DNA of 64,000 bases, taken from Rubripirellula amarantea (GTDB lineage Bacteria > Planctomycetota > Planctomycetia > Pirellulales > Pirellulaceae). The stretch is from assembly GCF_007859865.1 (NCBI RefSeq), contig NZ_SJPI01000003.1, positions 620,001-684,000 on the forward strand, read 5' to 3'. Of this stretch, positions 1 through 64,000 are shown in pieces. The notes beneath the pieces were generated by a model. The model had not been told where the DNA came from. It made no database searches and was given only the letters and a program-made list of their open reading frames with translations. Numbering within the stretch: position 1 is the first letter of the stretch; every line of letters starts with the position of its first letter. The translations under genes and the position numbers were made by a program.

Positions 1-843
1 GTTCGGGACATCGATGATCTTTTCCTTGCGTCCGACTTGGACTTTCATACGACATGGATCGGAACCACCTTGGTCACCACTGGCGGTTAACGTTAATGTG
101 TAGATCCCGCCAAAGGGCAAGTCCGTCTGCATCGCCACCGTTCCGTTGCTGCCCATGTTCAGCGAGCCGTTACGGTACGTATATTTTTCTCCACCGATCA
201 AGTCACTGGGAACTTTGTCGATCTCGTAAATCTCGCCTGGTGGGGGAGTGTAAATCGCTTTGCCGGAAATGTACTCGGCAGCGTCGAGATACTTTTCAAT
301 TAGCAATGGTGGTAGCGAAAGCACATCACCGATGTTGTCAAAACCGTAGCCAACGTCATCGCCAGGGAAGTTACTGGCGGGTTTGTAATTCACTCCCGTC
401 AAATCACGTACCGTGTTTTGGTACTCAGCTCGGTTGAGTCGGCGCAACGCAACCTTTCCCGCGTTCGGATTTCGAACGCAATCAACAGCGTTAGCAAGCT
501 CGTCGAGCCACTTGATCATCGACTCACGAGTAGCCGCATCCATCATTTCGCCATCTTCAGGCGGCATGGAGCCCAATTGCACTTGCGCCAACGCGCGAAC
601 CCACAAGTTGCGATCCTTCAACAAGTCTCCGGCCGAGGCGTGATCTTCGAGCGAGATATCGCTGCCCGATTCGTGGCAATCGATGCAATAAGTCTTTAAT
701 AACGGCGACAATACATCGCGATAACCGGCTTCACGCGAGGCGTTATCGGCATTGGCGTTTGTGGCCCAGGCAAAGAAGCATACGCATACCCACAAGAAAT
801 AACGGTGCGTTGGCCTAAAGAGAAAATCAAACGACAACTGCAT
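1..843 (-). CDS. DUF1587/DUF1592-type planctomycete cytochrome protein (5' part, runs off left edge)
   Basis: Read on the minus strand from the ATG at 841-843, the frame stays open to position 1 (281 codons). The N-terminus is a signal/anchor segment (hydrophobic residues about 15-28). A single haem-binding CIDCH motif follows at residues 53-57, and then a stretch with LRRLNRAEYQNTVRDLTG, the hallmark of the DUF1587 module. In full-length planctomycete relatives this is followed by DUF1592/DUF1588/DUF1585 domains; those would lie left of the window. The protein is probably exported and haem-bearing. Its substrate is not established for the family. The start is the first ATG before the signal peptide. 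Confidence 0.85.
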   Translation of the reverse strand, partial: MQLSFDFLFRPTHRYFLWVCVCFFAWATNANADNASREAGYRDVLSPLLKTYCIDCHESGSDISLEDHASAGDLLKDRNLWVRALAQVQLGSMPPEDGEMMDAATRESMIKWLDELANAVDCVRNPNAGKVALRRLNRAEYQNTVRDLTGVNYKPASNFPGDDVGYGFDNIGDVLSLPPLLIEKYLDAAEYISGKAIYTPPPGEIYEIDKVPSDLIGGEKYTYRNGSLNMGSNGTVAMQTDLPFGGIYTLTLTASGDQGGSDPCRMKVQVGRKEKIIDVPN

Positions 844-1209
844 GGTGGGATTTATGTTCCGACGGAAGGGCGATTGAAGGGGATCTCGGCGGGACACAAT
901 CAGAAATCCAATCAAGAGCATGGCAAATCCAGTGGCGTGACCGCCAAGATTTGAATCTTTCCCAGGTTCACATTTCTTTCCCAGGCTTCCATCGTGCACC
1001 GAAGTCTAACCTCTAGTTTAAACTGACGCGAACCTGAAACCCCCACGAGCTAACTCGATCGGGGCAGAGTACAATAGAAGATTAACCAAGCAACGGTTTT
1101 TGGTTTAAGAAAAACGGCTGCGAAGAATTGAAGTACTCGAAGAAATCAGTGAGGCGGCCGTCGAATTCACACTCCGCGTGAAGTCACGCCCACCACAAGG
1201 GCCCACCAC
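844..1209. other. Divergent intergenic region, 366 bp
   Basis: This lies between two divergently transcribed genes, so it must hold both promoters. A TACAAT lies at about 1070, upstream of the plus-strand gene, but no convincing -35 accompanies it. No RNA gene, strong hairpin or repeat was seen. Confidence 0.4.
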
Positions 1210-3105
1210 GTGAACGATACGATTGAGCTAAAGTGTCCTAAATGCAGTCTTCCGATGCTGGTGCAGCGGCCCACGGGACCATCGCAAATCGCTTGCCCTA
1301 AATGCTCTCGAGTGATCACGCTATCAGCCGACGGAAAGATAACGTCAGCGCCCGCACAGGATAACTTCACTCAACTACCTGCGCCGCTGATCGTTTCGGC
1401 TCCCCCGCCGACTCGTCGCCCCCAACACCTCCCTGAATCCCCTCGAACTTCGCCTCCTGCAACCGCGTCGTCATCTTCGGTGCATTCGGGCCAAGCCCAC
1501 TTCGGTGGGGGCGACCCCAGATTGGCAGACTCGCACCTTTCGCCATATCACCGCAAACGTCCGGTCGCCAAAGACCAATCTCTCAAGCACATCGTCATTG
1601 CCGCCAGTGTGGGTCTAGCCATGCTGATGGCTGGTGGTTTGTATTTCGCGTTTAAAGACCGAATCGAGATGGCATCACTGCTGCAAAGCCTGCCAAGTCT
1701 CGACTCGCACAAATCGGTAATCACTAGCGCGTCGAAGTCAATGCAGAAAGCAACCGCCAGCGTGGGTCGGATTCATGATTCGCAATCTCGCGACGTTGAG
1801 ATGCAAGAACTCGCGACAGTCACATCTGATTTCCGCGACCTTGCACGCCGCGCGGCCTCATTGCCAACACTGACGCAGGCCGAGGCGATCGAGCTTGAAA
1901 CCTGGGCAAAGAAGAACGCTCAACAACAGAGCGCCAGTGCACTAGAACGCAATGTTTCGGCAGTGGAAAGTCGACGAATGATCGCCAACGGGGAAATCCG
2001 AAGTCAACTCAATCGGTTGGCCTTCGCAATCGCGGACTTCGCTGCTGTTACCAACACGGCTTGGAAACCGGTTCCGCGCCCCGAGACGCCCGCTGAGGAA
2101 ATCGAATACCAAATCTTGATGGTGTATCGACAGCTATGGTCGAAGCTTTACGACGTAGCCGATGACCGCGAATATCAGTCACTCAGCGACACGTTCAGTA
2201 AAGCCGAACGACAAGTTGCCACGCTGCGTTCGCAATATGAACGACAGGACATGGGTGGGACCACTATCAGGCCAAGTTCCTCCTACGCGCCGATCCTTGC
2301 GACTTACCATGTGAAACAGGCCGCTCGCTTTCGGTTGCTCGAAGACCAGTTCGGTGCGCTCGACGAGGCGCTGGCCTACCAAAACTTCACGAAGGATAGC
2401 GAAGAGTTTCTTGGTGGCAGCGACGAAAAGCTATACCAACTCGCTTTGAAGTATGAAACCCAGCCGTCGTTCGGACAGTTAGCGGCGAATATCGAATCGA
2501 CTGACGCAACGAATCCCAGCCAAGAAACCGATGAGACCGCTGGCGGGTTTCAAGGGCGTTTCAATGAAGACAGAATCCGCCAGGAAAACGAGGCGAAAGC
2601 AGAGACAGATCGGCGGATCCGACGATCGCCCACCGAAATGGCGATGCTTGACGAGGCCACCGAGAAACGTGATGCCATGCGACGGGAGGAAGCCAGACAC
2701 GAAGGAATCTCAGTCGACGAACTCGAGGCTCGAAAACGAGCCGAGCGCTACGCCAATTCGATGAAATCGAGCCCTGAAAGCGAGGGCATCTCCACTAAGG
2801 AAGCTTCGCAGGACACGGCCGCATCGACTGCCGAGCAGGCCTTTCGTCGCCGACACCGTGATAAGTCCATCACCGTGGTTAGAATTTTGGACGCACCGCC
2901 CGCATCCGAGCTTGCCATCATCGAAGAGGACTTTCGCCAAGAGTTTCGTCCCGACGCGATTTCAGTACGATCCTTTGGCGACGAAGCGATCGTGCTCTTG
3001 GTCCACGATGGCAGCCTGGACGAAATGGGTAGCAAACTTTACTGGGGAAAGCTGATTTCGGTCGACTCGGTGAACCGAGAACTTCGCATTCGCTACACCG
3101 ATTGA
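1210..3105 (+). CDS. Zinc-ribbon, single-TM coiled-coil protein of unknown function
   Basis: 631 aa, GTG start. The N-terminus has two CPKC knuckles (C9/C12 and C29/C32) that can bind one zinc ion. A Pro/Ser-rich linker follows, then one transmembrane segment at about residues 125-146. The rest is a charged, largely helical region rich in Arg/Glu that probably forms coiled coils. The C-terminal ~85 residues look like a small beta-rich domain. The topology suggests a membrane-tethered protein with a cytosolic zinc ribbon. It stands alone, between a divergent cytochrome gene and a convergent protease gene. I do not recognise a characterised family; this 'zinc ribbon then TM' layout is common in planctomycetes. 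Confidence 0.75.
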   Translation: MNDTIELKCPKCSLPMLVQRPTGPSQIACPKCSRVITLSADGKITSAPAQDNFTQLPAPLIVSAPPPTRRPQHLPESPRTSPPATASSSSVHSGQAHFGGGDPRLADSHLSPYHRKRPVAKDQSLKHIVIAASVGLAMLMAGGLYFAFKDRIEMASLLQSLPSLDSHKSVITSASKSMQKATASVGRIHDSQSRDVEMQELATVTSDFRDLARRAASLPTLTQAEAIELETWAKKNAQQQSASALERNVSAVESRRMIANGEIRSQLNRLAFAIADFAAVTNTAWKPVPRPETPAEEIEYQILMVYRQLWSKLYDVADDREYQSLSDTFSKAERQVATLRSQYERQDMGGTTIRPSSSYAPILATYHVKQAARFRLLEDQFGALDEALAYQNFTKDSEEFLGGSDEKLYQLALKYETQPSFGQLAANIESTDATNPSQETDETAGGFQGRFNEDRIRQENEAKAETDRRIRRSPTEMAMLDEATEKRDAMRREEARHEGISVDELEARKRAERYANSMKSSPESEGISTKEASQDTAASTAEQAFRRRHRDKSITVVRILDAPPASELAIIEEDFRQEFRPDAISVRSFGDEAIVLLVHDGSLDEMGSKLYWGKLISVDSVNRELRIRYTD

Positions 3106-3204
3106 AAGGCGTGGCGGATTGCGACAGAGTCAATCTTCGCCACGACGTTCAATAACCTCGAATCGCTTGTCACGAAAACGATAGGTGACCAAGCCGAACC
3201 CTAC

Positions 3205-5241
3205 TTACCAGATCCGAACACGCTTTTCGGGGGCCAAGTACAAGTCGTCATCAGGTTTGACGTCGAACGCCTTGTACCACGCGTCCATATTGCGAACGAT
3301 TCCATTGACGCGAAACTCGCTGGGGCTGTGTGGATCGGTTACCAATCGCTTGAGCAGTTCCGGCTCGCGATACAGTCGACGCCAAATTTGCGACCATCCC
3401 AAAAAGAATCGCTGATCACCCGTGAGACCGTCAATGACAGGTGCCTCCTGACCATTGAGCGATAACCGGTAGGCCTCGTAGGCAACACTAAGCCCACCAA
3501 GATCGCCGATGTTTTCACCCAACGTGAGCTCGCCATTGACGTAATTGCCTTTGACGGGCTCGAACTCGCTGTACTGGCCGACCAAGTCTTTGGCCCGTCG
3601 TTCGAATTCTTCGCGATCGGTTTCAGTCCACCACATACGAAGATTACCTTTGCCATCGTACTTGCTACCCTTGTCGTCGAACCCGTGGCTTAACTCGTGA
3701 CCAATCACCGCCCCGATGGCACCATAGTTGACGGCATCATCAGCTTTGAGGTTAAAAAACGGAGGCTGTAAGATCGCGGCCGGAAAAACAATCTCGTTCA
3801 TCACGGGGTTGTAGTACGCGTTGATCGTTTGCGGTGTCATATGCCATTCGCTGCGATCGATAGGTCCACCGAGCTTTGCTAATTCTCGAGCATGTTCGAA
3901 CTCGCCATAAGCAATCAAGTTCTCAGCTAGCACGAGTGAATCGATCTGCAGCTTGCTATAGTCCTTCCACTCATCGGGATAGCCGATCTTGGTGGTGAAC
4001 ATCGACAACTTTTCAAGCGCCTGCTTCTTCGTTCCTTCACCCATCCAATCTCGCGTCTCAATTCGAGCGGCGAACGCCTTCTTCAAGTTCTCGACCAATT
4101 CGTTCATCGCCTCTTTCGCTTCCGGCGTGAAGTGTTCTTCGACGTAGATCTGGCCCACTAATTCGCCCAGCACGCTGCCGGTTGTTGAAACGGCACGTTT
4201 CCACATTGGCTCTTGTTCGGTAACGCCGCTGACGGCTGTTTGATGGAACGCGAAATGACGCTGTTCGATTTCCTCACTCAGACTGTCTGCGTAGGTGTCG
4301 ATCACGCGGAACCGCATGTAGTTCTTAGCGGCATCACTGTCGATGTTACGGGACAACTGTCCGATCATCTCGAAATAACTAGGTTGGCGAACGACGAACG
4401 ACTCAACGCTGCCCATATCGGCGCCTTCGGCGTAGCCTTGCCAATCGAATACCGTCATCAACGCCCGCATTTCTTCAGCGGTTTTCTTGTTGTAGGTTTT
4501 GACAGGATCCCGATTCTCAGTCTTCGTCCACTGATACTCAGCGAGCGTTTTCTCAACTTCAAGAACTTGTGCCGCCGCTGATTCAGCATTATCAACACCG
4601 ATGATGGTCATCATGTCGGAGATGTAGGTTTTTAATTGATCGCGAAGCGTGACGTAGCGTTCATCATCCTCGAGATAATAATCTCGGTCGGGCAGGGTTA
4701 GCCCACCTTGGGTGAGGTAAACGGCATAGCTGTCGCTATCCTTCGCATCCACATTGACATACATCCCGAAGGCTGGATTGACACCACGCTTGGAAAGCTT
4801 GCCAGCAACGCGCACCAAGTCCTCGGGCTCAGCGTTGTCAATCATCTCCAACATCGGCTTGATTGGTTTGATGCCCGCTTGATTGCGTGCTTCGAGATTC
4901 AAGACCGAATTGTAAAGATCGCCGACCTTCTGAGTCGCTGAACCTTTTTCGCCTCCTTCGGCAGCAGCTTTCTCGATCAGTGTTCGCACCTGCTCGCGCG
5001 TTTGATCGTCCAGCAAAGTAAAGATGCCATAGTTGGACTTGTCACCGGGAATCTCAGTCTTATTGAGCCAAACTTCGTTGGCATACGTGTAGAAATTGTC
5101 ACCTGGTTCAACGGTGGGGCTGAACAAAGACTGGTCGATTCCAGAGACCTTTGGGGGCTCGGCGATCTTGTCAGGTTGGTCTGCAACCGAGAATAAACCA
5201 GCAGACAGAGACAAACTCAATGCAAACAGTAAGCGAATCAC
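3205..5241 (-). CDS. pepO: M13 (neprilysin/PepO-type) zinc metallopeptidase
   Basis: 678 aa with a GTG start and an N-terminal signal peptide (about residues 1-20), so it is probably exported. The catalytic zinc site is HELSH at about residue 515, and the third zinc ligand is the Glu in ENIGD at about 576. The substrate-binding NAYYNP motif lies upstream. Length and motif order match M13 oligopeptidases, which cut short peptides. Family members usually end C-x-x-W; here the end is V-R-I-W, so the C-terminal cysteine is missing. It is transcribed alone and converges with the zinc-ribbon gene, leaving a 99-bp gap. Confidence 0.95.
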   Translation of the reverse strand: MIRLLFALSLSLSAGLFSVADQPDKIAEPPKVSGIDQSLFSPTVEPGDNFYTYANEVWLNKTEIPGDKSNYGIFTLLDDQTREQVRTLIEKAAAEGGEKGSATQKVGDLYNSVLNLEARNQAGIKPIKPMLEMIDNAEPEDLVRVAGKLSKRGVNPAFGMYVNVDAKDSDSYAVYLTQGGLTLPDRDYYLEDDERYVTLRDQLKTYISDMMTIIGVDNAESAAAQVLEVEKTLAEYQWTKTENRDPVKTYNKKTAEEMRALMTVFDWQGYAEGADMGSVESFVVRQPSYFEMIGQLSRNIDSDAAKNYMRFRVIDTYADSLSEEIEQRHFAFHQTAVSGVTEQEPMWKRAVSTTGSVLGELVGQIYVEEHFTPEAKEAMNELVENLKKAFAARIETRDWMGEGTKKQALEKLSMFTTKIGYPDEWKDYSKLQIDSLVLAENLIAYGEFEHARELAKLGGPIDRSEWHMTPQTINAYYNPVMNEIVFPAAILQPPFFNLKADDAVNYGAIGAVIGHELSHGFDDKGSKYDGKGNLRMWWTETDREEFERRAKDLVGQYSEFEPVKGNYVNGELTLGENIGDLGGLSVAYEAYRLSLNGQEAPVIDGLTGDQRFFLGWSQIWRRLYREPELLKRLVTDPHSPSEFRVNGIVRNMDAWYKAFDVKPDDDLYLAPEKRVRIW

Positions 5242-5532
5242 GTGGGAACCCTGTGCGAAGGAACGATCGAAGGTGGATCAAGTAGCCAAAAGGATACCCG
5301 TGTTGTCAAAGTTTCGTCCAGCGTGATCGAAAAACTCTCACCGAACGACCTTTCGCTCCTGAGCAGACGCCACGCTTGCATCGTCCAAATCAAGGGCCAT
5401 TATTTTTGCTTTCCCGTTGGCGTCCCGATAGGATGAAAGAGCGTCGCGTCGCCAAACCGCCGTCCCGACAACCGAGATGTTTTGGCAGCTTCCGACACCC
5501 TCTATTCTCCTCTTCGTGCGAAAAGGTTCCTG

Positions 5533-6345
5533 ATGATGGTCATGAGAGCGTTCTGTTTACCAGTGTTTGCGGCTGCGATGGTTGCGTTTGGAAATTCAGG
5601 ATCGGCGATTGCTGATCCGCCAAGTCCAATTCCTCCGGGCGCCCCCCAAGCTCCACCGGCATCGGACCCGTTTGGCAACAATCCCCCGAGACTTGGAAAT
5701 GGTGCCGATCCATTGGCACCGCAGGCGGATCCGTTTCAACAACCATCGGCTCGCAACCGAGTAAAGCAAACACCGTTGTTGACAACGGAAGAAGCGGTTC
5801 AAAATTCGATAGCGAAATCAGTCAATACTCAGATTGTTGAGCAACGCATTCGTGCAGCGCTCGATGACGAGACAACCCATAGCTTCATTGAACAGCCGTT
5901 AAGCGATGCAATCGCGATCCTTTCGCGTGCGCACAAAATTCCGATGGTGATCGACAATCGTGCATTGGACGAAATTGGAATCTCCTCAGAAGACACGGTT
6001 ACTTTGTCGCTGGAAAAGGTGTCACTACGAAGCTTCCTACGGCTGTTGTTGCGGGACTTAGCGTTGACCTACGTAATCAACGATGAAACGTTGCAAATCA
6101 CAACACTTGAGGCCGCTGAAAACGACATGCCGATTCGACTACATCGCTTGGATTCGGCGTTGGCAGCAGACAAAGAAGCTGTGGTAAAAGCAATTCAATT
6201 GATCGACCCCAATACTTGGGATGTCGTGGGCGGTCCGAGCTCGGTTGTCGTGGTTGGGGACACGCTAGTGGTGGCCGCGAAGGAGACGACCCACGAAAAA
6301 GTGAACAAATTGCTAGAAGAGTTGACGAACACTTCAACCGAGTGA
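5533..6345 (+). CDS. Secreted protein with STN/secretin-N-like domain
   Basis: About 270 aa from the ATG at 5533, which immediately precedes a good signal peptide ending near SAIA. An in-frame ATG at 5482 would add 17 residues before it. After a Pro-rich linker, the stretch around residues 125-190 (amyloid of short beta strands with 'IPMVIDNRALDEIG' and 'TVTLSLEKVSLRSFL') resembles STN domains, which sit at the N-terminus of secretins and TonB-dependent receptors. No secretin or receptor part follows. The function is unknown; it is probably periplasmic. Confidence 0.7.
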   Translation: MMVMRAFCLPVFAAAMVAFGNSGSAIADPPSPIPPGAPQAPPASDPFGNNPPRLGNGADPLAPQADPFQQPSARNRVKQTPLLTTEEAVQNSIAKSVNTQIVEQRIRAALDDETTHSFIEQPLSDAIAILSRAHKIPMVIDNRALDEIGISSEDTVTLSLEKVSLRSFLRLLLRDLALTYVINDETLQITTLEAAENDMPIRLHRLDSALAADKEAVVKAIQLIDPNTWDVVGGPSSVVVVGDTLVVAAKETTHEKVNKLLEELTNTSTE

Positions 6346-6414
6346 TTCGTTTGGTGAGGACATCAGCTATAGTGGGAGGCCCGCCTCAGTGATCTTTCCG
6401 CTTTTGATGCCCGC

Positions 6415-7167
6415 ATGACTACTGCTCTGTTCGTTCCGTGCTACGTCGATCAATTCTATCCCGACGTTGCAATTTCCACTCTCGAGTTACTCGAGAGACT
6501 CGGTGAAGACGTCGTTTTCCCATCCACGCAAACCTGTTGCGGTCAGCCCATGGCCAATACAGGCTGCGTTAGTGACACGGCACCCGTGGCAAGGCAAATG
6601 GTTGATATCTTTGCCGATTACGACACCATCGTGTGTCCCTCGGGGTCCTGCACCACTATGGTGCGGCACCATTACGACGCATTCTTTGCACCCGACGATG
6701 CGGCCTACCAAAAAGTGAAATCGCGAACATTCGAGCTTTGCGAATATCTTCACGATGAACTAAAGCTTGATCATCTTGACGTCCGATTCCCCCATCGCGT
6801 TTCACTACACCAAAGCTGTCACGGACTCCGTGAATTGCGGCTCGCCTCATCAAGCGAGAACATGACGCCACGAGTCGATAAGGTTCGCAGCCTCCTATCG
6901 TTAATTCAAGACATTGAGTTTTGCGAACCCGAACGCTCTGACGAATGTTGTGGCTTCGGCGGCACCTTTGCGGTCAATGAACCAGAGGTTTCCGCTTCGA
7001 TGGGACGTGACCGGGTGGCTGATCATGTAAGAACCGGCAGCGAAGTGTTGGTATCGGGTGACATGAGTTGCCTGATGCATCTGCAAGGTCTGATTCGTCG
7101 CGAGAATAATCCCATCAAGGTCATGCACGCCGCTCAAATCCTCGCTGGTCGACCTTTGCCCGCTTAG
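6415..7167 (+). CDS. lutA: LutA-type (Fe-S)-binding subunit of lactate oxidation complex
   Basis: 250 aa. It contains two cysteine-rich CCG-type modules: an N-terminal one with TCCGQP and a C-terminal one with DECCGFGG. These bind iron-sulfur clusters in the LutA/GlpC/HdrB family. It is the first gene of a three-gene set with lutB (30-bp gap) and lutC. Together these oxidise L-lactate to pyruvate in the cytoplasm. Length matches LutA (about 240 aa). No upstream regulator gene is adjacent. Confidence 0.95.
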   Translation: MTTALFVPCYVDQFYPDVAISTLELLERLGEDVVFPSTQTCCGQPMANTGCVSDTAPVARQMVDIFADYDTIVCPSGSCTTMVRHHYDAFFAPDDAAYQKVKSRTFELCEYLHDELKLDHLDVRFPHRVSLHQSCHGLRELRLASSSENMTPRVDKVRSLLSLIQDIEFCEPERSDECCGFGGTFAVNEPEVSASMGRDRVADHVRTGSEVLVSGDMSCLMHLQGLIRRENNPIKVMHAAQILAGRPLPA

Positions 7168-7197
7168 AAACAGCTTAGAAACAGTCGTTCAAGATTC

Positions 7198-8586
7198 ATG
7201 AAACTACCTATCGTCGACCATCCTGACGCCGCTCGCGACTTCGTCAACAACGACGAACGTTCGCATTGGCATGACAAGGCTTTGTGGTTCGTTCGCAGCA
7301 AGCGTGATCGGCAAGCCCACAGCATTCCAGAATGGGAATACCTGCGTGAACTCGCGTCCCAGATAAAAACACACACGATTGCGAATCTAGATCGATACCT
7401 GCAAGATTTCGAACGCAACGCTACCGCAATGGGAGCAGTCGTGCATTGGGCCGCCGATGCTGAGGAACACAACCGAATCGTTCTCGACATTTTGAAACGG
7501 CACGACGTTCTTCGAATCATTAAAAGTAAGTCGATGTTGACTGAGGAATGTGGGCTCAATCATTACCTTGAAGATAACGGTATCGACGTTGTAGACACCG
7601 ACCTTGGCGAGCGAATTGTTCAACTTCGTGGCGAAACACCTAGTCACATTGTTTTGCCTGCGATCCACATTAAGAAAGAAGAAGTCGGCGAAACCTTCCA
7701 CGAACATCTTGGCACGGATGAAGGAGCCTCCGATCCTCAATACCTCACCGAAGCGGCTCGCGGTCATCTTCGCGGAAAGTTCTTAGCTGGCGAAGTTGGC
7801 ATCACTGGCGTGAACTTCGGTATCGCTGAATCCGGGGGTTTTGTTGTTTGCACCAACGAAGGCAATGCCGACTTGGGTGCGTCGTTGCCGCGAGTCCATA
7901 TCGCTTGCATGGGAATCGAGAAATTGATTCCTCGCCAACAAGACTTGGCTGTCTTCACGCGATTACTCGCTCGCAGCGCTACCGGTCAACCCATTACCAG
8001 CTACACATCGCATTTTCATGGACCGCGTGACGCCAATAGCGAATTGCATATTGTGTTGGTGGATAACGGACGCAGCAAACTTCGACAAAGCAAAGCCTTT
8101 CGCGACGCCCTGCATTGCATTCGATGCGGTGCCTGCATGAACACATGCCCGGTTTATCGGCGCAGCGGCGGACACTCTTACCGCGCGACGGTTCCTGGCC
8201 CTATCGGATCGGTTCTTTCCCCCACTCGTGACGACAAGCGGCATAAAAGCTTGCCTTATGCATGCAGCCTTTGCGGTTCGTGCACTGACGTTTGCCCGGT
8301 CAAAATTCCGCTGCACCATCAACTGTTGGCGTGGCGTGGTGAACTAGTGGGACGCAAACTGGTACCGCTGAACAAGCGATGGAGCATGAAAGCAGCCTCA
8401 CTCTTGTTCCGTCATCCCCGCATGTTTGCGTTAATGGGTAAGGCTGGTCGAACCGCATTAAGAGTCCTGCCTCGGTTCGCGACCCATAACCGTTTCAACA
8501 CCTGGACCATTGCACGCGAGCTACCGGAACCACCGAGGGAAAGCTTTCGCGATTGGTACCGCCAGAATCGAAAGCCGCCAAAATGA
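7198..8586 (+). CDS. lutB: LutB-type iron-sulfur electron-transfer subunit
   Basis: 462 aa. The N-terminal two-thirds is a LUD domain. A bacterial ferredoxin-type region follows, with two 4Fe-4S motifs: CIRCGACMNTCPVY near residue 313 and CSLCGSCTDVCP near residue 360. The domain order and length match LutB. The stop codon overlaps the start of lutC by 4 bp (ATGA), indicating translational coupling. Confidence 0.96.
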   Translation: MKLPIVDHPDAARDFVNNDERSHWHDKALWFVRSKRDRQAHSIPEWEYLRELASQIKTHTIANLDRYLQDFERNATAMGAVVHWAADAEEHNRIVLDILKRHDVLRIIKSKSMLTEECGLNHYLEDNGIDVVDTDLGERIVQLRGETPSHIVLPAIHIKKEEVGETFHEHLGTDEGASDPQYLTEAARGHLRGKFLAGEVGITGVNFGIAESGGFVVCTNEGNADLGASLPRVHIACMGIEKLIPRQQDLAVFTRLLARSATGQPITSYTSHFHGPRDANSELHIVLVDNGRSKLRQSKAFRDALHCIRCGACMNTCPVYRRSGGHSYRATVPGPIGSVLSPTRDDKRHKSLPYACSLCGSCTDVCPVKIPLHHQLLAWRGELVGRKLVPLNKRWSMKAASLLFRHPRMFALMGKAGRTALRVLPRFATHNRFNTWTIARELPEPPRESFRDWYRQNRKPPK

Positions 8587-9185
8587 TTCCCCATACCCAT
8601 AGCAAGCAAGCCGTTATGGACCGACTACGCGGACATGACGTCAAAGGTCCTGAACTTCCGATTGTCGATTCAAGTCGACTAACGACCTACGATAATCCGA
8701 TGGATACATTCATCGAATCACTGCAATCCGTGGGCGGACAAGCTCACGTGATCGATCGCATTGAACAGGTCCACCAGATACTAAGCGAGATTCCGGTTTT
8801 CGCAGACGCCGAGCGAATCGCGTCACTGGCACCGGACTACGTACCGGGCAACGTCGACGCGAGTTTGGTCACCGATCCCCATCATCTCGAATCGCTGGAT
8901 TGGGTGATCGCAACGGGCGAATTTGGCGTTGCCGAGAACGGTTCGATCTGGGTCGACGGAAAAACGTTGCCTCACCGAGTCATGCTTTTCATCGCACAAT
9001 ATTCAGCGATCATCGTGCCCAAGGCGAAGATACTTCACAACATGCATGAAGGCTACGCGGCACTCGGTACACCCGAACCTGGCTTTGGGATATTTATATC
9101 CGGCCCTAGCAAGACGGCGGACATTGAGCAAAGCCTTGTTTTAGGCGCTCACGGATGCCGAAAACTACAAGTTTTCTTGGTGTAG
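8583..9185 (+). CDS. lutC: LutC-type LUD-domain protein
   Basis: 200 aa from the ATG at 8583, which overlaps the lutB stop. An in-frame GTG/ATG-like start at 8553 would lie inside lutB. The C-terminus carries the LutC signature around GFGIFISGPSKTADIEQ, close to the SGPSRTADIE motif of the family. It completes the lutABC operon for L-lactate use. The region after the gene (9186-9241) separates it from a convergent glycosyltransferase gene. Confidence 0.95.
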   Translation: MIPHTHSKQAVMDRLRGHDVKGPELPIVDSSRLTTYDNPMDTFIESLQSVGGQAHVIDRIEQVHQILSEIPVFADAERIASLAPDYVPGNVDASLVTDPHHLESLDWVIATGEFGVAENGSIWVDGKTLPHRVMLFIAQYSAIIVPKAKILHNMHEGYAALGTPEPGFGIFISGPSKTADIEQSLVLGAHGCRKLQVFLV

Positions 9186-9241
9186 CATACCGAGTGAATT
9201 GCGGCTTGATTTACGGTGTGCTTCTTTTACACCCGACACGA

Positions 9242-10717
9242 TCACTGCTTGTCGGCAAAAAGAATGTCGATCAGTTGAGCAGCAACCTGTGTGGTTGAGT
9301 GATTTTTCATAACGGAAATCCTGCCTTGCTCGGCGAACAATCTTCTCGCTTGATCGTCAATCTTGAGCTCAAAAATCTTGTAAACCAAATCTTCGAGGTT
9401 CCCTGATTCGTAAACCATCCCACCGCCAGTCTCGCGAATGAGCTGGCCGAATGCGCCATGGTCGGGTTGCAACACTGGAACTCCCGATGCCAACGCTTCC
9501 AAAACGAACAAGCCTTTGGGATCGTGATAATCGGTCGGCACGCAAAGCAAATCGAGCGAACGCAAGTAGCTGACCTTTTGGTCAAGCGTCAACTCACCGT
9601 GATGAGTAAAGCGATCGCCTAGACCAGCGTCACGAAGCCGTTTGAGTTGATTATCAAAGTATGGTTTGTACTGGGCACCAAGATATCCCGCGACGTGCAA
9701 ACTGGCATTCTCGTGTTCGCCATCTTTCGCCAGATGAATAAACGCATCGACAAGGTGGTGAAGTCCCTTATCGGGTGAGATACGCGCAAGGTAACCAATA
9801 CGGAAGTCATCGACCGATCTCAGTTCGCCGCTCTCTTGCGACCGTGGATCACCATCGGCGAGCACTTGGTAGGGCATGGTGTCGATCGACAAAGGCAGGT
9901 GGGCTCGCTTGTCCAGAGGAATTTCAAAACGCTCTCCCATCTTGCTGCTGTAAAAATCGCTATTGGTCACAAACTTATCTACATACTTGACCAGACCCTT
10001 GCACAGCGTCGACGCTTTTTCGCGGAAGGGCTCAGGAAGGAAATCAAGAAAGATGTCATCTCCCTGCAACATCACAGCGATAGGCACATCGCTGCGACCG
10101 GCTCGATCAAGCTGGGCGCGAATGTGAGGCAACGAACCGCCAATCAAAAGATTGCTAAGCACGATCGCATCGGGTTGCACATCATCAACGATCCACCGGG
10201 TAAGACGCTCGACCTCGGCGGCGTGATGACCTTCATGCCCCTGAAGCATTGAAACGGCGAGCTCACCGAGCACCTTGGGGTCGGTGGCTCGGTCCTGGCG
10301 AGTGACCATTCGGATCAAAGCGGGAGCATCGAGCAAACGCCGCAACTTAGCGGGAAGATGCCGTATCCACGGGAAACGCTCGATTGCATAAAGCTGAATT
10401 CCACCGAAAAAGACTGATTCCCTCGCCACGCTCACCTCATCGGTACGAAGCGGCGTGTACACCGGCTGCAGAATGCAATCGTGGCCTTGCGCGATCAAGG
10501 CTTTCGCCAATGCGTTATCGTGCATGCAACTGCCGCAAAACATCCCAGCCGCGCCAGCCGTTAGGAAGATGATTCGCCGAGATTCAGGGGTAATTTGCAA
10601 ACCGTTAATGGTCGCTGGTGGGGCAGCGATGCTCGCTTGAGATAGGGGCGTGGGAAAACGCTCGTTGTGGTAAATCGTGGCCGTTTCTATACTTGCCGCC
10701 CACGACACACAAGACAT
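9242..10717 (-). CDS. Glycosyltransferase family 4 protein
   Basis: 491 aa. The N-terminal Rossmann domain opens with GAAGMFCGSCMHDN, which resembles GT4 donors' first loop. The C-terminal half carries the GT4 nucleotide-sugar site: FRIGYLARISPDKGLHHLV, then PKGLFVLEALASGVPVLQP, where the conserved E-x7-E helix sits. Sugar and acceptor cannot be inferred. The start is uncertain: the first ~40 residues look unstructured, and an in-frame TTG near 10605 is possible. The gene is divergent from the ROK kinase gene, with only ~30 bp between. Confidence 0.88.
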   Translation of the reverse strand: MSCVSWAASIETATIYHNERFPTPLSQASIAAPPATINGLQITPESRRIIFLTAGAAGMFCGSCMHDNALAKALIAQGHDCILQPVYTPLRTDEVSVARESVFFGGIQLYAIERFPWIRHLPAKLRRLLDAPALIRMVTRQDRATDPKVLGELAVSMLQGHEGHHAAEVERLTRWIVDDVQPDAIVLSNLLIGGSLPHIRAQLDRAGRSDVPIAVMLQGDDIFLDFLPEPFREKASTLCKGLVKYVDKFVTNSDFYSSKMGERFEIPLDKRAHLPLSIDTMPYQVLADGDPRSQESGELRSVDDFRIGYLARISPDKGLHHLVDAFIHLAKDGEHENASLHVAGYLGAQYKPYFDNQLKRLRDAGLGDRFTHHGELTLDQKVSYLRSLDLLCVPTDYHDPKGLFVLEALASGVPVLQPDHGAFGQLIRETGGGMVYESGNLEDLVYKIFELKIDDQARRLFAEQGRISVMKNHSTTQVAAQLIDILFADKQ

Positions 10718-10748
10718 TGAAGTACCTAAACCATTATCACTGCTTAGT

Positions 10749-11777
10749 ATGACTTATTCAAATGCCACGATTGAAATAGCTCAAGCGACCGCTCCATTCT
10801 TCTGGGGCGTCGATATTGGCGGCACAGGTATCAAGCTTGCGTTGGTCGATGACAGCGGACATGTGGTCTCGTTCACCAATTTGCCGACCCGCCAAAGCGA
10901 GGGTGCGGATGCGGCGATGGACCAGATCGCTGAAGTCATCCAAAAGACCGAAGACTCGCTTGGGGTTCGAGGTCTGCGGATTGGACTCGGTGCGCCCGGC
11001 CCCATGGATTTGCCCAACGGATTACTCGTTTCGCCACCTCAGTTGCCCGCTTGGTGGGGCTACAAGATTGTCGATGCAGTTGAAACACGCACTAACCGGC
11101 CCGTTTCCTTCCTGAACGACGCCAACGCGGCAGCTTACGGCGAATTTTGGCTAGGCAGCGGACGAGCGGAATCTTCCATGCTGTTGCTCACCCTGGGCAC
11201 GGGCGTCGGTGGCGGAATTATCGTCGATGATGAACTGATAAACGGAGTAAATAGTTGTGGCAGCGAATGTGGTCACATGATTGTGGATCCTGCACCAACG
11301 GCCCGATTGTGTGTTTGGGGCGGCGGTCGCGGCCACTTGGAAGCTTACGCATCGGCAAGTGGAGTGGTCCAACGCACTCGCGAACTGTTGACTCAAGGTG
11401 CCCAGAGCGCATTGACAGGACTGTTGGGCGGGGAAAACAGCGAACTGACCGCCAAAAAGGTTTACGAAGCGGCTTTGGACGGCGATGCCTTGTCCTTGCA
11501 AGTCGTCGACGAAACCGCGCGATGGCTCGGCGTGGGAATCACTACCCTGGTTCATACAATCGACCCCGGTACCGTCGTGCTCGGTGGCGCGATGACTTTT
11601 GGTGGACCGAATTGCAAAATCGGCCAACGGTTCTTGGCGGGCATCAGCGAGGAATTTCGCAGCCGAACCTTCGAGAACATTTTCGCGGGAACCCATATTA
11701 AATTCGCTACGCTTGGCCCCGAAGCTGGATACTTGGGGTTGGCTGGCTATGCACGTAAGGAGCACGCTCAAGATTAG
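10749..11777 (+). CDS. ROK-family sugar kinase (glucokinase-like)
   Basis: 342 aa from the ATG at 10749. An upstream in-frame start at 10677 would overlap the divergent gene. The N-terminal ATP-binding motif is GVDIGGTGIKLALVDD; the sugar-binding segment is SFLNDANAAAYGEFW; and the catalytic region has the G-x-G-S-E-x-G-H motif. The ROK zinc site, normally C-x-C-G-x2-G-C-x-E, reads C-V-W-G-G-G-R-G-H-L-E, so two of the three cysteines are replaced. The final stretch is conserved. It probably phosphorylates glucose or a related sugar in the cytoplasm. Confidence 0.9.
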   Translation: MTYSNATIEIAQATAPFFWGVDIGGTGIKLALVDDSGHVVSFTNLPTRQSEGADAAMDQIAEVIQKTEDSLGVRGLRIGLGAPGPMDLPNGLLVSPPQLPAWWGYKIVDAVETRTNRPVSFLNDANAAAYGEFWLGSGRAESSMLLLTLGTGVGGGIIVDDELINGVNSCGSECGHMIVDPAPTARLCVWGGGRGHLEAYASASGVVQRTRELLTQGAQSALTGLLGGENSELTAKKVYEAALDGDALSLQVVDETARWLGVGITTLVHTIDPGTVVLGGAMTFGGPNCKIGQRFLAGISEEFRSRTFENIFAGTHIKFATLGPEAGYLGLAGYARKEHAQD

Positions 11778-11798
11778 AGCGGCCTCAGCCAAACTTTT

Positions 11799-13592
11799 AT
11801 GAAAAAAGAAATTCGCAACTTTTGCATCATCGCTCACATCGATCATGGCAAGAGCACGTTGGCGGATCGGTTGCTCGAAAGCACCGGAACGGTGACGACT
11901 CGGCAGATGAAAGAGCAACTGCTAGACGATCTGGAACTTGAACGGCAGCGTGGCATTACGATCAAAGCTCGTGCCGTAGCGATGAAGTACCAACGCGGTG
12001 GCATTGAGTACGAATTGAATTTAATCGATACCCCCGGGCACGTTGACTTTCAGTACGAAGTCTCGCGGTCGTTGGCATGTTGCGAAGGCGCGCTGTTGCT
12101 TGTTGACGCTTTTCAAGGCGTCGAAGCCCAAACAGTCGCCAACGCCTACGCTGCGTTGGAACATGACCTCACGATTGTTCCCGTCATCAACAAGATTGAC
12201 CTGATGAATGCCCGGCCGGATGAGGTGGCCGAGGAAATGATGAATTCGCTCGGAACGGATCCGTTTGAATGTGTTCGGGTCAGTGCGAAGACGGGATTGG
12301 GCGTGAATGACTTGCTTGAGGCCATCATCGAGCGAATCCCCGCCCCCACCGGCGACCCGAATGCGCCGCTGCAAGCGATGGTTTTCGATTCTAATTACGA
12401 CGACTATCGCGGTGCGATTACCTATGTCCGGATCATGCAGGGAACGGTCAAGCGAGGTCATAAGATCAAATTCGCCCGCAAAGGTTCGGTTCATGAAGTG
12501 GTTGAACTTGGACAATTTGCGCCAGCGCGAGTTTCTTGCAACGAGCTCAGCGCCGGCCAAGTCGGTTACTTGATCTGCAACATCAAGAGCCTGGGAGACG
12601 TGCACATCGGTGACACCGTGGTCGATAACATCGACAAATCCGCGCCGGCTCTTCCTGGATACGCGCGTCCCAAGCGAATGGTCTACTGCGGCCTGTTTCC
12701 TAGTGACGGGCAAGAGTTCACGGACCTCAGGGATGCATTGGAACGCTTAGCCGTCAACGACCCCAGCTTCGAATTCGAACCCGAAACCAGCGATGCACTT
12801 GGGTTTGGATTTCGCTGCGGGTTCCTGGGTCTGTTGCACATGGAAATCATCCAGCAACGATTGGAGAACGAGTCCGACATTGACTTGGTTCAAACCGCTC
12901 CGAACGTGACCTATGAAGTGGTCGATAAACGCGGCAATACGCACACGATTCACAAGCCACAAGACGTTCCCGATCCCGGTGATATCGAAGAATTTCGCCA
13001 GCCAATCGTACGCTGCAGCATCATTGTTCCCAATGACTACATCGGCTCGGTAATGAAGTTGTGCCAAGAGAGACGTGGCATCCAGCGAGCCCACGAAATT
13101 CTTGGTGCCAATCGCACCATGTTGACGTATCACATTCCCTTGGCGGAAGTTGTGTATGACTTGCACGACAAGATTAAAAGCGCGACCAAAGGTTACGGAA
13201 CGCTTGACTACGAAATGGTTGGCTTCGAGCCCGCTGACCTTTGCCGACTCGACATCATGGTCAATGGCAACCGTGTCGATGCCTTAGCGATTGTTTGCCA
13301 CCGAGCCGACGCGGATCGGCGAGGACGCGCGGTCGCCAAGAAGCTAAAGTCCGAAATCGAACGACACATGTTCGAAGTCGCCGTTCAAGCGGCAATCGGT
13401 AGCCGCGTGATCGCTCGCGAAACGGTTCCCGCGATGCGAAAAAACGTGACCGCCAAGTGCTACGGGGGTGACATCACTCGCAAACGAAAGTTGCTGCAAA
13501 AGCAAAAAGAAGGCAAGAAGCGAATGAAGGCGGTCGGAAATGTAGAAATCAGCCAGAAAGCGTTTATGGCGGTGCTGAGCGACGGCGAGTGA
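11799..13592 (+). CDS. lepA: Elongation factor 4 (LepA), ribosome back-translocating GTPase
   Basis: 597 aa, the normal length for the family. The GTPase domain has G1 AHIDHGKST near residue 11, G3 DTPGH, and G4 NKID. Domains II, III and V follow, and the LepA-specific C-terminal domain ends with the lysine-rich segment GGDITRKRKLLQKQKEGKKR. It acts on stalled or mistranslocated 70S ribosomes. The start is 21 bp after the ROK gene. It converges with the helicase gene (21-bp gap). Confidence 0.98.
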   Translation: MKKEIRNFCIIAHIDHGKSTLADRLLESTGTVTTRQMKEQLLDDLELERQRGITIKARAVAMKYQRGGIEYELNLIDTPGHVDFQYEVSRSLACCEGALLLVDAFQGVEAQTVANAYAALEHDLTIVPVINKIDLMNARPDEVAEEMMNSLGTDPFECVRVSAKTGLGVNDLLEAIIERIPAPTGDPNAPLQAMVFDSNYDDYRGAITYVRIMQGTVKRGHKIKFARKGSVHEVVELGQFAPARVSCNELSAGQVGYLICNIKSLGDVHIGDTVVDNIDKSAPALPGYARPKRMVYCGLFPSDGQEFTDLRDALERLAVNDPSFEFEPETSDALGFGFRCGFLGLLHMEIIQQRLENESDIDLVQTAPNVTYEVVDKRGNTHTIHKPQDVPDPGDIEEFRQPIVRCSIIVPNDYIGSVMKLCQERRGIQRAHEILGANRTMLTYHIPLAEVVYDLHDKIKSATKGYGTLDYEMVGFEPADLCRLDIMVNGNRVDALAIVCHRADADRRGRAVAKKLKSEIERHMFEVAVQAAIGSRVIARETVPAMRKNVTAKCYGGDITRKRKLLQKQKEGKKRMKAVGNVEISQKAFMAVLSDGE

Positions 13593-13613
13593 ACGAGTAC
13601 CGCTCGAACCGGC

Positions 13614-15623
13614 TTATCGCTTCTTGCGATACTTGTTCGGATTGTCGGCTTTACCAACGATCTCGTACAAGAACCGGCTAGGAATCGTTGGTCGTGGCTT
13701 ACCCCATTTGCGCCGCGTAAGAGCGAGGCTCATCGTAAGTGTTTCTTGAGCCCGCGTAATGCCCACGTAACACAGCCGACGTTCTTCCGCGATGTCATCC
13801 TCATTGCCGCTCTTCACGCTGCGGCTATGAGGTAGCAGGCCGTCTTCCATACCGACCATAAATACGATCGGGAATTCCAATCCCTTGGCGGCGTGCATGG
13901 TCAACAACCAGACAGCATTTTGCTTGGCTAGCTTGTCTTTTTCGCTACCCATTTCTCGACCTGACAACGCGATTTCCCCCAGGAAACCCGTTAAGTCAGG
14001 GTTGTCGTTGGAATCCTCGAAAGCGCCCATGGCGTTGGTCAATTCACCGATGGACGCCATTCTCGCTTCACGCTCTTCAGGCTTGTCGTAGCGAGAAGCC
14101 ACTTCGGTTGAGAATGAAGTGCGTGACAATAACGTTTCCATTGCGGCGACCAACGACTCGTTCTGACTGCGATGAAGCACGTCTTTGGATAGCTGCTGTA
14201 GGTCCTCGATCCCACGTTGTGCCGGCCCGGTAAGTTCGGCGGTTTCGTTGGGGTCATTCATGATGTCCCAAAGCGGAACTCCGCGTTTTACTGCACGCCC
14301 CAGCAGTATTTCGATTGTCTTGTTCCCCAGGCCCCGCGGCGGCGTATTAATGATTCGCCTTAACGCGACCTCATCGTTGGGTTGTTCGATCCACTTCAAA
14401 TACGAAACAAGGTCACGCACTTCCCGCCGATCAAAAAACGACTGAGCCCCAAGCATCACATAAGGAACATTTGCTTTTCGCAATTCAGTTTCGAACAAAC
14501 GTGGTTGTTCATTCGTGCGAAATAGAATCGCGATATCCTTGGGTTGAACGTGGTTCCCCTCGATATGCATCTTGATGTCACGGACGACCGATTGCGCTTC
14601 CGCGATCTCGTCTTTGTGCTGCTGTATTCGTGGCCTTTTCCCCTTGGGACGACTGGCAATCAAAGTCTTATCATGCCGAGTCGTGTTGTAACCAATCAGT
14701 CGGTTGGCCATCGCCAGAATTTCGCCGGTGCTGCGATAGTTGTTCTCAAGACAAACTATTTTGGCATCAGGCCAATCCTTCGAGAAATTCAGAATGTGAG
14801 TGACGTCGGCTCCTCGCCACGCGTAGATCGATTGATCATCATCGCCAACGACGCAAAAATTGCGATGCTTTTGCGTCAGGTGCTTTGTGATTCGATACTG
14901 CGACCCATTGGTATCTTGGTATTCGTCGACGAGCACATGGTCAAACTTGTCGGCTTCTTCATCGCGAATGTCGCTGCGTAGTTCAAAAAGATTCTCCGTC
15001 TGCAGCAGCAGGTCATCAAAGTCCATCGCTCCTCGTAACATCAGACCTTGCTGATACCGACGATAGGCGGACGCGGCAAAGTGTTCCTTGTCGGTTGCCG
15101 CTTCGTAAACCGCTTGCTCTGGCTTGATCGAAGCGTTCTTCCAACCGCTGATGATAAACAGCATATCGTTGGGGCTTAGAGCAGCGTTTGGTAGCCGCAA
15201 CTCTCGCAGAATTGACCGCGCAAGAGATTCCTGATCGCCGCGATCGTAAATCGAAAACTTGGCGGGATACCCCAACGCCGGGGCGTGCTGTCGCAAAATA
15301 CGAACACAGTGAGAGTGGAACGTGCTAACGGTGGGAGCCGGCGGTGGCTTTTCCCCTCGCTTTGGTTTGCGTCGTTGCTTACCACCAATCAACTCACCAA
15401 TTCGTTCTTTCATCTCACCCGCAGCTTTGTTCGTGAACGTCACGGCGAGAATTCGATCGGGGTTGGTACCGTGTCGAATGAGGTTGGCGATGCGGAAGGT
15501 CACCACACGCGTCTTCCCCGTTCCGGCTCCGGCGAGAACGAGCATGGGCCCTTTGAGCGTGACCACAGCTTCGGCTTGGGCTTCGTTAAGTCCTTCGGTG
15601 AGCTTGTTCGCAGTTCCTTGCAT
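13614..15623 (-). CDS. uvrD: UvrD/PcrA/Rep-type superfamily 1 DNA helicase
   Basis: 669 aa. The Q motif LNEAQAEAV is followed by Walker A GAGTGKT at residues 32-38. Walker B is VDEYQDTN. Motif III is GDDDQSIYAWRGAD, motif V is LLTMHAAKGLEF, and motif VI is CYVGITRAQ. It unwinds DNA 3' to 5' in repair and replication restart. It is shorter than typical UvrD/PcrA (about 720 aa) and close to Rep in length. UvrD, PcrA and Rep cannot be told apart safely from the motifs alone. Confidence 0.93.
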   Translation of the reverse strand: MQGTANKLTEGLNEAQAEAVVTLKGPMLVLAGAGTGKTRVVTFRIANLIRHGTNPDRILAVTFTNKAAGEMKERIGELIGGKQRRKPKRGEKPPPAPTVSTFHSHCVRILRQHAPALGYPAKFSIYDRGDQESLARSILRELRLPNAALSPNDMLFIISGWKNASIKPEQAVYEAATDKEHFAASAYRRYQQGLMLRGAMDFDDLLLQTENLFELRSDIRDEEADKFDHVLVDEYQDTNGSQYRITKHLTQKHRNFCVVGDDDQSIYAWRGADVTHILNFSKDWPDAKIVCLENNYRSTGEILAMANRLIGYNTTRHDKTLIASRPKGKRPRIQQHKDEIAEAQSVVRDIKMHIEGNHVQPKDIAILFRTNEQPRLFETELRKANVPYVMLGAQSFFDRREVRDLVSYLKWIEQPNDEVALRRIINTPPRGLGNKTIEILLGRAVKRGVPLWDIMNDPNETAELTGPAQRGIEDLQQLSKDVLHRSQNESLVAAMETLLSRTSFSTEVASRYDKPEEREARMASIGELTNAMGAFEDSNDNPDLTGFLGEIALSGREMGSEKDKLAKQNAVWLLTMHAAKGLEFPIVFMVGMEDGLLPHSRSVKSGNEDDIAEERRLCYVGITRAQETLTMSLALTRRKWGKPRPTIPSRFLYEIVGKADNPNKYRKKR

Positions 15624-15808
15624 GAATAGATGGGGAAGGCTTTTTGCCTATCAACGAAATCCAAAACTGAGTGTATGAAAAGAAACGCCGCACCGTCGTT
15701 TCTCGACAACCTTATCCGACAAGGCAACGCCGTGAACCAACGACCAAGCGGAAGTGGCCGGCTGAAACCGGCCTGCCTGATGAGAAACGAAAGTCGCGTT
15801 CAAACGAC

Positions 15809-16486
15809 CTATCGCAGATCGTCGCGATCAATAACCGGGTTCGCGGTTCCAGTAGTGATCAACACGAGCGAACCTTGCTGTTGGCGGTTTGCGTTCATTG
15901 CCACTCGATCGAACGGAACGCCAAAGCAGGCATAGTTTCCGGTCGCTGTGTCCATGACGTAGATCACGGTGGATGCCGCAGGACGATTGCTTGCCCGCGG
16001 AAAATCTGCTCGCCCCGTCACCATGATGTAGCTTCCGCCCTTGCCACTGGTCCCCAGTGCATCCGCCACGTTAATGGTGAAGGCGGACATAAAACGTCCC
16101 ACGCGAGGATAAATCACACTGCACTGAAGAAGGCCCGAATTGTGGTCCAAAACGAAAACACCGTCTGCATCTTCGCTGATATTGCCCGTTGCCATCGAGT
16201 ACTTTTCACTCGTCACGGATGCAGACGCTTCCAGCAATGGCAAAGGAATTGTCGAATCAACCGTCGCCGCGTTTATCTGTGCCGCCATCGCATTTCGTTG
16301 TCCAACGCAGTAAGCCACCGCAGTCAGTGAAACGATGGTGGCGGCAATCATCACGCCGATCATCCAATTCCTGATGCCACCGCAACAGACACTTGGCGAC
16401 TGATTTTCGCCATGAATGGCAAGGTTTGCTGATTTTGAGGAATCATCGGGGGTCGCTTCAGCGGCAAATGGAGATGGAGAAGACAT
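15809..16486 (-). CDS. Single-TM hypothetical protein
   Basis: 225 aa from the ATG at 16484-16486; an ATG at 16510 would add eight residues. One transmembrane helix lies at about residues 40-62, preceded by a short cytoplasmic tail with a CCGG motif. The exterior part is rich in small residues and beta strands. It ends with repeated hydrophobic stretches such as GKGGSYIMVTGRADF and ASTVIYVMD. I do not recognise the family. It stands alone, divergent from the next oxidoreductase gene. Confidence 0.65.
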   Translation of the reverse strand: MSSPSPFAAEATPDDSSKSANLAIHGENQSPSVCCGGIRNWMIGVMIAATIVSLTAVAYCVGQRNAMAAQINAATVDSTIPLPLLEASASVTSEKYSMATGNISEDADGVFVLDHNSGLLQCSVIYPRVGRFMSAFTINVADALGTSGKGGSYIMVTGRADFPRASNRPAASTVIYVMDTATGNYACFGVPFDRVAMNANRQQQGSLVLITTGTANPVIDRDDLR

Positions 16487-16675
16487 GATGATTGCGGCTC
16501 CGTAGGACAAATGAGGGCGATCGTGGCCAGTGCGACCGTCGCCGAGGGAGAAGAGAGAATTCTACTGCCCATAATTGTACGCATCGCGCCGGAACTTTAC
16601 GATGCCAAGACAACTTTCCGAACGTCAAATGTCTCCTAACGTCTCCGACGCCAAGTTTTCACGAGGTAATTCAAC

Positions 16676-17872
16676 ATGGCACTTAACGAACCACTCAACC
16701 GCAAACTCCGCATGGCTCTGGTTGGCGGCGGTGCGGGCTCGTTCATTGGACGCGTTCATTCGATCGCCGCATGCTTGGATAACCGAGCTGTGCTGACCGC
16801 GGGGGCGCTTTCGAGCAACCCTGAACGCGCCAAATCGTCGGCACCCGACTATGGAATTGCGGATTCAAGGGCATACGGAAGTTACGAGGCCATGCTTGAT
16901 GGCGAATCGAAGTTGCCCGAGGACGAACGAATCGACTTCGTATCTATTGCGACACCCAACCACACGCACTTTGAAGTCGCACGTGCGGCCGTCGAAGCAG
17001 GCTTCAACGTGGTTTGCGACAAGCCAATGACGTTCGACTTAGCGCAAGCCGAATCACTTCTTGAAACGGTCCAAAACAGCGACGTCGTGTTTGCGGTCAG
17101 TCACAATTACACCGGCTATCCGCTTGTGCGTCAGGCACGCGAAATGATCTTGAGCGGTGAACTTGGCGAGATCAACGCGATCCGATCGCAGTACATCCAA
17201 GGTTGGTTGCGAACTCAGCTCGAAGCGGAAGACCAAAAGCAGGCTGCGTGGCGAACCGACCCCGCCAAGAGCGGCGCTGCGGGTGCCTTCGGCGACATTG
17301 CGACTCATGCCTATAACCTCGGTCGCTACATGACCGGCGTCCTGCCTGACTCGGTCAGTTGTCACCTAAAGGCGTTTGTCGAAGGACGTAAGTTGGACGA
17401 TTACGGCACGGCAGTCATTCGCTACGAGAACGGCGCTTTGGGCACCGTGACGGCGTCACAAATCAGTCACGGTCGCGAGAACGACCTGGAAATCGAAATC
17501 GACGGGACCAAGGGATCATTGCGTTGGCGTCAAGAGAACCCCAACGAGCTGATCTACCGACAAAACGGCAAGGCTCACCAGATCTACACACGTGACCCCA
17601 ACGCGGAGTACATGACCGGTTCGGGCGCGGGTGCATGCCGACTTCCATCCGGCCACCCGGAAGCATTCTTTGAAGCTTTTGCCAACGTCTATACTGCTGC
17701 CTTTGACGCGATGGCCAAGCGGGCCGCTGGCGAAAAGATCGACCAACGCGACACGATTTACCCCAACGTGTATGACGGCGTCGAAGGCATGTACTTCATT
17801 CAGCAATGCGTCAACAGCAGTGCTGACAACGCCGCTTGGCTGCCGTTGAAGCACGCCGCTGCACGCAAGTAA
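16676..17872 (+). CDS. Gfo/Idh/MocA-family oxidoreductase
   Basis: 398 aa. The N-terminal Rossmann fold has GGGAGSFIGRVH for NAD(P) binding. The usual EKP motif of the family is CDKP here, so Glu is replaced by Asp. The C-terminal alpha/beta domain shows GAFGDIATHAYNLGRYM, which includes the conserved catalytic Asp/His pair. These enzymes oxidise or reduce sugars and inositols; the substrate cannot be predicted. A GAGG-type ribosome binding site lies 8-12 bp before the ATG. Confidence 0.92.
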   Translation: MALNEPLNRKLRMALVGGGAGSFIGRVHSIAACLDNRAVLTAGALSSNPERAKSSAPDYGIADSRAYGSYEAMLDGESKLPEDERIDFVSIATPNHTHFEVARAAVEAGFNVVCDKPMTFDLAQAESLLETVQNSDVVFAVSHNYTGYPLVRQAREMILSGELGEINAIRSQYIQGWLRTQLEAEDQKQAAWRTDPAKSGAAGAFGDIATHAYNLGRYMTGVLPDSVSCHLKAFVEGRKLDDYGTAVIRYENGALGTVTASQISHGRENDLEIEIDGTKGSLRWRQENPNELIYRQNGKAHQIYTRDPNAEYMTGSGAGACRLPSGHPEAFFEAFANVYTAAFDAMAKRAAGEKIDQRDTIYPNVYDGVEGMYFIQQCVNSSADNAAWLPLKHAAARK

Positions 17873-17985
17873 ACGCCGGGTGAACCGATAAGCACGCTGA
17901 AGGGTGACCGTTCCGGGTGCACTTGCCGTGTGCACTTGCCGTGTGCATCACGGGTGTATTTCAACAGCACGCCCCAAGCGATTAC

Positions 17986-19185
17986 CTACGGCATTTGCTG
18001 AGGCTTGTTCACCAACCGTACGACCTCGACTAATCGGTCGAGGTCGTCTTCGTTGTTATAAGCATGAATGCTCGCGCGAACGCCTTGCCCGCGGCAACTA
18101 ACAACCACGTGATGCTGCAAAGCGACTTCGCGAAACTGGGCGGGTTCGGTTCCCGGAATCTGGAAATTGACGATTCCGCTTTGGCTCTTCGGCTCACCGG
18201 GGCGATCGCACACTGCCCCAGCCGCCAACAATTTCTCGCTCAGCTTGTTCGCTAGTGCACAAACACGTTGCTCAATCGCGTCAGGACCGTGGGCTTGGCG
18301 AACGCTCAAGAACAACGAAAGGCTGGCCGAAAGGGCAGCCATGCCGATCATGTTGGCAGATCCCGATTCAAACCTGCTGGCATCGCCGCGGAGAGCGAAT
18401 TCAGGATGAGCGTAGTTGTGTGATTGACGAACGCTGGCCCATCCGACGTTACCCGCTCGCAAACGATCGACATACTCTTGCCGAATCATCGCGACGCCGG
18501 CTCCCTCGGGTCCGAGCAACCACTTGTGCCCGTCGGCCGCAATAAAATCGACGGGCGTCTTCGTCAAATCCAGGTCGTACATACCGAGTCCCTGGATTGC
18601 GTCCAAAAATACAGCGATCCCCTGATCGTGAGCTTTGGCGACAAGATCATCGATATCGAGTCGAAAACCGGTCGCATATCCGACCCAACTTACAGCGATC
18701 AATCGAGTCGATTGGTCACAGTTCGCGATCAAATCGTCAATCACGACACGGCCGTCGCGACGGGGAACAATTCGAACCTCCACGCCTCGTGATTGCTGAT
18801 TGAGCCACGGAAAAAGGTTACTGGGGAACTCGCCCTCCGGAATCACCACGCTGTCGCCGGCCTGCCATGGCCAGCCTTCGGCGACGATATTGATCCCGGT
18901 GGTGGTGTTGGGAACGAGGCAAATATCGCTCGTTTCACAGCGGAGCAGGGTGGCGGTTTGCTCTCGCAGCGTCTGCAGAGCCCGATTCCACTGAGGCCAA
19001 ACTGTGTCCCCCTGCAGGCTCGCCTGAGCCGCAAACTGCTCGATTGCCGCGGCCGCTGGCTGGCTCAGCGGGGCCACCGCAGCGTGGTCAAAATATGCCC
19101 AAAGCCTTGAAATTGGCATCTGACTCCGCCACCATTGCCACGGATCTCGTTGAAGTTGAGCGTCGTCGGGGGCCGAGAATGACAA
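17986..19185 (-). CDS. Class V aminotransferase (cysteine desulfurase/epimerase-like, PLP-dependent)
   Basis: 399 aa. The fold-type I PLP enzyme signature is present: FLDAIQGLG (D195 binds the pyridine nitrogen), then ADGHKWLLGPEGAG, with the PLP-forming Lys at residue 221. The N-terminus opens with YFDHAAVAPLS, typical of isopenicillin-N-epimerase/SufS-like members. No cysteine appears in the position used by cysteine desulfurases, so an epimerase- or lyase-like role is as likely. It stands alone on the minus strand. Confidence 0.9.
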   Translation of the reverse strand: MSFSAPDDAQLQRDPWQWWRSQMPISRLWAYFDHAAVAPLSQPAAAAIEQFAAQASLQGDTVWPQWNRALQTLREQTATLLRCETSDICLVPNTTTGINIVAEGWPWQAGDSVVIPEGEFPSNLFPWLNQQSRGVEVRIVPRRDGRVVIDDLIANCDQSTRLIAVSWVGYATGFRLDIDDLVAKAHDQGIAVFLDAIQGLGMYDLDLTKTPVDFIAADGHKWLLGPEGAGVAMIRQEYVDRLRAGNVGWASVRQSHNYAHPEFALRGDASRFESGSANMIGMAALSASLSLFLSVRQAHGPDAIEQRVCALANKLSEKLLAAGAVCDRPGEPKSQSGIVNFQIPGTEPAQFREVALQHHVVVSCRGQGVRASIHAYNNEDDLDRLVEVVRLVNKPQQMP

Positions 19186-19427
19186 TTTTTTGGAGTCCTG
19201 ACAAATTTATACTGGCGAACTAAACATCCTCAATCAAGCTGGCAGAACAATTTGGAGTCGTCAAAAACGCGTCAATCGTTACAGCCGTACAGTCTTGGGG
19301 CAACCTTAAATTTAGCCTTCTTTGGTAGGCTTGGGAAACGTGGTGATTTGCAACTATACTGCGACCCTCTCACTGACGACCCACGATGGTTACTCCCTCT
19401 TCTTCTCACTCTCTGACGAGGATTTTG

Positions 19428-19631
19428 ATGCCCAAGGCTCTCTGTCTCTTTAGCCTTGTGGCGTCGATTCTGATCGTCGTGCTTTTCGTCGCCGACGCTG
19501 CGTTGGGAATGATGGGAAGCAAGTCAATCGCCCCGATGGGAGGCGTCAACACGACGCTGGACATCGTCTTTGCAATTGTTGGCGGTATTTTGATCTATCT
19601 GAGCTGGTCTACGTATCGCGAACAGCGCTGA
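19428..19631 (+). CDS. Small two-TM membrane protein
   Basis: 67 aa. The start at 19428 is preferred over an in-frame ATG at 19386 because a GAGG ribosome binding site lies just upstream. Two transmembrane helices are visible: residues 4-24 and 43-60. The short loop between contains GMMGSKSIAPMGG. I do not recognise the family. It sits between the aminotransferase and lhgO genes, which both point away from it or towards it on the minus strand. Confidence 0.6.
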   Translation: MPKALCLFSLVASILIVVLFVADAALGMMGSKSIAPMGGVNTTLDIVFAIVGGILIYLSWSTYREQR

Positions 19632-19643
19632 TGCAATCGCCGG

Positions 19644-20888
19644 TCACCGTGTGCTAACGGCTTGGCCAAATCTTTCGGCGATCTCTTCGCCAATCGCTAG
19701 TGACGCCGTTGCGGCGGGCGAAGGAGCGTTCAGAACATGGATCGCTCGATCAGTGGACTCAAACCAGAAGTCATCCACAAGATTCCCATCGGGTGTAACC
19801 GCCTGAGCACGCACACCGGCGCGACCCGGCTTCAGATCGTCGGCTTTGATCGAGGGGATGAGTTTCTGTAGCGCCGTGACGAAGGCGGCTTTGGATAGTG
19901 AACGGTGAACCTCGCCGGCCCCCATGCGCCAATGTTTGCGTGCCAAGGTTCGAAACCCACGGAAGGACAAGGTTTCCGCCAAATCATGCATGTTGATTTC
20001 TGTCCAACGGTAGCCAGTTCGCGAAAGGGCAAGCACCGCGTTGGGTCCGCACTCAACTCCACCGTCGATCATCCGCGTGAAGTGAACTCCCAGGAACGGG
20101 AACGAGGGATCCGGAACGGGATAGATCAAACCACGGCATAACGATTCACTTTGTGATGTGAGTTCATAGTACTCGCCGCGGAAGGGAACGATTCGAACCG
20201 GGGATTGTCCGCCAGCAAGACGAAAGACGCGATCGCTCTGAAGGCCTCCGCAACTGATCAACCGTTCGCATGTGATCGCATCGCCCGATCGCGAAGTGAT
20301 CATCAGGTGGCTTGGCTGTGAATCAATCGCCACTACGTCAAAGTCAAAGACGATCTTGCCGCCGCGTTGTTCGATGATCTTCGCCATTGTTCGACAAACA
20401 TCGGCGTAGTCGACGATGCCCGTTCCCGGCACATGCAGGGCAGCGATTCCGCCCACCGCCGGTTCAATTTCCCGTAACCCATCCGTATCAATACGTTCAA
20501 ACGAAACACCATTGGCGACGGCTCGATCCGCAATTGCGTTGAGCCCGGCTAATTCATTCTCTCGCGTTGCCACCACCACCTTGCCGATACGGTTCCACTC
20601 AATCGACTGCTCTTCGCAAAACGCTTCCATCGCAGCTTTGCCAGTTCGACAAAGGATCGCTTTCTGAGAACCGGGCTTGTAGTAAATACCAGAATGCAAA
20701 ACACCGGAGTTGTGGCCGCTTTGATGAGCCGCCACGTGACGTTCCGCTTCGACCACCACGACGCTGGCGTCGGGCCATCGCTTCTGAACAGCCAAAGCCG
20801 TCGCCAGACCGACGATTCCACCTCCGATGACAACGACATCGCTAACTAGTTGGTTCATGCTCATCATGTTGGTGAATTTTACGGACAT
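19644..20888 (-). CDS. lhgO: L-2-hydroxyglutarate oxidase (FAD-dependent)
   Basis: 414 aa. The N-terminal dinucleotide-binding motif is VVVIGGGIVGLATALA. It is followed by HQSGHNSGVLHSGIYY, the FAD- and substrate-binding motif of the LhgO/glycerol-3-phosphate dehydrogenase-like group, and by a central GTGIVDYADVC. These enzymes convert L-2-hydroxyglutarate to 2-oxoglutarate and pass electrons to the quinone pool. Two upstream in-frame ATGs leave the start uncertain by 8-10 residues. Confidence 0.92.
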   Translation of the reverse strand: MSVKFTNMMSMNQLVSDVVVIGGGIVGLATALAVQKRWPDASVVVVEAERHVAAHQSGHNSGVLHSGIYYKPGSQKAILCRTGKAAMEAFCEEQSIEWNRIGKVVVATRENELAGLNAIADRAVANGVSFERIDTDGLREIEPAVGGIAALHVPGTGIVDYADVCRTMAKIIEQRGGKIVFDFDVVAIDSQPSHLMITSRSGDAITCERLISCGGLQSDRVFRLAGGQSPVRIVPFRGEYYELTSQSESLCRGLIYPVPDPSFPFLGVHFTRMIDGGVECGPNAVLALSRTGYRWTEINMHDLAETLSFRGFRTLARKHWRMGAGEVHRSLSKAAFVTALQKLIPSIKADDLKPGRAGVRAQAVTPDGNLVDDFWFESTDRAIHVLNAPSPAATASLAIGEEIAERFGQAVSTR

Positions 20889-21227
20889 CGACTAGACAGT
20901 GTTAAACGCACAAGCGACGCGACCGTCATAACCTGTTGGAAGTGCCAGAAACAGGGTGAAATGTCTATTTGTAAACAATCCTCAGCACACATGCACATAA
21001 TCCTGTGCCATGTTTCAGCGTGGAAGTTAGTTGGGGGGCAAACCTTACTAATGCTGGAAGCAGCAAGGTTCCAACCGCCTTGGTCTTCACGTTGGGCAAT
21101 GTGAAGATTGGCATCGTTGATGAGCGTCCTGCTTGTCGATGCCAAGGGCACCTTACATATCATGGGCAGATTTTGGGGGCAAGCTGGCCAGTTCCATCGA
21201 ACTTGGTTCGCGTTGCTATTTGTAATT
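20889..21227. other. Intergenic region, 339 bp, between lhgO and the HD-GYP gene
   Basis: The reading frame of the HD-GYP gene stays open upstream to an ATG at 21108. The extra 40 residues do not look like protein from this family, so the region is treated as non-coding. No strong promoter, hairpin or RNA gene was recognised. Confidence 0.35.
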
Positions 21228-22469
21228 GTGAACAAAACCATAACAGTACCAATTGATCGACTTCGAGCAGGAATGAACTGCTCGCAGCCAATCATGAGCG
21301 AAGATGGAGTCTTGTTGATTGGTGGGGGCACCCACATCACCGAGGCGCTACTGTGCACCATTCGCGAAAGTTCAATTCATTCGATTTCGATCGATGTACG
21401 CGATCTGCCGACCCTGCAACCCGAAAAACGCTCGCTTAAAAAATTGCGCAGTGAGCAGAGCGGGATCGACATCACCGTAAGCGCGGCACCTCTGAAGTCG
21501 TTTCTTATCGACCGCTTCAACGAAGACCTCAGCGAAGAACGCGCTGCGCTGCTCCATCAAAAACTCGAAGAAGCGAACCATTGCTTCGACGTCGTTGACC
21601 GTCGGATCAAGCTAGGTCTGTTCCATTCGGCAAATGAGTTCCTTGACCTTTCCGAGAACTACGCCCGAACCATGATCGACGATCACGATCACACGGTCGG
21701 GATGCTTAATTCGACAATGCTTCCGGAGATTACTTGCCAGCGCAGCATACGAATGGGAGTCTTGGGAATGTCGGTCGCCATTGAGATGGGATTCAGTGGA
21801 CCGCAAACCCTAGAAGTTGGTCTCACGGGGATGCTTCATGACATTGGACTTTCCAAAATGTCGTTGTCTCTGGATGCCGCCAACAACCCAATCGATCCGC
21901 GACAAGATTGGGAATATCAAAAGCATCCGTTGGTATCGGCCCAGTGCGTTGAGCAGCTTGATATTCCCGAAAGCGTATCGCTTGCTATCCAACAGGTTCA
22001 CGAACAGCTTGATGGCTCGGGATACCCACGCGGTCTTAAGGGCCTTCGCATTCATCCGTACGCGCGGGTTCTCAACGTTGTCGACGCATTCCTGCAACTG
22101 ACCACGGGAACGGACGACCGACCGGGGATCATTCCTCATGATGCCATGGGCTACCTGCTTCACAAAGCGAGCAAAGGTGTTTTCGACGCTCAAGTGGTGA
22201 AGGCTTTCCTGCAAAGCGAATCGCTATTTCCGCTGGGTAGCTTCGTCGAACTCAGTAATGGCGAACTATCGTCGGTCATTCGACGGCCCAAGTCTGGCTA
22301 CGCTGCTCCGGTGCTGCGAGATAGCCAGGGTACCCGCGTCGACCTAAGCGAGACGAACCTGCGAATCGTCCGGCCAATAGGCACTCCCGGAACCAAGCAA
22401 ACCCGGATGACCTCGGAAATGATGGATTCGCTGACATGGAACCCGGGTAGCGGATTCGCATACGCCTAA
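21228..22469 (+). CDS. HD-GYP domain protein (putative cyclic-di-GMP phosphodiesterase)
   Basis: 413 aa from the GTG at 21228, where family-like sequence (ITVPIDRLRAGM) begins. The HD-GYP domain carries LTGMLHDIGLSKM, then HPLVSAQCVEQL, and VHEQLDGSGYPRGLKG, close to the classic HHExxDGxGYP. One histidine of that motif is replaced by Val. The first metal-binding His of the 'H...HD...' set also looks altered. The protein may therefore be a weak or inactive enzyme, or a sensor. It is presumably cytoplasmic. It is followed by the Bat genes, but not obviously in an operon. Confidence 0.85.
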   Translation: MNKTITVPIDRLRAGMNCSQPIMSEDGVLLIGGGTHITEALLCTIRESSIHSISIDVRDLPTLQPEKRSLKKLRSEQSGIDITVSAAPLKSFLIDRFNEDLSEERAALLHQKLEEANHCFDVVDRRIKLGLFHSANEFLDLSENYARTMIDDHDHTVGMLNSTMLPEITCQRSIRMGVLGMSVAIEMGFSGPQTLEVGLTGMLHDIGLSKMSLSLDAANNPIDPRQDWEYQKHPLVSAQCVEQLDIPESVSLAIQQVHEQLDGSGYPRGLKGLRIHPYARVLNVVDAFLQLTTGTDDRPGIIPHDAMGYLLHKASKGVFDAQVVKAFLQSESLFPLGSFVELSNGELSSVIRRPKSGYAAPVLRDSQGTRVDLSETNLRIVRPIGTPGTKQTRMTSEMMDSLTWNPGSGFAYA

Positions 22470-22588
22470 TTGGCGACGGTACAGAAACTCGACGTTGCGG
22501 CAAAAACATCGAACTCACCACGGGTTTGCGAACTCGACACTCCAGTTAGAATCAGACTTTACGGAAGCTCTTTTTTACCATTGAGTCC

Positions 22589-23830
22589 GTGTCGTTCCCC
22601 TGGCTGATTGCTCCCAGAACCATGCTTGAGAAGGTTTTCCGCAGGTCTCTTGTTTGCGTTGCAGCATTCATTTTCTTGATCGCTTGTCCCTGGGCGATTG
22701 CGGGTGCTGATGAAGTTTCACCGCTCGATGTTGGCGGTGCAGATGCCGCCCCAACCTACAATCTTGGAATCGCCGCTTATCAGGCTCGAGATTGGAAGAC
22801 CGCGATCGACTACTTTCGTCGCGCCGCCACTAGCAACGACAATCAACTAGCCGCCGATGCGCGTTACAACCTCGGCAATAGTCTTGTCGCAGAGTATTTG
22901 GCCAATCAACAGCAATCGTCGATGGCGTCCCAATCGCCAGACGGCGAAGTTGAAATCCCAGCAGCTTCCGTTGAAACACTGCAATCCGCGATCGATGCGT
23001 TTCGAAGTAGTTTGCGGTTGCGGCCGGGGGATGACGATGCTCGCTTCAACCTTGAATCAACCATGCTGTTGTTACAGCAAGAGCAAGAAAAGCAGCCGTC
23101 TCAATCGGACCAATCGCAATCCAAACCATCGGAAGATTCCGACAGCGACTCGCCCGAGAACGCTGACGACACTGAGAACGCTGACGACAGTGAGAACGCT
23201 GAGAAATCCGACGACACGGGAGGCTCCGACGACACGGGAGGCTCCAACGACACTGGTGGCTCCAACGATACTGGGCAGCCTCAAGACGACGCAGCAGGTC
23301 AAGAAAATCAATCAAGCGATTCCGACCAGGGCAACCAAACGCCGCAACAAGACCCTAACAATGGTCAATCGCCGGGGTCTAATCCTGAAGACTCCGGCAA
23401 TGAATCATCAAAGGATGACGATTCACAAACGAACAATCCGGGAGATGAGGATACCGAATCTGGTGGGTCGGGAAGTGACAATAAGGAACAAGCTGCCGAA
23501 CAATCATCGGCACAAAATCAAAACCAATCTGACCCAAGAGACAATTCATCATTGAATCCGAATGAATCATCGGATGATGGCGGACAACAATCCCAAGACT
23601 TGGGTGAAGGTTCCGAATCTCAAACGCCACCGCCCTCGGGCGACCTGAGTGCTGACAATGCGTCAGTTTCTGAGCAACCGATTCCTGCAAGCGAAGGCGA
23701 AGAGCGAGAAATCACTCCCCAGGAAGCTCAGAAACTTCTTCAAGCAATCCGCGATCGCGATATGTTGCGGAGACTGCGACTCGACGCCGCGAAACGATCT
23801 CGCCGAATCGCGGTTCCCCGAGACTGGTGA
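22589..23830 (+). CDS. TPR-repeat protein with low-complexity acidic tail (BatC-like)
   Basis: 413 aa with a GTG start; an ATG at 22622 gives a cleaner signal peptide. Residues about 55-100 and 130-150 form TPR-like helices (YNLGIAAYQARDWKTAIDYF and ARYNLGNSLV). The middle is a long Asp/Glu/Ser/Asn-rich linker in which DNA repeats of about 18 bp (around 23160-23280) encode D-D-T-G-G-S units. The C-terminus is Arg-rich. BatC proteins of the aerotolerance locus have this layout. The batD-like gene follows 39 bp downstream. It is probably periplasmic. Confidence 0.75.
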   Translation: MSFPWLIAPRTMLEKVFRRSLVCVAAFIFLIACPWAIAGADEVSPLDVGGADAAPTYNLGIAAYQARDWKTAIDYFRRAATSNDNQLAADARYNLGNSLVAEYLANQQQSSMASQSPDGEVEIPAASVETLQSAIDAFRSSLRLRPGDDDARFNLESTMLLLQQEQEKQPSQSDQSQSKPSEDSDSDSPENADDTENADDSENAEKSDDTGGSDDTGGSNDTGGSNDTGQPQDDAAGQENQSSDSDQGNQTPQQDPNNGQSPGSNPEDSGNESSKDDDSQTNNPGDEDTESGGSGSDNKEQAAEQSSAQNQNQSDPRDNSSLNPNESSDDGGQQSQDLGEGSESQTPPPSGDLSADNASVSEQPIPASEGEEREITPQEAQKLLQAIRDRDMLRRLRLDAAKRSRRIAVPRDW

Positions 23831-23869
23831 AAACGCTCGCTGAACGAAAGGATTGTTTAGGTTCCCACC

Positions 23870-26668
23870 ATGGCTTGCTTAGCAAAGATGAACAAAAAGA
23901 CAAAGTCGTTTACCGGTTCCTTGGGTTTGTTGTTCCTTTTGGTGACCACCTGCATTACCAATCTGGACGCAGCCGAAGTCAGCGTGGCGGTCTCGCAACG
24001 TGAGACGTACGTTGGACTACCAATCCAGCTTCAAGTGCGAATCGAAAACGCTAGTAAGCACGACGAACCGGTGGTGGACGACGTCGACGGATTGAAGATC
24101 GAGGCTGTAGGACGCCCCTCACACAATTCGCAAATCACAATCATCAATGGGCGAGCGTCGCGCAGCGAGACCATTAGCTACCTGTACCTGGTCACGCCAT
24201 TGCATGAAGGCACCTTTACGATTCCTCCCATCAAGGTCAACGCCGATGGATTGGCGACGATCACGAAAGCAGTGCGGATTGTCGCCAGCAAAAGTGAGAC
24301 TGGCGACTTGATGTTCGTCGAAATCGAAAGTGGTCTGGACGAAGTATTCGTAGGACAGCCCGTCAGCCTTCGATTGAAAATCTATGTCCGTCCTTTTCGT
24401 GATCCTGAGACGAAACGCCCGCTGAGTGAATCCGAACTTTGGCAACAGGTTTCCGAACAAACCGAGTGGAGCGTCTTCTCAGATGCGCTCCAAGAGCTCC
24501 GGAACCAACGAAGTCAACCGCGCGGCCGGAGCGTTCTAAGAGAGGATGACGAAGGTAATTCGCGAGAGTATTACCTCTACGAAATTGACACCATGCTGTA
24601 TCCCGATCGCCCCGGACCGATCAACGTCGACGAGGTTCGTGTGGTCATGAATTATCCGACAGCAATCCGAGAACGCCGCGACCCCTTCGGTGGGAACTCA
24701 CCCTTTTCTCAACTTTTTGAAGACGACTTCTTCCCTGGTTTCGGCAGTCGACGTCGTGTTGCAAGTGTCAAGCCGATTGCTGCAGATGCGAAAGTCGAGA
24801 ACATTCAGGTCAAGCCGATTCCGACTGATGGACAACCCTCAACGTATCGGGGTGCGGTGGGAAGATATGTGATTGGAACGGAAGCGTCCCCCAAAAAGGT
24901 AAGCGCGGGCGAACCCATCACATTGCGAATAGGAATTCGAGGCAACGGCCCGATGAATCTTGTTCAACCACCGCCGCTATCTCAATTACCCGAATTGACA
25001 TCGCAGTTTCGGGTTGAGGACGACGCGATGGGGGGACTTGTCGATGGCGAACAAAAACTATTCACGACCACCATTCGACCGCTAAGCGACAGCGTGAATG
25101 AAATCCCCGCGATCCCGTTTACGTTTTTTGATCCTGATACTGAGACATTCAAGACCGTCCACAGCAATCCGATCACGATCGAAGTCTCACCTGCGGACAT
25201 GCTTGCTTTGTCGAACCCAGCACGTGGCGGATCGCCGAGCCTTCTCGACTCGGACTCTGATTCGCAAGTCTCCAAAGGCGACATTTCCGAAACGTCGCCT
25301 TCGTCAGCGGTGTTCAATGGTGACCTCGTCGTTAATCAAGACTTGCTCACCGATCAAACCGTAAAACCAATCTTATTCCCATCCTTGTGGGCCGCGATCT
25401 CGATTCCGCCGCTTTCGGTGCTAGGACTTTGGATCGTTTTCCTCGCACGATCACGACGTTGGACGCGAATGACGGCTCCGGCAGCTTGTCGACTAATCGC
25501 AAGAGCCGATTGCGTAGATCGCATCGTTGATATCGTCGATCAGTACGTGCGTAGTCGCTATGGCCTTCGCCGGTCCGAGTCATCGATGTCTCGCGAGGCG
25601 TTGGTCGGCCAACTTCGATCGCGAGGAGAATCAAACGCTGCCGTAATGGTCGAGCGATTTCTCCATTCATTAAGCGATCATCGCGGAGTACCTACCGACG
25701 AGACTGGCCAGGTTCAAAGTTCAGCAACCAAGTTGGTCCAGAACCTCGATTCGACGCCATCGCTTTCGAACCGCGATCGAATGGCCCGCCAGACGATTAG
25801 AACCACGACGATGCTGTTTGTTTTGTTGTCACCGCTCACCATGCGATCGGCCGTAGCTCAAGCTGATACCCAACCCTCGCAAACTCAAGCGGATCAAACA
25901 GCCTTAACATCGCAGCACCAACGACTGCTCACGATGGGACTTGAATCGTACGAACGAGGCAGACTCGCATCCAAACCTGAAGACAAAATCCGAGAGTCTG
26001 AACATGCGGCTGATCAGTTCCAAGCGTTGATCGACATGGGCGTGCAGAACGCTGACCTTCATTTCAATCTGGGCAATGCCTATTTCGCCAGTAATCGCCC
26101 TGCTCGAGCCTTGGCCTGTTACCTGCGAGCTTTGCGAATTTCTCCCAACGAATCCAACTACGTTCGCAATTTGCAAGCGGCTAGATCGGCACTCACATTA
26201 AACTCGCGGCGTTCGTTTCCGTTTCAACTGCTCAACCTCGTGTCCGCAATTCCCGCGTCGCTAACAATCATCGTCACCGCGGTCGCTTGGATCGTATTCT
26301 GGGCCACGTTCGCCTGGCGAATTTTGGTCGTCAACGGCCGACCTTCCGAAGATCAGCTTCCCAAGGACAAACCATCAACGGCTTGGTTTAATTTGGTTTC
26401 CATGCTCGCTTTGGTGGTGACAATGGCAGGCGCTGGCCTGTACTACTTTCAAGTGTGGCCAAGGAGCCTTGACCATCACGCGGTTGTCACCAGTGAAACG
26501 ATTGAAGTTCGCCAAGGCGATGACGAATCCTTTGAATCAAGCAACAGCGCGTCGGTCGAACTGGGACAAATCGTATCGTATTTACATCGACGCGCTGGTT
26601 GGACGCAAATCGAACTGGACGACGGAACGACGGGCTGGGTGAAAGACAAGGACCTTGATTTCATTTGA
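23870..26668 (+). CDS. BatD-BatE fusion protein (oxygen tolerance locus)
   Basis: 932 aa. Residues about 1-35 are a signal peptide, followed by a BatD-like beta-rich exterior region to about residue 500 and a TM helix near 505-527. A second hydrophobic signal-like segment begins at Met638 (25781). It is followed by TPR helices (FQALIDMGVQNADLHFNLGN), another TM, and a C-terminal SH3-like domain ending TTGWVKDKDLDFI. The second half has the BatE layout. In other bacteria BatD and BatE are separate proteins. The batA, batB and moxR genes normally nearby are absent from this neighbourhood. Confidence 0.82.
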   Translation: MACLAKMNKKTKSFTGSLGLLFLLVTTCITNLDAAEVSVAVSQRETYVGLPIQLQVRIENASKHDEPVVDDVDGLKIEAVGRPSHNSQITIINGRASRSETISYLYLVTPLHEGTFTIPPIKVNADGLATITKAVRIVASKSETGDLMFVEIESGLDEVFVGQPVSLRLKIYVRPFRDPETKRPLSESELWQQVSEQTEWSVFSDALQELRNQRSQPRGRSVLREDDEGNSREYYLYEIDTMLYPDRPGPINVDEVRVVMNYPTAIRERRDPFGGNSPFSQLFEDDFFPGFGSRRRVASVKPIAADAKVENIQVKPIPTDGQPSTYRGAVGRYVIGTEASPKKVSAGEPITLRIGIRGNGPMNLVQPPPLSQLPELTSQFRVEDDAMGGLVDGEQKLFTTTIRPLSDSVNEIPAIPFTFFDPDTETFKTVHSNPITIEVSPADMLALSNPARGGSPSLLDSDSDSQVSKGDISETSPSSAVFNGDLVVNQDLLTDQTVKPILFPSLWAAISIPPLSVLGLWIVFLARSRRWTRMTAPAACRLIARADCVDRIVDIVDQYVRSRYGLRRSESSMSREALVGQLRSRGESNAAVMVERFLHSLSDHRGVPTDETGQVQSSATKLVQNLDSTPSLSNRDRMARQTIRTTTMLFVLLSPLTMRSAVAQADTQPSQTQADQTALTSQHQRLLTMGLESYERGRLASKPEDKIRESEHAADQFQALIDMGVQNADLHFNLGNAYFASNRPARALACYLRALRISPNESNYVRNLQAARSALTLNSRRSFPFQLLNLVSAIPASLTIIVTAVAWIVFWATFAWRILVVNGRPSEDQLPKDKPSTAWFNLVSMLALVVTMAGAGLYYFQVWPRSLDHHAVVTSETIEVRQGDDESFESSNSASVELGQIVSYLHRRAGWTQIELDDGTTGWVKDKDLDFI

Positions 26669-26688
26669 AGTTCGCATGTGACCGCTGA

Positions 26689-28656
26689 TCAACTTCCTGC
26701 AACGTGTTGCATGCGAGTTGGTTTTGCGATCGGACAGACCAATTGAGGTGGTTCACTCTGGTCGATCCAGATTTCCCACCACATCGCCAACGAAAGTAAC
26801 GTAAACAACGCATAGCCATGATCGGATTTGCCCTGTTGATGCTCTTCGATCATCTGCTGAACGACGCTACGATCCAACACTTGAGTTTCCGACATAAAAC
26901 GACCGCACAAGTGTTTTTCGAGCAGGTCGCGCCAAGGTCCCGATAGCCAGCGTTCGACCGGCACGACAAACCCACTCTTTTTACGTTCAGTGATTTCGCG
27001 GGGAAGATCACGGGCCAATAACTTCTTTAGCACCAGTTTTCCATTCCCAGCTTTCCGTTTGTGGTCGTAGGGTATTCGAAGACAAGCTCGGATGACTTCG
27101 TCATCTAACAAAGGCACGCGAACCTCCAACGAGTTCGCCATGCTCATTCGATCGACCTTGACGAGCATATCGTTGGGTAGATGAAACGAAAGATCGCCGT
27201 GCAAGACTTGTTCATTGGGCGAAAGCCAATCCGGTCCACTCTTAACTGCTGAAGCATAGTTTTCGAGAGGATCAAAGTCATTGTTCTGAAGAGCACCTCG
27301 AAACAGTCGACTCGCAAGATCCGGAAAAATCATCCTTCGCCAACTGCAATGATCCATCGGGAACGCCAAGTCTGCCCCCGAAAGGAACCGTTCCGCGAGC
27401 ATGGACGCCGAATACTTGTTTCCAGTTGCTGGAATCAGTTTCGCTAGAGGTGCCAAAACGCCACGGCGGATCATTCGGGGTATCAAGCGGAAATAGTGGG
27501 CTAGTTCAGTGGCGTGATAGGTGCTGTAACCAGCCAGCAACTCATCCGCGCCATCGCCTGACAGTGCGACTTTCACATGCGGACGGGTTGATTGACAGAG
27601 CATGAAAAACGGCAAGGAAGAATTGTCCGCAAGCGGTTCTTCCGCATGAGAAACGACGCAACCAAGCAGCGACGACATTTCCTCGGTCGCTAGTTCACGA
27701 TGATGCTTGGTTGCGTAAGTGTCGGCAACCATGCGAGCAAAGGATGACTCATCAAAACTACGCTCGGCGAACCCGATCGTGAAAGTGCTAACCGATGAGC
27801 TTTCGCCGACCATACTCCGCACCACGGCGCTGGAATCAAGACCGCCACTTAGAAAAGCTCCAACGGGAACATCTGCAATCATTTGCCGCCGGACCGAATG
27901 ATTGATTGCGTCATCCAATTCCCCCACGGCTTCTTCCATTGACATTTCAATGGGTTGATCTGGGTAGGTCAGAACCGAGTGGCGATGATGATGCAGCCCG
28001 TTTCGATCAACAATCAACCCGCACCCCGGCATCAAAGATCGAACTCCCTCGAATCCTGTGGCGGGAGCTGGCGTGTAGCCAAACGTAAGAAACTGCGAGA
28101 TCGCCTTCCAATCTACGCGTCGTTCAACACGCTGGTCGGCCAAGATTGCCTTGATCTCTGATCCGAAACGAAAGCACCCTTGGTCTTCTTGATAGAACAG
28201 AGGCTTGATTCCCACCGGATCGCGAGTCAACCACAAGGCATGCTCGACGGCATCCCAAATCGCAAAGGCATACATCCCGCTGAGTCGTTCAATCAAGGCC
28301 TCGCGACCCCATTGGCGATACCCTAGAAGAATGACTTCGGTATCCGTTGTAGATCGAAAACGATGTCCAAGTTCAGTTAACTCGTTACGAAGTTCGCGAT
28401 AGTTGTAGATCTCGCCATTAAAAACGATCCACGCGCCTGAGGCTTCGTCTTTCATCGGTTGGTGCCCATCGTCGCTCAGATCTAAGATCGACAAACGACG
28501 ATGCCCGAGCATCACTGTGTCAAACGTCACCAAGCCACCGTCATCGGGCCCTCGGTGCATCAACGAGTCCACCATTTGCCTGCCGATAGCGGAATCAACT
28601 CGTGAAGGACCTGAGCGAACGTTTCGATAGTCAAAGAGGCCTGCAATTCCACACAT
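26689..28656 (-). CDS. asnB: Asparagine synthase (glutamine-hydrolysing)
   Basis: 655 aa. It begins MCGIAGLFDY, in which Cys2 is the catalytic nucleophile of the class II glutaminase domain. The synthase domain carries the ATP-pyrophosphatase loop GAFLSGGLDSSAVV near residue 265, and the later ALSGDGADELLAGYS. It lies 27 bp after the methyltransferase gene on the same strand. Placement next to glycosyltransferase genes is typical of AsnB-like proteins that amidate cell-surface glycans, so this may not be the housekeeping enzyme. Confidence 0.93.
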   Translation of the reverse strand: MCGIAGLFDYRNVRSGPSRVDSAIGRQMVDSLMHRGPDDGGLVTFDTVMLGHRRLSILDLSDDGHQPMKDEASGAWIVFNGEIYNYRELRNELTELGHRFRSTTDTEVILLGYRQWGREALIERLSGMYAFAIWDAVEHALWLTRDPVGIKPLFYQEDQGCFRFGSEIKAILADQRVERRVDWKAISQFLTFGYTPAPATGFEGVRSLMPGCGLIVDRNGLHHHRHSVLTYPDQPIEMSMEEAVGELDDAINHSVRRQMIADVPVGAFLSGGLDSSAVVRSMVGESSSVSTFTIGFAERSFDESSFARMVADTYATKHHRELATEEMSSLLGCVVSHAEEPLADNSSLPFFMLCQSTRPHVKVALSGDGADELLAGYSTYHATELAHYFRLIPRMIRRGVLAPLAKLIPATGNKYSASMLAERFLSGADLAFPMDHCSWRRMIFPDLASRLFRGALQNNDFDPLENYASAVKSGPDWLSPNEQVLHGDLSFHLPNDMLVKVDRMSMANSLEVRVPLLDDEVIRACLRIPYDHKRKAGNGKLVLKKLLARDLPREITERKKSGFVVPVERWLSGPWRDLLEKHLCGRFMSETQVLDRSVVQQMIEEHQQGKSDHGYALFTLLSLAMWWEIWIDQSEPPQLVCPIAKPTRMQHVAGS

Positions 28657-28683
28657 GCAAAGTCGTACTTCTTGGGCTGGGTG

Positions 28684-29463
28684 TTAAGTTGAACGACGAG
28701 CGTGCGCAAGCACCGAGAGGCCAGCAATTCGCCTGAATAACGGATCGGTCACGCGTGCGAACCGAGGCAACCACCGGTCTGCTTTTAACATTTGAGAATT
28801 GACTGACTCATCCGCCAGACCGGCTTGCTGCCGAACCCGATTGTGAAACCACCACCCCGCTGCTCCGACCACGTTGACATACCTGAGCCGATGAACGTTC
28901 CAACCGGCCTGGGTCAATACTTCAGCAAGTCGCGTCCGAGAGTAGCGGCGATAGTGGCCAGCTTCTTCGTCCATCTTGCCGTACAACCAAGAATGTGCCG
29001 GCACAATCATCCCAAGCCCCGCACCAGGCTGGCAAGTTTCGAGCAACCATCGCATCGCCGCTACGTCGTCCTCGATATGCTCAAGCACATTGAGGCAAAT
29101 GATGGAATCAGCACCAAAAGAGCGATGCTGCTGCACGCTATCGCGATCGCGAAGATCAATCCAACCGGTTCGGACCTGATCGTCATCCTTGAAACGACGT
29201 TCCACGGAGCTTAAGCAGTCGCGGTCAATGTCAGTCCCCAGAACACAACGCGATTGCCGTCGCAACTCAGCAGTGTACTGTCCATGTCCCACGCCAATTT
29301 CCCAAACACGATCGCCTAAAACCGGTGTGACAAGGGACATTAGGTAACGCGGATACGCACTCATCTGGTGCATGGCGGGGCTCATCGTCATCGCGCCCAC
29401 TGGATCTGGTGCTTGATCCGGTTGCGACGAGGTCAGTGATGCCGGTTTCTGCGAGTCGTTCAT
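28684..29463 (-). CDS. Class I SAM-dependent methyltransferase
   Basis: 259 aa. The SAM motif I is VWEIGVGHGQYTAEL, followed by the motif II-like DIDRDC and the motif IV-like LNVLEHIEDD. Substrate is unknown. The start ATG overlaps the stop of the GT2 gene by 4 bp (ATGA), so it is translationally coupled to it. Confidence 0.9.
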   Translation of the reverse strand: MNDSQKPASLTSSQPDQAPDPVGAMTMSPAMHQMSAYPRYLMSLVTPVLGDRVWEIGVGHGQYTAELRRQSRCVLGTDIDRDCLSSVERRFKDDDQVRTGWIDLRDRDSVQQHRSFGADSIICLNVLEHIEDDVAAMRWLLETCQPGAGLGMIVPAHSWLYGKMDEEAGHYRRYSRTRLAEVLTQAGWNVHRLRYVNVVGAAGWWFHNRVRQQAGLADESVNSQMLKADRWLPRFARVTDPLFRRIAGLSVLAHARRST

Positions 29464-30383
29464 GTTGTTGAGTCCAACTCAGTTGGCTCGTTTTGATTCA
29501 CTCCCATAAGGTATTGAGAATGCAGAAACTCTCGTTGGGGAAGCAGCGCGACAGCGAGAAAACCAACCGCCATGACTAGCACCGCAGCACTAGCGAAGAT
29601 GACTCCGGCGATGAACGAAGCTGCCCCCAACCCAACTGCCGAAAACAAGACGCATATTGCGGCAGCCATCGCCAGAGGAGCGGCCAGCAAGATGAACAAC
29701 TTGATTGGATTGTAACGGAGAATCGCCTCGGTGATGATCTGAAGCGACCGCAACGAATCGCGAAGGTGCCGCACCTTCGATCGTCCCTCTCGCTTGTGGT
29801 AAGCGATAGAAATGTAATGAACCGTCAATTGGTTGTGCATGTACGCAAGCGTCGCGGTTGTCGTGAACGAGAACCCAGCGCTGATCACCGGCAAGAATCG
29901 CAAAATCATGCTGCGACGAAACACACGCATGCCCGAGTTGATATCGGGAATACTTCGACCCGCCGAGAATTGACTAAGCTGCCGAAAGACAAACCGGCCT
30001 ATCCACTTAGTCATGCTGCCGCGATAGACCGAGCCTGTTCTAGCGCCAACGACCATGTCAAATTTTTGAGCGAGATCGATCAATTGCGGCAAGCGATCTA
30101 CCGGGTACGTTTGGTCGGCATCCGTGATGGCAATCAGGTCATGTTTGGCCGCTACGATTCCGCTCTTCAAACTTTGCCCGTAACCAAGATTTTGCGGATG
30201 GACGATAACTAGATCCGCGTGTTCTCGTGCGACAGCCTCGGTGTTATCCGTCGCTCCATCGACCACAATCACAATTTGGTGTGCGATGTTGTGGTCGTTT
30301 AAGTTCTTCCGAACCGCCCTCACGACCCCCGCAACCGAGGCCTCTTCGTTATAAGCGGGGATCACTACGGAAACATGGATCAT
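29460..30383 (-). CDS. Family 2 glycosyltransferase (dolichol/undecaprenyl-phosphate sugar synthase type)
   Basis: 307 aa. The GT-A fold starts at VSVVIPAYNEEASV, followed by VVDGATDNT and the metal-binding TDADQT. Two TM helices lie at about residues 228-250 and 255-280. This layout matches polyprenyl-phosphate mannosyl- or glucosyltransferases that supply lipid-linked sugars to membrane glycosyltransferases. The next upstream gene encodes a large membrane protein that could use such a donor. Confidence 0.9.
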   Translation of the reverse strand: MIHVSVVIPAYNEEASVAGVVRAVRKNLNDHNIAHQIVIVVDGATDNTEAVAREHADLVIVHPQNLGYGQSLKSGIVAAKHDLIAITDADQTYPVDRLPQLIDLAQKFDMVVGARTGSVYRGSMTKWIGRFVFRQLSQFSAGRSIPDINSGMRVFRRSMILRFLPVISAGFSFTTTATLAYMHNQLTVHYISIAYHKREGRSKVRHLRDSLRSLQIITEAILRYNPIKLFILLAAPLAMAAAICVLFSAVGLGAASFIAGVIFASAAVLVMAVGFLAVALLPQREFLHSQYLMGVNQNEPTELDSTT

Positions 30384-30436
30384 AGGGAATAACGCGATGG
30401 AAGTAGATAAGTCGCAAGGTCGATCGTCAAAGCAGT

Positions 30437-32986
30437 TTAGAACACCGCAAGCATAAGAACACCCGTTGCCCGGTCACGAATCCGAACTTCGATTCCCGGA
30501 AGAGTCATTTTCGCTTCGCCATCGCTAACCAAACGCCTGCCTTGCAATTCTACTCGCTGCCATCCCCCCAGCGTTGCTCGTTGTCCAGGGACACCTGCAA
30601 TTGAGAACTTCCAACGTTGCGAATGGGATATCAGTTCGGAATCCTTCGCGAGCAAGACCTGCCGCAATCCGCGATCGTTCTGTTGGATCGCAACGTCCTT
30701 GTCATCAGCTTGCCAACGCACGTCGACCGACTGCGATGCACCCAAATACAACTCGATATTGGCGTCTGGGTGTGCCGTCATCACCAAGCTCATCTCGCGA
30801 CGCACATCTTCTGATACATCGACCTCATACGTCATCGCTTCTTTCTCACCCAACTCAATCGCGTTCATGCAGTCGAATACGAAAGGCTGCTGATCAACAA
30901 CAGCAAACGATATCAGTGAGGTGATCAAAAACCAGACCACAATCAATCCTGAACTCCAACGACGCGTCGGTCGTTGAATCGGTAGCGAATTAACAACGAG
31001 TAGGACCGCTGCCACAAATGGCAACCGACTCAATTGCGCCAGGACCAGCCATCTTGGAAACACCTCGCTCGCCAGCGCGGTTTCGATCGCACCGCCATCC
31101 ACAAATGAAGCATTGCCACCAAAAACTTTCGGCAGTGGTTCATTGCCCGTCATATTCAAAAGGACCGGAGACTCGGTCAACAGTGGACTGCCCTGATCCC
31201 AACCCAAGAAGAATGCCTTCGATGGCGCAGTCCAGCCACGATAGTGGGACGTCGTCCATGCTAATTGCCCCACGCATAATGTCGCCAGGCAAAGCCAAGC
31301 AACAACACGTTGCTTTCCCGGACGCTTGATCAAATTGGCAAACAGGAAACCCGCACCCAGGTAAATGACGACGCTCGCTCCGAACACAACGTAGCCTCGA
31401 GCAGTTGCCACCGGTGCAAACACGAGACACGCAGCAACCGGTGAAGCAATCGTCATGAAGCATAGCCAAAGTCTTGAGCGATCTCGAATCATCAGCAATC
31501 CGAGAACGCCCAGCGCCAATGTCCAAGGTGATTCCAACGAGGTCACGATCTCGGCGGTGTAGCGAACGACGTCGCCGACAAAATGTACGATCCCCTGCTC
31601 GAAGGATTCACGCCAATGATCTATCGCTCGAGATAAGTAAGCTCCCTCGACTTCCACGACGTTGATCCCTAATCCAGGCAGGATCCAACGCAAGACAGGC
31701 CGAAACAACAACGCAAGCGATGTGGCGGCTAGTAAATGAGCGAGTCGCTGCGTTCGGAAAGACACAGCCAAGTAAACCAACAACAGCATCTGAGCGACGT
31801 TGTAGGCCAAGCTCATCGAACCAAAAACAAGTCCAAACAGCAAATGCGTCTGCCAGTTTTGCCGTTGGTTACCCAGGCTAAATTCGCTAATCATCGCGAT
31901 TCCGACGAAGTACATCGCGAACGACAACAAGTGCGGCGTCGTATCGTTAACTAGAACGCCGAATCCAAGTCCCACCGCGCCGATGCAAACGCTGAACGCG
32001 GCAGCCACCGAAGACATGAACCAACGATCGGCAAGCCTCCACAAGACACCCAGACAAACCAACCAGCTTAAGAAATTGACGACGAGCAACGAATTTCGCG
32101 GGCTGCAGATGGGCGAAAACTGAGCCGCCAAAAACGCGTAGCCAGACCGCAAGAAGCGAAAGTTGCTGTCGCTGCGGACTCCACCAGCAAACCAGGTCAC
32201 TTGGTCAACGGCCGAGATGGTTTCCACCATCATCGGGCGGTTTGCCATGCTGACGCTGAACCCGAGCAACGATTGATTCGCACTCAGTTCATCGTAAGGG
32301 ACCGTGATCATGCGAAATCCAGTTCGATCACCTGTTCCCCCAATCGTGTAGAACACCGCTACCAACAACAACCAAGCCGCCATGGCTGCCCAACCTATCG
32401 GAGTAAACGGCACGCGTGCGTCAACGGTCGGTTCGTCCCGCATTTCCAGCTCATCGCGTTTACCCTCGTTATTCTGTTCATCCAATGACCATCCACTCCA
32501 GCGATCGGTCATCCCAGCCATTTCGGTCATCCCGGCCAGTGCAGCACCAACGATCGGCGCCAACAAGCAGAACGACGCATTCGTGACGGTGGCAGTTCCC
32601 CCCATGATTTCTCGCAACGAGGAATCCGGCAGTAGTTGCAAACCGATCAAGGACTTGCCCAGCAAGATGGATCCGCACGTGCTTATCAACACAGCAACGC
32701 TCAACCAACGTCCGGACAACCGGCCCACGATTGACGCAAACCCCCAAGCTGAAACAACCGAAACCAAACAGGGAAACAGGTCGCTATCGCGTCCAGCAGC
32801 ACGACATCCCAAGAACACCAATGCGGAAAGTGCAATTGAGAACAAGACGCCCATGATCGCCAACGCGAAACAGCGATGCGGGTGCGATGCCACACCGGAC
32901 CGTTGGCGTTCCGCCGCAGCGCGATCTAGATCAGTTTGGACTGGGCGTCGACTTTGGCGTTGGGGAGAGGAATTCACGCAACTCAT
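30437..32986 (-). CDS. Large multi-spanning membrane protein, possible glycosyltransferase
   Basis: 849 aa. At least eleven hydrophobic helices are spread over the first ~680 residues, and a beta-rich, soluble C-terminal domain follows (about 690-849). No catalytic motif can be pinned down, but the topology and the adjacent GT2 gene suggest a GT-C-type or lipid-linked sugar enzyme. It heads a minus-strand gene set: this gene, GT2, methyltransferase, asnB. Function is inferred from context only. Confidence 0.7.
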   Translation of the reverse strand: MSCVNSSPQRQSRRPVQTDLDRAAAERQRSGVASHPHRCFALAIMGVLFSIALSALVFLGCRAAGRDSDLFPCLVSVVSAWGFASIVGRLSGRWLSVAVLISTCGSILLGKSLIGLQLLPDSSLREIMGGTATVTNASFCLLAPIVGAALAGMTEMAGMTDRWSGWSLDEQNNEGKRDELEMRDEPTVDARVPFTPIGWAAMAAWLLLVAVFYTIGGTGDRTGFRMITVPYDELSANQSLLGFSVSMANRPMMVETISAVDQVTWFAGGVRSDSNFRFLRSGYAFLAAQFSPICSPRNSLLVVNFLSWLVCLGVLWRLADRWFMSSVAAAFSVCIGAVGLGFGVLVNDTTPHLLSFAMYFVGIAMISEFSLGNQRQNWQTHLLFGLVFGSMSLAYNVAQMLLLVYLAVSFRTQRLAHLLAATSLALLFRPVLRWILPGLGINVVEVEGAYLSRAIDHWRESFEQGIVHFVGDVVRYTAEIVTSLESPWTLALGVLGLLMIRDRSRLWLCFMTIASPVAACLVFAPVATARGYVVFGASVVIYLGAGFLFANLIKRPGKQRVVAWLCLATLCVGQLAWTTSHYRGWTAPSKAFFLGWDQGSPLLTESPVLLNMTGNEPLPKVFGGNASFVDGGAIETALASEVFPRWLVLAQLSRLPFVAAVLLVVNSLPIQRPTRRWSSGLIVVWFLITSLISFAVVDQQPFVFDCMNAIELGEKEAMTYEVDVSEDVRREMSLVMTAHPDANIELYLGASQSVDVRWQADDKDVAIQQNDRGLRQVLLAKDSELISHSQRWKFSIAGVPGQRATLGGWQRVELQGRRLVSDGEAKMTLPGIEVRIRDRATGVLMLAVF

Positions 32987-33045
32987 TCACGAACGGTCGA
33001 AAAGGTCAGCAAGTGCGGAGTATATCAGCAATGATCGACGAAGGA

Positions 33046-36000
33046 CTAAGCAGCCTCGCCGTCGCTGATTTCACCATTCTCGCTGACGTCTTCGAAGCGG
33101 ATCGAGACGCGTTTGCTAACGCCGGATTCTTGCATTGTCACGCCGTAAAGAGTTGTCGCAGCAGTCATGGTTTTCTTGCTGTGCGTGACGACCACAAACT
33201 TACTGTGATCAAGAAACTCATTCAGCACGGTTACAAAGCGACCGATGTTTGCTTCGTCAAATGGTGCGTCAACTTCGTCGAGAACGCAAAACGGGCTTGG
33301 TCGATACTTAAAGATCGACATCAACAAAGCCACAGCGGTCAGCGCTTTCTCGCCACCCGATAGCAGCGAGTTGTTGAAACTCGGCTTGCCCGGCGGCGTG
33401 GCAACAATCTCGACACCGGCTTCGAGCGGATCCTCGGACTCTTCCAAAATCAAGTCGGCATGACCACCGCCGAATGACTTGCGATAGAGCAATTGAAAGT
33501 TTTGTCGAATCGCTTCGAGCGTATCCATGAACAAGCGACGTGAATCGGCGTTAATCCGACCGATGATACGTTGCAGCGAATCTTTCGCAGCCGTCAGGTC
33601 TTGGTACTGCCCGTGCAATTCGTCGTAGCGAGCTTGCAAACCTTCGAGTTCTTCGAGGGCTTCCATGTTGACGCTTTGCGTTTTTTGAAGTTGTGCCCGT
33701 AAGTCGCCAATTTCATTCTCGACCGCATCACGGTCTTCGGGCTCGGCAAAATCTTCCGGCGGCTCTTCGGCTTGCAAGTCGATCTGGTAATCGTCCAACA
33801 ACCGTGACGCCAACGTTTCGCGGCGCAGCATTGCGTTATCTTTCCGCGCGGTGATGGTGTGCAATGCCTCACTAGCTGCGGCAGCGTCTTTGATAGCCTG
33901 CTCGCTTGCCTTCAAGATGTCGCGATTGGTTCGGCGAACTTCCGCTGCATCACCGGCAAGTTCTCGCAACCGGATATCGCTTTGATCGACGTCCCACTGC
34001 AATTCCGCAAGACGGTTCGACGCTTCCAAGATCCTTGTATTCAAATCGGCAATACGAGCTCGCCCGAGGTCGGCTTGCTCGCGAACCTCAGCAACGGCGG
34101 CTTCGCGTTGGCTTTGGTCGCGTTTTTGTTGAGCCAAAGTTGCTGCTAAGGCCTCGTGTTTCTGTTCAGCTCGGGCAAGTTCCACCGAGATCGACATCAC
34201 TCCGGCAGTCGCGGTTTGCAACGACGTTTGGGTTTCCGACAGCATCTCGTCGAGTTCAGCGGTTTCAAGTTCCAACCGCTCAACGTCTTGCTTTCCGGCT
34301 TGAATCTGGGACTGCACACTTAGACGTTCCGTCGTTGCACTGTCGCGCAAGGTGGTCGCCGCAGCAATCTCGACTTCAATCTCTTCGCAAATCGTTTCTT
34401 GTTGCTGTCGTCGTTCGATTGTGTGTCGGCATTCGGCATCCGCGGCGGCACGTTGTGTGATGAGCCCGCGATGTTCGACTTCGATCCGTCCCAGTGCGGC
34501 CGCTTCTTCGTCAACCCGAGCAGCCAGACGCTGCGTTTCCGCTTCGGCTTCCCCGATCTGATATTGGTAATGCTTGATTTCGTTTTCGGATGCGTTGAGT
34601 TCGCTCTTTCGACTGACTAATCCAGCGGCTGCGGCGGAGGGGCCAACCACGGTGGAACCATCGTTTTCTAGCAGTTCGCCGTTGGACGTAACAAAACGCA
34701 GGCCCGCGCCGCTTAACTTCCGAAGCCCCAAAGCCGTTTCCAGCGAATCGACCAGCCACGTGTTGCTTAGCAAGTGCCGCGCAAGCGGTTCCAAAGTCGG
34801 TGAGCAGGAAATCATTCGATCGCCGCGTCCCAACACACCGCGAAGGCCATCCAAACGGATGCGATCGCCGGGACGACGGGCGGGCAGTTCGTCGATACGA
34901 ATCAGCCCTACGCGATGATTGAGTTTCAATTTGCCATCGAGGATCGCCTGTTGAATTTCACCACCGTCAACGATCAGGTATTGGCTACGTTCACCCAGGG
35001 CGGCATCAATCAGCGGCGCGACCTTAACGTCGACATCAAAGCACTCAGCCACCATGCCATGAAGTTGTTTCGCGAAAGGTGACTTGTCTTGACGAATCTG
35101 CTTTAGGATGGCCTGCACGCCACCGGACACACCTTCTTGGCGGCGTTCAAGATCGCTGAGCACTTTTTGTCGCTCAGTCACTCCCTGCAGTCGCATCTTT
35201 AGCGCGGACACCTCTTCTTGGCGGCGCTGCAGCATCCGTCGACTCTCGGAAACCTTCGCGTCGGCTAGTTCGACTTCCTTGCCCGTCGCCGCGATGGCCT
35301 CGTCGAGTTGCTTCACCTTCGCGGTCGCCGCTTCCGCTTCAGTTTGCGCGGTCGCAAGGTAATTCTGCGATGTGCTTAATCGCCGAGCCAGATTGGTCAG
35401 CGTGCGGGTAGCTTCGGCGACACGTTGTTCAATGCGTTGATTCTGGGCCTGAAAGTCGGCAACTTTGCGAACGATCGCAAGGTGTTGGCGTCCTACCTCA
35501 TCACGTTGCCGTCGAACCTCACTCGCTTCGTTTTGAATTTTGTCGCGATTCGTCTCGGCTTCGGTGCTGCGGGCCCGAACAGCCTCCATTTCGAGTCGAT
35601 AGTCTTCGAGCCGTTCGTTCGCGCCTCGCAATTCAGCAGCCGCCGATCCGGCCTGAGCTTGCAACAATCTGGCACGTCGAAGCGACGCTGCAACGCCTTT
35701 ACGCAAATCGACAATCGCGGATTGGTCAGCGTCGCGGCGACCTTCCATTTGAGCGATCTGGCCGAGTGCAGAGCTTCGTTCGGATTCGACCGCGCGTGCC
35801 TCGTCGGCGATGTTTTGCAACTGAGCATCCGCTGCTTGACGCCGCTCGGTCATTTCGGTGCGAAGCGCTTCGAGTTCCGTTTGCCGAGCTGCCGCGGTAG
35901 CCAGTTCGGTCGCAGCAGATTCCAGTTCGCTCGAAAGGTTGATCCAATCGGTCCAGGCAATTTGCAACCGAAGCTCTTTCATTCGCTCGGTCGCCAAGCG

Positions 36001-36642
36001 ATATCTTTCCGCCTTGCTGGCCTGCGATCGCAAACTCTTTAGCCGCGATGCGACCTCATCGACGATGTCCCCGAGTCTTGTCAGATTCGATTGCACACGG
36101 GCAAGTCGGCGTTCGGCTTCGATCTTCTTTGCTTTAAATCGACTGATCCCCGCCGCTTCTTCAAAGATCGCACGGCGATCCTTGGCGTTAGCGTTGAGCA
36201 TCTTATCGACTTTGCCTTGTTCGATCAGGCTGTACGCATCGATTCCGATGCCGGTGCCCCGAATCAGGTCTTTGACATCCTTCAAGCGAACGGGTTGAGC
36301 ATTGATCAGGTATTCGCCTTCGCCACTGCGATAAACTCGCCGTGTGACGTGAACCTCAGGTGCGTCGACGGGCAACGCTCCATCGGCGTTGTCGAAAACG
36401 ATCGTGACTTCGGCCATTCCGGCGGGGCCGCGGGTTTGAGACCCTTTGAAGATCACATCGGACATGTCCTTGCCGCGAAGGCTCTTGGCGGACTGCGACC
36501 CTAGCACCCACTTCATCGCATCAACGATGTTGGATTTTCCAGAGCCATTAGGACCGACCACAACGGTGATCCCATCGGGAAAATCAAAACGCGTCCGATC
36601 CGCGAAACTCTTGAAACCGGCCAGCTCGAGTGCTTTTAGCAT
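33046..36642 (-). CDS. smc: Chromosome segregation ATPase SMC
   Basis: 1198 aa, the full family length. The N-terminal Walker A is GPNGSGKSN at residues 30-38. A long coiled coil follows, then a hinge around residue 520-670 with GVLGRGDRM. A second coiled coil leads to the C-terminal ABC head with LSGGEK at residues 1094-1099 and Walker B DEVDAPFD at 1122-1129. SMC condenses and aligns sister chromosomes. No scpA or scpB gene is next to it. Confidence 0.98.
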   Translation of the reverse strand: MLKALELAGFKSFADRTRFDFPDGITVVVGPNGSGKSNIVDAMKWVLGSQSAKSLRGKDMSDVIFKGSQTRGPAGMAEVTIVFDNADGALPVDAPEVHVTRRVYRSGEGEYLINAQPVRLKDVKDLIRGTGIGIDAYSLIEQGKVDKMLNANAKDRRAIFEEAAGISRFKAKKIEAERRLARVQSNLTRLGDIVDEVASRLKSLRSQASKAERYRLATERMKELRLQIAWTDWINLSSELESAATELATAAARQTELEALRTEMTERRQAADAQLQNIADEARAVESERSSALGQIAQMEGRRDADQSAIVDLRKGVAASLRRARLLQAQAGSAAAELRGANERLEDYRLEMEAVRARSTEAETNRDKIQNEASEVRRQRDEVGRQHLAIVRKVADFQAQNQRIEQRVAEATRTLTNLARRLSTSQNYLATAQTEAEAATAKVKQLDEAIAATGKEVELADAKVSESRRMLQRRQEEVSALKMRLQGVTERQKVLSDLERRQEGVSGGVQAILKQIRQDKSPFAKQLHGMVAECFDVDVKVAPLIDAALGERSQYLIVDGGEIQQAILDGKLKLNHRVGLIRIDELPARRPGDRIRLDGLRGVLGRGDRMISCSPTLEPLARHLLSNTWLVDSLETALGLRKLSGAGLRFVTSNGELLENDGSTVVGPSAAAAGLVSRKSELNASENEIKHYQYQIGEAEAETQRLAARVDEEAAALGRIEVEHRGLITQRAAADAECRHTIERRQQQETICEEIEVEIAAATTLRDSATTERLSVQSQIQAGKQDVERLELETAELDEMLSETQTSLQTATAGVMSISVELARAEQKHEALAATLAQQKRDQSQREAAVAEVREQADLGRARIADLNTRILEASNRLAELQWDVDQSDIRLRELAGDAAEVRRTNRDILKASEQAIKDAAAASEALHTITARKDNAMLRRETLASRLLDDYQIDLQAEEPPEDFAEPEDRDAVENEIGDLRAQLQKTQSVNMEALEELEGLQARYDELHGQYQDLTAAKDSLQRIIGRINADSRRLFMDTLEAIRQNFQLLYRKSFGGGHADLILEESEDPLEAGVEIVATPPGKPSFNNSLLSGGEKALTAVALLMSIFKYRPSPFCVLDEVDAPFDEANIGRFVTVLNEFLDHSKFVVVTHSKKTMTAATTLYGVTMQESGVSKRVSIRFEDVSENGEISDGEAA

Positions 36643-36922
36643 GCGAAGGGTGAATGATCGGTTTCAAACGGAGGACGAACAGGAAGACGGCGAAGCAGGT
36701 TGCTCGCGGCGAGATGTGGCTGGTGATAAGCCAATTTGTCTCGTCCAGAGTAGATAAAACCCCTTCGGGAGCCTAGCTCTGTTTTGCCGCCAACCCCTTA
36801 AATATAGGGCTTTCCGGCAGATTTGCCCAAAACTCGCCTGTGGAGTCTGGGATTGCGATCGGGCGGCAATTTGGGGTATTTGCTTAAGTAATAGGTTTGC
36901 TTCACACCGCCCTCGGACCCGA

Positions 36923-38779
36923 ATGAGCCCTTTGCCGCTGAATCTGCATCGCTTGATCTTGCTCGGAGCGGCCCATTGCCTGCTGTCGGTTGGGTGGGCG
37001 TGCGCCAGTGACTCCGCTCTTTCGCAGATCGAGCAGGCGGTGGCGGCCGGACAACTTGATTCCCTCAGCGACCAAATTCAAGGTATCGACTGGTCCGAAA
37101 CCACGCCCGATCGCGCGATCAAAACCTTGGTTCGAACCGCTCGGGCCTTCGAACAGGCTGGCAATCTGGACATGGCAGCAAAGTTGTACCAGGAAGCCGG
37201 CAAGCAAACTCATCGAGGCGATACGCAAACACCGCAAGACGGAACAACATCTCGCTTTGCGAACCAGCGAACCGTCATTCAGCTCGCTTTAATCTCGGTC
37301 GCCACTCGGCAAAATGACCATGTCCAAGTGATAAGCTCACTTGAAGAACTTGCAGCCAATCCCCACCTGATCGCGGCCCCCCAACGCCAAGCCCTTCTTA
37401 GTCTGGCGTTTAGCATGGGCGCTAGCTCGCTGAACGAACAAAACTTCGATAGTGCCGCTGATGCTTACCGAGCCGCCGAGGCGCTCGCCGACGAGGAACA
37501 AAAAGCCACGGCGCTGCTGGGCCAAGCCTGGACCACGGTACTGCGAGCCACCGAGCCTCTGCAAGCGGCGCAACAATTGGGATCTTTCGTCGAGCGTTAC
37601 CCCGATCATCCCGATGCAGCGCAAGCGACCCGTGTTTGTGCCAAGTGTTTGACGGAAGTCGGCCGAGTCGATGACGCTCAACGAATGTTGTCCGACCTCC
37701 TGATGCGATGGCCCGACTCCGTTCCCGCGAAGGAGCTTGTCGAAAGTCACGTGGGTTTAGGTTTTGACGAAATTCCCGAATCGGTACGCGGATGGCTGCT
37801 CGGCCAATGCGAACACTCAGCAAGCCTTGATTGGTCTGCCACATTAATGGGACTGTCCATAAGAGTCGCATGCCAAGTCGGACAAGCTGACAAAGCACAA
37901 CTCATGGCCGAAAAACTTGCCCGTCAAGATCTGTCAGGTCAAGCGACCACGGATCTGCTGGACCAACTCGATGACCAAGACGCCGAGTGGTTGGCGTCGA
38001 TGTATGTTTCCCCCGCCCCGCAGTTACAAGTCACCAGTAAAGTTCGCGAAGCTGCTTGCCGGTGGGCCGGCCGCAACGAAAAATGGTCAATGCTAGCCAT
38101 GGCCGCGCAAAGCGAATCAATCGACCGTGCAACCTCGGGACGTAGCGTAGCAGTCGAACGACTATTTGCTGAATCGCTGATGCAAACGGGCAAGACTTCC
38201 GAAGCGAGAGAGTGGTGGAGCCACATCGCCGACACCCGCAATGCTAGCGATTTCGCAACGTTGCTGAGGTGTGCCGAGGCGGAAACGGCCACGGGAAACG
38301 ATACGAGCTTGGCTGAGTCACGAATCTCATTGGCGCGGCAATCGTGCGGCGATAACGAATTTGCCGTCACGTTGGTGGATCTGCTAGCCGCTGAATTAGC
38401 GATCCGGCGTTCACGTTTCGACGAAGCACGATCATTGCTCGAAAATGTGATCCGAGGCGTCGGCATCGACCGACATTTACGTGGGCGAGCTCAATGGTTA
38501 ATCGGCGAAACCTTCTACCTTCAAAATAAATTTACCGACGCCATCAATGCTTATCGAAGCGTGGAAGGTGTTGACCCGGACGGGCCTTGGGTGGCCGCTG
38601 CATTGGTTCAGGCTGGGAAATCATTTGAACAATTGGGGCGGACACGAGAGGCCACGGTTTGTTACGGAACTCTTCTAGGCCGGTTTGCCGATTCGCCGTA
38701 TTCCGATGCGGCACGCAAGCGGATGGCCGCGATTTCACCCGCATCCACCCGCGATCTATCTCCCCCGATAAGACGATGA
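36923..38779 (+). CDS. TPR-repeat protein, first gene of an ExbB/ExbD operon
   Basis: 618 aa with a signal peptide (about residues 1-25). Many TPR-like helical pairs are visible, for example ALLGQAWTTVLRATEPLQAA and IGETFYLQNKFTDAINAYRS. The stop codon overlaps the exbB start by 4 bp (ATGA). TPR proteins in this position are common partners of ExbB/ExbD in planctomycetes and may build a periplasmic scaffold. No enzyme motif was seen. Confidence 0.85.
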   Translation: MSPLPLNLHRLILLGAAHCLLSVGWACASDSALSQIEQAVAAGQLDSLSDQIQGIDWSETTPDRAIKTLVRTARAFEQAGNLDMAAKLYQEAGKQTHRGDTQTPQDGTTSRFANQRTVIQLALISVATRQNDHVQVISSLEELAANPHLIAAPQRQALLSLAFSMGASSLNEQNFDSAADAYRAAEALADEEQKATALLGQAWTTVLRATEPLQAAQQLGSFVERYPDHPDAAQATRVCAKCLTEVGRVDDAQRMLSDLLMRWPDSVPAKELVESHVGLGFDEIPESVRGWLLGQCEHSASLDWSATLMGLSIRVACQVGQADKAQLMAEKLARQDLSGQATTDLLDQLDDQDAEWLASMYVSPAPQLQVTSKVREAACRWAGRNEKWSMLAMAAQSESIDRATSGRSVAVERLFAESLMQTGKTSEAREWWSHIADTRNASDFATLLRCAEAETATGNDTSLAESRISLARQSCGDNEFAVTLVDLLAAELAIRRSRFDEARSLLENVIRGVGIDRHLRGRAQWLIGETFYLQNKFTDAINAYRSVEGVDPDGPWVAAALVQAGKSFEQLGRTREATVCYGTLLGRFADSPYSDAARKRMAAISPASTRDLSPPIRR

Positions 38780-39804
38780 ACCCATCTCCACTCGCTTCTA
38801 AGCGATCACGAACGACATCGCCGCCACGATCCTCGCAGATCGCACGATCGCGGATCATGCGACCATCGAGCACGCCCTTGCTGACGCGATTGGCGGCGCT
38901 ACTGATGCTGTGCGCCGGCTCGATTTGGTGGATGTCATCGATGCCGCACGCGATGGGACAGTTCACGCCAGCGCAAAACTTCGGGCAAACACAAAACTAC
39001 AACAATGGTGCCTATCAACCGGCCGCGTATCCTCAATCGCAAACCGGCGGCATCCCTGCGATTCCCGCTTCCTCGCAAGAATTCGCGGCCACCGACGAGA
39101 ATGCGGAAGTGGCAGCCGAGCCAACCCCATGGCAAGTTCCCGCCTTCATCCAGAAGATTTCACAAGGTGGGTGGTTAATGATCCCTTTGGGAATCTGTTC
39201 GCTCATTGTGTTGACTCTTTCGTTTGAACGCATGATCGCGCTACGCCGCAGCCGCGTGATTCCACGACCATTTGTGCGACGATTCACCGAATGTGTCGAA
39301 GATGGGCAACTCAGCTACGAAGAAGCCACCGCGATCTGCGAAGAGTTCGATTGCCCGGTCGCCGAAGTGTTTCGCGCTGCGGTTCGACGATGGGGTCGCC
39401 CCATGTTTGAAGTCGAACAAGCCGTCATGGACGCCGGGGACCGCGTCGCCGATGGACTCAAACGATTCTTGCGAGTCTTTCATGCCATCAGTAACGTCGC
39501 ACCCCTGCTAGGACTGCTCGGTACTGTGCTGGGCATGATCCAGGCATTCGAAATTATCAGCAGTCAAGAATCGATGGGTCGCCCCGAAATGTTGGCCTCG
39601 GGAATCAGCGTCGCGCTTATCACCACCGCTGGTGGACTATCCGTTGCGATTCCAGCTTACCTCGCTTACATGTATTTCAGCAGCAAGTCCGATCGCTACT
39701 TGGGTGAGATCGACAAACTTTGCCAACGGGTCGTCGATTGTATTTCAGCCGAAGGTCTTGAAGAAAACGGCAACAACCGAAACCGTAAAAAGCGAGCGGC
39801 CTGA
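38776..39804 (+). CDS. exbB: MotA/TolQ/ExbB-family proton channel protein
   Basis: 342 aa from the ATG at 38776 that overlaps the upstream stop. An in-frame start at 38659 lies inside the upstream gene and is rejected. TM segments: about 37-60, 130-155, 240-262 and 283-310. The conserved SNVAPLLGLLGTVLGMI region and the last TM match TolQ/ExbB. A Pro/Gln-rich insert follows the first TM. It would convert proton flow into work with the adjacent ExbD-like protein. Confidence 0.92.
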   Translation: MNPSPLASKRSRTTSPPRSSQIARSRIMRPSSTPLLTRLAALLMLCAGSIWWMSSMPHAMGQFTPAQNFGQTQNYNNGAYQPAAYPQSQTGGIPAIPASSQEFAATDENAEVAAEPTPWQVPAFIQKISQGGWLMIPLGICSLIVLTLSFERMIALRRSRVIPRPFVRRFTECVEDGQLSYEEATAICEEFDCPVAEVFRAAVRRWGRPMFEVEQAVMDAGDRVADGLKRFLRVFHAISNVAPLLGLLGTVLGMIQAFEIISSQESMGRPEMLASGISVALITTAGGLSVAIPAYLAYMYFSSKSDRYLGEIDKLCQRVVDCISAEGLEENGNNRNRKKRAA

Positions 39805-40214
39805 TGTCCAAACGCCAAAACAGTGAAGACGTCACGATCAACTTGACGCCAATGATTGACGTCGTGTTCTTGCTCGTGATCTTCTTCATGGTCGGTAGCA
39901 AGTTCAGCGAAGCCGAAAGCCGAATCAAGGTGAATGTCCCTAGTGTGGGCGAAATGAAATCGCTGGCCCGGGTTCCTGACGAACGCGTGGTAGCGATCGC
40001 GGTCGATGGCACAATCACACTGGATGAGTCCCCCATTACGCTTGACCAGTTGACTCGAACTCTACAAAGCGAACACGCCAACTACCCTGGCATGCGAGTC
40101 GCCGTGCGTGGTGAAGCCAGTGGATCAGTGCAGCAGATGGTCGAAGTGCTGCACGCTGTGCGAGTGGCGGGAGTCGATCAGATCGGCATTGCCACCCAAA
40201 GGATGCGGCGTTGA
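39804..40214 (+). CDS. exbD: ExbD/TolR-family transport protein
   Basis: 136 aa. A single N-terminal TM (about residues 18-37) starts with INLTPMIDVVFLLVIFFM, whose Asp is the essential proton-pathway residue of the family. The periplasmic domain follows. The start overlaps the exbB stop by 1 bp (TGATG), and the stop overlaps the next gene's TTG by 4 bp. Confidence 0.94.
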   Translation: MSKRQNSEDVTINLTPMIDVVFLLVIFFMVGSKFSEAESRIKVNVPSVGEMKSLARVPDERVVAIAVDGTITLDESPITLDQLTRTLQSEHANYPGMRVAVRGEASGSVQQMVEVLHAVRVAGVDQIGIATQRMRR

Positions 40215-42070
40215 ACGTCCCCGCTGGTTTCTGGGAGGACTCGCGACTGGTCTACGCGGTCGCCGCCGCTGCCGTTGCGCTATTGCTCGCCACGATTTGG
40301 CTATTTCGTCGCCGAGAAAAAACCGGTCGCGGCGCTGGCATCGTCTGCCTCATTCTTTCGATCGCCCTGCACGTCGCGCTGATTTTCTTGGTCCCCCTCA
40401 TCACATCTAACGGGGGCGCGACGACGGCGTCCAACGAAACGCAAAACGATCCTTCCGACAGCGAAATTTCGTTCTCGACGTTCGATCCTAACTTGGATTT
40501 CGAAACCACTTCGGCGGATGACGAATCATCGACCATTGCGCCGCTTCCCATCAACAGTTTGGCCGATTTTGCGAAAGCCGCACCGTCCCCCCAACCAGAA
40601 AACGAACCAAACCAGGATCCATTACCCGCTGAAGAAACACCAGCGTCCAAGACACTTGCCCCTAGCGAATTGGTGGCTGCCGAGATGGTCACCGCCGAAA
40701 TGGCCGCAGCACTTTCAAGCGATGCGTTAAGCGACATGTTCGATGAAGCGTTCGCGATGGACGATTCCATCGAAACACCCGAACCCGAGACGGAAGCGTC
40801 GCTCGAACCAGCGATGACAGCCGAGCATAACGCTGCTGCAACCGACGCCCCGCAAATCCAATCTCAACCTCATCTCAAGCCCCAACCGCAACCTTCGCCA
40901 CCACCCACCACTCGCGTCACCGATCTTCCGGATGCATCCGCCACGAAGGCGAACGTTCCCGGTGCAATAGCGAACGACTTTGCTGCTCGTGTGGGTCAAG
41001 CCAAAACAATCGCGCTACGTCAAACCGGTGGCGACGAAAACACAGAAGCCGCTGTGGAAGCAGCGCTTGCGTTTCTGTGTCGTTCGCAACGATCCGATGG
41101 AGCATGGGATCCTGCCGCTTCGGGTGCTGGCCGAGAACGTGCGCCCTTGGGAATGACTCGCGCGGGTGCCGGAACGAAATGCGAATCGGCGCTGACCGGA
41201 CTTTCGCTGTTGGCCCTACTTGGCGCCGGACACACGCACCAAGAAGGTCAACATGCTGATCATGTCTACCGAGGACTAGCCTACCTTATTCAAAAGCAAA
41301 AGCCTGACGGATCGCTTGCCGGTGACGCAACGATCTACGCCAATACATACTCGCATGGGATGGCGGCGCTTGCGATGGGCGAAGCCGCTGCGATCACACA
41401 AGACCCATCGGCCGTCGATGCCACCAACCGCGCCATCGGATTCACGCGTCGCATGCAGAATCCTTCGACCGGCGGTTGGCGTTACAAGCGAGGCGATCCC
41501 GGTGACCTCAGCCAACTCGGCTGGCAAGCGATGGTACTTGACGCCGGCTTTCGTGCGGGAGTAACTCTCGATAGGAATTCGATAGCCGGGATCGAACGTT
41601 TTCTGTTGAGCGTTCGAATGGGAACAACCGGCGGCTTGGCATCCTATCGACGCGGCGAAGCCCCCTCGCGGACGATGACCGCCGAAGCACTCGCTACGCG
41701 GTTGCTAATTGGCGAGAAAGTTCCGGCGATGGAAATTCGCGAAGCCGAAAATTACTTGCTGGCTCAACTTCCGGGTGTGGGGCAAGACAACTACTATTAT
41801 TGGTACTACGCCACGCTAGCCTTGCATCAATTGCAGGACGACGCTTGGCGAAAATGGAATACGGCACTCAAAGACCGTCTCCTTTCCACTCAGCGGCCCG
41901 ATGGTAGCTGGCCCGACACGACGGTTTGGGGCGGCTATGGCGGAACCGTTTACACCACTGCAATGGCGACCCTGTGCCTGGAAGCCTACTACCGCCACAC
42001 GATCCGCGACGAGCGTCCGCAAGTCGCTCAAGAATCAACGATAAACTCGAGCCCGGTGAATCGTCGATAG
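40211..42070 (+). CDS. Membrane protein with prenyltransferase/squalene-cyclase-type repeats
   Basis: 619 aa with a TTG start overlapping the exbD stop. Two N-terminal TMs (about residues 12-32 and 45-70) lead into an acidic Pro/Glu-rich linker. The C-terminal ~340 residues carry repeats of the terpene-cyclase alpha/alpha barrel type: FLCRSQRSDGAWD, LIQKQKPDGSL, RRMQNPSTGGWRYKRG and LLSTQRPDGSWPD. No catalytic DxDD motif was found, so it is probably not an active cyclase. It may bind polymers or proteins in the ExbB/ExbD system. Confidence 0.82.
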   Translation: MNVPAGFWEDSRLVYAVAAAAVALLLATIWLFRRREKTGRGAGIVCLILSIALHVALIFLVPLITSNGGATTASNETQNDPSDSEISFSTFDPNLDFETTSADDESSTIAPLPINSLADFAKAAPSPQPENEPNQDPLPAEETPASKTLAPSELVAAEMVTAEMAAALSSDALSDMFDEAFAMDDSIETPEPETEASLEPAMTAEHNAAATDAPQIQSQPHLKPQPQPSPPPTTRVTDLPDASATKANVPGAIANDFAARVGQAKTIALRQTGGDENTEAAVEAALAFLCRSQRSDGAWDPAASGAGRERAPLGMTRAGAGTKCESALTGLSLLALLGAGHTHQEGQHADHVYRGLAYLIQKQKPDGSLAGDATIYANTYSHGMAALAMGEAAAITQDPSAVDATNRAIGFTRRMQNPSTGGWRYKRGDPGDLSQLGWQAMVLDAGFRAGVTLDRNSIAGIERFLLSVRMGTTGGLASYRRGEAPSRTMTAEALATRLLIGEKVPAMEIREAENYLLAQLPGVGQDNYYYWYYATLALHQLQDDAWRKWNTALKDRLLSTQRPDGSWPDTTVWGGYGGTVYTTAMATLCLEAYYRHTIRDERPQVAQESTINSSPVNRR

Positions 42071-43215
42071 ACACGCAATCGCTCGCCCAAACGATTCGAC
42101 AAGCAGCGTCCCAACAAGGCTTTGACTTGATCGGCATCGCGCCAGCAGTCGACTCGGCTGGCTTTTCAGATTTGGCGAAGTGGATTGACGATGGCTATGC
42201 CGCTGACATGGCCTACTTCGCCGATCGCCTGGACGCCTATCGACACCCCTCAGGCGTCCTTCCTGGTGCTAAATCCATTCTTGTGATGACGTTGCCTTAC
42301 GCCAACGATCTCACGCACCACGATCTCACGCACCACGATCCCAAGCACCACGATCAAGCCGGCCGAGGCCGCCTAGCTCGCTACACTTGGCAGGGCACCG
42401 ACTACCACGACGTTATCCACCCCAAGCTGAAGCAATTGGTAACGCTGGTCCGGCAACTTGCGCCGCACGCGAATGCTCGCGGTGTCGTCGACACGGCGCC
42501 GATTATGGAACGAGAAATTGCTCAGCTCGCCGGACTTGGGTGGCGAGGGAAGAACACGCTGTTGCTGAACAAGCATCGTGGCAGCTACTTTTTTCTAGCT
42601 TGCTTGCTACTCGACATCGAACTGCCGTACAGCACGCCGCACGTTACCGATCACTGCGGAACGTGCACCGCTTGCCTTGACGCTTGTCCCACGCAAGCGT
42701 TCCCTCGCCCCGGCGTTCTCGATGCGAGCAAGTGCATCAGCTATCTGACGATTGAACACCGCGACATCATTCCCACTGCTTTGCGAGACGGCATTGGCGA
42801 TTGGGTATTCGGCTGCGATGTCTGCCAAGAGGTTTGTCCATGGAATCAAAAGCATGCGTCTGAACAGCCAGACGTCTCGGCATCAGCAAAAACGCTCGAT
42901 CTTGTTGAACTGTTCTCGCTCGATGACGATGCATTTCGCAAACGATTTCGCAAGACGCCGTTGTGGCGAACGCGACGCCGCGGAGTATTACGAAACGCAG
43001 CAATCGTCTTGGGGAACCAAAGACACCGATCCGCGGTCGAAGTTCTTTCCCATTCGCTTGATGATATCGACCCCATCATCCGCGGCGCCGTTGCCTGGGC
43101 GCTGGGAAAAATCGGTTGCACAAGCGCGGCACCTGCGTTAGCCGATCGCCTCAAGATTGAATCCGACGAAATCGTTCAAACCGAGATCGGCGATGCGTTG
43201 CGGAAAATTCGCTAG
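41974..43215 (+). CDS. queG: Epoxyqueuosine reductase QueG
   Basis: The frame carries ARGVVDTAPIMEREIA, then GLGWRGKNTLLLN, and two 4Fe-4S motifs: CGTCTACLDACP and CDVCQEVCPWN, which fit QueG exactly. It performs the final step of queuosine tRNA modification. The C-terminus has a HEAT-like repeat (RGAVAWALGKIG). The start is doubtful: the first in-frame standard starts (ATG 41926, GTG 41974) lie inside the upstream gene, and family-like sequence begins around 42070. An ATA at 42067 would overlap the upstream stop exactly as ATGA does elsewhere. A His-rich triple repeat occurs at 42310-42356. Confidence 0.95.
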   Translation: MPGSLLPPHDPRRASASRSRINDKLEPGESSIDTQSLAQTIRQAASQQGFDLIGIAPAVDSAGFSDLAKWIDDGYAADMAYFADRLDAYRHPSGVLPGAKSILVMTLPYANDLTHHDLTHHDPKHHDQAGRGRLARYTWQGTDYHDVIHPKLKQLVTLVRQLAPHANARGVVDTAPIMEREIAQLAGLGWRGKNTLLLNKHRGSYFFLACLLLDIELPYSTPHVTDHCGTCTACLDACPTQAFPRPGVLDASKCISYLTIEHRDIIPTALRDGIGDWVFGCDVCQEVCPWNQKHASEQPDVSASAKTLDLVELFSLDDDAFRKRFRKTPLWRTRRRGVLRNAAIVLGNQRHRSAVEVLSHSLDDIDPIIRGAVAWALGKIGCTSAAPALADRLKIESDEIVQTEIGDALRKIR

Positions 43216-43329
43216 CACTATCTGTAGTACAAAGTGCTGCCAAAGTTACAACTTGTTGCGCAAGCATTTTAATTGCTTCACGGTTACGTCATATTCCGCC
43301 ACTCAACAACAGCGGCCACGACCCATGAC

Positions 43330-43335
43330 GCACAC
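43330..43335 (+). promoter_or_regulatory. Ribosome binding site of the integrase gene
   Basis: AGGAG lies a few bases before the ATG at 43347 (CACAGGAGCCCAAGATG). It is one of the few clear Shine-Dalgarno sequences in the right half of the window and fixes the integrase start. Confidence 0.6.
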
Positions 43336-43346
43336 AGGAGCCCAAG

Positions 43347-44855
43347 ATGCACGCAGCCAGTCGCAAGTCGCGAAGTGACCAGAAACAGGCGACGCGACCA
43401 CGCTATCGTCCAAGCCCGATCCACCGCTACCCGTCGGGTGATGCGTATCGACTTGGCCTGGGTCGTTCAGCACCGCGTAACGCTGTCGGTGATCGCTTAG
43501 CGAGAGAACTTGCAGTCCTGTCACTCGACGACGACCAACCCTCGGTCTACGTCTTCGTCCGCGCAATCGCCCGAGAGCTAAAGATCCGTTACTACCAGCG
43601 AACAACCCAAAAGACATACCTCGCCGCCATTCGCTCTCTGCTCCGGTGGCTCGGCCGACCGCCACACGTGCTCAATCGCGAACATGTACGAGCTTACATG
43701 GAATACCTCTATGACGGCCACCGCAGCGCATCCGATATGGGTGTGCAATTGGCGGCGATTCGATTGGCGTGGGACAAAATGTGTTACCGCGATGTGACGC
43801 TTGGTCTAGAAATTCCGCGCAAGAAACGCTCGCGACCGGTGATCATCAGCCGCAACGAGATCGTCAGGCTGCTTTGTGCCGCTCGATCCCGCCGCGATAC
43901 CTTGTTGATAGGTCTTATGTACGGAGCCGGACTTCGGGTAAGCGAGGTATCTCGATTAAGATGGCGGGATATTGATTTTGATCGTCAACAAATGTTCGTC
44001 GAGCAAGGCAAAGGGGCCGCAGACCGCCATGTCGGATTGCCTTTGCAATACCAACCGTTGCTACAAAAAATGATGCAGGGATGTCAAAGCGATGAGTTCG
44101 TCTTCGCGGGGGAAAGCCCCACCCGTCGCGCTGACCGACACATCAGCCCACGTACGGTCCAGCGTGCCGTGGCGACCGCGAGTGTGATCGCTGGGATTCA
44201 AAAGCAAGTCACGCCACACTCCCTGCGTCATGCGTTTGCGACTCATTCGTTTGAAGACGGTTGCGATATCAGACGCATTCAAAAGGTTCTCGGCCATGCC
44301 AGACTTGAAACAACTACGATCTACGTTCATGTCGCGAAATCACAAACTAATTTCGCCAGCCCATTGGACCGCTTGACCGGAGTGCACGCACCATCGAAAA
44401 ACGAGTCCGCACAACGTCAGATTGATAATCAATCTTCGGTTTCGCAACCTACATGCCAAGCGATTGCTACCGCCCCCACCCATTCGGTCGCCGCGTTAGC
44501 ACTGCATAGCCGTCGTCACCCCGATGCAGATGCGAATGAATATGCGCGCACCCGGCGAACTCAAATTGCGATTGAGATCAAAACGGCGAAGCGCCGCCAC
44601 TATCTACGCGGAACGATTGCTGAAATGCCGCGAGAAGGGTTTGTAACAATCGAATTGCCCGCAGCCGAAGAATGGGAGTCCACCATCGCGAAATTCCCCA
44701 AGCCCGTTCGTGAGCGTGTGCAATCGCCAGAGTTTTACCAGATTCTGCAGCGCGCGATCACGTCCCGGATGCTCAAAGAAGCGTCCAACGATACTAGTTC
44801 TCACCCCCTTCGCAATGTCAAGCAAGGGACGGATTGCCGAAGTCCGATCGACTAG
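43347..44855 (+). CDS. intI: IntI-related tyrosine recombinase (integron integrase) without the IntI-specific insertion
   Basis: 502 aa. The catalytic set is visible: Arg197 (GAGLRVSEV), Lys222, His291 and Arg294 (PHSLRHAFATH), His317 (LGHA) and Tyr326 (IYVHV). The stretch after the tyrosine ends SPLDRL, as in IntI proteins, and QRAVATASVIAG resembles the IntI helix before PHTLRH. However, Lys222 to His291 is 69 residues, matching XerC (about 68) rather than IntI1 (about 106), so the extra domain typical of IntI is missing. About 160 residues follow the catalytic domain, with no recognised motif. It reads towards the cassettes. Confidence 0.88.
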   Translation: MHAASRKSRSDQKQATRPRYRPSPIHRYPSGDAYRLGLGRSAPRNAVGDRLARELAVLSLDDDQPSVYVFVRAIARELKIRYYQRTTQKTYLAAIRSLLRWLGRPPHVLNREHVRAYMEYLYDGHRSASDMGVQLAAIRLAWDKMCYRDVTLGLEIPRKKRSRPVIISRNEIVRLLCAARSRRDTLLIGLMYGAGLRVSEVSRLRWRDIDFDRQQMFVEQGKGAADRHVGLPLQYQPLLQKMMQGCQSDEFVFAGESPTRRADRHISPRTVQRAVATASVIAGIQKQVTPHSLRHAFATHSFEDGCDIRRIQKVLGHARLETTTIYVHVAKSQTNFASPLDRLTGVHAPSKNESAQRQIDNQSSVSQPTCQAIATAPTHSVAALALHSRRHPDADANEYARTRRTQIAIEIKTAKRRHYLRGTIAEMPREGFVTIELPAAEEWESTIAKFPKPVRERVQSPEFYQILQRAITSRMLKEASNDTSSHPLRNVKQGTDCRSPID

Positions 44856-45158
44856 CCCAACGCGACACGATCTCTCACCAACTAGCTGATTCTCAAAGCT
44901 AGGTTTGGTAGGCACAAAGCCCCAAAGCGTAGAGCGATGCCCAGCATCGACCGAACGCTCTAGGATGCGCAGATGTTACGGGACAGGCGGCCGAATGTCA
45001 GCCTGATTCGCGAACGATATCTGAATGGATCACTCACCGAATAAGGCGAGTGTCATTAGAGCACGAGAAATTGCACACCGGCCGCGCACCAGCTAAGCTA
45101 GCTACACCGTGCACACCAACTCCCCCGCCACAGGCAGGGGGTGTCGCACAAAGTGTAT
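44856..45158. other. Region between integrase and first cassette (attI region), about 300 bp
   Basis: No gene is present. A hairpin (stem 45031-45038 with 45045-45052, one mismatch, loop GAATAA) could end integrase transcription, though no T-run follows. A G/C hairpin pairs CCCCCGCC at 45122-45129 with 45133-45141. Repeated TGCACACC-like words occur at about 45072 and 45110, and could be integrase binding sites. The right-hand part resembles one arm of an attC. Confidence 0.5.
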
Positions 45159-45165
45159 GTTGCAC
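45159..45165 (+). other. Recombination core before the first cassette (attI-type crossover)
   Basis: GTTGCAC lies at the boundary of the first cassette. The 12 bases from 45159 are the reverse complement of the 12 bases that end at the R'' box of the first attC (45565), which fixes the cassette boundary at 45159/45160. The preceding GGTGTCG-N12-GTT matches the right arm of the attC sites downstream. Confidence 0.7.
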
Positions 45166-45175
45166 GGCACTCCGC

Positions 45176-45547
45176 GTGAGTATCGCTTACCGACAATCTC
45201 GAATTCGCACTCTTGGCGCGCACGCCGCGCGCTATCGCACCCTTTACGTTTTTGCTGCAACTGCGTGGACAGTCTTTGCTGACGCATGCATTCTGAGTAT
45301 CTGCTTGGCTGAATCTCGTACGTCTTTCGGTGGTTGGTGTGGTACCTGTGTAGCTGAGGCGCAGTATTCACTGTACGTTGTAAATCCGCTTTTGCTCTGC
45401 ACGTCGATTCTTGCAACTTTGTTCGTTCGCCTGCTTGGCTCGCGCCTCTACCGTCTCGCCCGCATCTTCACAATTGCGTCCCTTGCGGTGATTGTCGCCC
45501 CCATCTGCACGGTCTTGTACGCAAGTTGCATCGAGAGTCTTCACTGA
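45176..45547 (+). CDS. Cassette 1: three-TM membrane protein
   Basis: About 123 aa from the GTG at 45176, 16 bp inside the cassette; the frame is open upstream to 45050, outside the cassette, so that start is unlikely. Three hydrophobic helices: about residues 25-48, 62-86 and 92-115. The first two are followed by Cys-rich loops. I do not recognise the family. The stop is 11 bp before the R'' box of the first attC. Confidence 0.6.
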   Translation: MSIAYRQSRIRTLGAHAARYRTLYVFAATAWTVFADACILSICLAESRTSFGGWCGTCVAEAQYSLYVVNPLLLCTSILATLFVRLLGSRLYRLARIFTIASLAVIVAPICTVLYASCIESLH

Positions 45548-45558
45548 TGCTCCGTGCC

Positions 45559-45695
45559 GTGCAACATGGTTTTTACGCTAGGCCTTCGGCACACCTTCCT
45601 TGTTTGGCGACGCGGGCTGGCCTTGGTACAATCTTCCGTAGTTCGGGCATCGCTCGCTTCGTTTAGGGCGGTGTCGTAAAAACCTTCCGTTATGT
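45559..45695 (+). repeat. attC site 1 (137 bp)
   Basis: R'' GTGCAAC, L'' CATGGTTTTTACG, R' GTTATGT. Inner mini-hairpin GCCTTCGGC. Promoter-like TTGGCG-N17-TACAAT. Confidence 0.93.
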
Positions 45696-45717
45696 GCCAC
45701 AGGTGATCGGTACTGCG

Positions 45718-46068
45718 ATGGACTACGCTGGCCCAATTGACCTCGACGCGTTGATTGACCTCGACGCGCTTGCAGATCGTGGCGCATCGCATTGGACGTT
45801 TCTCGCGTTCCCGTCACACAGCGTCAACGAACACGGGGTGCCATCCGACCCTGCCGCCCAGCGATACATTGCTGCGGTTCAATCTGCTGGCGTGCCCGTT
45901 GGCATCTGGCGCAATTCGCCCGTCGATGGCACTGCCTATGCTGCCGTCGCCCACGACACGATTCCCCAGCTTCACTCTTCGATTGAACGTCTATCTCAAT
46001 TCTCCGAATCGTTTGCCGCCGATTTGTCCGAACGATTGTTCCGCGGGTCCAGCGCGGGTGGCACATAA
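45718..46068 (+). CDS. Cassette 2: hypothetical protein
   Basis: 116 aa from the ATG at 45718 (an alternative GTG at 45694 adds eight residues). It opens DYAGPIDLDALIDLDALAD, a short direct repeat, and continues HWTFLAFPSHSVNEHG. The protein is soluble, without signal peptide. Family not recognised. Its TAA stop (46066-46068) lies within the R'' box ACATAAC of the next attC. Confidence 0.65.
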   Translation: MDYAGPIDLDALIDLDALADRGASHWTFLAFPSHSVNEHGVPSDPAAQRYIAAVQSAGVPVGIWRNSPVDGTAYAAVAHDTIPQLHSSIERLSQFSESFAADLSERLFRGSSAGGT

Positions 46069-46270
46069 CATGGTTTTTACGCTAGTCGCGGCTGTCGTCG
46101 TTGGAGAGTCGTTCGGTGGGGCACGTCGTTCGCTTCGGTAGATTTCCCTCTGGTGCAAACCCGCGATCACCTTGGCTCTTTCGCAACGGGCCCTCGCATT
46201 GGTACAATGTTTCTTTACTCAGAGTCACTCGCTTCGTTTAGGGCGGTGACGTAAAAACCTTCCGTTGTAC
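46063..46270 (+). repeat. attC site 2, long form (208 bp)
   Basis: R'' ACATAAC, R' GTTGTAC. The body is ~70 bp longer than most. It shares GTTGGAGA and CGCTTCGGT words with the other long site at 54623. Promoter-like TTCGCA-N17-TACAAT. The right arm reads GTGACG instead of GTGTCG. Confidence 0.9.
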
Positions 46271-46716
46271 GGCCCTACCGATGATTGAATTCCTGATCCG
46301 CCGCGACGATGGGCAGTGGTTCGATTTTCACTACGACCAGATTCCGGAGATGCTGCATCCATCCACGTTCGATTTCACCGTGGTGGACGGTTGGGGTACA
46401 CATCGCATTCGTGTGGGCGAGACCGACATCTCATTCTCTGACGAAGACCCCGGATTTCAGATCTGCTTCGAGGGCGACGGCATTGACGCGGACACCGCTG
46501 CCCAAATTGTCGCGGAGGTTGCGGCCAACATCACGTCCGTCACGGGTCAATCTCATCGCATAGTGGCCCTGTAGCTCACCGGGCCGTACAACATGGTTTT
46601 TACGCTAGGCCTGCGGCACACCTTCCATCTTTGTCAACGCGGGCTGGCCTTGGTACAATTTCTTATAGTTCAGACATCGCTCGCTTCGTTCAGGGCGGTG
46701 TCGTAAAAACCTTCCG
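46265..46716 (+). repeat. Duplicated cassette 3/14, copy A (452 bp)
   Basis: Matches 52555-53006 throughout as far as I can read. It contains one gene and its attC. Confidence 0.88.
46281..46574 (+). CDS. Cassette 3: small acidic protein, copy A
   Basis: 97 aa, starting MIEFLIRRDDGQWFDF. The middle (VGETDISFSDEDPGFQICFEG) is rich in Asp/Glu and beta strands. I do not recognise the family. The cassette 46265-46716 appears identical to 52555-53006 over all 452 bp, attC included. The ATG lies 11 bp after the R' core; no Shine-Dalgarno is visible. Confidence 0.75.
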   Translation: MIEFLIRRDDGQWFDFHYDQIPEMLHPSTFDFTVVDGWGTHRIRVGETDISFSDEDPGFQICFEGDGIDADTAAQIVAEVAANITSVTGQSHRIVAL

Positions 46717-46722
46717 TTAGGC
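46586..46722 (+). repeat. attC site 3 (137 bp)
   Basis: R'' GTACAAC, R' GTTAGGC. The mini-hairpin loop differs from most: GCCTGCGGC. Promoter-like TTGTCA at 46631 and TACAAT at 46654, 17 bp apart. Confidence 0.93.
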
Positions 46723-46733
46723 GACCTCAGTTA

Positions 46734-47261
46734 ATGGCAGTTCCAACCGTCGAACAACTGACCGACGCGGTTGTTGACGCTGCCGCGACTGCATTCCGCG
46801 AACTCTTCGCCACGGGCGAGACCTTCTACTACTGCGTGCTTATCACGACTGGCGACGCGCTACCCCCGTACATTGCGGCGTGGTCACATGAGTCGCTCGC
46901 CAACGCGGGTGATCCGGAGCTTGATCGCTGGCACTACGCTTCGTCACCATACCTCGACTTCGGTTCCCAACACTTTGCCCCGGTGCGTGATCTTTGGTTC
47001 GCTCGCCCTGCAATCGACACCGGTGACTGTCGCACCGAATACGATCTGCGGATGACTGCGCTTGAATCGGCCATGCTTCGTCTTGATGCAGCGGATGTCT
47101 TTGGTTCCGCTGACGCCCGGCAGCGACTCATGATTAACGTCGAGGTTGTACCGCCGGATCACACGAACACCGAGCGTGCAATACGACTCAATCCGCCTGA
47201 ATCAATCACGCAGTGGCTTGCCGAGGCTGCCGAACCACTCGATGATGGCACGGTCGCCTAA
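46734..47261 (+). CDS. Cassette 4: DUF4303-like protein
   Basis: 175 aa. The stretch FYYCVLITTGDALPPYIAAW, followed by WSHESLAN and DRWHYASSPYLDFGSQHF, fits the DUF4303 pattern as I know it; this match is by eye. The function is unknown. Some DUF4303 genes occur near toxin loci. The TAA stop lies in the R'' box GCCTAAC. Confidence 0.65.
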   Translation: MAVPTVEQLTDAVVDAAATAFRELFATGETFYYCVLITTGDALPPYIAAWSHESLANAGDPELDRWHYASSPYLDFGSQHFAPVRDLWFARPAIDTGDCRTEYDLRMTALESAMLRLDAADVFGSADARQRLMINVEVVPPDHTNTERAIRLNPPESITQWLAEAAEPLDDGTVA

Positions 47262-47391
47262 CATGGTTTTTACGCTAGGCCTTCGGCACACCTTCGTTGG
47301 TAGGCAACGGGCGCTGGCATTGGTACAATCTCTCGTGACTCAAACTCCACCGCTTCGGTAACGGCGGTGTCGTAAAAACCTTCCGTTGGGC
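47256..47391 (+). repeat. attC site 4 (136 bp)
   Basis: R'' GCCTAAC, R' GTTGGGC. Body type with TAGGCAACGGGCGCTGGCAT; promoter-like TAGGCA-N17-TACAAT. Confidence 0.93.
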
Positions 47392-47402
47392 GACCTACCG
47401 TA

Positions 47403-47819
47403 ATGGAATATCTAGGTCATCCGTACTTCGATGCGTCTGACCGAGCCGATTGGCTCGAACTGCCTATTGACCATGATGGCAACCTTATTCCAAGTGACAT
47501 CGGCGACTCGTTGGATACCGTCATACGGCGTGACTTTGACCGCATTACCAAGCTCGTTCTCGATCGCCTGACAAAATGTTCGCCCGATGAATGGCTCGCC
47601 GAATGTCCACACGCACTGCTCAACGACGTTTCGTACTGCCCTGTTGGCGACGGCAGCGCTCGCATCTTTGTCGAATACGCGTTTCGCCCCAGCCTCACAG
47701 AGAACTCCTACCACACTGACTCGTGGTGGGCTATCGTCCTTTGTCCGTACGTGACCGGTAATCCGTACACGGACGCAATGGACTACGTGATCGAGCACTT
47801 TGGATGGTCGGTTCAATAG
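47403..47819 (+). CDS. Cassette 5: hypothetical protein
   Basis: 138 aa. It begins MEYLGHPYFDASDRADWLEL, has a helical region with IRRDFDRITKLVLDRL, and a Cys-containing C-terminal half (WWAIVLCPYVTG). No TM or signal peptide. Family not recognised. The stop is 13 bp before the next R'' box. Confidence 0.65.
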   Translation: MEYLGHPYFDASDRADWLELPIDHDGNLIPSDIGDSLDTVIRRDFDRITKLVLDRLTKCSPDEWLAECPHALLNDVSYCPVGDGSARIFVEYAFRPSLTENSYHTDSWWAIVLCPYVTGNPYTDAMDYVIEHFGWSVQ

Positions 47820-47832
47820 CAGGGCACCGGTC

Positions 47833-47969
47833 GCCCAACATGGTTTTTACGCTAGGCCTTCGGCACACCGCTGTCGTTTGTTCAAGCCTCCCTCTGCTGG
47901 TAGAATCTTCCGTAATTCAGACATCGCTCGCTTCGGTAACGGCGGTGTCGTAAAAACCTTCCGTTGGCC
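47833..47969 (+). repeat. attC site 5 (137 bp)
   Basis: R'' GCCCAAC, R' GTTGGCC. Body with TTCAAGCCTCCCTCTG; promoter-like TTGTTC-N17-TAGAAT. Confidence 0.93.
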
Positions 47970-47980
47970 GACCTACCCGA

Positions 47981-48286
47981 ATGGACACAATACGCTGGAT
48001 CGTCGTTTGTGTCGTTTTGTTACCTGCTGCGGTTTACACCACCTTCAACTTTGGCCTCGCTGTACGCAACCTTATCTTCTACGCCGATCGGGGGCCGTCA
48101 TGGATTCCGCTGGTCGGATTCCTCGCTGCTATCGTCGGCCTGTTGGCCGTTCCCAAGAACGACTCCACGGTTTCCGGGGTCGCTGTGTTCGCATTCGCAA
48201 CATTCATTCTATTCGACGTCTCGTACATTGCCGTTGGCGTCTTCAACGCGGTTCGGTCACGCCTGACCGGACGCCCGCCGTCGTGA
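47981..48286 (+). CDS. Cassette 6: three-TM membrane protein
   Basis: 101 aa starting MDTIRWIVVCVVLLPAAVYT. Hydrophobic helices at about residues 4-26, 41-58 and 64-88. The basic C-terminus (VRSRLTGRPPS) is probably cytosolic. Family not recognised. An overlapping frame from 47964 is not supported by start or length. Confidence 0.65.
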   Translation: MDTIRWIVVCVVLLPAAVYTTFNFGLAVRNLIFYADRGPSWIPLVGFLAAIVGLLAVPKNDSTVSGVAVFAFATFILFDVSYIAVGVFNAVRSRLTGRPPS

Positions 48287-48297
48287 TGCAGACGGTC

Positions 48298-48433
48298 GGC
48301 CAACATGGTTTTTACGCTAGGCCTTCGGCACACCTTCGTTGGTAGGCAACGGGCGCTGGCATTGGTACAATTTCTCGTGATTCAAACTCCACCGCTTCGT
48401 TTGGGGCGGTGTCGTAAAAACCTTCCGTTGGCC
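48298..48433 (+). repeat. attC site 6 (136 bp)
   Basis: R'' GGCCAAC, R' GTTGGCC, so its own arms pair perfectly. Promoter-like TAGGCA-N17-TACAAT. Confidence 0.93.
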
Positions 48434-48456
48434 GACCCTAGGTTTTCCTAAACGCC

Positions 48457-48891
48457 ATGTCGCTGGATGAATACCGCTACCTCTGGGACGGATCGCAACC
48501 CGGCTGGACGCTTCATCGCGTTAACCAGATCGACTGGACTGTCACGTTCCACTTCGATGCAACGGGGCCAACCGCCCGCGAGGTGTCGGACATGCGCACC
48601 CTACTGGACTGCTTTCGTGATCTACCGATGTCTGCCGTATGGGCTCAGCTCCGTGGTCGCTCGTCCTACACAACAACTGATTCGGTTGGCAACCTTGAGA
48701 TGCGTTGGCTCGTCGATGCCGCTGACCGCGCGGGCCTCCGGACGACCCCAAACCCGACGGATTCCGGCGGGCTCCTTCCGGTGCATGTCGATGGACACGC
48801 GCTGATAATCGAGGACGAGAAGCTAGCTGCCGAGGTCACGCAATTGATGCTCGATGCGGGTGTGCCCGCCACTGATGTCCACGTCGATTGA
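48457..48891 (+). CDS. Cassette 7: hypothetical protein
   Basis: 144 aa. It begins MSLDEYRYLWDGSQPGWTLH and has two strand/helix units, the second ending LAAEVTQLMLDAGVPATDVH. That tail resembles a small alpha/beta fold of the type that pairs a helix with a final strand. No catalytic motif was seen. Family not recognised. Confidence 0.65.
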   Translation: MSLDEYRYLWDGSQPGWTLHRVNQIDWTVTFHFDATGPTAREVSDMRTLLDCFRDLPMSAVWAQLRGRSSYTTTDSVGNLEMRWLVDAADRAGLRTTPNPTDSGGLLPVHVDGHALIIEDEKLAAEVTQLMLDAGVPATDVHVD

Positions 48892-48904
48892 TGCGCTCCG
48901 GGTC

Positions 48905-49040
48905 GGCCAACATGGTTTTTACGCTAGGCCTTCGGCACACCTTCGTTGGTAGGCAACGGGCGTTGGCATTGGTACAATTTCTGGTGATTCAAACTCCACC
49001 GCTTCGGTAACGGCGGTGTCGTAAAAACCTTCCGTTACGC
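48905..49040 (+). repeat. attC site 7 (136 bp)
   Basis: R'' GGCCAAC, R' GTTACGC. Promoter-like TAGGCA-N17-TACAAT; body type as in site 4. Confidence 0.93.
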
Positions 49041-49057
49041 GACCCAGTCGTCTCTTT

Positions 49058-49627
49058 ATGCAACGTTTTCACCAGCTCATATTCGTCGCCTCACTCTTGG
49101 CGCTTAGCTGGTTCGCAATGATGGCCGTCCACGAATTCGGCCACGTTATCGGCGCACTGACCACTGGTGGCGCCGTTGAGCGTGTTGTGCTGCATCCACT
49201 GACGATCTCCCGTACTGACGTTTCCCCGAACCCAAATCCTTCGATCGTCGTTTGGCTTGGCCCAATCCTCGGCTGCATCATCCCTGCTGCTATCTGGGGG
49301 TGCATCCCACACTGCTACGCCTCGGCGCGCAATATCGCGGCGTTCTTTGCCGGTTTTTGCCTGCTCGCAAATGGCGCGTACATCGCTATCGGCTCCTTTG
49401 ACCGTGTCGGTGACTGTGGCGTCATGCTTCAGCACGGATCACCTCTCTGGACGCTTCTTGCTTTCGGCTTGGTCACAATCCCACTTGGCTTCTACTTGTG
49501 GCATCGTCTCGGCTCCGTCAGGCAATTCATCGCCGACCCATCGTTGGTCGATCCGATCGTGGCCTACGCTCTACTTGGGGCTTTGTTGGTGATGCTGGCA
49601 CTCGAACTCACGATTTCACCGCGGTAG
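49058..49627 (+). CDS. Cassette 8: M50-like membrane zinc metallopeptidase
   Basis: 189 aa. HEFGH at residues 25-29 sits in the first TM helix, as in site-2-type intramembrane proteases. A later GPILG follows at the next hydrophobic segment. About five hydrophobic helices are visible. The second zinc ligand (typically NxxPxxxxDG) is not seen, so activity is uncertain. It is the longest single-domain product of the array. Confidence 0.72.
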   Translation: MQRFHQLIFVASLLALSWFAMMAVHEFGHVIGALTTGGAVERVVLHPLTISRTDVSPNPNPSIVVWLGPILGCIIPAAIWGCIPHCYASARNIAAFFAGFCLLANGAYIAIGSFDRVGDCGVMLQHGSPLWTLLAFGLVTIPLGFYLWHRLGSVRQFIADPSLVDPIVAYALLGALLVMLALELTISPR

Positions 49628-49631
49628 GGTC

Positions 49632-49768
49632 GCGTAACATGGTTTTTACGCTAGGCCTTCGGCACACCTTCCATCTTTGTCAACGCGGGCTGGCCTTGGT
49701 ACAATCTTTCGTAGTTCAGGCATCACTCGCTTCGTTCAGGGCGGTGTCGTAAAAACCTTCCGTTGTAC
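49632..49768 (+). repeat. attC site 8 (137 bp)
   Basis: R'' GCGTAAC, R' GTTGTAC. Promoter-like TTGTCA-N17-TACAAT, the same as in site 3. Confidence 0.93.
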
Positions 49769-49797
49769 GCCAGAGACCTCAACCTACTTGGCTGGCC

Positions 49798-50253
49798 ATG
49801 CCGCTTGACTCAATAAACTTCAACGCGTTCACTTTCGACAAGTACTTTTGGGAGGGCAAGCACGCAATTCCATGGCTCGCTGCGGTTGTCGAAATCGTAA
49901 TTGACGGCGACCCTACACGTATCCCTGACACGCAACGTTCAATACTCGCTTTCGTCCACGACCTGCCTAGCTCGACCCGCGAAACGCTTCAGCAGTACAT
50001 TTACGACGAATATCAATCCGAAATCTACGGCGCTTACTCCGGTGGCGATGATGTCACACCTCCGATTTCTGGGCCAACGGACATCTGGAACCTTATTTCT
50101 GAACCGGGCGTCGCAATCTCCGACATTGCAGAACCCGAACGTCACTTCGTTGTCTCGTTTGAGTGCGTATGGGATCCCGAACACGGACTCTCAATTCTAT
50201 TCAATGATCGCGGTGAACCCGTAGACATCGGCGGGCAGGGCGACCACTTCTAG
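49798..50253 (+). CDS. Cassette 9: hypothetical protein, possibly DUF6985-like
   Basis: 151 aa. The C-terminal part RHFVVSFECVWDPEHGLSIL followed by DRGEPVDIGG looks like proteins I recall as DUF6985, but this is a weak match by eye. Acidic, soluble, no signal peptide. Confidence 0.5.
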   Translation: MPLDSINFNAFTFDKYFWEGKHAIPWLAAVVEIVIDGDPTRIPDTQRSILAFVHDLPSSTRETLQQYIYDEYQSEIYGAYSGGDDVTPPISGPTDIWNLISEPGVAISDIAEPERHFVVSFECVWDPEHGLSILFNDRGEPVDIGGQGDHF

Positions 50254-50255
50254 GC

Positions 50256-50391
50256 GTACAACATGGTTTTTACGCTAGGCCTTCGGCACACCTTCGTTGG
50301 TAGGCAACGGGCGCTGGCATTGGTACACTCTTTCGTGATTCAAACTCCACCGCTTCGCTTGGGGCGGTGTCGTAAAAACCTTCCGTTATGT
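50256..50391 (+). repeat. attC site 9 (136 bp)
   Basis: R'' GTACAAC, R' GTTATGT. Promoter-like -10 is TACACT; -35 TAGGCA. Confidence 0.93.
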
Positions 50392-50405
50392 GACCGAGGC
50401 GCTCG

Positions 50406-50708
50406 ATGGATCGTAAACGCGTTATCTACATCGACGTCGATGACACGTTGATCCGCACTGTTGGCACCACGCAGATTCCCATGCCCGCCAGCGCGGACTA
50501 CGTTCGCCGGATGCACTCGGCTGGCCACGCTCTCTACTGCTGGTCGCGCGGCGGTGGCGACTACGCGCGTGACGTCGCGACATCGCTCGGTATCGCGGAC
50601 TGTTTCGTTGCGTTCTTGCCCAAACCGGACGTCTGCCTTGACGATCGCGGCGACAAACTGCTCGACTATTGTGACGTGATCCTGCCCGGCAACGCGTCGA
50701 ACCACTGA
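50406..50708 (+). CDS. Cassette 10: HAD-like phosphatase
   Basis: 100 aa. HAD motif I is DVDDT (nucleophile Asp10, acid Asp12), followed by the motif II-like YCWSRGG and LPKPDVCLDD, which could provide motif III Lys and motif IV Asp. The protein is shorter than most HAD enzymes, with almost no cap. Substrate unknown. Confidence 0.7.
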   Translation: MDRKRVIYIDVDDTLIRTVGTTQIPMPASADYVRRMHSAGHALYCWSRGGGDYARDVATSLGIADCFVAFLPKPDVCLDDRGDKLLDYCDVILPGNASNH

Positions 50709-50740
50709 CCGCATCCAATGCTCGCCCCATGCTCGCGGTC

Positions 50741-50876
50741 ACATAACATGGTTTTTACGCTAGGCCTTCGGCACACCTTCGATGGTAGGCAACGGGCGCT
50801 CGCATTGGTATACTTTTTCGTGATTCAAACTCCACCGCTTCGTTCGGGGCGGTGTCGTAAAAACCTTCCGTTAGCG
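50741..50876 (+). repeat. attC site 10 (136 bp)
   Basis: R'' ACATAAC, R' GTTAGCG. Promoter-like TAGGCA-N17-TATACT. Confidence 0.93.
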
Positions 50877-50920
50877 GACCCTAGGTTTTGGTAATTCCAT
50901 CGCTCATTGCAGCAACGCGT

Positions 50921-51226
50921 ATGACCGGAAACATCATCGCGGCGATCGTACTCCTCGTCGTCTGTGTTGCGGTCCTTCGATACCTGCGCCGAAGTTCATC
51001 GGACCGACAACGCGGCCTTCCGTGGATCGCGCTCATTGCGGGGCCTGCGTTTGCGGCATTCTACGTTTGGATCGACTACAACTGGATTCAGCCGTACAAC
51101 TATCGAACGTGGGATGACGCGATCCACTCAATCATTCCCGTGATGATCGTTGGTGCGTTCGGCGGATGCGTCGGGGCCGCGTCTATCTGGATTGGAAATC
51201 GTCTCACAGGGCAACGGGTCCGCTAA
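50921..51226 (+). CDS. Cassette 11: three-TM membrane protein
   Basis: 101 aa from the ATG at 50921; a TTG at 50888, nearer the cassette end, is also possible. Hydrophobic helices at about residues 5-21, 36-50 and 76-97. The loop WIDYNWIQPYNYRTW is aromatic. Its TAA stop lies in the R'' box CGCTAAC. Family not recognised. Confidence 0.6.
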   Translation: MTGNIIAAIVLLVVCVAVLRYLRRSSSDRQRGLPWIALIAGPAFAAFYVWIDYNWIQPYNYRTWDDAIHSIIPVMIVGAFGGCVGAASIWIGNRLTGQRVR

Positions 51227-51357
51227 CATGGTTTTTACGCTAGGCCTTCGGCACACCTTCCATGTTTGGCAACGCGGGCTGGCCTTGGTATAATCTTTCT
51301 TGGTTCAGGCGTCGCTCGCTTCGTTCAGGGCGGTGTCGTAAAAACCTTCCGTTGGCA
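51221..51357 (+). repeat. attC site 11 (137 bp)
   Basis: R'' CGCTAAC, R' GTTGGCA. It has the strongest promoter-like element of the array. Confidence 0.93.
51266..51294 (+). promoter_or_regulatory. Promoter-like element inside attC 11
   Basis: TTGGCA (51266-51271), 17 bp, TATAAT (51289-51294), close to the sigma-70 consensus, facing the next cassette gene at 51372. Not shown to be active. Confidence 0.5.
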
Positions 51358-51371
51358 GACACAGATCAATC

Positions 51372-51824
51372 ATGGGCACAACGTTTGTCAGCATTGGTGA
51401 TCACGGATTCTGGATGCGTGACGGTGTCCTCGAACTCTGGCTTCGATTGCTGGCTCTGCACCTCGAAGACCCTGCTGATGATTCGTCCCCTTGTGATGCA
51501 ATCCGCTCTCAATGGTTGCTCGCATCTCGCGGATACTTCAACGGTTGCGTTCCACTTGATCTTGAATCTGATATTTCAACTGACGCTGGCCGCAAACTGA
51601 TACTCGACGCCATCGCATCTCTTCGTAAATCACTCGAAAGCGCACCTGAAACGCTCGATCATCACGTACTGAATCTTCTCGGCTTTTCCGGGCCTTTCAG
51701 CGGCAATCCTGACACTTGGCGGCTTCTTGATGTGGCGGACGCGTTCGTTGACCTCATCGAGGGGCGTGTTAACGGTACCGCAAAAACTACCGAATGGATG
51801 CCCGGCAGCGCCAAACGTAATTGA
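51372..51824 (+). CDS. Cassette 12: hypothetical protein
   Basis: 150 aa. It starts MGTTFVSIGDHGFWMRDGVL; mostly helical, with AIASLRKSLESAPETLDHHV. No signal peptide or TM. Family not recognised. Stop is 24 bp before the next R'' box. Confidence 0.62.
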   Translation: MGTTFVSIGDHGFWMRDGVLELWLRLLALHLEDPADDSSPCDAIRSQWLLASRGYFNGCVPLDLESDISTDAGRKLILDAIASLRKSLESAPETLDHHVLNLLGFSGPFSGNPDTWRLLDVADAFVDLIEGRVNGTAKTTEWMPGSAKRN

Positions 51825-51847
51825 AAATCTACCGGCAATTCAGTGTC

Positions 51848-51984
51848 TGCCAACATGGTTTTTACGCTAGGCCTTCGGCACACCTTCCAACTTTGTCAAC
51901 GCGGGCTGGCCTTGGTACAATCATTCGTAGTTCAGACATCGTTCGCTTCGTTTTGGGCGGTGTCGTAAAAACCTTCCGTTGTGC
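51848..51984 (+). repeat. attC site 12 (137 bp)
   Basis: R'' TGCCAAC, R' GTTGTGC. Promoter-like TTGTCA-N17-TACAAT. Confidence 0.93.
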
Positions 51985-52554
51985 GGCAACTCCCGTATGG
52001 AAATCATCCGCATCACCGATCAGCAAAACGGCACTCTCACTGAGTTTTACGCTCGCGAGAGCGATGGTTACCGCAATGGTGGTTCGGACACCAACGCTGA
52101 CATGCTCGCAAACATGGTTCGCCTGCTCGACGCGCTTGCTGACGCTGATGGTCCAACACTCTTTGGCGTTACGTCACACTTCCGTTTGCGCTTGCTGAAC
52201 ATTGACGACTATCGTGCCCCAACGGTTGCCACAATCCAACCTGTGATCGACGGGCCAAAGACATTCGGCTTCGACATCGCCTATCCTATGCCCAACAGCG
52301 ACTCACCATGGGACAATGCGTGGGTTCGTGGGCTTGCATTCGACGCTGAAATGGCCGTCCCAATGGTGCTTTCGGCCATCCGTCACTCAGCAAACATCGC
52401 GTAGCCCATGCTCGTGTTGCCGCACAACATGGTTTTTACGCTGAGGCCCTTCGGGCACACCTTCCCGCTTTGGCAACACGGGCTGGCCTTGGTACAATTT
52501 CCGTTGTTCAGGCATCGCTCGCTTCGTTCAGGGCGGTGTCGTAAAAACCTTCCG
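51979..52554 (+). repeat. Duplicated cassette 13/27, copy A (576 bp)
   Basis: Matches 59713-60288 throughout by eye, including its attC. Confidence 0.88.
51997..52404 (+). CDS. Cassette 13: hypothetical protein, copy A
   Basis: 135 aa from the ATG at 51997 (a TTG at 51979 lies in the R' core). Starts MEIIRITDQQNGTLTEFYAR; it looks like an alpha/beta protein with a C-terminal hydrophobic end (MAVPMVLSAIRHSANIA). Family not recognised. The second copy is at 59731. Confidence 0.72.
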   Translation: MEIIRITDQQNGTLTEFYARESDGYRNGGSDTNADMLANMVRLLDALADADGPTLFGVTSHFRLRLLNIDDYRAPTVATIQPVIDGPKTFGFDIAYPMPNSDSPWDNAWVRGLAFDAEMAVPMVLSAIRHSANIA

Positions 52555-52560
52555 TTGTAC
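52422..52560 (+). repeat. attC site 13 (139 bp)
   Basis: R'' GCACAAC, R' GTTGTAC. The mini-hairpin stem is extended to 4 bp (GCCCTTCGGGC). Promoter-like TTGGCA-N17-TACAAT. Confidence 0.93.
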
Positions 52561-52570
52561 GGCCCTACCG

Positions 52571-52864
52571 ATGATTGAATTCCTGATCCGCCGCGACGAT
52601 GGGCAGTGGTTCGATTTTCACTACGACCAGATTCCGGAGATGCTGCATCCATCCACGTTCGATTTCACCGTGGTGGACGGTTGGGGTACACATCGCATTC
52701 GTGTGGGCGAGACCGACATCTCATTCTCTGACGAAGACCCCGGATTTCAGATCTGCTTCGAGGGCGACGGCATTGACGCGGACACCGCTGCCCAAATTGT
52801 CGCGGAGGTTGCGGCCAACATCACGTCCGTCACGGGTCAATCTCATCGCATAGTGGCCCTGTAG
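52571..52864 (+). CDS. Cassette 14: small acidic protein, copy B
   Basis: 97 aa, the same protein as the one at 46281. It directly follows the first copy of the other duplicated cassette, so both duplicated types are adjacent here. Confidence 0.75.
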   Translation: MIEFLIRRDDGQWFDFHYDQIPEMLHPSTFDFTVVDGWGTHRIRVGETDISFSDEDPGFQICFEGDGIDADTAAQIVAEVAANITSVTGQSHRIVAL

Positions 52865-52875
52865 CTCACCGGGCC

Positions 52876-53012
52876 GTACAACATGGTTTTTACGCTAGGC
52901 CTGCGGCACACCTTCCATCTTTGTCAACGCGGGCTGGCCTTGGTACAATTTCTTATAGTTCAGACATCGCTCGCTTCGTTCAGGGCGGTGTCGTAAAAAC
53001 CTTCCGTTGGGC
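52876..53012 (+). repeat. attC site 14 (137 bp)
   Basis: Same body as site 3; R'' GTACAAC, but R' is GTTGGGC because the next cassette differs. Confidence 0.93.
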
Positions 53013-53039
53013 GACTCAGGCTAATCGTTTCCGTAACCC

Positions 53040-53414
53040 ATGAATGTCGCTGACGAACTCGAACTCGCCCGCAAGCTTGCCTCGAAATGGCAGCTCAACG
53101 TCCCAGAACGCAATTCGCTACCTGCTGCGGGTCTTGCGGCGTCCATGTTGGTTCAGGCGATCCGTGAAATTCTAGCCAAATCGCCGTGCTACCCTGCTGA
53201 CTGGAATCCGGACGTCGCGAACTACGAAGGTGTCGTTATCACCTCAACCGCAACCGGCTTTCGCACCCACACTCGCCACGAAATCGGCTATCAACGTTTC
53301 TCTGACGCAACGGTGGCCGACGTGGATGCCCTCGACGATGCAGTACGGGCACTGGTGTCCCACGTTTTCTCACTCCACAATATTGACGGAATCCCGTTGG
53401 ACTGGACACGTTAA
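53040..53414 (+). CDS. Cassette 15: hypothetical protein
   Basis: 124 aa. It starts MNVADELELARKLASKW and is helical, with a beta stretch VANYEGVVITSTATGF, and helix-rich end DALDDAVRALVSHVF. No motif recognised. Confidence 0.62.
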   Translation: MNVADELELARKLASKWQLNVPERNSLPAAGLAASMLVQAIREILAKSPCYPADWNPDVANYEGVVITSTATGFRTHTRHEIGYQRFSDATVADVDALDDAVRALVSHVFSLHNIDGIPLDWTR

Positions 53415-53429
53415 ACCCGCTTCAGAGTC

Positions 53430-53567
53430 GCCCAACATGGTTTTTACGCTGAGGCCTTCGGCACACCTTGGCTCTTTGGCAACGGGCCATGGCCTTGGTA
53501 CAATTTCGCCTAGTTCATGCATCGCCCGCTTCGTTCAGGGCGGTGTCGTAAAAACCTTCCGTTAGGC
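53430..53567 (+). repeat. attC site 15 (138 bp)
   Basis: R'' GCCCAAC, R' GTTAGGC. Promoter-like TTGGCA-N17-TACAAT. An ATG within this site (53517) is in frame with the next ORF. Confidence 0.93.
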
Positions 53568-53576
53568 GACCTACCG

Positions 53577-53999
53577 ATAACTGAATACAACGACGAATAC
53601 CCGACTTGCGAACGGACCTACGCAACGCTGCGCATCTACGCCGACACGCTTTCACCTGAAGAAATCACATCGTTACTAGGTGTCGAACCTACTAAATCAC
53701 AACCTGCCGAGTCTCGCCCCAAGGGCGTTCGAGACGTTCCCGCCGGCTGGTTTCTTTCGTCCGACGGCATTCTCGATTCATGCGACGTCCGACGGCACAT
53801 TGACTGGCTCATCAACAAACTCCTTGACTCTCACGACGGCCTAAAGACTATCCGAGCTTCCGGTGGCCGCGCCGACATTTCCTGCTTCTGGGTCTCCGCA
53901 GGGGGTCACGGCGGACCGTCGATTTGGCCGCACCAAATGTCCTCGTTGGGTTCGCTCGGCCTCGAACTGTGGTTTGATGTTTACCTCGGTGGTGAGTGA
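53577..53999 (+). CDS. Cassette 16: DUF4279-like protein with no standard start in the cassette
   Basis: About 141 aa counted from the ATA at 53577. The sequence YATLRIYADTLSPEEITSLL and later GWFLSSDG and VRRHIDWLINKLLD fit DUF4279 by eye. The frame inside the cassette has no ATG, GTG or TTG before this conserved part. The frame is open through the upstream attC to an ATG at 53517, so translation may begin in attC 15, or an ATA may be used. Function unknown. Confidence 0.65.
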   Translation: MTEYNDEYPTCERTYATLRIYADTLSPEEITSLLGVEPTKSQPAESRPKGVRDVPAGWFLSSDGILDSCDVRRHIDWLINKLLDSHDGLKTIRASGGRADISCFWVSAGGHGGPSIWPHQMSSLGSLGLELWFDVYLGGE

Positions 54000-54005
54000 C
54001 CGGTC

Positions 54006-54141
54006 GCCTAACATGGTTTTTACGCTAGGCCTTCGGCACACCGCTGCCGTTTGTTTAAGCCTCCCTCTGGTGGTAGAATCTTTCGCAGTTCAGCATCGCT
54101 CGCTTCGCTTAGGGCGGTGTCGTAAAAACCTTCCGTTAGGC
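54006..54141 (+). repeat. attC site 16 (136 bp)
   Basis: R'' GCCTAAC, R' GTTAGGC, so its arms are exact complements. Promoter-like TTGTTT-N17-TAGAAT. Confidence 0.93.
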
Positions 54142-54148
54142 GACCTAG

Positions 54149-54628
54149 ATGAACCCAAAGGCAGACCGTGATTGCCCGAAATGCGGAACCACCTTCGGTT
54201 CCGTTATCGACTACGGCGTCTGCCCCAACTGCAACACCAAGTTCTACGCCTCACCGACACACATCGCGCTCGCTGGTCGCCTTGGGGCGTGTTCCGGCGA
54301 CAAACTTCTGATCGCAATTGCGGCGTTTCACTCTGTCCCCGTTTTGCTCACGCTTGACCAACCGATCTGTGACTCGACCCGTAAACTGATTCCTGAATCT
54401 ACGGCTCGCGAATTTCGCTTGATCCCCGTGGTTGTCGATGACCTTGTGCGTATCGCGGTTCCCGATCCGCTCGACGAACGACTCTTCGATACTCTCACCT
54501 CGCTTCTTGGCGACTTCCCGTCGTTCGCCGTTGCACGTGACTACGACATCCGTCGCCGTATCAACGAATCCTACGGTTGCATTCCGTCCGACACGATGGA
54601 CTTCACTCCGGGGCGGCCGGTCGCCTAA
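54149..54628 (+). CDS. Cassette 17: zinc-ribbon protein
   Basis: 159 aa. C9-x2-C12 and C25-x2-C28 form a zinc ribbon at the N-terminus (CPKCG...CPNCN). The rest has a beta/alpha layout with a hydrophobic core (LLIAIAAFHSVPVLLTL). Role unknown. ATG is 8 bp after the core. The TAA stop lies in the R'' box GCCTAAC. Confidence 0.7.
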   Translation: MNPKADRDCPKCGTTFGSVIDYGVCPNCNTKFYASPTHIALAGRLGACSGDKLLIAIAAFHSVPVLLTLDQPICDSTRKLIPESTAREFRLIPVVVDDLVRIAVPDPLDERLFDTLTSLLGDFPSFAVARDYDIRRRINESYGCIPSDTMDFTPGRPVA

Positions 54629-54829
54629 CATGGTTTTTACGCTAGGCCGCTCTCCGTTGGAGAATCCTTCGTCCATGAACGTCGATCGCTTCGGTGGCGT
54701 TTTGCCTCGATGGAAACGGCGGCACACCCTCGCTCTTTGTTCAAGCTGCGATCCTTTGGTAAACTGTTTGGTGATTCGACACTTGTTCGCTCCGTTCGGG
54801 GCGGGTGTCGTAAAAACCTTCCGTTGTGC
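54623..54829 (+). repeat. attC site 17, long form (207 bp)
   Basis: R'' GCCTAAC, R' GTTGTGC. It contains the inner palindrome TCTCCGTTGGAGA in place of the usual mini-hairpin, and a promoter-like TTGTTC-N17-TAAACT. Confidence 0.9.
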
Positions 54830-54846
54830 GGCCCTAGATCAATCTG

Positions 54847-55119
54847 ATGCAAACCGTTGAACTGATCGACCGTGTGACCTCTGAGCTTGACGATTGGCTT
54901 GCAGCCAATCCCGATCATCCCCTCGTCGATGATTCTCCTTGGTGGCCGAATCTCCGTGCGAAGATTCAAGCAATGAAACAAATCACCAACGACTCGGCGG
55001 CGCTTTCTCGCGCGTACGGTACGGTCATGCACTTGATCGTTGACAGCGGGCCGGGCTGCGATATCGCCCCATCTTTGGACGCTCTTGGTCGGGTGGTTTC
55101 GCGTGGTTCAAACTGCTAA
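54847..55119 (+). CDS. Cassette 18: small hypothetical protein
   Basis: 90 aa, ATG at 54847. It begins MQTVELIDRVTSELDDWL, followed by ANPDHPLVDDSPWWPNL; probably helical and acidic. Family not recognised. Confidence 0.6.
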   Translation: MQTVELIDRVTSELDDWLAANPDHPLVDDSPWWPNLRAKIQAMKQITNDSAALSRAYGTVMHLIVDSGPGCDIAPSLDALGRVVSRGSNC

Positions 55120-55136
55120 TACGACGCTGCCGGGCC

Positions 55137-55272
55137 GCACAACATGGTTTTTACGCTAGGCCTTCGGCACACCTTCGTTGGTACGCAACGGGCGCTGGCA
55201 TTGGTACAATCTCTCGTGATTCAAACTCCACCGCTTCGGTAACGGCGGTGTCGTAAAAACCTTCCGTTGGGC
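55137..55272 (+). repeat. attC site 18 (136 bp)
   Basis: R'' GCACAAC, R' GTTGGGC. Promoter-like TACGCA-N17-TACAAT. Confidence 0.93.
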
Positions 55273-55287
55273 GACCTACTCAATCAA

Positions 55288-55668
55288 ATGGAACGCGACG
55301 AACTGATACTCGCACACGAATCTGGCTTCGTTCGTTCGTTCCTCATTCGCGAGCGACGTGACCGATACCTGTCTCAACTGCAACTTCCAAAAAAGCGCGG
55401 AACGCTTCTTGATCGCCTAAACCACCGCTTCCACCGCGATCTCGACGATCGCCACATTTGCGATTCGCCGACACTGCCGCCCCTCGACACGCTTTGCTAC
55501 ATCATCGCATCGGAAGACAAACTGGATGGCAACTTTGTCCCCGCTTCCGATGTGCCTGACTTGCTCGCATCGGCCGCATTTGGCATTGTCGTCTCCTACA
55601 TTCCGGGCAAACTCGCTGCCTACAAGGACGAGGCGCCATCGAACACGATTTGGCTCCAGCGCCCGTAG
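55288..55668 (+). CDS. Cassette 19: hypothetical protein
   Basis: 126 aa from the ATG at 55288. N-terminal charged helix (LIRERRDRYLSQLQLPKKRG), then a hydrophobic C-terminal half (SAAFGIVVSYIPGKLA). Family not recognised. Stop is 3 bp before the R'' box region. Confidence 0.62.
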   Translation: MERDELILAHESGFVRSFLIRERRDRYLSQLQLPKKRGTLLDRLNHRFHRDLDDRHICDSPTLPPLDTLCYIIASEDKLDGNFVPASDVPDLLASAAFGIVVSYIPGKLAAYKDEAPSNTIWLQRP

Positions 55669-55671
55669 GTC

Positions 55672-55808
55672 GCCCAACATGGTTTTTACGCTAGGCCTTC
55701 GGCACACCGCTGTCGTTTGTTCAAGCCTCCCTCCGTTGGTACAATTTCCGGTAGTTCAGACATCGTTCGCTTCGTTTAGGGCGGTGTCGTAAAAACCTTC
55801 CGTTGTGC
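55672..55808 (+). repeat. attC site 19 (137 bp)
   Basis: R'' GCCCAAC, R' GTTGTGC. Promoter-like TTGTTC-N17-TACAAT. Confidence 0.93.
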
Positions 55809-55814
55809 GGCTCA

Positions 55815-56138
55815 ATGAAACGAAAACGCGACTTTGAACGACGTAAGGATCACCGGAAGCAACTCGATAAGGCCACGGCACTCGCAATCGCTGTCGAAGA
55901 AGGACTGCCTCTCGCCGAATCTGTTCGTGGCGTCCCATACTCCTCAACGCCGGTTTCGATTAGCCGAGTCGAAATCGGCTGGCTGGTGCAATTTGCGCCG
56001 ACTTCGCACATTGATGCTGACGGACGCAAAGTCTTCAACGTGCAATACATCGTCGATGATCGCGACCGTCGACTTCATCCGGTCGGAACCTTTGGTGCGC
56101 GTCGTATCGTCGAGGAGATCCTATACCGGCGTGGCTAA
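55815..56138 (+). CDS. Cassette 20: basic hypothetical protein
   Basis: 107 aa from the ATG at 55815. The first 20 residues (MKRKRDFERRKDHRKQL) are strongly basic and may bind nucleic acid. A beta stretch VEIGWLVQFAPTSHIDADG follows. Family not recognised. Confidence 0.62.
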   Translation: MKRKRDFERRKDHRKQLDKATALAIAVEEGLPLAESVRGVPYSSTPVSISRVEIGWLVQFAPTSHIDADGRKVFNVQYIVDDRDRRLHPVGTFGARRIVEEILYRRG

Positions 56139-56158
56139 CCCGAATTGTGGCGAGAGCC

Positions 56159-56294
56159 GCACAACATGGTTTTTACGCTAGGCCTTCGGCACACCTTCGC
56201 ACTTTGGCAACGTGCGTTGGCTTTGGTACAATTTCCGTAGTTCAGACATCGTTCGCTTCGTTCAGGGCGGTGTCGTAAAAACCTTCCGTTAGCG
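56159..56294 (+). repeat. attC site 20 (136 bp)
   Basis: R'' GCACAAC, R' GTTAGCG. Promoter-like TTGGCA-N17-TACAAT. Confidence 0.93.
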
Positions 56295-56309
56295 GACCCT
56301 AGCGTTTTG

Positions 56310-56612
56310 ATGATTCGAGCCTTTTCGATTCTCACGGTGCTGCTTTCCGTGGGTTGCTCGCCTTCCAACATTGAATCCCCATCTAAATCGAACGCTGCCA
56401 TGACATTGCCCACAGATCGTCCGGCGCCTGGTGAAATCGCAGAGGCCAAACTGAATCCCGGTGGTTGGGTGTATCGCATCGTTGGTGACTACGGTCCTGA
56501 CGATGCCGTGCCGCCCGAAGCAATCGCCGGCGCTTGGCAGGTTGGCGATGATGGTGTAATAGTCGGCGATTTCAAACCAAACGACAACTACAAACCTCCA
56601 GCTGAACGGTGA
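56310..56612 (+). CDS. Cassette 21: lipoprotein
   Basis: 100 aa from the ATG at 56310. The signal peptide ends with LSVGC, a lipobox with Cys at residue 16. The mature part (about 84 aa) has a Tyr/Pro-rich C-terminus (VGDFKPNDNYKPPAER). Probably anchored in a membrane. Family not recognised. Confidence 0.72.
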   Translation: MIRAFSILTVLLSVGCSPSNIESPSKSNAAMTLPTDRPAPGEIAEAKLNPGGWVYRIVGDYGPDDAVPPEAIAGAWQVGDDGVIVGDFKPNDNYKPPAER

Positions 56613-56623
56613 TGGTCCGGGTC

Positions 56624-56763
56624 CGCTAACATGGTTTTTACGCAGAGGCCCTGCGGGCACACCTTCCATGTTTGGCAACGCGGGCTGGCATTGGTATGAT
56701 CTCTCGTAGTTCGGGCATCGTCCGCTTCGTTCAGGGCGGTGTCGTAAAAACCTTCCGTTAGGC
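56624..56763 (+). repeat. attC site 21 (140 bp)
   Basis: R'' CGCTAAC, R' GTTAGGC. Mini-hairpin GCCCTGCGGGC, a second compensated variant. Promoter-like TTGGCA-N17-TATGAT. Confidence 0.92.
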
Positions 56764-56779
56764 GACCTCATCCAATCCA

Positions 56780-57229
56780 ATGGAACACCTTCTAACCAGC
56801 TCGCGTGGTCAGGACGTTTTCCACATTTGCCTGACTTCACCGTACTCCCTTGATCGTCCGCCATTTGCCGGCGCGGATTTCGTTGTCCTCATCATTAACA
56901 ACGACCCAGATATTTCTGCCGACGACCAATACGCACTCAGCCTTGCACTTGTGCGCGCGGGATGCCGCTATGCTGTTTGCATTGGCCACAATTGCTCAAC
57001 TTGGGACGACTCCGTCGACTACGCCAACATGGAGGTCGACCCCGAACTAACTGACTCCAAATTCGTGATGACAACGTGGCACGAGAGCGATACTCCAGAC
57101 CAGATTGCAAACTTCTTCCTCAACTGCACGACTTTTGACGACAACGTATTCACAAACTTCCTGATTCTGTCTGTCGGGCCAAACGATAAACTGTTGGCCG
57201 ACATCACACGCCAGTGCACGGTCGCCTAA
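56780..57229 (+). CDS. Cassette 22: hypothetical protein
   Basis: 149 aa. A hydrophobic beta strand FVVLIINNDP, then helices, and CRYAVCIGHNCSTWDD, which has Cys-rich character. No catalytic motif. Family not recognised. TAA stop in R'' box GCCTAAC. Confidence 0.65.
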   Translation: MEHLLTSSRGQDVFHICLTSPYSLDRPPFAGADFVVLIINNDPDISADDQYALSLALVRAGCRYAVCIGHNCSTWDDSVDYANMEVDPELTDSKFVMTTWHESDTPDQIANFFLNCTTFDDNVFTNFLILSVGPNDKLLADITRQCTVA

Positions 57230-57359
57230 CATGGTTTTTACGCTAGGCCTTCGGCACACCTTCGTTCGTTGTTCAAGCCTCGCTGGGGTGGTAAACTTAT
57301 CAATAGTTCAAGCCGTTTCCTGAAATCAGGGGCGGTGTCGTAAAAACCTTCCGTTGCAC
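57224..57359 (+). repeat. attC site 22 (136 bp)
   Basis: R'' GCCTAAC, R' GTTGCAC. The right arm differs most from the other sites (CCTGAAATCAGG inner word). Promoter-like TTGTTC-N17-TAAACT. Confidence 0.92.
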
Positions 57360-57375
57360 GACGCAGGTCAATCAA

Positions 57376-57840
57376 ATGGGACACCACATTGCTGCAATCG
57401 TGCTCGTTGGCGACCCTGACCCCGATGCTGTTGCCAAATTCGACGCCAAACTCGTCGACTGCCCTGACGGGTTCTCGCTGGTAGCCCTCGACGAAAACTA
57501 CGTCGACACATGGGCGGAGCGTCTCGATATCCACGGCGCTATCGACGCCCAGCCAATCGTGAACTTCCGCGTTGTTCATCACATCGCTAATGCGCTCGGT
57601 GGTGGACGTCCATTTGCCATCATTGAAACCGACTACCACGGCGGTCACGGGGCTCAGGCGGCGGCGGTCTATCATGGTGACTCCACGCTTATGGCTCCGG
57701 TTAACGCTGCATCTGGCGCCATCAACGATGCTCTTCGTACACTCGGTGTTGTGCGGCGTGTTCCGATGGATGAATTTGACACGTTTGGCTTGGGGCACCA
57801 TCGTGATTGGGACGATCTACTTGATGACTACTGGGATTGA
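57376..57840 (+). CDS. Cassette 23: hypothetical protein
   Basis: 154 aa. It begins MGHHIAAIVLVGDPDPDAV; the central HHIANALGGGRPFAIIETDY suggests an alpha/beta fold, and FGLGHHRDWDDLLDDYWD ends it. Family not recognised. Confidence 0.65.
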   Translation: MGHHIAAIVLVGDPDPDAVAKFDAKLVDCPDGFSLVALDENYVDTWAERLDIHGAIDAQPIVNFRVVHHIANALGGGRPFAIIETDYHGGHGAQAAAVYHGDSTLMAPVNAASGAINDALRTLGVVRRVPMDEFDTFGLGHHRDWDDLLDDYWD

Positions 57841-57863
57841 GACCGTTCTGGCACTTCAGCGTC

Positions 57864-58000
57864 GTGCAACATGGTTTTTACGCTAGGCCTTCGGCACACC
57901 TTGGCTCTTTGGCAAACTGCCTTGGCATTGGTACAATCTTTCGTAGTTCAGGCGTCGCTCGCTTCGTTTAGGGCGGTGTCGTAAAAACCGTCCGTTGGCG
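57864..58000 (+). repeat. attC site 23 (137 bp)
   Basis: R'' GTGCAAC, R' GTTGGCG. The right arm has AAACCGTCCGTT, one base off the usual AAACCTTCCGTT. Promoter-like TTGGCA-N17-TACAAT. Confidence 0.92.
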
Positions 58001-58011
58001 GTCACAGTCGA

Positions 58012-58494
58012 ATGGCAAATTCACGTTCTCCGCTAGCGCGAATGCGCGAGACCGTTGCTTCGCTGCCTGACTACGAACAACCGACGTTTTCATCTCCGGC
58101 GACGCCGCAACAGGTTGCTCATCTTGAAGCCGCCATCGGCGGTCCCATCCCTCCAGATATCCGCGACTTTTTCGCGGTCCACGACGAAGTCACCGCCATG
58201 GACATCCACAATGGATACTCCATCGGCGGCTCTACCGGTCTGGCCCGCTCAGTGGCCCGCGGCGACTTTCCGTTGTCCGTTGACTCCGTCGACGTCTTCC
58301 CAATCGGTTCGGATGGCGGCGGCAACGCTTTTCTGATGCCGCGTGCTGGTGGTGGCCCTGTTTGGAAATGGCGTCACGACATCGGCGATTTCGTGGCTGT
58401 AGCCGACTCCTTCGCTCAATTCCTCGACCGACTTGCTGATGACTTTCACGCCTATGCTGACGGGCGAACCGACTGGGACTTCATGGCCGGGTGA
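58012..58494 (+). CDS. Cassette 24: SMI1/KNR4 (SUKH) family protein
   Basis: 160 aa. The signature is present: a first helix block, then LEAAIGGPIPPDIRDFFAVH, the DGGGNAFLMPR loop with the typical 'GDGGGN' turn and WKWRHDIGDFVAVADSF. SUKH proteins often serve as immunity proteins to polymorphic toxins. Here no toxin lies beside it. Confidence 0.82.
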   Translation: MANSRSPLARMRETVASLPDYEQPTFSSPATPQQVAHLEAAIGGPIPPDIRDFFAVHDEVTAMDIHNGYSIGGSTGLARSVARGDFPLSVDSVDVFPIGSDGGGNAFLMPRAGGGPVWKWRHDIGDFVAVADSFAQFLDRLADDFHAYADGRTDWDFMAG

Positions 58495-58495
58495 C

Positions 58496-58632
58496 CGCCA
58501 ACATGGTTTTTACGCTAGGCCTTCGGCACACCTTCGTTGGTAGGCAACGGGCGCTGGCATTGGTACACTTTTTCGTGATTCAAACATCGCTCGCTTCGTT
58601 TGGGGCGGTGTCGTAAAAACCTTCCGTTGTGC
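58496..58632 (+). repeat. attC site 24 (137 bp)
   Basis: R'' CGCCAAC, R' GTTGTGC. Promoter-like TAGGCA-N17-TACACT. Confidence 0.93.
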
Positions 58633-58643
58633 GGCGTAGACCA

Positions 58644-59066
58644 ATGGTTGATCCAGCCGAAATTCGCTCTGCGTTCCACAACTTCGTTGGTGACGAACGC
58701 TACCGCAAATTCGTCAGCATGGTCCCATTAGCCACTGACGGCACTCGGCTCAGATTCTGGCAGGAACATGCTTGGGAATCGTTCACCGCCGAACATCCGC
58801 AATTTACACTCGATTTCGCTGGCATCGTCGAACTCTTTCGCATTTGTCACCTTCACGGCAATCCGCTGACTCAACGACTGGTACCTGTGCAACACGGTTG
58901 CGTCGATTTCGCGCCTGAATACTGGCAGACACGTAACGAATTCCATCCGTGCTCTCCCTTGCCGTTTATCTCCACAGAGGGTCGCGACATTGCCGAAACT
59001 GAACTTCCAATCTGGTTCTGTGCTGAATGCGAGCAGATCGAACTCAGCCGCCAACGTCAAACGTAG
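58644..59066 (+). CDS. Cassette 25: hypothetical protein
   Basis: 140 aa from the ATG at 58644. The C-terminus has C-x2-C (WFCAECEQIE), which could bind zinc. The front half is helical with LFRICHLHGNPLTQR, followed by VPVQHGCVDFAPEYW. Family not recognised. Confidence 0.62.
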   Translation: MVDPAEIRSAFHNFVGDERYRKFVSMVPLATDGTRLRFWQEHAWESFTAEHPQFTLDFAGIVELFRICHLHGNPLTQRLVPVQHGCVDFAPEYWQTRNEFHPCSPLPFISTEGRDIAETELPIWFCAECEQIELSRQRQT

Positions 59067-59076
59067 TTCATACGCC

Positions 59077-59213
59077 GCACAACATGGTTTTTACGCTAGG
59101 CCTTCGGCACACCGCTGTCGTTTGTTCAAGTCTCCCTCTGGTGGTAGAATCTTCCGTAGTTCAGACATCGTTCGCTTCGTTCAGGGCGGTGTCGTAAAAA
59201 CCTTCCGTTGTGC
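59077..59213 (+). repeat. attC site 25 (137 bp)
   Basis: R'' GCACAAC, R' GTTGTGC, exact complements. Promoter-like TTGTTC-N17-TAGAAT. Confidence 0.93.
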
Positions 59214-59566
59214 GAGCAGTTTTGGCTAGTAATCCGTATGTGTCGCCGGAAACCAATCAGTCACTGCGTGAGCATCATTCTCGCGGCGCATGGTTTTACG
59301 GCATTACCGCGTGGGTGTGCTTCATCGGCGGATTTGTGCTGCTCTGTGCCGCCCACGACCGAAGTGACGCACTGCAGTCATCTGATCAATTGTGGTTTGC
59401 AACCCATGTTCTGCTTGCACTTCTCTGCGCGCCCCTCGTCTGGATCGGGACTGCTGGTATTCGCTCAATGCGGTACCGCATTTTAGCATTTGTAGCCCAA
59501 GGCGGCATCGGCTTTCTAATCTACCTCGTTCTTGCGATTTGGCATTGGTCAGGTTGGTCATTCTGA
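59210..59566 (+). CDS. Cassette 26: three-TM protein with NPYVSPE motif
   Basis: 118 aa from the GTG at 59210, which lies within the R' core; a TTG at 59222 is the alternative. Residues 8-14 (NPYVSPE) match the NPYxSP start common in small planctomycete membrane proteins. Helices at about residues 28-48, 63-81 and 92-112. Family not recognised. Confidence 0.62.
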   Translation: MRAVLASNPYVSPETNQSLREHHSRGAWFYGITAWVCFIGGFVLLCAAHDRSDALQSSDQLWFATHVLLALLCAPLVWIGTAGIRSMRYRILAFVAQGGIGFLIYLVLAIWHWSGWSF

Positions 59567-59582
59567 GCCACGCTGTACAGCC

Positions 59583-59718
59583 GCACAACATGGTTTTTAC
59601 GCTAGGCCTTCGGCACACCGCTGTCGTTTGTTCAAGCCTCCATCTGGTGGTAGAATCTCTGGTTGTTCAAACTTGAATGGCATCGCAACGGCGGTGTCGT
59701 AAAAACCTTCCGTTGTGC
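59583..59718 (+). repeat. attC site 26 (136 bp)
   Basis: R'' GCACAAC, R' GTTGTGC. The right half (TTCAAACTTGAATGGCATCG) is unlike any other site. Promoter-like TTGTTC-N17-TAGAAT. Confidence 0.92.
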
Positions 59719-59730
59719 GGCAACTCCCGT

Positions 59731-60138
59731 ATGGAAATCATCCGCATCACCGATCAGCAAAACGGCACTCTCACTGAGTTTTACGCTCGCGAGAGCGATG
59801 GTTACCGCAATGGTGGTTCGGACACCAACGCTGACATGCTCGCAAACATGGTTCGCCTGCTCGACGCGCTTGCTGACGCTGATGGTCCAACACTCTTTGG
59901 CGTTACGTCACACTTCCGTTTGCGCTTGCTGAACATTGACGACTATCGTGCCCCAACGGTTGCCACAATCCAACCTGTGATCGACGGGCCAAAGACATTC
60001 GGCTTCGACATCGCCTATCCTATGCCCAACAGCGACTCACCATGGGACAATGCGTGGGTTCGTGGGCTTGCATTCGACGCTGAAATGGCCGTCCCAATGG
60101 TGCTTTCGGCCATCCGTCACTCAGCAAACATCGCGTAG
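59731..60138 (+). CDS. Cassette 27: hypothetical protein, copy B
   Basis: 135 aa, the same protein as at 51997. The whole cassette (59713-60288) matches the first copy, so it moved as one cassette. Confidence 0.72.
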   Translation: MEIIRITDQQNGTLTEFYARESDGYRNGGSDTNADMLANMVRLLDALADADGPTLFGVTSHFRLRLLNIDDYRAPTVATIQPVIDGPKTFGFDIAYPMPNSDSPWDNAWVRGLAFDAEMAVPMVLSAIRHSANIA

Positions 60139-60155
60139 CCCATGCTCGTGTTGCC

Positions 60156-60294
60156 GCACAACATGGTTTTTACGCTGAGGCCCTTCGGGCACACCTTCCC
60201 GCTTTGGCAACACGGGCTGGCCTTGGTACAATTTCCGTTGTTCAGGCATCGCTCGCTTCGTTCAGGGCGGTGTCGTAAAAACCTTCCGTTGTGC
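60156..60294 (+). repeat. attC site 27 (139 bp)
   Basis: Same body as site 13. R'' GCACAAC, R' GTTGTGC. Promoter-like TTGGCA-N17-TACAAT. Confidence 0.93.
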
Positions 60295-60767
60295 GGACGA
60301 AGTTCATCGAGAATCCATACGAATCACCGAGCCATCCCGGAACTCCAACCATGCTGTCACGCTGGCCATGGATTCCACCGACACTCGCACTGATTGGCAG
60401 ACTCGGCTTTTGGCTTGGCGTTTTTCTCATACTCAACGGTTCAATTATTACGTTCGTACCCGGCGCAGAATGCGGTTGGTTCGTTACCGCCGGACTTGTG
60501 ACTGCTACTGGCGCGTTGGTTCCCAAATGGCGCTACCGAGTTGCGGCGATTGTACTTTGCGCCCTCTGCTTCTACTGGGCGTACGCTGGATATGTCCGTG
60601 GCATTAACTACCAAGAATGGCTCAAGTCTCGCGGCAACGTCTCTCAGTCCGTGTCGCCGCACAACATGGTTTTTACGCTGGGGCCTTCGGCACACCTTGG
60701 CTCTTTGGCAACGGCCCTTGGCCTTGGTACAATTTCCTGTAGTTCAGGCATCGTTCGCTTCGTTTAG
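60291..60767 (+). CDS. Cassette 28: membrane protein reading into its attC
   Basis: 158 aa from the GTG at 60291 in the R' core. NPYESP occurs near residue 8; helices at about residues 32-54, 64-80 and 85-102. The frame has no stop before the attC: it continues through the attC body (PHNMVFTLGPSAHLGSLATA) and stops at 60765. The last ~38 residues are therefore attC-encoded. Confidence 0.6.
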   Translation: MRTKFIENPYESPSHPGTPTMLSRWPWIPPTLALIGRLGFWLGVFLILNGSIITFVPGAECGWFVTAGLVTATGALVPKWRYRVAAIVLCALCFYWAYAGYVRGINYQEWLKSRGNVSQSVSPHNMVFTLGPSAHLGSLATALGLGTISCSSGIVRFV

Positions 60768-60796
60768 GGCGGTGTCGTAAAAACCTTCCGTTGTCG
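60659..60796 (+). repeat. attC site 28 (138 bp)
   Basis: R'' GCACAAC, R' GTTGTCG. Promoter-like TTGGCA-N17-TACAAT. Confidence 0.93.
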
Positions 60797-60800
60797 GTCG

Positions 60801-61124
60801 CTAGTTTTTCTCTAATTCGATGCTCATTTCCTGACCGCCGCGTAGCACTCGGATCACCTCAATCGTTTCCTCTCGCTCAATATAAAACACAACGTGGCTG
60901 GGGAAATCCTTCACCAATTTCGTCCGCAGTCCCTCAAGCTCAGGAACGCGAGAGGGGAACGGTGCGCCGCTCGCTGGAAACAATGCCAAGCCCTTGATTG
61001 TCTGCTCGGTCCGCTCCAGAAATCGCAGCGCTGCGTCGATACTTCCGTCGGCAATGTACATCGCGTGTTGCTCGACATCTTCTGCGGCTTTGGGACGTCG
61101 AAAGATTGGTTTCAAGCTACTCAC
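60801..61124 (-). CDS. parE: Cassette 29: ParE/RelE-type toxin
   Basis: 107 aa, GTG start overlapping the antitoxin stop by 4 bp (GTGA). Layout of the ParE/RelE superfamily: N-terminal helices (AAEDVEQHAMYIA), GLALFPASGAPFPS, and a final beta region ending with VVFYIEREETIEVIRVLRGG. ParE inhibits DNA gyrase. It is carried opposite to the cassette direction, so it needs its own promoter. Confidence 0.85.
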   Translation of the reverse strand: MSSLKPIFRRPKAAEDVEQHAMYIADGSIDAALRFLERTEQTIKGLALFPASGAPFPSRVPELEGLRTKLVKDFPSHVVFYIEREETIEVIRVLRGGQEMSIELEKN

Positions 61125-61366
61125 TTACCAGATGCCTTTGACACCACGCGGCTCTTGATCGCTTGCCATTGATCGTCCGTCCAAGGTTCCGCTGGGCCAC
61201 TTGCGATTCCCGCCATCAGCGCTTGTTCGATTTCACCCTGCTTCTCGCTGGCCGCTGCAACCAGCGCCGCGATGTATTCGCCGGCGCTGGAATAGCCGGC
61301 TTGTTCGGCTCCCTGGGAGACATATGTTACTAAATGTTCTGGCAATTCTACGGGGATGCTTGACAT
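61121..61366 (-). CDS. parD: Cassette 29: ParD-type antitoxin
   Basis: 81 aa, immediately upstream of the toxin. Starts MSSIPVELPEHLVTYV, fitting the ribbon-helix-helix fold, followed by a helical C-terminus that would wrap the toxin. It probably represses its own operon. Such pairs are typical stabilising cargo in large integron arrays. Confidence 0.82.
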   Translation of the reverse strand: MSSIPVELPEHLVTYVSQGAEQAGYSSAGEYIAALVAAASEKQGEIEQALMAGIASGPAEPWTDDQWQAIKSRVVSKASGK

Positions 61367-61399
61367 CGAAATTCAACCTTTTCTCTCGTGGCTCGCGAC

Positions 61400-61538
61400 C
61401 GGCAACATGGTTTTTACGCTGAGGCCCTTCGGGCACACCTTCGCCGTAGTGCCAGCCTCGTTTTCATTATACAATCAAATCTGCTCCAAACCACCTTCGC
61501 TTCGGTTGCGTCGGTGTCGCAAAAACCTTCCGTTGTGT
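61400..61538 (+). repeat. attC site 29 (139 bp)
   Basis: Last well-formed attC. R'' CGGCAAC, one base off the exact complement of the start of its own cassette. R' GTTGTGT. The right arm reads GTGTCGCAAAAACC. The promoter-like element is weaker (-10 TACAAT). Confidence 0.88.
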
Positions 61539-61543
61539 GTCCC

Positions 61544-62053
61544 ATGCAAGAACACTTCGATGCCTTATTGACGCGTTTGAAGGAAAGCGATGTCGCGTCA
61601 TCAGATGACCTTGTCGGTTGCACCTCAAGGGAAATTGCACGCCTTGAGGCTCGATACTCAATAGCTTTGCCTAAGTCGTATCGGTGGTACCTTTCGACTA
61701 TGGGCAAGCGTTCTGGTCGGTTGTTCACGCATGACCACATGGCGGTCTATTTCGATCACGTCTTCGAAATGACGGATCAATTACGTCGTGAGGCGATCGA
61801 CGATCCCGATGAACCCTATGTTGAACTACCTGATGACGCTTTGGTGATCGCTGGCCGACTCGCCGAACAGTATCAATTCATCCGTTGCGGTGACTCTATG
61901 GATTCACCGGTTTGGTATTTTAACGAATACGACTACGAAATAGTTGTCTCTTGCTCTTCAGTGCTTGATTGGCTCAACTCGTACTGCGATCTGGCAGAAC
62001 AGGCCATTGCAAACGGTTACTTTGATATTTATCCCGAAGGCACTACGCCGTAG
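61544..62053 (+). CDS. Cassette 30: SMI1/KNR4 (SUKH) family protein
   Basis: 169 aa from the ATG at 61544. The N-terminal IARLEARYSIALPKSYRWYL and later DSPVWYFNEYDYEI match SUKH-type proteins. It could be an immunity protein. The cassette begins at 61533, but its own attC is decayed. Confidence 0.78.
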   Translation: MQEHFDALLTRLKESDVASSDDLVGCTSREIARLEARYSIALPKSYRWYLSTMGKRSGRLFTHDHMAVYFDHVFEMTDQLRREAIDDPDEPYVELPDDALVIAGRLAEQYQFIRCGDSMDSPVWYFNEYDYEIVVSCSSVLDWLNSYCDLAEQAIANGYFDIYPEGTTP

Positions 62054-62265
62054 TGGCTTTGACGATTGATTTACCGCTAAGCCTCGTTTTCGCCGTTGGA
62101 ACTATCCTCGGTCCTTGGTGCCATCCGCTTCGGCGAAGTGGAAAATCTTGCCCTTGGCGCGCGCACCTTCTCGTTAGCAGAGTAATTTCTCTAGGATAAA
62201 CGGTTGAGTGCCAGGCAATGGCAGGTTTCGCTGAGAGTCGGTGTCGCAAACATCTTCCGGTGTGC
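62054..62265 (+). repeat. Degenerate attC 30
   Basis: The left arm GATTTACCGCTAAGCC resembles GTTTTTACGCTAGGCC, and the right arm is TGTCGCAAACATCTTCC followed by GGTGTGC in place of GTTRRRY. The R'' box is not recognisable. Confidence 0.6.
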
Positions 62266-62279
62266 AATTTCGGCGTACA

Positions 62280-62663
62280 ATGTCACGAACAAGAACTATC
62301 ATCGGAGCGGTGGTCTTGCTACTGCTTGGCACGACTGCGTATCAGGCAATTCAACGAAGTGCAAGTTCTATCCGACTTACCTTTGCCGTAGAACAGTGTC
62401 AAATTTTTGCCGAAATGGTCGACAAGGCTGCGGCAGCTTTGAGTGACCATCCACCGGACGCAAAGGAAGCAGATCAGTGTCTTGAGTACGCTCACAACTA
62501 TTATCCGTCCGGCACGAAGCAAGTCCACGGTTCCCAGCTTGACGCAATGGTCGAAAGTTCCCGTCACGCGTCTGAGCAGCGCATCATCGAAAAGTTGAAA
62601 GCAACGACGGGTTCCGATCTTGGTAGTGATGCTGCTACGTGGATCGAACACTTTACGAAGTAG
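62280..62663 (+). CDS. Cassette 31: membrane-anchored hypothetical protein
   Basis: 127 aa from the ATG at 62280. Residues 6-22 are a hydrophobic anchor (TIIGAVVLLLLGTTAYQ). The rest is soluble, with three Cys. It begins 14 bp after the degenerate R' core, so it fits a cassette gene whose boundaries have decayed. Family not recognised. Confidence 0.6.
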   Translation: MSRTRTIIGAVVLLLLGTTAYQAIQRSASSIRLTFAVEQCQIFAEMVDKAAAALSDHPPDAKEADQCLEYAHNYYPSGTKQVHGSQLDAMVESSRHASEQRIIEKLKATTGSDLGSDAATWIEHFTK

Positions 62664-62792
62664 CCAAACGCGTTTTAAGAACTTCACACTCACCGTTTCG
62701 CGGCTAGGCGACAGGCTTTGCTGTCGATAAATTTGGTGTTGAATTTCGTTACCTTTGGTGGGTAACGACGATGCAAAAATTTTCCGTTTGCG
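62664..62792 (+). repeat. Degenerate attC 31
   Basis: GCAAAAATTTTCCGTTTGCG ends the site and resembles CGTAAAAACCTTCCGTTGTGC. The left arm is not recognisable. Confidence 0.55.
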
Positions 62793-62807
62793 GTTTCAAC
62801 TTCGCCT

Positions 62808-63563
62808 ATGGAACCTATCCCAACCTACATTGTGACGGGTGCGACCCGCGGGATCGGCCGCGCTGTCGCTATTACGCTGGCAGCCCGGGGATTCAACGTT
62901 GTCGCCGTGGGCAGGTCGAAAGACTTGCTCGAATCGTTAGCCGAAACGTGTGGAAGCTTCATAACGACCGTCAATGCTGACCTCGCCACAAACGATGGCA
63001 TCGAGAAACTTGCCGCAAGCGTTGCATCGAAATCCGACATCGATGGCATCGTCCATGCTGCAGGATCGCTGGTTCCGCTCGAACCGTTCGACAAAATTGA
63101 CTCGAATGAGTTGGCTGAACATTTCCGTATCCACGTTGGCGTGCCGATTGCGATCTTCAAATCTTTAAAACGCAACCACGTTATCGAACGGATGTTGTTC
63201 ATCGACAGTTATTCAGCATCGACCGCTCGTTTCGGGTGGGGCGCCTATTCAGTCGTCAAAGCTGCTGCGCAAATGTCGGCTCGCTGTGCCGCGCAGGAGT
63301 TGTCGGAAACTCGAACGATCAGGGCGTATCCCGGTGCCGTCAATACACAGATTGTTGAAGCCGTGCTTGCGTCCGATACCGAAACGGCAGCCACTTTTTC
63401 GAGCATGCTTGAAAGGGGGGAGTTCGCGGAACCTGAGGAAGTTGCCCGATTTCTTGTTGCTTTGCTCGTCGATGTGCCCGACGAGCTTCTTTGTTCTCGA
63501 GATGCGTTTGACTACAACAATTCGGCAGACCGCGCGGATGCGTATTCGCATCTCCGAGATTAG
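62808..63563 (+). CDS. Short-chain dehydrogenase/reductase (SDR)
   Basis: 251 aa. The NAD(P)-binding motif is TGATRGIGRAVA near residue 8 (G-x3-G-x-G). The catalytic triad region has the Ser/Tyr-x3-Lys pattern: IDSYSAST, followed by YSVVKAA. The cofactor-specific loop is AVGRSKDLLESLA. Substrate unknown. It follows a degenerate attC and is probably an older cassette gene. Confidence 0.85.
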   Translation: MEPIPTYIVTGATRGIGRAVAITLAARGFNVVAVGRSKDLLESLAETCGSFITTVNADLATNDGIEKLAASVASKSDIDGIVHAAGSLVPLEPFDKIDSNELAEHFRIHVGVPIAIFKSLKRNHVIERMLFIDSYSASTARFGWGAYSVVKAAAQMSARCAAQELSETRTIRAYPGAVNTQIVEAVLASDTETAATFSSMLERGEFAEPEEVARFLVALLVDVPDELLCSRDAFDYNNSADRADAYSHLRD

Positions 63564-63658
63564 CTTTGGTACTCGTTCTTGTTTCGCTGCGGTGTTGATG
63601 ATGTTGCAGTGTTGATGGCGTCGCGGTGTTGATGATGTCGTTAAAACTTTCCTTGGGC
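63564..63658 (+). repeat. Degenerate attC 32 with tandem 17-bp units
   Basis: About three copies of a GCGGTGTTGATGATGT-like word lie at 63588-63640. The site ends GTCGTTAAAACTTTCC, followed by CTTGGGC in place of GTTGGGC. Confidence 0.5.
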
Positions 63659-63673
63659 CGCGGGAGATGAACG

Positions 63674-64000
63674 GTGCACGAACTTCACCCTGACCTACTT
63701 TGGCTCGGCGGGTCACTCGATCTGCAAGATTTTCGTTCTTTGTTTGATGTGGGCATCAACGCCGTGATGGATATTGCTTTCGAAGAACCGCCCGCTCGGC
63801 TTCCGCGGCAATTGCTTTACTTGCGATTCCCACTTAACGACGGCGGGGGCAATGATTCGACAACGCTTCGCTTCGCGGTTCAATCGCTTGTTGACCTTCT
63901 TCACACCGGCACCCGCACTATCGTTGCGTGTTCCGCAGGCATGTCACGCTCGCCAACGATCGCCGCGTATGCTCTTGCATGCTATCTAGACATCACACCA
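63674..64000 (+). CDS. Dual-specificity protein phosphatase (runs off right edge)
   Basis: 109 codons from the GTG at 63674 with no stop before the window end. The catalytic P-loop VACSAGMSRSPTIAAYAL has the C-x5-R motif (C, then R five residues on), and the upstream FPLNDGGGND loop would carry the general acid Asp. It lies after a degenerate attC and may be another old cassette. Confidence 0.8.
   Translation, partial: MHELHPDLLWLGGSLDLQDFRSLFDVGINAVMDIAFEEPPARLPRQLLYLRFPLNDGGGNDSTTLRFAVQSLVDLLHTGTRTIVACSAGMSRSPTIAAYALACYLDITP

Follow-up and report, generated by a model that had tools for sequence, protein, structure and literature searches.

A cassette array beside a tyrosine recombinase without the IntI-specific insertion: a probable integron-like system in Rubripirellula amarantea

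The recombinase gene, attI and the cassette array

The window, that is, the whole 64,000-nucleotide stretch of DNA analysed here, corresponds to positions 620001-684000 of contig C3 in a genome of 6.9 Mb. It contains the gene of a tyrosine recombinase, P0001, an attI site behind this gene and a long array of cassettes, with the following features.

43347..44855, + strand: gene of the integrase P0001 (502 aa), which lacks the IntI-specific insertion (I2); conserved N-terminal stretch, core-binding and catalytic domains, C-terminal extension
43557..44375, + strand: core of the tyrosine recombinase, residues 71-343; the IntI insertion is missing from the K222-H291 interval
44496..44780, + strand: conserved C-terminal domain of about 90 residues (384-478)
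45113..45144: inverted repeat directly before the attI core, read from the sequence; similar repeats in several relatives
45140..45166, + strand: attI (TGTCG...G^TT), crossover at 45159/45160 (303 bases behind the gene), with 12 bases that match the complement of R'' in attC 1
45160..61532, + strand: array of 29 cassettes of 443-742 bp
45554..45700, + strand: attC 1 of 29, from R'' arm to R' arm
Starts of the AAC of R'', + strand, attC 1-10: 45563, 46067, 46590, 47260, 47837, 48302, 48909, 49636, 50260, 50745
The same, + strand, attC 11-20: 51225, 51852, 52426, 52880, 53434, 54010, 54627, 55141, 55676, 56163
The same, + strand, attC 21-29: 56628, 57228, 57868, 58500, 59081, 59587, 60160, 60663, 61404
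46058..46275, + strand: attC 2, long form, with an 85-nt extrahelical element
46265..46716, + strand: cassette 3; the same 452 bp recur as cassette 14 (52555-53006)
51979..52554, + strand: cassette 13; the same 576 bp recur as cassette 27 (59713-60288)
62237..62264, + strand: degenerate L'-R' half, possibly a 30th attC, at the array end

Profile searches identified P0001 as a tyrosine recombinase (PF00589, E 2.6e-39), and the residues R197, K222, H291, R294, H317 and Y326, which we take to be the catalytic ones from established knowledge of these enzymes, were invariant in all 11 aligned members of its family. The distance from K222 to H291 is 69 residues, which bears out the sequence-only reading in its claim of a spacing like that of XerC rather than IntI1. 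In a common alignment, the same distance was 65-72 residues in all 14 rows of the I2-less family, 73 in both Xer proteins of the same genome and 64-82 in 33 of 33 other tyrosine recombinases, against 106-107 in all 22 canonical IntIs, IntI1 included; INTI_L083 (a wrong ORF) and PIR_L022 (a relative truncated N-terminally) are left out of these counts. Both the integron integrase model TIGR02249 and the IntI4 chain (2a3v) matched P0001 in two blocks with a break exactly at the IntI insertion, the IntI4 alignment skipping IntI4 residues 181-238 against residues 243-262 of P0001, and XerA-like and XerC-like chains aligned straight through this region. The alignments revealed no insertion of IntI size elsewhere between residues 71 and 343, so that a relocated insertion within the core was rejected and the proposed absence of the insertion stands.

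The scores of P0001 fell below the cut-offs of all the relevant models, with 181 bits against 265 for TIGR02249, 146 against 335 for XerC and 140 against 330 for XerD; the best NCBIfam score came from the XerA-type model NF040815, at 183 bits against 220. The tail motif SPLDRL, which had been taken as IntI-like, proved not to be specific to IntI, SPLDxL being the consensus of 35 rows that include no canonical IntI. About 175 residues follow Tyr326, and the figure of about 160 residues without a recognised domain, formerly counted from the tyrosine, applies to the part after SPLDRL. Within this part, residues 384-478 turned out to be conserved among the relatives (13 rows); they matched no Pfam family in the 11 members searched and no PDB sequence (best E 0.22).

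A TGTCG-type attI was found at 8 of 11 loci, namely the window and 7 of the 10 others, and it lies 208-331 bases behind the gene at the other loci of the same orientation. The exceptions are L049, which has none, L052, where the candidate is weak, and L058, where it resembles an attC end. The integrase gene runs in the direction of the cassettes in the window and at 8 of the 11 loci of relatives; at L049, L054 and L055 it is located on the opposite strand, and the family therefore occurs in both orientations.

The attC sites of the array are 128-132 or about 200 bases long, attC 17 (54627) being the other long-form site of the window. The complement of each R'' was compared with the R' sequence at the start of its own cassette. 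The match averaged 11.4 bases over 28 cassettes. Other pairings gave 4.3 and the two arms of a single site, in their array arrangement, 4.7, and none of 10,000 shuffles reached the observed value (shuffle maximum 6.6). This complementarity within the own cassette places the crossover at G^TT, and hence that of attI at 45159/45160, and a chance repeat array was rejected on account of its cassette-wise nature. Across 17 stretches, the own-cassette match reached at least 8 in 120 of 156 cassettes, with low values of 0.0-5.8 in L054, L058, L102 and L111 (two of them with one value each). The locus accordingly combines a recombinase gene beside attI, a cassette array, unit cassettes, the G^TT crossover and the R''-R' match by which an integron system is recognised.

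The identity within the two cassette pairs, 3 with 14 and 13 with 27, covers the whole length of the cassettes and ends at the crossover points; it extends further only through letters common to the attC sites, by 15-23 bases before and 2-4 bases after the duplicates. Judged from the sequence, these pairs imply a trace of whole-cassette exchange and thus past activity of the system. As for the contents of the array, two cassette genes encode proteins with DUF4303 (46734-47261) and DUF6985 (49798-50253). The other cassette genes scanned gave no Pfam match above the cut-off (8 proteins, one with a weak Peptidase_M50B match). In cassette 29, a minus-strand ORF (60801-61124) resembles by eye a ParE/RelE-type toxin of a toxin-antitoxin pair. 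Neither an Rfam match at the gathering threshold nor an ARAGORN tRNA was obtained in the window.

Structure of the attC sites

The bottom strands of eight sites were folded in the circular form. All eight were predicted to form an R arm of 11-12 bp, an unpaired spacer of 2 + 4 nt and an L arm of 10 bp. In the seven short-form sites, the predicted fold continues with a side hairpin of 3 bp and then a stem of 5 bp, and long-form site 2 carries a larger branched element in the position of the side hairpin. The sites hence display a hairpin, an unpaired spacer and an extrahelical feature on the R''-L'' arm, as integron attC sites do, the feature here being the side hairpin; the single extrahelical G (and T) in or after the L'' box, which marks classical attC sites, is absent.

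Statistics were collected on 174 sites from 17 stretches, whose likeness in sequence is partly due to selection since they were picked with a motif. The L arm was complementary at 10 of 10 positions in 142 of them. A short extrahelical segment was present in 141 of the 174 sites and ended in a hairpin with a 3-nt loop in 135 of these 141; a long segment of 77-86 nt was present in 20, of which 15 have at least 5 bp in the base stem (shuffled mean 0.16), and the remaining 13 sites fitted neither form. Compensatory variants of the side hairpin were observed, including GCCC/GGGC, TCGC/GCGA, TCCC/GGGA and CCCC/GGGG, as well as CCGCGGC/GCCGCGG versus CCACGGC/GCCGTGG. When the 3' arms of the short hairpin were redealt 1000 times, a mean of 111 and a maximum of 115 of 141 still paired, compared with 116 observed; the short side hairpin shows weak covariation, as its sequence hardly varies and the dealing test is near saturation.

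Stronger evidence came from genome G024, in which four sites with other L-arm letters and the same 2/4 spacer were found, where 0.05 were expected from shuffles; none was found in 19 canonical-IntI neighbourhoods. Three of the four carry the side hairpin and one a 10-nt bulge. These sites lie beside broken family genes (L279, L280, L281 and L286), and the diversity of this site type may go well beyond the motif applied here.

The gene family and its linkage to the sites

The 11 members aligned over their full length have in common an N-terminal stretch (HRYxDGxPYRxAxGRxAPR), the core and the C-terminal domain of about 90 residues. Named members come from Rubripirellula obstinata, the planctomycetes K23_9 and CA13, Rhodopirellula solitaria, R. 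sallentina and R. europaea; further ones are from R. rubra (at a contig edge), three planctomycete MAGs and one MAG labelled Deltaproteobacteria. The last, L113, is a member with the C-terminal domain from a groundwater MAG, and possibly reflects a transfer beyond Planctomycetota or a mislabelled bin. In a phylum-wide search, at least 4 of 392 genomes matched at E up to 1e-60, a count that is a lower bound with 4 candidates scored per genome. The two full-length matches were those of the window's own genome and of G452 (another family), which has one site pair (up to 3 mismatches) 2.8 kb downstream. A viral or plasmid origin of the gene was rejected, the best match in viral contigs having 34% identity and plasmid matches staying below 60% identity in the best 5000 records (at most 38.6% among the matches listed). 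A related simple tyrosine recombinase occurs in at least 10 near-identical copies in a single genome (G019:C1), which suggests a mobile element.

The phylogeny was inferred from 71 rows with the insertion columns left out. Two separate clades emerged, one with the 14 rows of the family and one with the 22 IntI rows, each with 100/100 support. The earlier view of P0001 as an IntI-like integrase holds in so far as the protein heads a real attI/attC array, with a linkage that recurs across genomes; P0001 itself is not an IntI, as indicated by the 181 bits against 265 and by a placement in the tree beside the IntI clade rather than inside it. A decayed IntI was likewise rejected, given the intact catalytic residues and the family's own clade with a conserved C-terminal domain. 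It is conceivable that the insertion was present in a true IntI ancestor and was lost on the way to the family, instead of never having existed in its lineage: grouping the family with IntI in one clade was not rejected (p-AU 0.445, compared with 0.392 for the family with the archaeal group), and TIGR02249 matches all 11 family members, P0001 under its cut-off. Since the IntI rows make up one clade that excludes the family, the tree shows no loss from inside the sampled IntIs, and in the best tree the family lies nearer to a large group of other simple recombinases, with a value of 67/70 that counts as no support. We regard such a loss as unlikely.

Analysis of the neighbourhoods revealed that the gene family and the sites are linked across species. 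Besides the window, 12 of 13 family loci carry window-type attC sites beside the gene, and at the exception, L051, the sequence ends 300 bases past the gene. No such sites were detected in the short flanks examined of the members L110 and L113, and none in paired form at the 70 non-family loci scanned. Among 149 Pirellulaceae genomes, the C-terminal domain was found in 19, the attC pattern in 30 and both in 18, so that the pattern occurs in 18 of the 19 genomes with the domain versus 12 of the 130 without it; the reversed pattern gave one match in each of 4 genomes. The 12 genomes with the pattern and without the domain have 1-5 matches each. Three genomes of one genus, G067, G134 and G144, contain 2-5 sites that carry AACATGGTTTTTACGCA or a close variant of it, and nothing of the C-terminal domain was found in them. 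When broken copies were included, 23 of the 29 C-terminal-domain matches examined (30 in all) lay within 4 kb of a window-type site; of the other six, four are the copies in G024 with the divergent sites and two are at contig edges. Broken family genes were also found adjoining the seemingly orphan arrays in G013, G106 and G076.

Contig C2 of the window's genome harbours a canonical IntI, P0002, with the insertion present and 422.8 bits for TIGR02249.

G000:C2:743203-744150 (L060:12837-14195): canonical IntI of 452 aa, with a small array within about 3.5 kb

P0002 is divergent from this small array, whose classical attC sites pair over 8 bp in the R arms and have an L stem interrupted by single-base bulges; five of the six real sites fold in this way and one does not. 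One genome is thus equipped with two kinds of integrase and two kinds of site. On the same contig, a lone window-type attC is located at C2:650317-650333 (- strand), with a 132-aa integrase fragment about 5 kb away (C2:645257-645562, - strand).

Proposed mechanism and comparison with known systems

These results lead us to propose, with a probability of about 0.75, that the window contains an integron-like cassette system whose integrase is a tyrosine recombinase other than IntI, the most likely cassette partner being an attC site in the form of a folded single strand. P0001 is likely to be the integrase of the array. It would insert circular cassettes at the attI behind its own gene by recombination at G^TT. 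The attC of the cassette would fold into a 12-bp R arm, an unpaired 2/4 spacer and a perfect 10-bp L arm, from which the side hairpin would project to give a three-way junction. By this mechanism, the side hairpin would choose the strand and keep one active site of each pair silent, and the C-terminal domain of the family would bind the side hairpin in place of the I2 helix. In classical integrons, as described in passages of PMC2727003 and PMC7790495, the choice of strand is set by the extrahelical bases of the R''-L'' arm, which the I2 helix docks. The side hairpin occupies the same arm as these bases, and both I2 and the single extrahelical bases are absent here; it is plausible that the hairpin replaces the bases and is read by the C-terminal domain.

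A folded strand is the likely substrate because the letters of the R arm vary freely and nevertheless stay complementary over about 130 bases. The I2-less integrase might conversely act on double-stranded sites of the array, as Xer proteins do on dif, with the inverted repeats as a by-product. The likeness of the P0001 core to XerA and XerC would suit such a reaction, as would arm lengths of about 12 bp (R) and 10 bp (L), which are those of an ordinary core site; the arms of dif are 11 bp long. Recognition of a double strand needs no complementarity between R arms, so that the R-arm letters, which differ between cassettes and still match a partner at a distance of about 130 bases or of a whole cassette, count against this reading, as does the preservation of the side hairpin in sites of different sequence. 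We judge it decidedly improbable. It is very improbable that the canonical IntI of contig C2 serves the array in trans while its I2-less neighbour has another job, for even though this enzyme resides in the same genome and IntI accepts sites of differing sequence by their structure (passages of PMC2727003), it has its own array of different sites, window-type sites were found in none of 19 canonical-IntI neighbourhoods (16 of them in 10 genomes that also carry the family) as against the 12 of 13 further family loci, and G013, G106 and G115 carry arrays with no canonical IntI at E up to 1e-40 (an absence that is unsure in these draft assemblies).

With P0001 as the probable integrase of the array, the question arises of what the locus says about the insertion. 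It had been anticipated that an enzyme working without I2 would change the picture of how attC is recognised. The array indeed appears to have an integrase without I2; its sites, however, differ from the classical ones as well, and since enzyme and sites differ together, the insertion is not shown to be dispensable for classical attC. We would give even odds to the broader idea that folded-strand integron recombination arose or persisted without I2, in a lineage that uses a C-terminal domain and a three-way-junction attC, either as a second origin or as a surviving earlier design.

According to passages of PMC7790495, integron integrases alone possess I2 and recombine single strands, and IntI1 loses its function when I2 is removed. 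The 2021 survey of tyrosine recombinases states, in the relevant passage, that the insertion is not fully conserved in the integron-like subgroup, yet essential for integron function (PMC8138268). Passages of PMC9668308 and PMC2426708 indicate that IntegronFinder and a 2008 survey, respectively, select integrases by the additional domain; systems of the present kind would therefore be missed or at best filed as arrays without integrase, which makes I2-less systems a blind spot in integron searches. Full-text searches of open-licence PMC papers brought up no attC array headed by an integrase that lacks the additional domain, the sole related statement being that of PMC8138268. A natural I2-less integrase beside working-looking arrays, in genomes with ordinary integrons, makes the question of integrase origin testable, and if our reading is true, integron-like machines exist in more than one natural design. 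We know of no intermediates that document the origin of the first integrase.

The insertion-less members noticed in the integron-like subgroup of the 2021 survey are similar to the family studied here, but in the passages of the survey concerned they are not tied to arrays, a special attC or a C-terminal domain (PMC8138268). XerA/XerC-type and IS91-associated simple recombinases share a core without insertion (28-38% identity) and differ in that none among the rows compared has such a C-terminal domain. In Treponema integrons, the integrase is likewise transcribed toward attI and along the cassette direction (passages of PMC3607928); their attC is described there with a protruding G, however, and unlike them, three loci of the present family have the usual opposite orientation. 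Close parallels exist with the IntI integrons, comprising classes 1-5 and the sedentary chromosomal ones, which likewise possess a tyrosine recombinase gene, an attI with G^TT, small co-oriented cassettes, attC sites of the form R''-L''...L'-R', cassette-wise R complementarity and an extrahelical feature on the R''-L'' arm. The system described here differs from them by the lack of I2, a separate clade, the C-terminal domain and a 12-bp R arm, and by sites that carry a side hairpin instead of single extrahelical bases in the L arm. In view of this comparison with prior work, we class the locus as an integron-like system with a non-IntI integrase rather than as an IntI integron.
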